32,121 nucleotides of DNA from Woeseiaceae bacterium (GTDB lineage Bacteria; Pseudomonadota; Gammaproteobacteria; Steroidobacterales; Woeseiaceae): NCBI GenBank assembly GCA_030066075.1, contig JASJCH010000014.1, positions 1-32,121 on the forward strand. The letters are read 5' to 3'. The notes beneath the pieces were generated by a model. That model had not been told where the DNA came from, made no database searches, and saw only the letters and a list, made by a program, of their open reading frames with translations. Shown piece by piece: positions 1 to 32,121 of this stretch. Numbering within the stretch: position 1 is the stretch's first letter; each line of letters begins with the position of its first letter. A program made the translations under genes and the position numbers.

Positions 1-576
1 TGCGACGACGGTATTGGTGAAGTCATCGACGGCAGGATCGACTTCGAGGTCGTCTCGTTCAGCGGTGATGCGCTGACCGGCCTGTATGACATGACCATGA
101 CCTTGCTGCTGGATAACTTCCAGGTGACGACAGCCGAAGACGTTCTGCTTGCCAACGGTGACGGCACGGCGACGCTGAACACGCTGCAGGCGCCCTATGT
201 CGAGGCCGCGGTCACCGGCCAGTCGATGCTGACCGACTCCAACACGAGCACCGAGACGCTCACCAATTACAGCTCTGCGCAGACTTTCGACGGCACGGTC
301 TTGCCGTCGCCGTTCACGCTGCTGGCGTCGGGCTCGCTGGACAGCTCGGAGCTGTCGGGCTCCGTGACCTACTCGACGCCGGTGATGTTCGAAGGCTTCG
401 ACACCAACTACCCGAATGCGGGCCAGATGCTGATTGTCGGGGACGCGAGCAGTGCGAGGATTACGGCTCAAGCGAACGGCGTCGATGTAGTCATCGAGAT
501 CTACTCGAATACGACCGGCGAAGGCACGCCGGACGAGACGATCATGACGACCTGGGTCGAATTGGCCGGACTTTGA
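1..576 (+). CDS. C-terminal part of an unrecognised, probably exported protein (5' end outside window)
   Basis: The reading frame is open from the first base to a TGA at 574-576, so the window holds about 191 C-terminal residues of a longer protein; an internal ATG at 91 is not a convincing start because the frame continues upstream with the same composition. The visible part is rich in Thr, Ser, Asp, Gly and Val, is predicted to be mostly beta strand, and has one Cys at the very edge. No catalytic motif or membrane helix is visible. This composition suits a secreted or surface lipoprotein-like beta domain, but I do not recognise the family. It is on the same strand as the ParA-like gene 64 bp downstream, though nothing shows that they work together. 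Confidence 0.75.
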   Translation, partial: CDDGIGEVIDGRIDFEVVSFSGDALTGLYDMTMTLLLDNFQVTTAEDVLLANGDGTATLNTLQAPYVEAAVTGQSMLTDSNTSTETLTNYSSAQTFDGTVLPSPFTLLASGSLDSSELSGSVTYSTPVMFEGFDTNYPNAGQMLIVGDASSARITAQANGVDVVIEIYSNTTGEGTPDETIMTTWVELAGL

Positions 577-591
577 GCACGCTGGTATTAT
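562..591 (+). promoter_or_regulatory. candidate sigma-70 promoter for the ParA-like gene
   Basis: TTGGCC at 562-567 and TATTAT at 586-591 are separated by 18 bp, about 50 bp before the ATG at 641. The -35 box lies inside the end of the upstream gene. The match is moderate and was found by eye only. Confidence 0.3.
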
Positions 592-640
592 GTGAACTGG
601 CGCGGAGAGTATTGGATCGTGAGCCGACAGACTAGAGTCT

Positions 641-1411
641 ATGCTGGTAACGCCGTCACGCGATAAGCTCAACCGGATTGTCGTACTCAACCCCAAGGGT
701 GGTTGCGGCAAGTCGACGCTGGCCACCAATATCGCGGCCTGCTATGCGCGGCGCGGCCCCCAGCCCGCGATCATGGACTACGACCCGCAGGGCTCGACAA
801 TCGGCTGGCTCAATCGCCGCCCTGCTGACCTGCCGTCAATCCACGGTATCGCGGCCTACAAGAAGTCGATGCAGGCGACGCGCAGCTGGCAACTGCGCGT
901 CCCTGACGACACGCTCAACCTGATCGTCGACTCCCCCGCCAGCATCAGCCACGACGACCTGCGCGAATTGACACGCGACTCGTCCAGCATACTGGTGCCG
1001 GTGTTGCCGTCGGCGCTCGACATCGACGCCGTGTCCAAGTGCATTGCCGACCTGCTGCTCGTCGCCAAGGTCAACCGCAATGAAGGCAAGCTCGCCGTCA
1101 TCGCAAACCGTACGCGCAAGAACACGAAGAGCTTCGGCAGGCTCATGCGTTTCCTCGACTCCCTCGGCATTCCGATTATCGCCGTGTTGCGCGACAGCCA
1201 GAACTTCGTGCGCGCGGCCGAGCGTGGCCAGGGCCTGCACGACATGCAGCCGAGCCGGGTGCGCCCGGATCTCGAACAGGTCGAGAAAATCGTGGACTGG
1301 CTGGACGGCTGGGAAGCACGCCGGCGGCGCGCGGTGCAGTTGATGAACACGCGCCGGCAGTCGTTTGCCAACGTGACGGCGCTGAGGAAACCTCAGGCGC
1401 GCTCGGTCTGA
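641..1411 (+). CDS. orphan ParA/MinD-type P-loop ATPase
   Basis: The 256-residue protein has the deviant Walker A motif KGGCGKST (residues 19-26, with the signature first Lys) and the Walker A' motif MDYDPQGS near residue 45, which together define the ParA/MinD/Soj family. These ATPases dimerise on ATP and position DNA, plasmids or protein clusters by binding nucleoid or membrane. The C-terminal 40 residues are Arg-rich, which could give non-specific DNA binding. No ParB, parS or MinE partner lies beside it, so its cargo is unknown. The ATG at 641 puts Walker A at the usual distance from the N-terminus, but no good Shine-Dalgarno precedes it. The gene end overlaps the convergent dehydratase gene by 19 bp. 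Confidence 0.9.
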   Translation: MLVTPSRDKLNRIVVLNPKGGCGKSTLATNIAACYARRGPQPAIMDYDPQGSTIGWLNRRPADLPSIHGIAAYKKSMQATRSWQLRVPDDTLNLIVDSPASISHDDLRELTRDSSSILVPVLPSALDIDAVSKCIADLLLVAKVNRNEGKLAVIANRTRKNTKSFGRLMRFLDSLGIPIIAVLRDSQNFVRAAERGQGLHDMQPSRVRPDLEQVEKIVDWLDGWEARRRRAVQLMNTRRQSFANVTALRKPQARSV

Positions 1412-2367
1412 ATCGACGCGAACAGCCCGGCGTCGACATTACCCCCAGAGAATATGATGGCCGTCGTCTTGCCGGCCGTGTCGACCTTGCCGGCCAGCAA
1501 CGCGGCTAATCCGACCGCGCCGCCGGGTTCGACGACGATCTTCAGGTTGCGGAAAGCAAAGCGCATCGCCTCGCGCACGTCCGCCTCGCTCACCGTCAGG
1601 CCGGCGTTGATGTGCTCGCGCATGACGTCGTAGGTGAGCTGCCCCGGCATGTCGGTCAGCAGCGCATCGCAGATCGAACGCGCGTCGGGCGAATTTGCCA
1701 CGCGTTCGCCCCCGGCCAGCGATCGCGCCGTGTCATCGAAGTCTTCCGGCTCTACCGTGTAAACCTCCGCATCCGGGTAAAAGGCGTGTATCGCGATGGC
1801 GCAGCCTGCGGTCAGCCCGCCGCCGCCGCAGCAAACGAGGAGCTTGTCGATACCCAGCCCGAGTTCGGCGGCCTGCTGCGCGATCTCGAGACCCGCCGTG
1901 CCCTGCCCCGCGATGATGCGTTCATCTTCGTAAGACGGGACGATCTCAGCCTCGCGCTCAGCCGCCACCCGGCGCGCGATAGCCTCACGGTCCTCGTTGT
2001 AGCGGTCGTAGGTGATGATCTCGCCGCCGAGCCGCTTCGTGCTCTCGAGCTTGGCGGCCGGCGCATCCTCGGGCATCACGATGGCCGCGTGAATTCCGAG
2101 CAGCTTGCCCGCCAGTGCGACGCCCTGCGCATGGTTACCTGAGGACCAGGCAACGACGCCCTTCGCCGCCTGCTCGGGCGTGAGCTGACTGAGGAGGTTG
2201 TAGGCGCCGCGGATCTTGAACGAACCGATCTGCTGGAAGCACTCCGGCTTGACCAGCACGGTGCCTCCGGTCACCCGGTCGAGCTCTGCGTTCTGTAATA
2301 ACGGCGTTCGTACGACGACACCGTGGAGCCGCGCGGCGGCGGCCTCGATATCGGCGATGCCGATCAT
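1393..2367 (-). CDS. threonine/serine dehydratase-like PLP enzyme (fold type II)
   Basis: The 324-residue protein carries the PLP-lysine motif GSFKIRGAYN (Lys51), the SSGNHAQG substrate loop and the glycine-rich phosphate cup CCGGGGLTAG. This is the threonine ammonia-lyase/serine racemase family: PLP-dependent deamination of L-threonine to 2-oxobutyrate, or of serine. There is no C-terminal ACT domain, so it resembles the short catabolic or racemase-like enzymes rather than feedback-inhibited IlvA. I chose the ATG at 2367 (MIGIADIE), because it makes a 4-bp ATGA overlap with the stop of phhB and starts at the family's usual N-terminus; the frame stays open further upstream only as a shadow of phhB. 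Probably cotranscribed with phhB. Whether Thr or Ser is the main substrate cannot be told from sequence. Confidence 0.92.
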   Translation of the reverse strand: MIGIADIEAAAARLHGVVVRTPLLQNAELDRVTGGTVLVKPECFQQIGSFKIRGAYNLLSQLTPEQAAKGVVAWSSGNHAQGVALAGKLLGIHAAIVMPEDAPAAKLESTKRLGGEIITYDRYNEDREAIARRVAAEREAEIVPSYEDERIIAGQGTAGLEIAQQAAELGLGIDKLLVCCGGGGLTAGCAIAIHAFYPDAEVYTVEPEDFDDTARSLAGGERVANSPDARSICDALLTDMPGQLTYDVMREHINAGLTVSEADVREAMRFAFRNLKIVVEPGGAVGLAALLAGKVDTAGKTTAIIFSGGNVDAGLFASIQTERA

Positions 2368-2717
2368 CCGTCCAGCGTCTCCCTCGCGAGGCGATCCACC
2401 TTGGCGGCGCAGATGAAGTCGTTGTCCGACAACCCGCCGATCGCGTGCGTGGTGAAACTCACGGCGCAGTAGCCATAGCTGAACGTGATATCGGGATGGT
2501 GTCCCTCGGTAATCGCGATCCACGCGACCGCGTTCGTGAAACCCAGCGTGCGGCTGTAGGCCGGAAACTCGAAACGCCGGGCGATCGACAGGCCGTCAGC
2601 ACTCACGGACCAGTCGTCGTGCAAGCCGCGCATCAGCTCCTCGACCTGTTGCGGCTGCAGCGGGTCGACGCCGCCTTCGCAGGGCTTGCAGTGTTTGGTG
2701 GCGAGTTCGTCTTTCAT
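2364..2717 (-). CDS. phhB: 4a-hydroxytetrahydrobiopterin dehydratase (pterin-4a-carbinolamine dehydratase)
   Basis: This 117-residue cytosolic protein matches the PhhB/DCoH family in length and motifs: CKPCEGG near the N-terminus, then EGHHPD at residues 71-76 with the active-site His pair (73, 74), and a later His91. It dehydrates 4a-hydroxytetrahydrobiopterin made during phenylalanine hydroxylation so that the pterin cofactor can be recycled. No phenylalanine hydroxylase (phhA) lies in the window. It is the first gene of a two-gene unit with the dehydratase, sharing an ATGA overlap. The REP array starts only 15 bp upstream of its ATG, leaving little room for a promoter; TATAGT lies just before the ATG but has no good -35 box. 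Confidence 0.93.
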   Translation of the reverse strand: MKDELATKHCKPCEGGVDPLQPQQVEELMRGLHDDWSVSADGLSIARRFEFPAYSRTLGFTNAVAWIAITEGHHPDITFSYGYCAVSFTTHAIGGLSDNDFICAAKVDRLARETLDG

Positions 2718-2732
2718 GGTTTTGGACTATAC

Positions 2733-2807
2733 ACAATCGCGCCCATGGGGCGCTCCAACATTCGCGGCCATGGGCCGCTCCAACAATCGCGCCCATAGGG
2801 CGCTCCA
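2733..2807. repeat. array of three tandem 25-bp REP-type palindromes
   Basis: Three 25-bp units follow each other without spacers (2733-2757, 2758-2782, 2783-2807). Each contains a 15-bp imperfect palindrome: GCGCCC-ATG-GGGCGC, GCGGCC-ATG-GGCCGC and GCGCCC-ATA-GGGCGC. Unit 2 differs by paired changes on both arms, so the hairpin is kept. On the minus strand each unit reads GGAG followed by the hairpin, the layout of REP sequences (a GTAG/GGAG tetranucleotide plus palindrome) that RAYT transposases mobilise. No RAYT gene is in the window. The array lies between the ompA-like terminator and phhB. Confidence 0.8.
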
Positions 2808-2834
2808 CCAAAAAGCCGGCCCCGAGGGGCCGGC
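2808..2834 (-). terminator. rho-independent terminator of the ompA-like gene
   Basis: A perfect 9-bp GC stem (2815-2823 with 2826-2834) is followed on the minus strand by a run of five T. It lies 46 bp beyond the stop of the ompA-like gene and so ends the leftward signalling block before the REP array. Confidence 0.8.
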
Positions 2835-2879
2835 AAGCGGGGGAGACTCCAGAAGAGTCGCGGAAGTTCTTGAGATTGA

Positions 2880-3590
2880 TCAGGGGTCGATGGTCTGGGC
2901 GACAGGCTGCACGCCCTCGTTGTCGATGAACAACGTCATGCTGACGCGGCGCTCCAGCGCATAGCTGTCAACCGAAGAGTCCTGGGCCGGCGCTTCGCCG
3001 TGCGCCGTCACGTCGATGCGCGACGGATGGATGCCCGCGTCGACCAGCTGGTCGCGGACGAACTCCACGCGCTTGCGCGACAGCTCGAGATTGTAGTCGG
3101 CATCGCCGCGCTCATCGGCGAAGCCGTCCAGCTGTACGCGGATGTCTTTCATGCGCGCCACGTCCCTGGCCAGCGCCGCGAGACGATCGCCCGTCGTGTC
3201 GGCGAGCGCGTGCTCGTCGGTGCGAAACAACAGGTCCATCTCGATGCCGGCCTGCATCAGGCTGATCAGCTGCGGGCGATCGATCTGCTCGTAGTGTTCG
3301 AGTTCGGCATTGAGAGAATCGATGTCGAGGTGCAGTTCACGGACGTCGTCGCGCGTCGCGTCGAGCGAGCTGTTCAGCGAATCGATTTCGCTGTTCTTGC
3401 GATGCATCGAGTCGCCGAGCTTGGCGCCGATCGCCGCGCCGATGATTGCGCCGACCGGGCCGCCGGCGAGGGCGCCAATCACGACGCCGCTGCCGACACC
3501 GATGTTCTCCTCTTTCGAGGCCTTGGCGGATGCTGCCGGCGCGTAAGCGGCGACGGCGACAGTGAGAAGAATGATGACGAGATTGCGCAT
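2880..3590 (-). CDS. OmpA-family peptidoglycan-binding protein with glycine-zipper segment
   Basis: The 236-residue protein has a signal peptide (cleavage likely after ASA, residue 22), a glycine-zipper hydrophobic stretch (about 32-58: GVVIGALAGGPVGAIIGAAIG), a short coiled coil (about 62-104) and an OmpA C-terminal domain (about 118-225). The domain keeps the peptidoglycan-binding signature, with ADERGDADYN followed by LELSRKR and a Val. It should anchor something to the cell wall from the outer membrane or periplasm. The domain order recalls the sortase-associated PdsO proteins, but no sortase or LPXTG gene is visible. A strong Shine-Dalgarno (AGGAGG on the minus strand, about 3599-3604) supports the ATG at 3590. 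It lies 108 bp downstream of the vWA gene pair, so it may be last in that unit or have its own promoter. Confidence 0.88.
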   Translation of the reverse strand: MRNLVIILLTVAVAAYAPAASAKASKEENIGVGSGVVIGALAGGPVGAIIGAAIGAKLGDSMHRKNSEIDSLNSSLDATRDDVRELHLDIDSLNAELEHYEQIDRPQLISLMQAGIEMDLLFRTDEHALADTTGDRLAALARDVARMKDIRVQLDGFADERGDADYNLELSRKRVEFVRDQLVDAGIHPSRIDVTAHGEAPAQDSSVDSYALERRVSMTLFIDNEGVQPVAQTIDP

Positions 3591-3698
3591 GGGTGTGTCC
3601 TCCTGTGATGTTGAGGATCATTACAAGGCCCAAATGCGCGGCGGCATGGCCAGCATCGTGGAAAGCTGGCGATCAATTGTGGTGAATAGTGGCAGCAG

Positions 3699-4703
3699 CT
3701 AGCTGCGGTTCGGGTCGGACAGCGCGACGAAAGTGCCGCCGTTACGCTCGGTCAGGACGCGCATTAGCTGCGCATAGCGCCGTGTCGTGTCGGACGCCTG
3801 GCGGCCGGGCTCGAAGAAGAACGGGAAGCCGACCGCGTGAATGCGCACCAGGCGATTGCCCTGCTCGTCTGCGAGGTTGACCGCATCGATCTGGCGCACG
3901 ACGGCCTCGACCGACCGGCCGCTAAACTCGTCGCCGAAAACGTAGATGCTGATCTTTTTGTCGGCCGACCAGAAGGTGCTGATCGCGTAGATGATGCCGT
4001 CGGCGGGGTTCGAGTCGCTGAACGGTCGCCAGGTGCGCATCGTGTTGCGAATCGCTTCACGCCGCCCCGGGCTGTCGGGAATCCACCGGCCGGCATACTG
4101 CTTGAACATGTACGAGCCGTTGTCGTTCATGATCTGGATGCCCTTGACCTGCGGGTAGACGTCGAGCGTCTCGGTCAGCTTGTCGATCGCTCGCTGCCAG
4201 TTGAACTGCTGCATACTGCCAGAGGTATCGATGACGAAAATCACGTACTCGCTATCGACCGGGATGCCCGCCACGGCGTCATCGTCGGCGCGTCGGTAAT
4301 ACGGCTGCAGCCGCCGCATCTCGTCGGTAAGCCGCTGCTTGGTGCGGCGCAGGTCGCCCTCGTCGAAGGTCGCTTCGGACTCCCGCTGCGTCGCCGCATA
4401 CTGGCCCTGCACCGAGCTGAGCTCGCCCTGCAGGCGCGCGAGGCGCAGCTTCGTGTCCGATGTCTGCTCCTTCACGTCGTCGAGTTCGCGATTCAGCACC
4501 GTGGTCTCGCCGCGGATCTCGAACAGCTCCTGTTGCAGCAGCGCGATGAGCGACTCCAGGTCGTCCTGGGTCTTCTCGATGATCACGGGCTCGTAAATCT
4601 TGGACAGCACCAGCAGGAGGATAATGGCCCCGAAACCACAGCAGATGCAGTCGAGGAACGACAGGCTGAACGCTTCGACGTTGCGGCGTTTCCTTCTCCT
4701 CAT
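3699..4703 (-). CDS. membrane-anchored coiled-coil vWA protein with stator-B-like helix (copy 2)
   Basis: The 334-residue protein has a basic start (MRRRKRRN), one transmembrane helix (about 14-36) with the motif SFLDCICCGFGA and an Asp at residue 18, a long coiled coil (about 40-145) and a C-terminal von Willebrand A domain. The metal site begins DTSGSM (Asp159, Ser161, Ser163). The later MIDAS Thr is not obvious (the region reads NPADGIIYA), while an Asp occurs in FGDEF. The N-terminal layout matches ExbD/TolR/MotB subunits, in which an Asp at the start of a single helix carries protons; that comparison is mine. The vWA domain should face the periplasm and bind a partner through a divalent metal. 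Its ATG overlaps the stop of the sister gene by 4 bp. It shares the SFLDC motif with copy 1, but otherwise diverges strongly. Confidence 0.88.
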   Translation of the reverse strand: MRRRKRRNVEAFSLSFLDCICCGFGAIILLLVLSKIYEPVIIEKTQDDLESLIALLQQELFEIRGETTVLNRELDDVKEQTSDTKLRLARLQGELSSVQGQYAATQRESEATFDEGDLRRTKQRLTDEMRRLQPYYRRADDDAVAGIPVDSEYVIFVIDTSGSMQQFNWQRAIDKLTETLDVYPQVKGIQIMNDNGSYMFKQYAGRWIPDSPGRREAIRNTMRTWRPFSDSNPADGIIYAISTFWSADKKISIYVFGDEFSGRSVEAVVRQIDAVNLADEQGNRLVRIHAVGFPFFFEPGRQASDTTRRYAQLMRVLTERNGGTFVALSDPNRS

Positions 4704-5797
4704 GGCCAGTCCTTGCTCACGCTGATGAATGAACCGCCGCTGCGATAAGCGAGCAGCCAGTACAGGAACGGCGCGTCGTAGTCACCCTCGAGCGGATACA
4801 GGAAGACATTGACCGGGATGTTGCTGGGCAATTCGTTGACCGCATTGGTGAAGTAACGCGCCCGGTCACGCCCGGTGACGGTGCGCTTGTTCGTCGTCGG
4901 CGCGTCCATCGTCGGTAACCCGTCGGCGAGCAGGATGACGTTATCCGGCCACGGGTTCAGTGAGGTGATCACTTCTATCGCGGATTTCATGTTAGTGCCT
5001 CCTTCGGGCACCGTGCGGCGCAACACGCGCATGGCCTCGTCGAGCTGCGTCGCATCGTCGGCCTTGAGCCATACGCCGTTCGACCCTTCGATAACCGGCT
5101 CCGCGGTCGTGTTGTACACGTAGATCTGGAACTCGCTGCCGGGAATGAACTGCGCGGTCAGCCAGTCAACGCTGGCTACCGCCTGGCGCCACTTGACGGC
5201 GCGCAGCTTGTCGTCGACCGGCATATTGCGGCGCCGAATGATGTTGATAATCGAATCGTCCAGCATGCTCGCCGAGCGATCGACGAGGATCAGCGTGCGC
5301 TCGCCACCGAGCTTGAGGCCCGTCAGGTACTGACGATCGCCCTCACCCTTGAACTCGCGGATGCGGTTGCCCTCGGCTTCCTCCGCTTCCGCCATTGCCA
5401 GCAGCCGCTTCACCTCTTCCTCGAGATTCTTGATGTCGGTTTGCAGCTGCTCGACGCGCTCGATCTCGGCCAGGGTGTCCTGATCGTATTCGGCCAGCTC
5501 GGCGCGCAGCTCCTCGATCAACGCGATGACCTGGGCGATGCGCCCCTCGGCCGTGTCCTTCTCGGATTCGAGTTCATCGATGGTGTTCTTCGCCAGCACG
5601 AGGTTCTTGCGCCCCTCGAGAATCTCGACCTCGAGCATGCGGGTCTCCGCCATCAGCTCGGTCGGGTCGTCCTCGGTGGTCTCCTTGACCTGGGCGTTGA
5701 TGATCATGAAGAACAGGATGACCGCGCCGAAGCCGCAGCTCATGCAGTCCAGGAACGACATGCTGAAGACCTCGGTGGCGCGGCGCTTACGGGCCAT
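4700..5797 (-). CDS. membrane-anchored coiled-coil vWA protein with stator-B-like helix (copy 1)
   Basis: The 365-residue protein begins MARKRR, then has one transmembrane helix (about 13-36) with the motif SFLDCMSCGFGA (Asp17), a long acidic coiled coil (about 40-150) and a vWA domain from about residue 165. The MIDAS is complete: DRSAS (Asp173, Ser175, Ser177), a Thr in EGGTNMKSA and an Asp in LLADGLPTMD. A basic cytoplasmic tail, a single helix with an early Asp and a periplasmic domain is the plan of ExbD/TolR/MotB, and a MotA/TolQ-type gene lies two genes upstream. It overlaps the Hsp70-FHA gene by 11 bp and copy 2 by 4 bp, so the three are translated together. Likely role: proton-path subunit with a periplasmic metal-dependent adhesion domain. 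This is inference; no exact homologue is known to me. Confidence 0.9.
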   Translation of the reverse strand: MARKRRATEVFSMSFLDCMSCGFGAVILFFMIINAQVKETTEDDPTELMAETRMLEVEILEGRKNLVLAKNTIDELESEKDTAEGRIAQVIALIEELRAELAEYDQDTLAEIERVEQLQTDIKNLEEEVKRLLAMAEAEEAEGNRIREFKGEGDRQYLTGLKLGGERTLILVDRSASMLDDSIINIIRRRNMPVDDKLRAVKWRQAVASVDWLTAQFIPGSEFQIYVYNTTAEPVIEGSNGVWLKADDATQLDEAMRVLRRTVPEGGTNMKSAIEVITSLNPWPDNVILLADGLPTMDAPTTNKRTVTGRDRARYFTNAVNELPSNIPVNVFLYPLEGDYDAPFLYWLLAYRSGGSFISVSKDWP

Positions 5798-7148
5798 CGT
5801 CGGTCTCCGTGGTGATCAGCCGTAGCTCAAAGCCGGGCGTGCCGAGGCGTACGAGATCGCCGACCTGCAGCACGGCCGAACCGTCGATGCGATGGCCGTT
5901 GAGGAAAGTGCCATAGCGGCTGTAGTCGCGAACGATGCACTGCCCGTTCTCCTGCTGCAGCGCGCAGTGCTGCCGCGACAAGCCTGGCATGTCCTGCTGC
6001 AGGTCGATCGAACGTGCTTCGCCCCCGACCTGGCTGCCGAGCACGAGCGGCTCGCCTGCGATCGCGTAGGCCCGGTTGTTGAACAGCACGTGCGTCGGCT
6101 GGCCGCGGTGGCGCGGCGCGCTGTCGGTGCCCGCGGCAACCGGCGCCTGGTCCCAGGGCAGTTTGCGCACCAGGCTGACGGCGCTCTGCCCGGGCCGCAT
6201 ATCGCTGCAGCGGGCCAGCAGTCCACGGGCCGTCGCCCCCGGCTCCTGCACGAAGAGTTCGCCGCCGACCCGCGCCGTCAGGATGTCGGCGAGACCCGGC
6301 ATGCGAGCCGCGCGATCCGACAGCTGCAGGGCCGGCGTCTCATCGGCGCGGTAGAGCGCGCGCAGGTTGCTGACGATGCGGTGATAGACGGGTGCGGCGG
6401 TCGCGACCAGTTCGAGCGACTCCATCTCGGCGCTGTGGCCGATGCCGCGATACTCGATGTCCATCTGCACCGACTCGCCAGACGACGCCTCGATCAGCCA
6501 GCCTTTGAGGCGGTCCTGCAGCATCTGCTCGGTTTCCGCGGTATGCAGCGGATCGAAGCGCGACTGTTGCACGAATGCTTCGGCAATCTGTCGAATCCAG
6601 GCGTCGTACAGTGCGATCATGCCGCACCCGCCAATGACCTCGGTGCGGTCCACTTGCGCCTGGCCGGCCTGGCTGAGCCGCGTCAGCATCGCCGCGTGCA
6701 GGCCGAGGTCGACGTGCACTGGCACAGCGTCCTGGTATTCACGGCGCGTTGCAGCCACGGCCGCATCGACCATGCCCGCGACCGGGATCTGCAGCTCGGC
6801 GGCAATGCCGAGGAACAGGCCGAGGCTCGCCGTTTCCATGTAGGCGGGAACGGCCACGACAACGGCGTCGCCGGACACGCGCTGCCACATTTGCTCGAGC
6901 TGCCGGCTGACGATATCCGCGGCGCTGAGGTGCTGGAAGCGGCGGTCGGGCAGCGGCTCGGTGCGCAGTTCCGACCAGTAGTGGTTATGAATGCGGCGCG
7001 GTTTCAGGCGCGCCTGTGCGAACGCTTCCGTGCCCGTGGTAAGCCCGTCGTCTTCGAGCAGGGCGAAACCCGGCTCGCGATACAGCACCCGGTCCGCATC
7101 GTGGATCGAGATTGCTGCATCGTTGAGATGGACGGCGAGCAGGGACAC
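5787..7148 (-). CDS. Hsp70/actin-fold (ASKHA) protein fused to a C-terminal FHA domain
   Basis: The 453-residue cytoplasmic protein has an N-terminal half resembling the Hsp70/actin-like nucleotide-binding fold: VVVAVPAYMETASLGLFLGI near 96-115 is the typical region before the DAAVAA helix, and VHVDLG (about 145-149) looks like phosphate-2. The first phosphate loop is degenerate (VHLNDAA instead of DxG), and there is no Hsp70 substrate-binding domain. Residues 365-445 are an FHA domain, with SRQHC (391-395) and YGTFLNG (412-418). The position that usually holds the phosphothreonine-binding Arg (GR) reads GS at 371-372. FHA domains read phosphothreonine, which fits the two kinases in the block. 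It sits between the channel gene (14 bp gap) and vWA copy 1 (11 bp overlap), suggesting a cytoplasmic adaptor of the stator. Confidence 0.85.
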   Translation of the reverse strand: MSLLAVHLNDAAISIHDADRVLYREPGFALLEDDGLTTGTEAFAQARLKPRRIHNHYWSELRTEPLPDRRFQHLSAADIVSRQLEQMWQRVSGDAVVVAVPAYMETASLGLFLGIAAELQIPVAGMVDAAVAATRREYQDAVPVHVDLGLHAAMLTRLSQAGQAQVDRTEVIGGCGMIALYDAWIRQIAEAFVQQSRFDPLHTAETEQMLQDRLKGWLIEASSGESVQMDIEYRGIGHSAEMESLELVATAAPVYHRIVSNLRALYRADETPALQLSDRAARMPGLADILTARVGGELFVQEPGATARGLLARCSDMRPGQSAVSLVRKLPWDQAPVAAGTDSAPRHRGQPTHVLFNNRAYAIAGEPLVLGSQVGGEARSIDLQQDMPGLSRQHCALQQENGQCIVRDYSRYGTFLNGHRIDGSAVLQVGDLVRLGTPGFELRLITTETDDGP

Positions 7149-7162
7149 GGTAACTCCGGGCG

Positions 7163-7963
7163 CTAGTCGGCCTTCATGTGGCGGATCAGCTTGTCGTTGC
7201 TGTAGGTCTCGCCGTCAAAAATCAGCCGTTCCTGCATCAGCTGCAGCTGGTGCACGAGGAACATCAGGAAAATACTGATCAGCAGCGCGATGAAGGTCGA
7301 GTTGAACGCCACGCCGAGGCTCTGGGTGACGCCGGCGATGTCGCCCTGCACCGCTTTGTCCGCCTGGGCGAGCGCCTCACCGATACCACGCACTGTGCCG
7401 ATAAAGCCGATGGACGGGATTGCCCAGGAGATATAGCGGATCATCGACAGTTCGGACTCGAGGCGTTCCGCCTCCGACTCGAAGATGTCGCGCGTACTGC
7501 CGGACACATCCTGGATGTTGCGGGTCGTGGCGAAGCGGCGCAGCGCATTGAGCAATGCGCGCGGCAGCAGCATGCGCTGGCTTTCCTCGGGCAACGCCTG
7601 TATCTGGCGCGCAAATTCGCGCGTGTCCTCCGGTAATATTCGCATCCCCTCGGCGACCGGCACGAGGTCCACGTCGAGCAGGCGCCGCTCGCGCGAGATC
7701 GTAACGGCCTTGTAGCCCATGATCGCCAGCGCCCAGATGCCGAGGATGAAACAGGCCTCCTGCTCGAGGTCCTTGATCAGCACCCACACGTGGCGCTCGC
7801 GCACGTAATCCGGGTCGGCGGCGGCGGCCGCGTTCTGCTCCTCGATGATCTGGGCCGCATTCGGCCGCACCACGGTCTGGTAGAACGCGTGCACGATGAT
7901 GATCGCGATGATCAACGCGAATAGCTGAAACACGAATTCGACGGGGATGTTCTTTTTCTTCAT
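7163..7963 (-). CDS. MotA/TolQ/ExbB-family proton channel subunit
   Basis: The 266-residue inner-membrane protein has transmembrane segments at about 10-30, 69-87, 176-196 and 214-237. The last two carry the family core: WAIPSIGFIGTVRGIGEAL, then QSLGVAFNSTFIALLISIF. MotA/TolQ/ExbB proteins form pentamers around a dimer of a one-helix B subunit and couple proton flow to mechanical work. No ordinary exbD, tolR or motB gene is present; the only one-helix proteins with an early Asp in this block are the two vWA proteins directly downstream of the Hsp70-FHA gene. The cytoplasmic region between helices 2 and 3 (about 90 residues) is typical in size. The gene starts 15 bp after the small acidic gene, so they are cotranscribed. 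Confidence 0.9.
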   Translation of the reverse strand: MKKKNIPVEFVFQLFALIIAIIIVHAFYQTVVRPNAAQIIEEQNAAAAADPDYVRERHVWVLIKDLEQEACFILGIWALAIMGYKAVTISRERRLLDVDLVPVAEGMRILPEDTREFARQIQALPEESQRMLLPRALLNALRRFATTRNIQDVSGSTRDIFESEAERLESELSMIRYISWAIPSIGFIGTVRGIGEALAQADKAVQGDIAGVTQSLGVAFNSTFIALLISIFLMFLVHQLQLMQERLIFDGETYSNDKLIRHMKAD

Positions 7964-7978
7964 AGATTACGGGTCGGC

Positions 7979-8260
7979 TTAGATATCTGCTGGAAACTCG
8001 ATGGACTGGTCGGTCGGAATCTGCTCGGTCGGATCAAAGTCGTCGTCTTCGTCGACGAATCCCTGCTCGTCGAGGCCCGTCTCGTCAAAGTCGACGGTCT
8101 CCTCTTCGCTCGCGGCTTCTGGCTCGGCCTCCGGCTCAACGGCCTGTTCTTCCTCGGCAGCCTGCTCCTGCTCTGCGTCAGCGATCCCCGTCTCGGCATC
8201 CTGCGCCGTCGCGGGCGACGCGAGCAGGAGGCTGAAAAGGATGGGCAAGTAGCGCGTCAC
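7979..8260 (-). CDS. small, very acidic exported protein
   Basis: The 93-residue product starts with a clear signal peptide (MTRYLPILFSLLLASPATAQ, cleavage likely after ATA or ATAQ). Nearly the whole mature part is Glu/Asp/Ala, ending in hydrophobic FPADI. It uses a GTG start with a good AAGGA Shine-Dalgarno 8 bp upstream. No family is recognised. A short acidic periplasmic peptide next to a stator gene could bind cations or basic partner surfaces, but that is a guess. It sits between the FHA-PEGA gene and the channel gene in the same direction, and its frame would be easy to miss in automatic annotation. Confidence 0.75.
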   Translation of the reverse strand: MTRYLPILFSLLLASPATAQDAETGIADAEQEQAAEEEQAVEPEAEPEAASEEETVDFDETGLDEQGFVDEDDDFDPTEQIPTDQSIEFPADI

Positions 8261-8324
8261 GGCAAGTCCTTGTTACACGGTCACTGGTGTTTGACCGCAA
8301 TAACACGCGATTGTCGCACGAAAT

Positions 8325-10751
8325 TCAGTTGATCGACCGCGCAATCCGGAAGCCCAGGTCGGGGCGCGCCTCGGTCTCGGACTCGCGGAAACTCCAGCGC
8401 AGCTCGAGAACGCCGGCGTGCTGCCAGCTCGATCCCCGAACCACGTGCGAGGTGCCGGTCTCGGGGCCGAGCGGGTCCACGACCGGCGTCGTGAGGCCCG
8501 GCGTCGGCACGCTGTAAATGTCGTTGACCCATTCGGCCACGTTGCCGGCGCCGTCGTAGATGCCCAGCGGATTCGCAGGGAACTTGCCGCCCGGCGCCGA
8601 CGAAGCGAAGCCATCGTCATAGCGCGGCACGATGGACGGCACGAGGTCCACCGCGGAACGGTCGGCGAAGTTGCCGCTGTTGCGCTTGGGCGGCCAGTCA
8701 TCGCCCCACGTAAACGTGCGGGCGCCCGGGCTACCGCCGAACTTGATCGCCCAGGCCCACTCTGCCTCCGTCGGCAGACGATAGCCGTTGGTCAGCGGCC
8801 GGATCAGCGTCCACTCGCCGAATTTCTCCTCGTAGGCAGGCTTGAGGCCTTCGCGTTTGCTGAGCCAGTTGCAGTATTCAACCGCATCGGCCCAGGTGAC
8901 GTTCGCGACCGGGTTGTTGCCGCCCGCCAGCGACGGATGGATGCTGCTGCCCGAGTCATGGCCCTCGCGGAACTTGGCGAATTCCTCGTTGGTGACCTCG
9001 CGCACGCCGATCAGGAACGGTTTCGTCAACGTGACAGGGACTTGCACCTCGTTCGCGCGGCGGCCCTGCTCCGCTCGCGAGGAGCCCATCGTAAACGTGC
9101 CGGGTTCGACGCGACGCAGCGTTTGCTCGTCGACCGTCGTCACCGTCTGCTGAACCTTGTCGCGTTCGATCTCCTCAAGCGAGCGCAGCCGCGCCGTGAC
9201 CGTCTGCGGGTAGCCCGGCCGCGGCGTAACCGTTCGCGACCAGGTCTGGTAGCCGTCCTTGCGCACCTCGATCCGCTTCGGCGCCGAGCTCAGTTGCAAC
9301 GTCGTCGAACCGGTTCCCCGGGCCCGGCCGTCCACGAACACGCCCGCATCCGCCGGCTGGACATTGACGGTCAGCGTACCCGTCCTTGCCGACAGGTCGA
9401 CTGTGATCGAGTCACTGGCGGCTGCCCCCAGGCGCACGCGGCGGCTCGTTGCGCCGTAGCCGGCTTTCGACAAGCCGATCGTGTAATCCACCCCGGGCGC
9501 GAGTGACAGCGTAATGGGTGACTGGCCGCGATAGCGGCCGTCGACCGTGACGTTTGCCGAACGCGGGATCGAGTTGACCAGCAGTTTCGCATTGGCCGGC
9601 TCCAGCTGGATCAGCGGCAAGACCTGGTCGACGTTGGGCTCGGCCTCCACGGCGCCGTCCCAGGCGCGGAATCCATCGCGCACGACGCTGAGCTGGTGGT
9701 TGCCTTCCAGGAGCTCCACGGTGGCGGGGGTCACGCCGAGGCGCTCCTCGCCCGCATAGATCGTTGCGCCGGCCGGCTCCGACGTGACTTCGACGTTGGA
9801 CCAGCGCGGCACGAGCTGCACGTGCAGGGTCTCCTGCTTGCCGAGGCCCGGCACTCTCACGACATCGCCAAACGGCAGGTAGCGATCGGCGCGCACGCTG
9901 ACGCTGTGTTCCCCGGGCTGCAATTCGTAAGGCCCGAAAGGCGCCTTGCCGACCGTGGCGTTATCGATGGCCACGACCGCGTCGACCGCCGGGGTCGTTA
10001 CGACGGTCAGCCGGCCGGGCAAACGCCGCATCCGGACCTCGACGCTCTTGCTGTCTTCGCCGGCCACGACGAAGTTCTGGTTGACGTCGTAATAGCCTTC
10101 CTTGCGCACGACGACCGTGTATTCGCCGTTGCGCAACAGCACGCGGTCGCCGATCGGCAGCTTGAACCAGCCTCCCTTGACCGCCACGCTGTCGGGATCG
10201 CCCGGGTTGACCTCGAAACGAACCGACGACGACGTGAACAACAGGAACGATGCGATCAACAGCAGCGCGAGCGCGCCGCCGATGATGGCCTTGAGCGGGC
10301 TGCGCTGCGGAGCCTCGACAGTGGCTCGCGTCTCGGCAGCGCGACGAAATGCGGTGGGCGCGATCGCCTCGTCATCCTGGGACGCAGCATCCCGCGGCAA
10401 CTCGGGGGGCCGTGTAACGTAGGCGCTGTCCTCGAGGCGCACCTCGAGCACCAGGCGGTCATCGCCGGCCGCCACGAGAATCCGGCTGCCGAAGAACTGC
10501 AACTCGTCGCCGTCGCCGAGACGCCGGCTCGCGACCAGCGGCTCGCCGTTAATTTGCATGGCGTCATTGCGGCCGAAGGGCTGGACGAAGGGCACGCCGT
10601 CGAGCAAGTCGAGCACCATGACCGGTCCGCCGCCCGGGCCCGGCAAGCGCAGCTGGCAGTCCGTGCCGGTGCCCACCCGCAACGGCAGGTCAGCCGCCGC
10701 CAAACGGCGCTCGCCCTCCACATCACGGATCGTCAGTTGATCGAAATTCAA
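8325..10751 (-). CDS. transmembrane protein with FHA-like head, PEGA repeats and FGE/SUMF1-like domain
   Basis: The 808-residue protein has a cytoplasmic N-terminal FHA-like domain (about 5-105, ending NGEPL, RRLGDGDELQFFGSRILV; the usual GR motif reads GT), a disordered linker, one transmembrane helix (about 152-172) and a periplasmic part. That part holds one divergent and four clear PEGA-type repeats (starting near 195, 247, 318, 388 and 459) and a C-terminal formylglycine-generating-enzyme-like domain (about 546-806: GTFTMGS, EVTNEEF, YRLPTEAEWAWA, GNVAEWV, VVRGSSW, GFRIA). The two FGE catalytic cysteines are absent: the segment after GSSW has none, so it is probably a binding domain and not a sulfatase-activating enzyme. 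Its start overlaps the stop of the TPR kinase by 4 bp, making it a likely reader or substrate of that kinase. Confidence 0.92.
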   Translation of the reverse strand: MNFDQLTIRDVEGERRLAAADLPLRVGTGTDCQLRLPGPGGGPVMVLDLLDGVPFVQPFGRNDAMQINGEPLVASRRLGDGDELQFFGSRILVAAGDDRLVLEVRLEDSAYVTRPPELPRDAASQDDEAIAPTAFRRAAETRATVEAPQRSPLKAIIGGALALLLIASFLLFTSSSVRFEVNPGDPDSVAVKGGWFKLPIGDRVLLRNGEYTVVVRKEGYYDVNQNFVVAGEDSKSVEVRMRRLPGRLTVVTTPAVDAVVAIDNATVGKAPFGPYELQPGEHSVSVRADRYLPFGDVVRVPGLGKQETLHVQLVPRWSNVEVTSEPAGATIYAGEERLGVTPATVELLEGNHQLSVVRDGFRAWDGAVEAEPNVDQVLPLIQLEPANAKLLVNSIPRSANVTVDGRYRGQSPITLSLAPGVDYTIGLSKAGYGATSRRVRLGAAASDSITVDLSARTGTLTVNVQPADAGVFVDGRARGTGSTTLQLSSAPKRIEVRKDGYQTWSRTVTPRPGYPQTVTARLRSLEEIERDKVQQTVTTVDEQTLRRVEPGTFTMGSSRAEQGRRANEVQVPVTLTKPFLIGVREVTNEEFAKFREGHDSGSSIHPSLAGGNNPVANVTWADAVEYCNWLSKREGLKPAYEEKFGEWTLIRPLTNGYRLPTEAEWAWAIKFGGSPGARTFTWGDDWPPKRNSGNFADRSAVDLVPSIVPRYDDGFASSAPGGKFPANPLGIYDGAGNVAEWVNDIYSVPTPGLTTPVVDPLGPETGTSHVVRGSSWQHAGVLELRWSFRESETEARPDLGFRIARSIN

Positions 10752-13093
10752 ATCGGCTCCTCGCAGCGCACGACGACAGGCTGCAGGTCGATTTCGGGCG
10801 CAACCCGAAATTCGAGCCTGACGTCGCGATAGCCGGGTCGACTGCCAACGGCAACGTAAGTTCCCGGCCGCAACTCGAGCTCGTGCGTCTCGAAGCTGCC
10901 CAGTTTACCAATCTTGTAGATGCTGACGTCGGTGACGTTGTCAGAAACGAGTCGCACGGTTAGCGGCGTCGCCGCCCGTTTCAACAACCGCGACAACTCG
11001 TCGCGCTGGCCGCCGAGTCGCGGCCCGATCTCCGGCATGCGCGTGATATCGACAACCAGGCGCGTTGCGCGCGCCATTGTCCCGGGTGCGCTGAGGCTGT
11101 CGGGCTTGGCGATGTATTCGTCGAGCTGCGCGTGCAGCGCCGTCATCTGCTGCGAGCGTCGAAGTCCGTCCTGCGCGAAGGCGAGATCCGGATCGATCTC
11201 GAGGATGGCCTGGTAGGTCTCGATCGCCGTTTCCCAGGCCTCGGACTGCTCTTCATCCTGCGCCTGGATTTCGAGTGAAGCGATACGATTCAGACGGATG
11301 CCCTGGTCGACCTGCAACAGGCCGTCGGCGGGCTCCGGCGACCCGGGCATGATCTCCTGCGCCCGGCGGAAGGAGGCGCGAGCGCTGGGATAGTCATTCT
11401 CGCCGAGCGCCATGAATCCCTCGGTCATGCGCTCGTCGAACTCCATCTGGCGAATGGTCGCACGTACGCGGTCCAGGCCGTCCTGGGCGGGTTGCCATTG
11501 CGGGTCGAGTTCCACCGCACGGGCAAAACTCTGCCGCGCCGCCTCGAGCTCAAGGTCGTTCTCGAAGCGCAGGCCCTGGTCGGTCAGTGACATCACGGTG
11601 TCGAGATTCCTCGCGCGCGTGAATCCCGCGCGCGCCCCGGCATGGTTCGGCGTAATGGCGACCGCCAGTTCGAACAAGCGCACAGCCTCGACGGAATCGG
11701 CCGCGGCGAGAGCAGCCTGCGCTTCAGCCAGCGTCGACGAGAATACCTGCTCGACCTCCTGGAGCAGCGGCTCCAGCAGCGTGTAGGCCTCGCTGTACTT
11801 CTCGGACGCAAGCGCATAGTCACGTGCCAGGTAGGCCTCGTCGCCCTCGGCGTAGACAGCCTGCGCCTGGCTGAACCGTAATCCACCCCAGCGCTGCACG
11901 GCACGGCTCTCGAGCGTTTCCATCCGCGATAGCAGTTGCCCGAGTATCTCGTCGGTGTCGGAGCGCGCCACGACGCGCGCATCGCGCTCGGGTAGCGCGT
12001 CGTCCTCACTCGCCACAGAGTCATCCTGCTCCGCTGCGGACTCGCCCGGCTCGCCGGCGGCCGCACTTGCCGCCTCCTCCTGGCGATCGGTCGGTGACGG
12101 TTCCGGCAGGAAGAACACGACGCCGATCAGGGCAGCCAGCAACACGGCGAGACCGATACCAAGCGTGCGCGGGCTGATACCACCGCCCGGCTTCGCTTCT
12201 GCCTTCGCGGCAACTTCGGCGTGTCGCGGCGCGCTGCGCCTACCCGCGCTCGCCTCGATGATCTCGTCAGCCGGCCGCTCGCGCGTACCCACGTAGGAAC
12301 GTGGCGCCGGCGCTCCCCGGTAGCCTGCGGCCTCGAGAGCCGCAACGACGTCCTCGGCGCTGGGTCTTGCGACGGCATCCTTGGCGAGCATCGAGGCGAC
12401 CAGTTCGGCGATCGCCGCGGGCACCGGGCTGCCGTCCGGCCGCATTACGGGCGGCGGGACCGTGTCACGAATGTCGTCCTCGGTCGCGGCCGACGAGTAG
12501 GGAGACCGCCCGCTGATCAACTCGTAGAGCAAACCGCCAAGCGCAAACACATCATCCGCCGGCTGTGCCGCCGCGCCGGCCAGCGATTCGGGGCTGGCTG
12601 CAATCAGCGAACCGCCCGAACCGGCAAGGCCGGCCGTCGCCGCGACGCCGAAATCGACGAGGTAGGGCGCGCCGTTGGCGTCGAGCAGCACGTTGGCGGA
12701 CTTGATGTCGCGGTGCACGATGTCCTTGCCGTGCGCGTAGCGCAGCGCATCGGCAACGAGCGCAACGGGCGGTAGCAGGTGTTCCAGCGGCGCCCCGGCC
12801 AGGGCGCTGATATCGGGGCCGTCGATGAATTGCAGGCTGTAAAAGGGCTGCTCGGCGTCGTCGCTATATTCGAACACGCGCACGATGTGGGCGTGCATCA
12901 GCCGGATGCCGGTCTGCCATTCCTGGCGCAGCGCGGCCGGCGGAACGCGCTCGCTGGCGAGTACCTTGAGGGCGACCGAAGCGCGTGTCAGCCGGTCGGT
13001 CGCGAGCCACGTCTCGGCGGCACCGCCCGACCCGAGCTTCCTGGCCAGGGTGTATCGGCCCGCAAGCTCGATTCCTTGTTGGAGGTCCCGCAT
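10748..13093 (-). CDS. transmembrane Ser/Thr protein kinase with periplasmic TPR region
   Basis: The 781-residue protein is a PknB-type kinase. The Gly loop is LGSGGAAETW, the VALK Lys is residue 43, the catalytic loop HRDIKSANVLL has Asp129, DFG is at 147-149, SPES replaces APE, and the C-lobe ends near 258. A basic/acidic linker leads to one transmembrane helix (about 309-329). The remaining 450 residues should be periplasmic: an acidic linker, then TPR-like helical repeats (about 405-665) and a small beta domain. All catalytic residues are kept, so it should phosphorylate cytoplasmic Ser/Thr in response to an envelope signal. The downstream FHA-PEGA gene overlaps by 4 bp; the upstream lipoprotein ends 14 bp away. 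Confidence 0.93.
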   Translation of the reverse strand: MRDLQQGIELAGRYTLARKLGSGGAAETWLATDRLTRASVALKVLASERVPPAALRQEWQTGIRLMHAHIVRVFEYSDDAEQPFYSLQFIDGPDISALAGAPLEHLLPPVALVADALRYAHGKDIVHRDIKSANVLLDANGAPYLVDFGVAATAGLAGSGGSLIAASPESLAGAAAQPADDVFALGGLLYELISGRSPYSSAATEDDIRDTVPPPVMRPDGSPVPAAIAELVASMLAKDAVARPSAEDVVAALEAAGYRGAPAPRSYVGTRERPADEIIEASAGRRSAPRHAEVAAKAEAKPGGGISPRTLGIGLAVLLAALIGVVFFLPEPSPTDRQEEAASAAAGEPGESAAEQDDSVASEDDALPERDARVVARSDTDEILGQLLSRMETLESRAVQRWGGLRFSQAQAVYAEGDEAYLARDYALASEKYSEAYTLLEPLLQEVEQVFSSTLAEAQAALAAADSVEAVRLFELAVAITPNHAGARAGFTRARNLDTVMSLTDQGLRFENDLELEAARQSFARAVELDPQWQPAQDGLDRVRATIRQMEFDERMTEGFMALGENDYPSARASFRRAQEIMPGSPEPADGLLQVDQGIRLNRIASLEIQAQDEEQSEAWETAIETYQAILEIDPDLAFAQDGLRRSQQMTALHAQLDEYIAKPDSLSAPGTMARATRLVVDITRMPEIGPRLGGQRDELSRLLKRAATPLTVRLVSDNVTDVSIYKIGKLGSFETHELELRPGTYVAVGSRPGYRDVRLEFRVAPEIDLQPVVVRCEEPI

Positions 13094-13107
13094 CTAGAGA
13101 AGATCGC

Positions 13108-14343
13108 TTATCCGGTGGGCTCCGGAATGCGCACGGGGTTGGCATCGGTATCGTCGGCGGTATCGACGAAACCCGTTTCGGCTTCGTAGATCTGTTTCAG
13201 CAGCCGGCGCCACGTTTCGTACTGCGCGGCAGCGGTGCCGGTCAGGCGCCGCGTCTCGCCCTCGACCGTCACGACCATCGGCGCCGCCTCGGCGCCGAAG
13301 GACTCGGACAGCTCCTTGATGGCCTCACGATGCATCGAGGCTTCCTTGCGTCGGGTGATGCCCGTCACCATGGTGTCGAGCCCCTGGGCAATGCCGATGT
13401 TCTGCAGCCCGCGCTGCATCTGGCGGTTTGAATAGCTCGAGCTGTTGGCGTCGTAGGCCAGCGAACTCGCGAGCACAACCGCGCCAATCAAAGTCTGCAT
13501 GACCGCCGAGCGCTTGACCTGCCGATAGTTCACGGACTCCTCGCGCGCGGTCTTGCGCCAGGAATGATAGGGAATCGCGATCCCGTAGTAGAAGTTCGCG
13601 TAATGTTCGTTCAGCGTATCGACGACGAGTCGGTCGCGCTCACGAATCTGGCGCAGGCGCATGACCGACGGGTCGTTCTCGGCCGGCAGCCGAACGATGC
13701 TCGCCACGCCGTCATCGTCGAAGCTCAGGTGCTCGCCGTAGGCCGTCGGCGACATGTCGGCAAAAAACTTGAGCTCGGTAATCCTGCGCGTGTCGCTAAC
13801 CGTCTTTGGCGGCAACGTCTGCACATAGGCCTGCAGGTCGTTGGCGATATCGTTGAAGACCTTCTGGTAAGGATCCTTGCGCTTGTCGCGATTTTCGGAA
13901 TACGAGGATATGCCGGTCTGGGTTTCGTACGTTTCCCGGTACCAGCGATTACCGGCCGAATCGTGGACCGTGATCTCGAGTTCGACGAACTCGCCGTCGG
14001 ACTTCTCTATTTCGCCACTGATCGTGATGTCGGTGAACGCATCCCGCGACGGGATCACCCGCACGGCGCCCCAGTGGCCGGTACCTTGCAGAGTGGTCTT
14101 CAGGTGATAAGCGAGATAACGGACTTCGGCGTCGCGAATCTCACCGAAGATGCCGCTCTCGTCCGGGTCGTTGTTCGAATCCAGACCCGATGCAAACTCG
14201 ACGACGCCGATGTCCAGCAGCAACGCCTCCTCGGGAGGCGCCTCCGCGACAACCAGCTCGGTTTCTTCCGCGGTTACAACTTCGTTGACCGAGCAGCCCG
14301 ACAACGCCAGCGCTGCCACTACAAATAGAATCCTTCTCATCAT
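13108..14343 (-). CDS. predicted lipoprotein of unknown family
   Basis: The 411-residue protein starts with a lipoprotein signal (LALSGC, lipid-attached Cys17). Residue +2 is Ser, so sorting to the outer membrane is expected. After an acidic linker there is a mixed alpha/beta region (VVEFASGLD..., DITISGEIEKSDG) that resembles the periplasmic folds of envelope-assembly lipoproteins, then a helical, charged region. An internal hydrophobic stretch (about 282-298, LIGAVVLASSLAYDA) could insert in a membrane or pack in a core. Two ATGs are adjacent, so MMRR or MRR are both possible starts. I do not recognise the family. Gaps of 12 and 14 bp to its neighbours place it in the kinase operon. Confidence 0.82.
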   Translation of the reverse strand: MMRRILFVVAALALSGCSVNEVVTAEETELVVAEAPPEEALLLDIGVVEFASGLDSNNDPDESGIFGEIRDAEVRYLAYHLKTTLQGTGHWGAVRVIPSRDAFTDITISGEIEKSDGEFVELEITVHDSAGNRWYRETYETQTGISSYSENRDKRKDPYQKVFNDIANDLQAYVQTLPPKTVSDTRRITELKFFADMSPTAYGEHLSFDDDGVASIVRLPAENDPSVMRLRQIRERDRLVVDTLNEHYANFYYGIAIPYHSWRKTAREESVNYRQVKRSAVMQTLIGAVVLASSLAYDANSSSYSNRQMQRGLQNIGIAQGLDTMVTGITRRKEASMHREAIKELSESFGAEAAPMVVTVEGETRRLTGTAAAQYETWRRLLKQIYEAETGFVDTADDTDANPVRIPEPTG

Positions 14344-14355
14344 CCCCGCGACGGC

Positions 14356-15618
14356 CTAGTTGCCGCTGTACTTTCTGTATTCTTCCCACAGACGCTCCCG
14401 CAACACGGGATCGTCTTCGGCCAGCGCTGCCTCGCGCAACTGCCGAGCAATAATGTCGTCGTCGACCAGTATCGGGATGTCATCGGGCGTCCGCTCGCGG
14501 ATCTGCTCGTCCGACATGCCGGCAACCGGCGACTGTCGCGCTACGCGCTCATTCGCAACCGCGATCGCACCGCCGCCGCTGCCACCGCCGCTGGAGCTGC
14601 CGCCCGAGCCGCCACTGCCCTGCTCGCCCAGGCTGATGCCGCCACCGCCCGCGCCCTGCGAACCGTCGCCGAAGCCTTCGGTGCTGCGGCCCACCGCCGC
14701 GATTTCGTCCTGCTCATCCTGCAGTTCTTCGTCGAAACCGCCCAGCGATTCCTCGAGTTCCTGGCCCAGGCGCGCGGCACGTTCTTCGTCGGACTCTTCC
14801 GGAAATTCGCCGACGCCGCCGGCGCCACCGGTGCCCTGCATGCCGCCGGAGCTACCACCACCGGCACTGCCGCTGGCGCCACCGCCACCACCGCCGCCGC
14901 CACCGCCGCTGGCCGAACTCGAACTCTGTGATGACGACGAACCGCCGCCGCCACCGCCACCGATGCATTCGCCGTCCTGGCCCATGCCGCCGATGCCGCC
15001 GGGCAGCGCGCCATTGTCGCCGCACTCGCTCTCGCTGGAGGACGTGGACTCGTCCTCCCAGTCGCTGGGTTCGGATTCGCCGCCGTCACCGCCGCCGGAC
15101 GGGCCCGATTCGCCCATCATGTCGCCGTCCGCTCCGCCGCCGCCGCTCGAACTCGGGGGTGGGGGCACGCCCATTGAATCATCGCCGCCGCCCGGGAACG
15201 AACCGACATCGCCGCCACCGCCGCTCTGGCCGCCGGAGCTGCCGGACGGCCCGCTCGAACCACCCGCGCCGCCGCCGCTTGGTAATGGCTCCGGCATGCC
15301 GCCGCCACCCGACGAACCGCCGCCGGAGGAACCACCGCCCGAGGAACCACCGCCCGAGGAGCCGCCGCCGGACGAGCCGCCACCGGAAGAACTGCCGCTC
15401 GAACCGCCGCTGGAACCACTCGAGCCGCCGCCCGGTGGTGGCATGCCACCGCCTGAGGGCATCCCGCCACCCGAAGGAGGCATCCCGGCGCCCGGCATGC
15501 CGCCGCCAGAGGTACTGCCGCTTGTCTTGCAGGCGCTCGTCGCCATGGCGGCGAACGCGATGAACAACAGCGGTTTGATCCAGCTGGGAACTGTGGTTTC
15601 TGAGCGGCGTGATGTCAT
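14356..15618 (-). CDS. Gly/Ser-rich low-complexity lipoprotein
   Basis: Starting at ATG 15618 (MTSRRSET), the 420-residue protein has a long lipoprotein signal with the lipobox ATSAC (Cys30). I chose this start because the open frame further upstream is Arg-rich non-coding-like sequence and only this one gives a signal peptide. From about 30 to 350 it is almost pure Gly, Ser and Pro with acidic patches, including SSGGG repeats. A more ordinary, charged C-terminal segment of about 75 residues (from AIAVANERVARQS to the end) is probably the conserved functional part. The long flexible stretch could span the periplasm between outer membrane and a partner. It is the first gene after a 203-bp gap, so it may start a transcript. 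Confidence 0.82.
   Translation of the reverse strand: MTSRRSETTVPSWIKPLLFIAFAAMATSACKTSGSTSGGGMPGAGMPPSGGGMPSGGGMPPPGGGSSGSSGGSSGSSSGGGSSGGGSSGGGSSGGGSSGGGSSGGGGMPEPLPSGGGAGGSSGPSGSSGGQSGGGGDVGSFPGGGDDSMGVPPPPSSSGGGGADGDMMGESGPSGGGDGGESEPSDWEDESTSSSESECGDNGALPGGIGGMGQDGECIGGGGGGGSSSSQSSSSASGGGGGGGGGGASGSAGGGSSGGMQGTGGAGGVGEFPEESDEERAARLGQELEESLGGFDEELQDEQDEIAAVGRSTEGFGDGSQGAGGGGISLGEQGSGGSGGSSSGGGSGGGAIAVANERVARQSPVAGMSDEQIRERTPDDIPILVDDDIIARQLREAALAEDDPVLRERLWEEYRKYSGN
15311..15385. repeat. five tandem 15-bp units inside the Gly/Ser-rich lipoprotein gene
   Basis: Five 15-bp units (15311, 15326, 15341, 15356 and 15371) encode SSGGG on the minus strand; the second and third are identical and the others differ at one to three silent or nearly silent positions. 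Units of 15 bp keep frame, so copy-number change would lengthen or shorten the linker without a frameshift. Confidence 0.8.
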
Positions 15619-15737
15619 CGTCCTGACCCCGTGTAATGCGCGGACTACTAGCAGTTTGGAGCACCAAAAGCGTGGCTGAGTTCCATCGGAATCCCTGTCG
15701 CGCCGCGGCCTGTCAGCCGCTGCCCAATGACTACGAC

Positions 15738-15764
15738 GATATACCGCGGCCAGCGCACGATCAA
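15738..15764 (-). promoter_or_regulatory. weak candidate promoter for the lipoprotein-kinase-stator unit
   Basis: On the minus strand TTGATC (15759-15764) and TATATC (15738-15743) are 15 bp apart, about 120 bp upstream of the ATG at 15618. The spacer is shorter than ideal. It lies in the 203-bp gap 15619-15821, the only long break in the block, where nothing else is visible. Confidence 0.28.
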
Positions 15765-15821
15765 CACCCGCCGCCGGGACTGTCGTCCGCTGCCGCTGGG
15801 GCACGTAATCGACTGATTCTG

Positions 15822-16661
15822 TTAACTATCTTCGACCGGTTTCGCCGGCGTCGGGCGGCTCTTCCGGAACAGGATCAGCGACAGGTCGTCGGGCTTGCTC
15901 GGCTGGGCCGTCGATGTCGCGGCCATTCGGTGCCGGGCGAGCGCGATAACGCGTTCGGCGGCGACGTCGAGCGGTCCCTTGCGAATGCGCTCGATGGTTT
16001 CGCTCAGATGAACGTTGTCCATCAGGCCGTCACTGGCCAGCAGGATCGTGTCCCGCGCGTGCAGTTGCAGTTCGGCGCCGACGTCGATGCGCATGTCGTT
16101 GGCGCCGAGGAAATTGGACACCAGGTGCCGATCTTCGTGATGCAGGGCCTCCTTGTGATCGAGGAAACCGGCCTCGACCGCGAACCCGGTCGGGGAATGC
16201 GGCGTGGTCTGCAGCTTGACGAGGCCGCGCTGCCCGACGACGAGCGCCTCGGAATCGCCGATCTGGTAGGAACGCACCGTCTGCCCTTCGACGGTGACGA
16301 CGGTCAGTGTCGTTGCTGAGCCATTGCCCAGCGCCTGCACCGCGGCGTTCGCGGCGTCGATGCCGTCGAGGATCGCCGTGCGCAGCAGCATCGTCTCGGC
16401 CATCGATTTCTGCAGCGAATCCGCCAGGCTTTGCGCGGCGGTCAACGACGCACGTTTACCGGCCGGCAGCCCGCCCGCCCCGTCCGCGACGAGCATCACG
16501 GCGGCGCCAGGCCCGTAGGGAATCACGGCCACGGTGTCCTCGTTCTCGGTCTGCTTGTCAGGCGCCCGGCAGGTGTAGGCGACGAACTCACCGCCGCCCG
16601 CTGCGGCGGCGCGCAGGTCCGGCTCGGTGGCTCCCTCCAGCAGGATCATCGCATCACTCAT
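15822..16661 (-). CDS. PP2C-family Ser/Thr protein phosphatase
   Basis: From the ATG at 16661 ([10 protein letters not shown]) the protein is 279 residues, normal for a stand-alone bacterial PP2C. The metal-binding acidic residues are all visible: TENEDT (Asp42), VADGAGG (Asp60, Gly61), QIGDSEALVV, LLASDGLMDN and KPDDLSL. It should remove phosphate from Ser/Thr of proteins in the cytoplasm using two Mn/Mg ions, opposing the adjacent kinase. The chosen start overlaps the end of the zinc-ribbon kinase gene by 8 bp; a frame extension of 17 residues upstream is inside that gene and not needed. No membrane helix. The pairing with a kinase is the classic reversible-phosphorylation module. Confidence 0.93.
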   Translation of the reverse strand: MSDAMILLEGATEPDLRAAAAGGGEFVAYTCRAPDKQTENEDTVAVIPYGPGAAVMLVADGAGGLPAGKRASLTAAQSLADSLQKSMAETMLLRTAILDGIDAANAAVQALGNGSATTLTVVTVEGQTVRSYQIGDSEALVVGQRGLVKLQTTPHSPTGFAVEAGFLDHKEALHHEDRHLVSNFLGANDMRIDVGAELQLHARDTILLASDGLMDNVHLSETIERIRKGPLDVAAERVIALARHRMAATSTAQPSKPDDLSLILFRKSRPTPAKPVEDS

Positions 16662-17942
16662 GCCGCACCGGCTCCCGGCACCACGCGCAGTAATTCCAGA
16701 ACTCCCGTGCAATGCCCCAGTTGCAGGCCTTGCAGCGGTGGCGACTGCCGGTGAGCTTCCAGGGTTTTTTCACCTTGGTGCGGCACCACGGGCAGTAACG
16801 CATGAACGGTATCAGCGGGCCGCGACACTTGCGATTGGCGCACTTCGCCGTGTAGCGCTTGTCGGGGTAGCGACGCGTTGTCTCTTCGACAAACCCGGGA
16901 CCGTAGCACCACGCGCAGTAGTCCCAGTCGTTCTTCACACCACGCTCGCAGCGTGGACAGGTTGCCGCGAACAGCGATTCGGAACCCCGCGCCGGGTTGT
17001 CGAAACCACACCACGGGCACGCCTGCATGCTCTCCGACACGGGCCCCTCGCAGCGACGGCACTGCTGCGTGGTGTGCAGTTCCTTGCGGTATTTGCGTTG
17101 AAACTCGCGCCACTGCAATTGGCGCCAGGACGGCCCGCGCGCCGATCCGTTGCGCGCCCGCGCGCGCTTCTGACGCCTTGCCTGGCCGCCAAGCGCCTCG
17201 AACGCGGCCTGCATCTGCACCGCGTCCCGGTAGCGCTTCTTCGGGTCGAGCTGGATCGCATTGCGCAGGAACTCGGTGAACTCGGGGCGCACCCGGGCGT
17301 TGAGCCTGTCGTGCCCCTCGAGCGGCCATTCGAACGGCCACTCCGGAAGCTTGCCGGAGAACAATCGGTAGAACACGAGGCCGAGCGAGAACACGTCCGA
17401 CTGAAATTTCGGGCGGCCCATCGCCTGCTCCGGCGCGATGTAATCGATCGTGCCCGAGCCGGAGGCTTTCAACGTGCGCAGGCTGATTTTGGCAAAGCCG
17501 AAGTCAGTGAGTTTCAGACGGTCGCCCGGAAACAGGATGAAATTCTCGGGCTTGATATCGCAGTGGATGACGCGATGCTCGTGCGCGTGCGACAGCGCAG
17601 CCAGCGCCTGTCCCGCCAGGTCCATCGCGCGGGCCGTCGAGATACGCCGCTCGATTCTGTCCGCGAGCGACTCGACGCCGAGGTCCATGGCGATCACAAA
17701 GTGATCGTCGATATACATCGCGTTGATGATCGACAGGATGTTCGGGTGCTGCAGCTTGCGCGCCACCTGCACCTCGTGCAGGAACTCCTCGTCGCCGGCG
17801 TAAGCGCTCGTTCGCGGAATCTTGAGAGCGACGCGCTCCCGGTGGATCGTGTCGAACGCGCTGTACACGTCGGCCAGCGGGCCGGAAGCGATGCGCCCGA
17901 CGATCCGGTACTTGCCGATCTTCTGTCGCGCCCGCAGCGAAC

Positions 17943-17946
<4 letters not shown>
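16654..17946 (-). CDS. Ser/Thr protein kinase with four C-terminal zinc ribbons
   Basis: The 430-residue soluble protein has a kinase domain (about 12-253): VALK Lys42, catalytic HCDIKPEN (Asp130, Lys132, Asn135), DFG 148-150 and APEQ. It is a non-RD kinase (Cys before Asp130), and its Gly loop is poor (ASGPLADV keeps one of three Gly). After a basic linker come eight Cys pairs: 296/299, 310/313, 330/333, 344/347, 369/374, 385/388, 405/408 and 420/423. These make four zinc ribbons with repeated YCAWC/YCPWC knuckles, for metal sensing or protein/nucleic-acid binding. Kinases with C-terminal zinc ribbons next to PP2C and vWA genes are known from TerY-P triads. Its start shares an ATGA with the glpK stop. 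Confidence 0.93.
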
Positions 17947-19411
<1,465 letters not shown>

Positions 19412-19415
<4 letters not shown>

Positions 19416-19933
19416 TGTCGTTCGCCCCCGTCCCCGACGCTGAACAGCGGCGACGGCACGTGCATGCGCCGGCCGGCGTCGTGCGGCCAGGGCCAGTCGC
19501 CCTGCGCTTCGGCTACGCGCGTAATGTCTTCGAGAATGGTCTGCGGCCACGGCGCCACCCGGCGCGTATTGAGATCCACGTGCAGGTTCATCCACTCGGC
19601 CGTCGCCGCAAGAAAATGCTTCTCGGCGTGATACAGGCGCTGGAACTGGTGGATGCGCTTCTCGTCGAACGCGAGCACCTGCGCCGTGACGATGTACGGG
19701 TCATCGAGCAACAGTTCGCGACGATAGACCACGTGGGCCTCGACCGCGAACGTGGAGCTGTTCATCTCGCGGATGTGCTCGTCGGTAATCCCGAAGCGAT
19801 CCCACAGGGAGTCCACGCCCCGGTCGAAGGCCAGCACGTAGTACGCGACATTCATGTGATTGTTGACGTCGATCCACTCGGGCGGCACCCGCCCCGAGCT
19901 CACCTCGACACCCAGGATATCGTCACGCGCCAT
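19412..19933 (-). CDS. hotdog-fold acyl-CoA thioesterase
   Basis: The 173-residue protein has a single hotdog domain with the motif [13 protein letters not shown] (Asp22, His26, Asn28), typical of 4-hydroxybenzoyl-CoA-type and betainyl-CoA-type thioesterases, followed by [13 protein letters not shown] and [19 protein letters not shown]. It should hydrolyse an acyl-CoA to free acid and CoA; the substrate cannot be read from sequence. It lies 11 bp after the acetoacetyl-CoA synthetase gene, so it may act on a CoA ester in the same route, and its stop overlaps the glpK start. Confidence 0.87.
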
Positions 19934-19944
19934 CAGAACCGCAC

Positions 19945-21876
<1,932 letters not shown>

Positions 21877-21941
21877 GCCTGATCAGTATCCACAGAACGC
21901 CCCTTGTGTCTACGTTCGGCCGGGCGTCATACTCGCTGCCC
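21877..21941. promoter_or_regulatory. divergent control region between aacS and the oxidoreductase gene
   Basis: These 65 bp must hold the promoters of both genes. On the plus strand TTGTGT (21904-21909) and CATACT (21928-21933) are 18 bp apart but end only 8 bp before the ATG, which would make the transcript leaderless; on the minus strand GATACT lies about 10 bp before the aacS ATG. Both are weak, by-eye matches. Confidence 0.35.
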
Positions 21942-22946
21942 ATGACGATTCCCGAGACGATGCGCGCAATCGCAATCGAGGAGCCGGGCGGCCCGGAAGC
22001 TCTCGTTGAGGTCATGGAGCCCGTGCCCACGATCGGCGACGAGGAGGTCCTCGTGAAGGTGGCGACCGCCGGGGTCAACCGGCCGGATGTACTGCAACGC
22101 CAGGGCCTGTACCCGGTGCCGGCTGATGCCAGTCGCCTGCCCGGCCTCGAGATCGCCGGGGAGGTCGTTGCAACCGGCAAGGCGGCCAAACGCTGGACCG
22201 TCGGCGACACCGTGATGGCGCTGACACACGGTGGCGGTTACGCGGAATACTGCCGCGTCAACGAGGCGCACTGCCTGCCCGTACCGCCGCGCCTGTCGCT
22301 GATCGAGGCGGCGGCGATACCCGAGACATTCTTCACGGTCTGGTACAACGTTTTCATGCGCAGCCGCCTGGCGGCGGGAGAGACCTTCCTCGTTCACGGC
22401 GGGTCCAGCGGCATCGGCACCACCGCCATCCAGCTCGCCAAGGCGCACGGCTGCACGGTCATCACGACGGCGGGCAGCAAGGACAAGTGCCGGTTCTGCG
22501 AGGAGCTCGGCGCCGACAAGGCGATCAACTACCGAACCGAGGACTGGCAACGGAAGGTCCGCGACTTCACCGACGGCCGCGGCGTGGACGTACTGCTCGA
22601 CATGGTGGCCGGCCCGTACATGCAAAAGAACCTCGAGAGCATGGCGCTCGAGGGACGCTATTGCATTATTGCTTTCCTGCAAGGCCCCACGGCCGAACTC
22701 AATATGCGCGTCGTTCTCGGACGCCGCCTGACGATTACGGGTTCGACACTGCGGCCGCAGTCAGCGGCAGACAAAGCGACGATCGCGGCGGAGCTGAACG
22801 AACATGTCCTGCCGCTCATCGCCGACGGCACGGTCGGCCCGATCATCGACTCGACGTTCTCGCTAGGCGACGCGGCTGCGGCCCATACCCGCATGGAGAG
22901 CAGCGAGCACAAGGGCAAGCTCGTGCTCGTGATCGGGCCGGACTAG
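21942..22946 (+). CDS. NAD(P)H:quinone oxidoreductase-like zinc-free MDR protein (PIG3 family)
   Basis: The 334-residue protein is a medium-chain dehydrogenase/reductase of the quinone oxidoreductase type. It has an N-terminal GroES-like domain with GVNRPDVLQRQG, then the nucleotide-binding motif VHGGSSGIGTTAIQLAKAHG (151-170), and no structural-zinc cysteine cluster. PIG3-type enzymes use NADPH to reduce quinones and related compounds. I chose ATG 21942 (MTIPETM), because the family starts with MRAI shortly after; an ATG 36 bp upstream lies in the promoter region. It is divergent from aacS and its TAG stop overlaps that of the convergent DUF2461 gene in a shared CTAG. Confidence 0.92.
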   Translation: MTIPETMRAIAIEEPGGPEALVEVMEPVPTIGDEEVLVKVATAGVNRPDVLQRQGLYPVPADASRLPGLEIAGEVVATGKAAKRWTVGDTVMALTHGGGYAEYCRVNEAHCLPVPPRLSLIEAAAIPETFFTVWYNVFMRSRLAAGETFLVHGGSSGIGTTAIQLAKAHGCTVITTAGSKDKCRFCEELGADKAINYRTEDWQRKVRDFTDGRGVDVLLDMVAGPYMQKNLESMALEGRYCIIAFLQGPTAELNMRVVLGRRLTITGSTLRPQSAADKATIAAELNEHVLPLIADGTVGPIIDSTFSLGDAAAAHTRMESSEHKGKLVLVIGPD

Positions 22947-23632
22947 AACGGCACGCCGACCGCTTTGCACAGGAAGCGCATCAGCGGCTCACCATTCCTG
23001 AATGACGACTCCACCGTGCGTTGAAAGCCTTTGCCGAGAGGCGCCTCCGCGGGCAGGTTGCGCGCCGCAATAAAGCTCTTGCGCTTGATGTCCGCGATGC
23101 ACTCGTGGTCCTTGTCGAAACCGCGCGGCGGGCGGGTGAGCGACTCGCCGCCGAGTTTGAAGTTGCGTCGGAACGATTTGTCCTCGACCGCTCGGCGCCA
23201 CTCGGCCGGCTTCGCGGCAATACGCTCGCGGATGCGGCGCAGCGAGTCGGAGTCGGGCCGCCACATGCCAACGCCCAGGAAGACGTCACCGGGCGCGATG
23301 TGCAGGTAATAACCGGGCGCGTGCACGTCCTTCGCCAGTTCATGGCGAAACTGGATGCCAATGTTGGTCTTGTAGGGCAGCTTGTTCTTGGAGAAGCGCG
23401 TGTCGCGATAGACCCGCATCAGCGACCCGCCAACCCGGGTCGGCATCGCGACGAAGTGCGGCGCGAACTCGTGCAGCGGATCCTGCATCGACTGGATGAA
23501 ACGCAGCGCGACGTCCAGCACCTGCTCTTCGTAGCGCGCCTTGTTTTCCTTGAACCACTCGCGGTTGTTGTTTGCCGCGAGTTCTCCGAGGAACTTCAGC
23601 GTTGCGGGCTCGAAGTGCGCGTAGCGCGCCAC
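22943..23632 (-). CDS. DUF2461-family protein
   Basis: The 229-residue protein matches the DUF2461/TIGR02453 family: it begins with FEPATLKFLGELAANNNREWFKENKARYE and has VYRDTRFSKNKLPYKTN and YYLHIAPGDVFLGVGMWRP. Members are soluble, about 220-230 residues, and have no agreed function. The start is a GTG whose first base is the last base of the TAG stop of the upstream small gene (TAGTG), so it is very probably translated by re-initiation. Confidence 0.9.
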   Translation of the reverse strand: MARYAHFEPATLKFLGELAANNNREWFKENKARYEEQVLDVALRFIQSMQDPLHEFAPHFVAMPTRVGGSLMRVYRDTRFSKNKLPYKTNIGIQFRHELAKDVHAPGYYLHIAPGDVFLGVGMWRPDSDSLRRIRERIAAKPAEWRRAVEDKSFRRNFKLGGESLTRPPRGFDKDHECIADIKRKSFIAARNLPAEAPLGKGFQRTVESSFRNGEPLMRFLCKAVGVPF

Positions 23633-24018
23633 TAACAGGTTTCGCCCTGCTCGGCCGCCGGGTGCGGAAACATGTCGGACTCGTCCTCGCCCTCGCGCGG
23701 CGCCAGGCAGGCGAAGTCCTTCTCGACGAGTATGTTCAGCACTTCACCGTTCTTGTGCTGCTGCTCGCCGTCGATCGACACCTGCTCGCTGTTGGCCCAG
23801 GCGAGCACGGTCGCCTCGGGCAGGCGCACGGTCATCTTGGAGTCGGAGAGAAACGCGCCCGGATTGACGCTGGCAGGGCTGCTCTCGACCTCGTAGCGAA
23901 ACTCGCGACCGCCGGGAAACGCCGTGCGCGATGCCACAACGCCATCGTCACGCAGCTGATCGACCTCGGTGCGCGTCAGGCGCAGCCTGACCGAGTTGTC
24001 ACGAATCCTGAGCTTCAC
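23632..24018 (-). CDS. small DUF7009-like protein
   Basis: The 128-residue protein begins MKLRIRDNSVRLRLTRTEVDQL, the conserved start of a small family I recall as DUF7009, followed by a beta-rich middle (KMTVRLPEATVLAWANSEQVSI) and a C-terminal motif with KDFACLAPR. It is soluble and of unknown function. It is the first gene of a two-gene unit with the DUF2461 gene (1-bp overlap) and diverges from the TSUP transporter gene across a 61-bp AT-richer gap. Confidence 0.82.
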   Translation of the reverse strand: MKLRIRDNSVRLRLTRTEVDQLRDDGVVASRTAFPGGREFRYEVESSPASVNPGAFLSDSKMTVRLPEATVLAWANSEQVSIDGEQQHKNGEVLNILVEKDFACLAPREGEDESDMFPHPAAEQGETC

Positions 24019-24079
24019 GGTGTTTTTTCTTTATTATCCAGCCTGCATTTAATCACGAATTGCGCCCCGGGAGCCCGCC

Positions 24080-24841
24080 TTGATCACCGACCCCCTGTTC
24101 TACGCCGTCGCGATCCCGGCCGTGCTGCTGTTCGGGATCTCGAAGGGCGGCTTCGGCGGCGGCCTGGGCACGGCGGCCGTGCCGCTGATGGCGTTGGTGA
24201 TCTCCCCGGTCCAGGCCGCGGCGATCCTGTTGCCTATCCTCTGCTTGATGGATCTCGTCGCGCTCTGGAAGTTCCGTGGCAAGTGGGTCTGGCCCGAGCT
24301 GCGCGTTCTGCTGCCCGCCTCGCTGCTGGGTATTCTGGTCGGCACGCTGCTCTTCGAGTACATGAGCCCGTTCGTGGTCAAGCTGATCGTCGGCGTCGTC
24401 GCAATCACGTTCACCCTGCACTACTGGATCAGCCGGCACCGCTACCGCCAGCCCGCACTGCCCGACTTCCCGCCGGGGTATGGCGTCGTCGGCGCCTCGG
24501 TGGCCGGGTTCACCAGCTTCGTGGCGCACGCCGGGGGGCCGCCGATCAACATGTACCTGTTGCGCCGGCCGCTGAATCGCACCGACTTCGCGGCGACCAC
24601 TATCGTCTTCTTCGCGGTCGTCAACTACGTCAAGCTCGTACCGTACACCTGGCTGGGCCAGTTCGACCCCACCAACCTGGCGACATCCGCCGCCCTCGCC
24701 GTATTCGGCCCGATCGGCGTTCTGATCGGCGCCTGGGCGCACTCGCGCGTCAGCGACCGGTTCTTTTTCGCGTTCGTCTACGTATTGCTGTTCGCGGTCG
24801 GCATCAAGCTGGTCTACGACGGTTTGACCGGCGCGTTCTAG
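24080..24841 (+). CDS. TSUP/TauE-family anion permease (sulfite/sulfonate exporter-like)
   Basis: The 253-residue inner-membrane protein has about eight hydrophobic segments and the TSUP pattern GISKGGFGGGLG near the start, repeated in the second half around FTSFVAHAGGPPINMYLL. TSUP carriers move sulfite, organosulfonates or related small anions; the substrate here is unknown. The start is TTG at 24080, preceded by GGGAG about 8 bp upstream; no ATG is available before the first conserved helix. Its TAG stop shares the bases CTAG with the stop of the convergent cytochrome gene. Confidence 0.88.
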   Translation: MITDPLFYAVAIPAVLLFGISKGGFGGGLGTAAVPLMALVISPVQAAAILLPILCLMDLVALWKFRGKWVWPELRVLLPASLLGILVGTLLFEYMSPFVVKLIVGVVAITFTLHYWISRHRYRQPALPDFPPGYGVVGASVAGFTSFVAHAGGPPINMYLLRRPLNRTDFAATTIVFFAVVNYVKLVPYTWLGQFDPTNLATSAALAVFGPIGVLIGAWAHSRVSDRFFFAFVYVLLFAVGIKLVYDGLTGAF

Positions 24842-26850
24842 TCGCCGCCGAGCATCTCGAGAAACACCGCGATATCGGCATCGCCCGGGTGCAGCGCGGC
24901 GGCTTCCTGCAGCACCTCCAGAGCGGCCGCCGGGTCGCCCATGGAGTTGAGCGCGACCGCGTAGACGTACGAGAAGCGCGCCACTTCCGGCTGCAGCCGC
25001 GCCGCCAGCCGCAGATCCTCGAGCGCTGCGTCGTGCCGGTTCGCCCGTACCAGCAGCAAGCCGCGGGAATGCCGCAGCAACGCCATGTCGGGAGCCATGG
25101 CAACCGCGTGGTCGGCATGCACCAGGGCCTGCTCGACGTTCCCGAGCCGGCCCTCGAACTCGGCCAGCGCACCGTGCGCCTGCGGCCGGCTGGCCACCGC
25201 ATTCTGGGCAGCACGATACTCGTCGGCGGCGCTCTGGAACGCGGCGGCCACGGTCGCGGGCAGGTAATCGCGCGCCGGCGCCAGCACCTGGATGGCTTCG
25301 AGCCGGACGCTCAACACGTCATCGGCAAGCAGCGGCGCGAGCTGCTGCAACAGGATCTCGGGAGGCAGGCCGGCTGCCGCTCTGGCCGCCGCCATGCGGA
25401 CGAGAGGATCCGGATCGCGCAGGCCGCTCTCGACAGATGCGACATCGCCTGGCTGCAGTGGAGGCGCCAGCGTGACGAGGTCCGTTGCTCGCCGGATCCC
25501 GGACTCGACCATGGCCGGACCGGCCTTCTCACCCCACCAGTCGCGAGCCGCCGCGGCGGCCCACTGGTCATCGCGGTCTGCATGGCAGGCCGTGCAGGCG
25601 TTCGGCGATTCGTTAGCCAGGCTCAGGTCCGGCCGCGGAATTCGAAAACTGTGGTCACCGCGCGGATCGACCACCATGTATTCGGTCGCCGGCATATGGC
25701 AGTCAACGCAACCCGCTTGCCCGGACTCATGCCGGTGATGCTCGCGTGCGGCGAACCGCATCGGCAGATGGCACTGCGCACAAACCGCATTAGGATCGGG
25801 CCCGGTCCGCAGCTCGAGCGAATGCGGGTTATGGCAGTCGCTGCAGGTGACGCCGGCCTGGTACATGCGGCTTTGCAGGAACGAGCCGTAGACGAAGACC
25901 TCTTCGCGAATCTGGCCATCGGCGTAATACAACGGCTCTGTCAGCAACGCGACACGGTGAGTGTCTGCCAGCGGCTTGCCGTATTTGTAGTCCTCTGTGA
26001 CTACGCCGCGCCGCGCGTGACAGCGGCCGCAGGCCTCCGGCTGCTGCGGCGCCCGCATGGCCATCGGTTGCCGCTCCGCGATGCCCGTATCGGGGTTCAT
26101 TCGCCACACCACACCATCCCGGTCATCCAGGTCGACCGCCAGCGCGCTGTCGGCGGGCAACGCGCCTGCCTGTGCCGCACTCACGTGGTGCGAAGCCGGA
26201 CCATGACACGCCTCACAACCGACGTTGACCTCCGACCATGTCGTTGCGAACCGGTCTGTCGCGATGTCGTAGTTGAGTTGCACATTCGTCGAATGGCACT
26301 CGGCGCACATGTAGTTCCAGTTCTGCTCGCGACCGGTCCAGAACAGCGGATCGTCGGGTCCGATGTATTCGTCGGGGTACAGGTGGAACCAACGCTGACC
26401 GGCATCGGTCTGATCCCGGGTATCCCAGGCGAAAGGCAATGGCTGCAAGCGCCCGTCCGCAAACTCGACGAGGTACTGCTGCAGCGGCTCTACGCCGAAT
26501 GTGTAAGCAACCCGGAAATCCCGGATCTCGCCATTGGCGTTTTGCGTGCGCACGACATAGTCGTCGCCAGAGCGAACAAAGCGCGTAGTGGTATCGAAAT
26601 AATCGAATGACGCATCGTTGAAGTCGCCGAGCATGGTCGAATCACTGGCGACCTGCATCGCGAGGTCGTGGTGTGAGCCCAGCCAGTCGTTAAACGCGGC
26701 TTCATGACAAAGACGGCACTCGGCGCTGCCCACGAACGTCGGCTCGCCGGTTGCGAACTGCGCTTGAGGCTCCGCGGGCGGCTCGGAGCAGGCGCCCAGG
26801 AACATGCCGAGGACCAGCAAAATGGCACGTAAAAAAAATGGAACCTGCAT
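24838..26850 (-). CDS. octaheme c-type cytochrome lipoprotein with HEAT/TPR C-terminus
   Basis: The 670-residue protein has a lipoprotein signal (LGAC, Cys21) and eight CXXCH heme-attachment motifs: CRLCH, CAECH, CEACH, CGRCH, CSDCH, CAQCH, CVDCH and CTACH. The order and the long N-terminal cytochrome region resemble the cytochrome c554/NrfA-like multiheme families. After about residue 455 heme motifs stop and HEAT-like (DPDPLVRMAAARAAAG) and then TPR repeats (VEQALVHADHAVAMAPD, DAALEDLRLAARLQPE) follow. It is exported as an unfolded chain and should carry electrons at the periplasmic face. Its partner and substrate are not shown by the neighbours. A terminator-like hairpin lies 48 bp upstream of its ATG on the same strand. 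Confidence 0.93.
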   Translation of the reverse strand: MQVPFFLRAILLVLGMFLGACSEPPAEPQAQFATGEPTFVGSAECRLCHEAAFNDWLGSHHDLAMQVASDSTMLGDFNDASFDYFDTTTRFVRSGDDYVVRTQNANGEIRDFRVAYTFGVEPLQQYLVEFADGRLQPLPFAWDTRDQTDAGQRWFHLYPDEYIGPDDPLFWTGREQNWNYMCAECHSTNVQLNYDIATDRFATTWSEVNVGCEACHGPASHHVSAAQAGALPADSALAVDLDDRDGVVWRMNPDTGIAERQPMAMRAPQQPEACGRCHARRGVVTEDYKYGKPLADTHRVALLTEPLYYADGQIREEVFVYGSFLQSRMYQAGVTCSDCHNPHSLELRTGPDPNAVCAQCHLPMRFAAREHHRHESGQAGCVDCHMPATEYMVVDPRGDHSFRIPRPDLSLANESPNACTACHADRDDQWAAAAARDWWGEKAGPAMVESGIRRATDLVTLAPPLQPGDVASVESGLRDPDPLVRMAAARAAAGLPPEILLQQLAPLLADDVLSVRLEAIQVLAPARDYLPATVAAAFQSAADEYRAAQNAVASRPQAHGALAEFEGRLGNVEQALVHADHAVAMAPDMALLRHSRGLLLVRANRHDAALEDLRLAARLQPEVARFSYVYAVALNSMGDPAAALEVLQEAAALHPGDADIAVFLEMLGGD

Positions 26851-26897
26851 CTCGCACCCGGCGGTTAACGGCAGGTCGATACTACAGCAGCAGGCAC

Positions 26898-26925
26898 AAA
26901 AAAAGGGCGGGCATCCTGCCCGCCC
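26898..26925 (-). terminator. strong rho-independent terminator upstream of the cytochrome gene
   Basis: A 9-bp perfect GC-rich stem (26905-26913 with 26917-26925, loop of three) is followed on the minus strand by seven T. It is read leftwards, yet the genes to its right run rightwards, so it must end either a short non-coding transcript or a leader of the cytochrome mRNA. Confidence 0.75.
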
Positions 26926-26979
26926 GGTCTGTCAGGTCTCGCGGCTCGTGGGGGTTATGACATTGGCCAATGCGAGACC
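26898..26979 (-). ncRNA. candidate small RNA or attenuator leader (about 82 nt)
   Basis: On the minus strand, an 8-bp perfect stem (26972-26979 with 26935-26942) encloses a C-rich loop (CCCCC) and part of a 12-bp palindrome, CATTGGCCAATG (26961-26972). It is followed by the terminator above. A weak promoter, TTAACC-16 bp-CAGAAT, would start transcription at about the first base of the stem. No open frame of useful length is present. It could be an independent sRNA, or the terminated leader of the cytochrome gene; the sequence alone cannot decide. Confidence 0.4.
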
Positions 26980-27019
26980 AGATTCTGTTCTTATTATTGG
27001 CAAGGTTAACGACTGCACA

Positions 27020-27047
27020 TTGCCCTCACTACTGGGGAAAATACCTA
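27020..27047 (+). promoter_or_regulatory. candidate promoter for ctaA-hemN
   Basis: TTGCCC (27020-27025) and TACCTA (27042-27047) are 16 bp apart, about 25 bp before the ATG at 27072. The match is modest. The whole gap 26851-27071 otherwise holds the minus-strand terminator/small RNA. Confidence 0.3.
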
Positions 27048-27071
27048 GTGTGGCTGCTAGACTTCCGTCCC

Positions 27072-28094
27072 ATGCCTGAGGCCAATCACAATCGCCAGGT
27101 AGCGACCTGGCTGCTAGCCTGCTGCGTCCTCGTTTTTATGATGGTGGTGCTGGGAGGTGTCACCCGGCTTACCGGCTCCGGCCTGTCGATGGCCGAGTGG
27201 CGGCCGATTATGGGCGCCATCCCGCCGCTGAGCGACGCAGAGTGGCAGCGCGTTTTCGAGATCTACCAGCAGACGCCGGAGTTCAAACTCGTCAACTCGC
27301 ACATGGGCGTCGACGATTTCAAGGGCATCTTCTGGCTCGAGTACCTGCACCGGCTGCTTGGCAGGGTAATCGGGATCGCCTTTGCCGTCCCGCTTGCCTG
27401 GTTCGCCATTCGCGGCGCAATCAAGCCGCGGCAGTTGCCCTGGTACCTGTTCCTGCTCGCACTCGGCGGCGCCCAGGCGTTCATCGGCAAGATCATGGTG
27501 GCCAGCGGCCAGGTCGATGCCCCGCAGGTCAGCCATTTCAAGCTGACGGCCCACCTCGGCGCAGCGTTCCTCGTCTATGCGCTGATGTTCTGGACGGCGC
27601 TGAACCTGATCTTCAAACCGTCCGGCGCCACCAATCACCGCGGCTATCGCTGGGCGGTCGCGGTAACCGTGCTGGTCTCCATCACCGTGCTCTCGGGCGG
27701 TTTCGTCGCCGGCCTCGACGCCGGCCGGATTTACAACATGTTCCCGTTGATGGGCGAAGGTCTCGTGCCGCCGGGACTGATGGCCCTGGAACCCGCCTGG
27801 CGTAACCCGTTCTACAACCTGACGACGGTGCAGTTCGACCATCGGGTACTTGCGATTACGACGTTGATACTGGCCGTAGTCGCCTGGTTTCGCCTCGGTC
27901 CGGACCTGCCGGCCCGGGCGCGGCTGCCCCGTCACGGCCTGCTGGTTGCGGTCCTGGCGCAGGTCACGCTGGGAATTATGACGCTGCTGTACGTCGTCCC
28001 GACCACGCTGGCGGCGGCGCACCAGGCCGTGGCCCTCGTTTTATTGACGATTGCGTTGTATCTCGCACACAGCCTGCGGAAAATACCCATGTGA
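27072..28094 (+). CDS. ctaA: heme A synthase (COX15/CtaA family)
   Basis: The 340-residue inner-membrane protein has about eight helices and the COX15 signature VVLGGVTRLTGSGLSMAEWRPI with IPPLSDAEW. Heme-ligand His candidates are in EYLHRLLGR (His93), LTAHLGA (His161), QFDHRVLA (His257) and AAAHQAV (His317). It hydroxylates the C8 methyl of heme O to make heme A for aa3-type cytochrome oxidase, so the organism should have such an oxidase elsewhere; no cox genes are here. The long form with FKGIFWLEY is the COX15 (type 2) rather than the Bacillus CtaA type. I chose ATG 27072 (MPEANHNRQ); the open frame from 26970 adds 34 residues not expected in the family. hemN follows after 31 bp, so heme genes are grouped. 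Confidence 0.95.
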   Translation: MPEANHNRQVATWLLACCVLVFMMVVLGGVTRLTGSGLSMAEWRPIMGAIPPLSDAEWQRVFEIYQQTPEFKLVNSHMGVDDFKGIFWLEYLHRLLGRVIGIAFAVPLAWFAIRGAIKPRQLPWYLFLLALGGAQAFIGKIMVASGQVDAPQVSHFKLTAHLGAAFLVYALMFWTALNLIFKPSGATNHRGYRWAVAVTVLVSITVLSGGFVAGLDAGRIYNMFPLMGEGLVPPGLMALEPAWRNPFYNLTTVQFDHRVLAITTLILAVVAWFRLGPDLPARARLPRHGLLVAVLAQVTLGIMTLLYVVPTTLAAAHQAVALVLLTIALYLAHSLRKIPM

Positions 28095-28125
28095 GTCACC
28101 CGCGAATTTCGCGACCATTTAGACC

Positions 28126-29514
28126 ATGTCTACAGACACCGTTTGCTTCGACCTCGACCTGATCCGCCGCTACGACGGCCGCGGGCCCCGCTACACGTCG
28201 TATCCGACTGCTCTGCAGTTCAACGACGAACTCACGACGCAGGGTTACATCGACAACGCCCGCGCCAGCAATGCCTCGGGTGTGCCGCTGTCGCTCTACG
28301 TGCACATCCCGTTCTGTCACACGCTCTGCTACTACTGCGGCTGCAACAAGATCGTGACCCGTAACGAGGAGCGCGTCGCCAAGTACATGCGCAACCTGTA
28401 TCGCGAAATCGAACTGCAGTCCGAATTGTTCGATCGCTCGCGCGTCGTCGAGCAGCTGCATTTCGGCGGGGGCACACCGACTTACCTCGACGACAACCAG
28501 ATGCGCGACCTGCTCGCGAAAATCGGCAGCGCGTTTACGATGGACGAGAGCGACAGCCGGCAGTTTTCGATCGAGGTCGACCCGCGCACGGTCAGCGAAA
28601 GCGATATTCGTACGCTCACCGAGCTGGGTTTCAACCGCCTGAGCCTGGGTATCCAGGACTTCGACGCCACTGTGCAAAAGGCATGCAACCGCATTCAGTC
28701 GGCCGAGGAAGTCCGGACGCTCGTCGACGCGTCACGGTCCGCCGGTTTCCGCTCGATCTCGTTCGACCTTATATACGGGCTGCCGCATCAGTCGGTCGAG
28801 AGTTTCGACCGCACTCTCGACACGGTCATCGACATGGCCCCCGATCGCTTCGCGGTATACAACTACGCGCACCTGCCGCAGCGGTTCAAGGGCCAGCGCA
28901 TGATCAACGCCGAGGACATCCCTGCGCCCGAGACCAAGCTCGATATTCTCGAAACCACGATTTCGAGACTGACTGCCGCAGGCTACGTCTACATCGGCAT
29001 GGACCACTTCGCCCTGCCCGACGACGAACTCGTGCTCGCGCGTCACGACGGCACGCTGCAGCGTAACTTCCAGGGCTACTCCACGCACCGCCATTGCGAC
29101 CTGGTGTCGATCGGAGTGAGCTCGATCAGCAACATCGGCAACGTCTATGCGCAGAACTCAGTAAGAACGGACGAGTACGAGGCCTGCCTCGAGAACGACG
29201 AGCTCCCGATCATCAAGGGGCTTGCCGTGGACGACGATGACCTGCTGCGCGCCGAAGTCATCCAGGCACTGATGTGCTACGACGCGCTGGACTACGACGA
29301 CTTCGGCAAGCAGCACGACGTCGACTTCCGTGAGTACTTCGCGCCCGAGATCGAACGTCTCGCGCCGCTGGCCGAAGACGACCTTATTAATGTCGACAAC
29401 TCGGGCATTCGCATTACACCCAAGGGACGGCTGCTGTTGCGCAACATCGCGATGACGTTCGACCGTTACATGGGCAGCGCCGAGAACGACAATCGATTCT
29501 CCCGGGCTATATAA
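28126..29514 (+). CDS. hemN: oxygen-independent coproporphyrinogen III dehydrogenase
   Basis: The 462-residue protein is a radical-SAM enzyme with the cluster motif CHTLCYYCGC (Cys64, 68, 71 plus Cys73), the HemN start PRYTSYPTALQF, FGGGTPTYL for SAM binding and GMDHFALPDDEL. The length and the C-terminal HemN domain mark true HemN and not the shorter HemW. It decarboxylates two propionates of coproporphyrinogen III to give protoporphyrinogen IX without oxygen. It lies 31 bp after ctaA in the same direction. No clear FNR box is seen in the short gap. Confidence 0.96.
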   Translation: MSTDTVCFDLDLIRRYDGRGPRYTSYPTALQFNDELTTQGYIDNARASNASGVPLSLYVHIPFCHTLCYYCGCNKIVTRNEERVAKYMRNLYREIELQSELFDRSRVVEQLHFGGGTPTYLDDNQMRDLLAKIGSAFTMDESDSRQFSIEVDPRTVSESDIRTLTELGFNRLSLGIQDFDATVQKACNRIQSAEEVRTLVDASRSAGFRSISFDLIYGLPHQSVESFDRTLDTVIDMAPDRFAVYNYAHLPQRFKGQRMINAEDIPAPETKLDILETTISRLTAAGYVYIGMDHFALPDDELVLARHDGTLQRNFQGYSTHRHCDLVSIGVSSISNIGNVYAQNSVRTDEYEACLENDELPIIKGLAVDDDDLLRAEVIQALMCYDALDYDDFGKQHDVDFREYFAPEIERLAPLAEDDLINVDNSGIRITPKGRLLLRNIAMTFDRYMGSAENDNRFSRAI

Positions 29515-29548
29515 GAAGTTCCAAAAGACAATAGACTTTTTTTGGATT

Positions 29549-29572
29549 AGCGACGTGGTTATGAGCGTCGCT
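29549..29572 (+). terminator. weak terminator candidate after hemN
   Basis: A 7-bp stem (29549-29555 with 29566-29572) follows the hemN stop by 34 bp and is trailed by a T-rich but interrupted stretch. It may end the ctaA-hemN transcript; the broken T run keeps this uncertain. Confidence 0.35.
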
Positions 29573-29630
29573 TCTTAGCTCTTATGAATATGCGAAAGCG
29601 GTCTGAGTCGCGGCAGAACCATTCGCGCGT

Positions 29631-29720
29631 TCCCCACATCTACCCCAAAGACGCAAGGCGGTTTGCTTGCGTTACGCGTCACCTGCAGCTGCGGGTGATT
29701 CTTCTGGGAAAGATGGGGGA
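29631..29720 (+). promoter_or_regulatory. structured 5' leader (three-way-junction fold) covering the receptor gene's ribosome-binding site
   Basis: By hand, the 90 bases before the receptor ATG fold almost completely. A long closing stem (29631-29640 with 29712-29720, one bulged A) continues after a small internal loop as 29644-29650 with 29701-29708 (one bulged C). It encloses hairpin 1 (29651-29657 with 29666-29672, 7 bp) and hairpin 2 (about 29678-29686 with 29691-29699, 9 bp including G-U). The 3' strand of the closing stem includes the Shine-Dalgarno GGGGGAG (29715-29721). Hiding the ribosome site in this way is the usual output of translational riboswitches. No known class is recognised. 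Confidence 0.45.
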
Positions 29721-29728
29721 GTACTCAA

Positions 29729-32121
29729 ATGAGCAATACTCATATTGCCGGGCGGTTACGCTCGGCTGTCCTGGTCAGTGCGGTCGCGGCACTATGCGCA
29801 CCCGCTATGGCACAGGACGAATCCAGCGAAGGCGCCGAGATCGAGGAAATCGTTACGACGGGCACACGCATTCGTAACGAGAATGTCGTCGCCGCCAGCC
29901 CGGTGACGACAATCGGCGAGGAAGAAATCGCGCTCAAACAGACGCCGAACATCGAACGCGTCTTCCGCGACCTGCCGATAACGATCCCCGGCGACGGCGA
30001 GAACGTCAATAACGGCACGGCAGGCCAGGCAACGCTGGACCTGAGGGGCCTGGGCCCGCAGCGTTCGCTGATCCTGGTCGACGGCAAACGCCTCGCGCCG
30101 TACGACATCAACGGCATCGTTACCACCGACGTGATTCCGATCAACATGCTGCAGCGCGTGGACGTCGTGACCGGCGGCGCCTCCGCCGTGTACGGGTCGG
30201 ATGCGATGTCGGGCGCCATCAACTTCGTGTTGCGCGACGACTTCGAAGGCTTCGAGATCGACGTCGGCTACTCGAACACCGACTCCGGCCAGGCCGTCGG
30301 TGGCGGTGGCGAGAGTACGAATTACGTTGGCGCACTGTTCGGCGCCTCGTTCGCCGACGACCGCGGCAATATGATGTTCGGCGCAACGTACACCGACCGC
30401 GGCAGCATCCTGCTTGCCGACCGCAAGTTCGGGCTGTTCGGCGTGGCGACATCGACCGGCTCCGGGCTCGGCGAGCCGCCACCGCAACCGTCAGCGGACT
30501 GCTCGGGCAACACGCCGTTCACGACCGCGCACGATTCGGGCGTGGGCTCCACGACGGCGATTCCGGCGACACTGAACCTGCGCAGCGGCAACAGCTACCA
30601 GTTCCGCGACAACGGCGACCTGATCCAGGGTGAATGCGCGCGCTTCAACTTCAACCCGTTCAACTACTACCAGACGCCGCAGGAGCGCTGGCAGGCCACG
30701 ACGGTGGTGTCCTACGACTTCAACGAGCACGTGGAGTTTTACGCACGCGGCACGTTCTCGTCGAACGAGTCGTCGTTCCAGATCGCTCCGTCGGGCACGT
30801 TCGGTACGGCATTCACGATTCCGGTGCTGAACCCGTTCTTCAACGACGCGGCTCGGCAGACGATCATCGGCGACCTGAACACGGGTGCAGCGTCTTTCGT
30901 TACCCAGACCCAGACGGCGATCACCGATTGCCAGGCCAACCTGGGCGGCACCTGTGACCAGGAGACCCTGGACGCGCTCACCGCCGCCCTCGCGGCCGAC
31001 CCGCTGGGCTTCAACTCGGTCGGTATCCAGGACATCAATGGTGACGGTGTGTTCGACGAGAACGACGCGTTCACCTCCACCGCACGGCGGCGTACGCTGG
31101 AACTCGGTCCGCGCACCGGCATCTTCGATACCGACTTTTACCAGTACGTCCTTGGCGTCCGCGGCACCCTGCCCGGGGCGATGGAAGGCTGGAATTACGA
31201 CGTGTCCTTCCAGCGCGGCCAGTCCGACTTCGTCGAGACGCGTGACGGCTTCACCAACATCAATAACCTGCAGGCAGGCATCGACACCGTCGACCCGGAC
31301 ACCTGCATCAGCGTCACGGGCGTCGTGACGGGTGCGCCGTGCACGCCGATCAATATCTTCGGCCCGGTCGGTTCGATCACGCCGGAACAGCGCGACTCGG
31401 GATACTTCATCGCGATCGCGAGTGATATCCGCCGTTCGACGCAGGAGATCTACCACGCGTCGATCGACGGCACCATCGACCAGCTCGCGCTGCCGACGGC
31501 AGCCGAGGGCCTGTCCGTGGCGTTCGGTTTCGAGCACAGCGAACTGACGGCGAACTCGTCACCCGATGAGTGCCTGAAGGAAGCGCCCACGAGCTGCCAG
31601 GGTGGCGCCGGGGGCAACCGGCTGCCCATTGCAGGCGCTTACGATGCCGACGAGTGGTTCGTCGAGGCCATCCTGCCGCTGGTCCAGGGCAAGACCGGGT
31701 TCGAAAACCTGAGCCTCGAGGCCGGTTTCCGCGACGCGGACTACAGCGTGCAGGGGTCCACGGAGTCCTGGAAGTACGGCGTGAGCTGGGAAATCGTTCC
31801 GGGCTTCCGCATCCGGGCGATGGAACAACAGGCGGTTCGCGTCGCTAATGTCGGCGAGCTGTTCAGCCCGATAACAACGGGCCTCGACAATGCGACCTTC
31901 GATCCGTGCTCGGTTGGCAATCCCAACCCGCCGCAACCGGGTGATCGCCTGTTCGAGCTCTGTGTGCAGACGGGCATGTTGCCGACGCAGGTCGGGCAGG
32001 TTCCGGACATCATCTCGGGCCAGATCAATGTATTCAATGGCACTGACCCGAACTTCCTGCCGCAGCCGGAAGAAGCCACAACGCGGACCTTCGGCTTCGT
32101 CTGGGAACCCGACTTCGGCTT
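29729..32121 (+). CDS. TonB-dependent outer-membrane receptor (3' end outside window)
   Basis: From ATG 29729, preceded by GGGGGAG 7 bp upstream, the frame is open to the window edge (797 codons). A signal peptide (cleavage likely after AMA, residue 28) is followed by a TonB-box-like EIEEIVTTGTRI, the plug domain with LDLRGLGPQRSLILVDGKRL, then VDVVTGGASAVYGSDAMSGAINFVL, the typical end-of-plug sequence. The remainder is the start of the 22-stranded barrel, with long extracellular loops that contain Cys pairs; the last part has the motif RVANVGELFSP common in these receptors. It takes up a large or scarce ligand using energy from TonB/ExbBD; the ligand cannot be told. The folded leader above may control it. 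Confidence 0.93.
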   Translation, partial: MSNTHIAGRLRSAVLVSAVAALCAPAMAQDESSEGAEIEEIVTTGTRIRNENVVAASPVTTIGEEEIALKQTPNIERVFRDLPITIPGDGENVNNGTAGQATLDLRGLGPQRSLILVDGKRLAPYDINGIVTTDVIPINMLQRVDVVTGGASAVYGSDAMSGAINFVLRDDFEGFEIDVGYSNTDSGQAVGGGGESTNYVGALFGASFADDRGNMMFGATYTDRGSILLADRKFGLFGVATSTGSGLGEPPPQPSADCSGNTPFTTAHDSGVGSTTAIPATLNLRSGNSYQFRDNGDLIQGECARFNFNPFNYYQTPQERWQATTVVSYDFNEHVEFYARGTFSSNESSFQIAPSGTFGTAFTIPVLNPFFNDAARQTIIGDLNTGAASFVTQTQTAITDCQANLGGTCDQETLDALTAALAADPLGFNSVGIQDINGDGVFDENDAFTSTARRRTLELGPRTGIFDTDFYQYVLGVRGTLPGAMEGWNYDVSFQRGQSDFVETRDGFTNINNLQAGIDTVDPDTCISVTGVVTGAPCTPINIFGPVGSITPEQRDSGYFIAIASDIRRSTQEIYHASIDGTIDQLALPTAAEGLSVAFGFEHSELTANSSPDECLKEAPTSCQGGAGGNRLPIAGAYDADEWFVEAILPLVQGKTGFENLSLEAGFRDADYSVQGSTESWKYGVSWEIVPGFRIRAMEQQAVRVANVGELFSPITTGLDNATFDPCSVGNPNPPQPGDRLFELCVQTGMLPTQVGQVPDIISGQINVFNGTDPNFLPQPEEATTRTFGFVWEPDFG

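Follow-up and report, generated by a model that had tools for sequence, protein, structure and literature searches.

The gene cluster

The window (the whole stretch of 32,121 nucleotides that we analysed, from a Woeseiaceae bacterium) encodes a MotA/TolQ/ExbB-type channel protein, which we call A, and two proteins with a single membrane helix, B1 and B2 (Table 1). The original prediction, made from the sequence alone, was a stator-like motor built from these proteins, with vWA domains on its B subunits. A sequence check confirmed the coordinates and reading frames of A, B1, and B2, as well as those of an FHA gene that sits between A and B1; all four are on the minus strand. The frames of B1 and B2 overlap by 4 bases and those of the FHA gene and B1 overlap by 11 bases. 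The predicted type of A agrees with its Pfam family, and the features that B1 and B2 were said to have in common (a basic tail, an Asp early in the helix, a coiled coil, and a vWA domain with the MIDAS motif DxSxS) are present in both.

Table 1. Genes and motifs in and around the cluster (positions within the window).
Feature	Position	Strand	Evidence
A, MotA/TolQ/ExbB-type channel protein, 266 aa	7163..7963	-	Pfam PF01618; ring threonines T190 (GTVRG) and T223 (FNST)
B1, one helix + coiled coil + vWA, 365 aa, Asp17	4700..5797	-	VWA_2; AlphaFold2 model; alignment (n = 18)
B1 helix motif SFLDCMSCGFGA (Asp17)	5723..5758	-	Sequence; Asp invariant 18/18
B2, paralogue of B1, one helix + coiled coil + vWA, 334 aa, Asp18	3699..4703	-	MIDAS; VWA_2 under cut-off
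B2 helix motif SFLDCICCGFGA (Asp18)	4626..4661	-	Sequence; Asp invariant 16/16
Hsp70-ATPase-like N-terminal domain + C-terminal FHA, 453 aa, accessory	5787..7148	-	FHA Pfam match; PDB profile match
Small acidic protein of 93 aa; by eye, its start looks signal-like	7979..8260	-	ORF; no Pfam family
Protein of 808 aa with one TM: PEGA repeats and an FGE/SUMF1-like domain after an N-terminal region that is at best FHA-like	8325..10751	-	Pfam, hydropathy
Ser/Thr kinase, TM, then TPR region, 781 aa	10748..13093	-	Pfam, hydropathy
Probable lipoprotein, 411 aa, TolB-D1/CsgG/PelC/FlgT-like domain (residues 38-183)	13108..14343	-	AlphaFold2 model, fold matches
Gly/Ser-rich protein; by eye, its start resembles a lipobox (uncertain start codon)	14356..15804	-	Conserved C-terminal motif
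PP2C-type phosphatase, start uncertain	15822..16712	-	PP2C_2, 52.7 bits
Second Ser/Thr kinase, with zinc ribbons, 430 aa	16654..17946	-	Pkinase, 130 bits; DZR, 27.7 bits
OmpA-domain protein with a glycine zipper, encoded downstream; doubtful member of the set	2880..3590	-	OmpA, 45.1 bits

A, B1, and B2 are inherited together

The window holds a real and widely conserved gene set. The family is widespread: a single scan gave at least 580 confirmed stretches, and the best 80 of these are among our loci. The loci are related, so the counts that we give are not independent. The alignments used 18 of 21 B1, 16 of 19 B2, and 21 of 44 A sequences (fragments, near-duplicates, and mis-started frames were omitted), and the starts of the B frames in relatives were trimmed with the aid of the helix motif.

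A is upstream of B1 in all 67 loci with more than 2600 bases of upstream sequence, and B2 directly follows B1 in 73 of 73 loci; B1 and B2 make separate alignments. An exception to this order is G129, where A lies just after B2 and not before B1. One objection to the original prediction would be that such vWA genes are widespread without any MotA/TolQ gene. Two surveys gave no sign of this: among 299 genomes of the phylum, A and B1 are on the same contig in all 14 of the B1-bearing genomes, and among 194 genomes of a second phylum, the 15 with a strong match to B1 are the same 15 with a strong match to A, with both genes on one contig in 14 of the 15. (The second phylum had a further 36 weaker matches to A, two of which were inspected.)

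The channel protein

A matches the Pfam family MotA_ExbB (PF01618) at 53.3 bits (cut-off 22.9), and no PDB sequence matched it at E 0.01. When we compared A to 20 TolQ/ExbB-like rows with hhalign (one protein is present twice among the 20), the probability was 96 with E = 4e-9, and T190 and T223 were aligned to threonines of TolQ. Both threonines are invariant in 21 aligned sequences. The hydropathy of A has three strong transmembrane segments, not four, and suggests an extra N-terminal segment, as in MotA.

A does not appear to be the housekeeping TolQ or ExbB, as the genome has five other matches to MotA_ExbB and every one of them outscores A. We also rejected ZorA of the Zorya system. ZorAB does include a MotA-like A protein, but the matches of A are very weak (13.3 bits for NCBIfam, where the cut-off is 500, and 15.9 bits for PADLOC), its 266 amino acids lack the long tail of ZorA, and the B proteins are not of the OmpA type of ZorB.

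The B proteins

B1 matches VWA_2 from Pfam at 27.8 bits (cut-off 27), while the match of B2, at 20.9 bits, is under the cut-off. Among proteins of at least 300 amino acids, DxSxSM is present in 79 of 79 B1 and 75 of 75 B2, and the D, S, and S of the MIDAS are invariant in 16 of 16 aligned B2 sequences. Of the two B proteins, we folded B1: its AlphaFold2 model has a helix at residues 23-144 and then a vWA fold (structure match, E = 7.1e-7), and in this single-chain model pLDDT is below 50 for residues 1-20, a stretch that includes Asp17. The fold matches of B1 include BatB, the pilin PilB, and the vWA domain of the adhesin LapA, and vWA domains with a MIDAS often bind proteins at surfaces. These matches favour a motor that acts on a device for surface adhesion or for secretion, the vWA domain being the adhesion domain of the original proposal. 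We consider this use of the motor unlikely, as the single membrane helix of B1 and of B2 is N-terminal and their length fits the periplasm, the usual neighbouring genes look periplasmic or lipoprotein-like, and no constant surface protein was noticed in the operon (this was not a dedicated search).

The motif SFLDCxxCGFGA had been noted in both B helices, and part of it holds up. Its Asp is present in every aligned sequence, 18 of 18 B1 and 16 of 16 B2 (34 of 34 together), and none of these sequences were found by the motif. The second Cys is near-invariant, not wholly constant: in one locus (L187), B2 reads SFLDIISSAFAA and B1 has Ser instead of the second Cys. The first Cys is not conserved (relatives have C, I, V, A, or T at this position, directly after the Asp), so we rejected it as a functional site. 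As for the motif as a whole, the best 80 loci were found with a pattern that includes FLD and CG, so little can be concluded from the count for B1 (80 of 81, where the one miss is an incomplete and partly masked frame in L131); the count for B2 (79 of 79) is free of this selection.

The distance from the helix Asp to the MIDAS is nearly fixed. Across 97 loci, the quartiles are 155-156 for B1 and 141-143 for B2. In five deep loci, B1 and B2 both have a short spacing (132-139), and the B1 spacing is shortened in L054 (149) and L053 (152), where B2 has 141 and 146. Overall, the two spacings covary weakly (Spearman 0.32; the loci are not independent).

We also compared the B helix profile to 23 TolR/ExbD-like helices, a set that was picked by Asp-bearing motifs. 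hhalign gave a score of 19.5 and a probability of 31.5%, with the Asp in register; in 40 column shuffles, which are a lenient control, the maximum score was 13.6. When the comparison was limited to four classical TolR/ExbD helices, the probability was 0.6%. Like ExbBD and TolQR, the window's set combines a homologous A with ring threonines and one-helix partners that bear an Asp, but it has two different B proteins with a long coiled coil and a vWA domain in place of the ExbD/TolR periplasmic domain (neither B protein has an ExbD match in Pfam). The B proteins of MotAB and PomAB also have the Asp helix, but B1 and B2 lack their peptidoglycan-binding OmpA domain (no OmpA match in Pfam), and no flagellar genes were seen in the operon.

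Comparison to a previously predicted family

A motor with a vWA axle is not a new idea: it was printed in 2025 as a prediction for a TolQ-vWA family with a transpore helix (PMC12204202, Mol Biol Evol 2025). The seed species of that family is Idiomarina, and according to the text of the paper, AF3 models place a pair of Asp within a Thr ring. The window's set very probably belongs to this family; we matched it by the features that the text describes, not by the seed sequence. In both, a tolQ-like gene is tightly linked to TM-vWA genes (67 of 67 loci here), the vWA proteins form a heterologous pair (B2 beside B1, 73 of 73), the cluster lacks tolR and exbD (100 regions here), the helix Asp and the threonine ring are conserved, and Proteobacteria and Verrucomicrobia are represented. 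In contrast, the words kinase, formylglycine, and sulfatase are missing from the main text of PMC12204202, and the window has kinase genes and a gene for an FGE-type protein.

The same paper predicts that a first vWA family, encoded beside tolQ and two tolR-like genes, works as side transducers. In the same way, A could be a motor ring while B1 and B2 are side transducers outside it, similar to TonB or TolA, with a TolR or ExbD from elsewhere in the genome as the axle. Some of the five other MotA_ExbB matches in the genome have neighbours of the ExbD/TolR type. However, a profile search of 6294 ORFs from 100 regions found no ExbD/TolR-like ORF in the operon (the control sequences for this search were also in its profile). 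The sole two matches were both in L131, on the opposite strand and about 6 kb away. Furthermore, B1 and B2 occur as a pair, side transducers would not need the invariant Asp that both have, and the second vWA family is reported in the text of PMC12204202 as being without the SHLS motif. This arrangement seems highly improbable to us.

Envelope and signalling genes of the operon

Genes for kinase, FHA, PEGA-FGE, and lipoprotein proteins travel with the set; these were absent from the original interpretation. Of 72 loci, 63 have the FHA gene (FHA, 49.7 bits) between A and B1. The profile of its N-terminal part matches SSB1 from the PDB (79-316, E = 1.2e-5) and, more weakly, DnaK/HSP70 rows. On the score for TagH from NCBIfam (21.9 bits vs. 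a cut-off of 120.25), we rejected a threonine phosphorylation pathway of the T6SS type. The small acidic protein has relatives in part of the loci, as counted by a script that skipped frames under 100 amino acids.

The PEGA-FGE gene is upstream of A in 57 of 58 loci. Its protein matches PEGA at 151.5 bits and FGE-sulfatase at 135.4 bits and has a transmembrane segment by hydropathy (155-173); its N-terminal region matches FHA in just 1 of 9 proteins, at 15.6 bits, under the cut-off of 20.7. In type IX secretion, the 5:2 motor GldLM works with GldK, which is a lipoprotein with the FGE fold. The window's FGE protein does match GldK, at 85.7 bits (under the cut-off of 350), but no type IX secretion genes were seen in the operon and the periplasmic domains of the B proteins differ from those of GldLM-GldKN.

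The TPR-kinase protein (Pkinase, 102.5 bits; TPR_2, 33.5 bits; transmembrane segment at 311-329 by hydropathy) has an upstream homologue in 48 of 49 loci. Its kinase domain was found only where the FHA gene is present: in a table of 61 loci, we found a TPR-linked kinase in 38 of the 55 loci with the FHA gene (17 lack it) and in 0 of the 6 without. (L063 and L146 are one record and were counted once; L053, which has the FHA gene and has A after B2, was placed by hand as FHA-present.) The query for kinases was the kinase domain from the window, with a threshold of E 1e-3, so that more divergent ones may have escaped detection; in L104, L129, and L136 there are long proteins with no kinase match. 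This association, and the kinase, FHA, and PP2C genes around the set in the window, might indicate that A, B1, and B2 are a static gate or sensor, that is, an ion channel that opens when a ligand binds or when the vWA arms are strained and that feeds a kinase/FHA pathway without producing force. But minimal operons have A, B1, and B2 with the lipoprotein, TPR, and FGE genes and no kinase or FHA gene, so signalling looks like an add-on. Also, to our knowledge, the solved relatives of A are motors. We view a gate or sensor as quite improbable.

The lipoprotein gene is upstream in 41 of 43 loci. Cys17 of its product is nearly invariant, although the LPAM_1 match, at 15.2 bits, is under the cut-off of 20. 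In the AlphaFold2 model (mean pLDDT 82.1), the domain at about 38-183 shares the fold of the CsgG/PelC/FlgT/TolB-D1 kind and is followed by a long helical part. The best fold matches are FlgT (Z = 11.3; 3.5 Å over 130), PelC (Z = 10.7; 2.3 Å over 111), and CsgG (Z = 10.1; 3.9 Å over 133), with TolB (Z = 9.2; 2.9 Å over 102) below FlgT and PelC; the same list also has helical, unrelated rows with Z of up to 8-10, which belong to the C-terminal part. In Foldseek, TolB accounts for 17 of the first 19 rows, with a best E of 2.2e-3 and no match at E 0.001. By sequence, there was no convincing match to TolB in Pfam, PDB, or NCBIfam. As in Tol-Pal, a 5:2 motor of the inner membrane (in the window, a predicted one) is encoded with a protein that has a TolB-D1-like domain. 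In contrast to Tol-Pal, this domain is in a probable lipoprotein whose model lacks the TolB β-propeller, and no TolA was seen.

The Gly/Ser-rich protein has the conserved C-terminal motif DDDIVARQLREAA..E.DP.LRE.LWEEYR.Y. Of 42 loci, 34 matched a regular expression for this ending, 5 more have a related ending, and 3 have none. The PP2C phosphatase is perhaps part of the set in this lineage: a homologue is near the set in L067 and L077 only, and many loci end short of that distance upstream. The OmpA-domain neighbour is similar to PdsO (TIGR03789, 128.5 bits, under the cut-off of 152.2) and to Pal (TIGR02802, 53.9 bits, under the cut-off of 125.35, which is another difference of the Woeseia group from Tol-Pal). 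It lies within 2.5 kb downstream of B1 in just 24 of 66 loci, so we rejected it as the motor's peptidoglycan anchor.

A proposed trans-envelope motor

Together, the co-occurrence of A with B1 and B2, the invariant Asp, and the ring threonines support the stator-like motor as a prediction. We think it probable that A, B1, and B2 are an ion-driven 5:2 motor whose vWA arms act on the envelope proteins of the operon, with a kinase-FHA switch in some lineages. We infer that the proteins form a complex, in which five copies of A would make a ring in the inner membrane and one helix each from B1 and B2 would be the axle of that ring. Each Asp would be offered to the threonine ring of A, as in TolR, ExbD, and MotB, and the flow of ions would turn or rock the B1-B2 heterodimer. 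The long coiled coil, of nearly fixed length, would carry the two vWA domains across the periplasm, where they would most likely act, via their metal sites, on envelope proteins of the same operon. Candidate partners are the TolB-D1/FlgT-like lipoprotein, the PEGA-FGE protein, and the TPR protein; gene order alone links the vWA domains to these. In lineages like this one, the membrane Ser/Thr kinase and the Hsp70-like FHA protein, and perhaps the PP2C phosphatase, might switch the machine. Its purpose could be envelope maintenance or the delivery of force to the outer membrane. No phenotype for the family was reported in the literature that we searched.

The surrounding set of envelope and signalling genes is less well described than the idea of the motor. 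To that idea, we add that the operon usually also holds the TolB-D1/FlgT/CsgG-like lipoprotein, the PEGA-FGE protein, a TPR protein, and a Gly-rich protein, and that the helix-to-MIDAS spacing is nearly fixed. More tentatively, these seven or so proteins, with A, B1, and B2 included, may be the core of an undescribed trans-envelope machine, in which an ion-turned heterodimeric coiled coil of fixed length would present two metal-site vWA domains to an outer-membrane lipoprotein, with the kinase-FHA switch added in some lineages; we rate this fuller version as possible, at a little short of even. If the motor is as we propose, an ion-driven motor would directly turn paired vWA domains across the periplasm, which is a route for force unlike that of TolA/TonB or of MotB, which is anchored to peptidoglycan. 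In addition to TolA/TonB and MotB, the fuller machine, if also correct, would make a third route by which force is sent outward from the inner membrane, with the axle itself as the transducer. The core of the operon, chiefly the TolB-D1-like lipoprotein, along with the kinase-FHA add-on, supplies concrete candidates for the partners.

Relation to a family predicted in print

The original prediction was of a stator-like motor in which a MotA/TolQ/ExbB-type channel protein (A) works with two one-helix, coiled-coil vWA proteins (B1 and B2). We found that this is a real and conserved gene set, very probably of motor type, and that it belongs to a family for which a prediction has already been published. 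Section 8 of PMC12204202 (2025) presents this family: vWA proteins tethered by a TM helix, in close linkage with tolQ homologues and without tolR or exbD, which occur as heterologous pairs with a helix Asp and which AF3 models place as the axle of a pentamer. The motor idea is already in that text, as a prediction. The set in the window has the testable features described there; the comparison is by description and not with the Idiomarina seed sequence. The main text does not contain the words kinase, formylglycine or sulfatase (its Fig. 4c may show neighbours), and a literature search for a kinase, formylglycine or sulfatase link to such vWA sets found nothing relevant. To this, the present analysis adds a description of the operon core, a correlation between kinase and FHA genes, a lipoprotein with a TolB-D1-like domain, a nearly constant spacing within the vWA proteins, and wider statistics.

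The genes in the window

The window corresponds to contig C19 in a genome of 2.58 Mb (80% complete). Among the matches listed, the closest records are from Woeseiaceae and other gammaproteobacterial MAGs. The genes form a minus-strand run, and the coordinates and overlaps first proposed for A, B1 and B2 are correct when checked on the window sequence.

Genes of the minus-strand run, in order
Order	Feature	Coordinates	Strand
1	Ser/Thr kinase with zinc ribbons	from 17946	-
2	PP2C phosphatase		-
3	Gly/Ser-rich protein	14356-15804	-
4	Probable lipoprotein, 411 aa	13108-14343	-
5	Kinase-TM-TPR protein	10748-13093	-
6	One TM, PEGA repeats and FGE/SUMF1-like domain	8325-10751	-
7	Small acidic protein		-
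8	A, MotA/TolQ/ExbB protein	7163-7963	-
9	FHA protein	5787-7148	-
10	B1, vWA protein	4700-5797	-
11	B2, vWA protein	3699-4703	-

The Gly/Ser-rich protein at the operon head has a strongly conserved C-terminal motif, DDDIVARQLREAA..E.DP.LRE.LWEEYR.Y, and this type of C-terminus is also found in records labelled Acidobacteria, Desulfatiglandales and Kiritimatiellia. The glycine-zipper OmpA protein at 2880-3590 comes near the sortase-associated PdsO family, with 128.5 bits against a cut-off of 152.2, and adjoins the operon mainly in the records nearest to the window.

Linkage and gene order

We counted linkage in 80 loci located through B1 (the best 80 of at least 580). A lies upstream in all 67 loci with more than 2600 upstream bases; it was seen in 72/80, and in the other 8 the available sequence ends first. 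B2 directly follows B1 (73/73), and 63 of 72 loci carry the FHA gene between A and B1. Upstream of the A/B set are the FGE (57/58), TPR/kinase (48/49) and lipoprotein (41/43) genes, the missing ones being those of L106 and, for the lipoprotein only, L136. In L106 (12124-18274, labelled Myxococcales), these three genes lie apart from A-FHA-B1-B2, downstream and on the opposite strand, so the gene set need not be one transcript. One exception to the order was seen in G129 (contig C51; L032, L046, L053), where A begins 7 bases past B2 rather than before B1.

Among 299 genomes of the phylum, 15 have A. B1 occurs in 14 of these and in no other genome, always on the same contig as A; in the remaining genome, G337, A is truncated. 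In 194 genomes from the phylum to which a Kiritimatiellia MAG belongs, strong matches to A (E < 1e-70) and to B1 (E < 1e-40) fell in an identical set of 15 genomes; they share a contig in 14 of them and lie on two contigs in G675. A further 36 A matches were weaker, and the two inspected both had other partners; three weak B1 matches covered the vWA region in frames of 710-921 aa. We found no ExbD/TolR-like ORF within the operon in 100 regions.

Two more MotA/ExbB genes, divergent ones of 388 and 521 aa, occur in a Kiritimatiellia genome (L184, 6685-9764, and L185, 2955-6021), and after each come two one-helix-like proteins. The MIDAS motif DxSxSM is absent from all four of these proteins, and three have a helix-region Asp; these sets may be sister motors whose moving parts are different. 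The operon is also present in L112, labelled a Klebsiella pneumoniae MAG, which is as distant from the window (49%) as the uncultured gammaproteobacterium L113; the label is probably wrong.

The channel protein

A matches MotA_ExbB at 53.3 bits, and profile alignment with 20 TolQ/ExbB-like rows of related genomes gave a probability of 96 (E = 4e-9). Its threonines T190 (GTVRG) and T223 (FNST) are kept, in register with the TolQ threonines; in MotA, ExbB and TolQ, a threonine ring lines the pentamer lumen (PMC12204202). A is not the housekeeping copy, as the genome has five further MotA_ExbB matches, each scoring higher.

The vWA proteins

The helix Asp and the MIDAS D, S and S are invariant among 18 B1 and 16 B2 sequences that were found by means other than the motif. 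The helix motifs originally noted are present in the window, but the Cys directly after the Asp varies among relatives; the second Cys is nearly constant (lost in L187). Compared with four classical TolR/ExbD helices, the B helix gave a probability of 0.6%; with 23 more varied ones, picked by their Asp-bearing motifs, it gave 31.5% (score 19.5) with the Asp in register. Forty column shuffles, a lenient control, scored at most 13.6, all under 19.5. In related genomes (L164-L183), TolQ-like genes lie next to ExbD-like proteins with the helix motif VSLMDIFTILVFFLLVNS, and the match with the SFLD helix rose once such proteins joined the TolR/ExbD set.

An AlphaFold2 model of B1 from 18 sequences (mean pLDDT 81.7) has a helix at 23-144 and then a vWA fold, whose top matches in the PDB are vWA domains (best E = 7.1e-7). 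Around Asp17 the pLDDT is below 50, so the model is uninformative on how the helix would sit in the ring. The distance from Asp to MIDAS is near-fixed, with quartiles of 155-156 in B1 and 141-143 in B2 (97 loci, one pair of which is the same record). Five deep-branching loci are short in both (134/134, 134/134, 135/137, 136/136 and 139/132), and B1 alone is short in L054 and L053 (149/141 and 152/146); the overall Spearman correlation between B1 and B2 spacing is 0.32. With a rise of 1.5 A per residue, some 120 residues of unbroken helix would reach about 18 nm and could bridge much of the periplasm.

A usual core with a probable add-on

Across 61 distinct loci with sufficient sequence (L053 classed by hand), a kinase accompanies the TPR protein in 38, fused in 37, and the FHA gene is present in each of these 38. 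In 17 loci there is an FHA gene but no kinase was detected, 6 have neither, and a kinase without FHA occurs in none (one-sided hypergeometric, about 0.002, for related and not independent loci). L187 has a minimal operon, in which only the Gly-rich, lipoprotein, TPR and FGE homologues accompany A, B1 and B2. Hence an envelope machine seems to form the core, with phosphorylation control as an add-on. The N-terminal domain of the FHA protein is Hsp70-ATPase-like in profile matches (SSB1, E = 1.2e-5; DnaK and other HSP70s weaker).

The lipoprotein

The lipoprotein has no convincing sequence match in Pfam, PDB or NCBIfam. Residues 38-183 of its model (mean pLDDT 82.1) form a domain common to FlgT (Z 11.3), PelC (10.7), CsgG (10.1) and TolB D1 (9.2); in the same structural comparison, the C-terminal part also draws matches to unrelated helical proteins (Z 8-10). 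With Foldseek, TolB fills 17 of the 19 first rows, with a best E of 2.2e-3 and none at 0.001. TolA acts at the N-terminal domain of TolB, and FlgT is located in a ring near the Vibrio stators. A lipoprotein with a domain of this kind, encoded in a motor operon, is thus a natural candidate for the outer partner of the motor, and would be located in the outer membrane.
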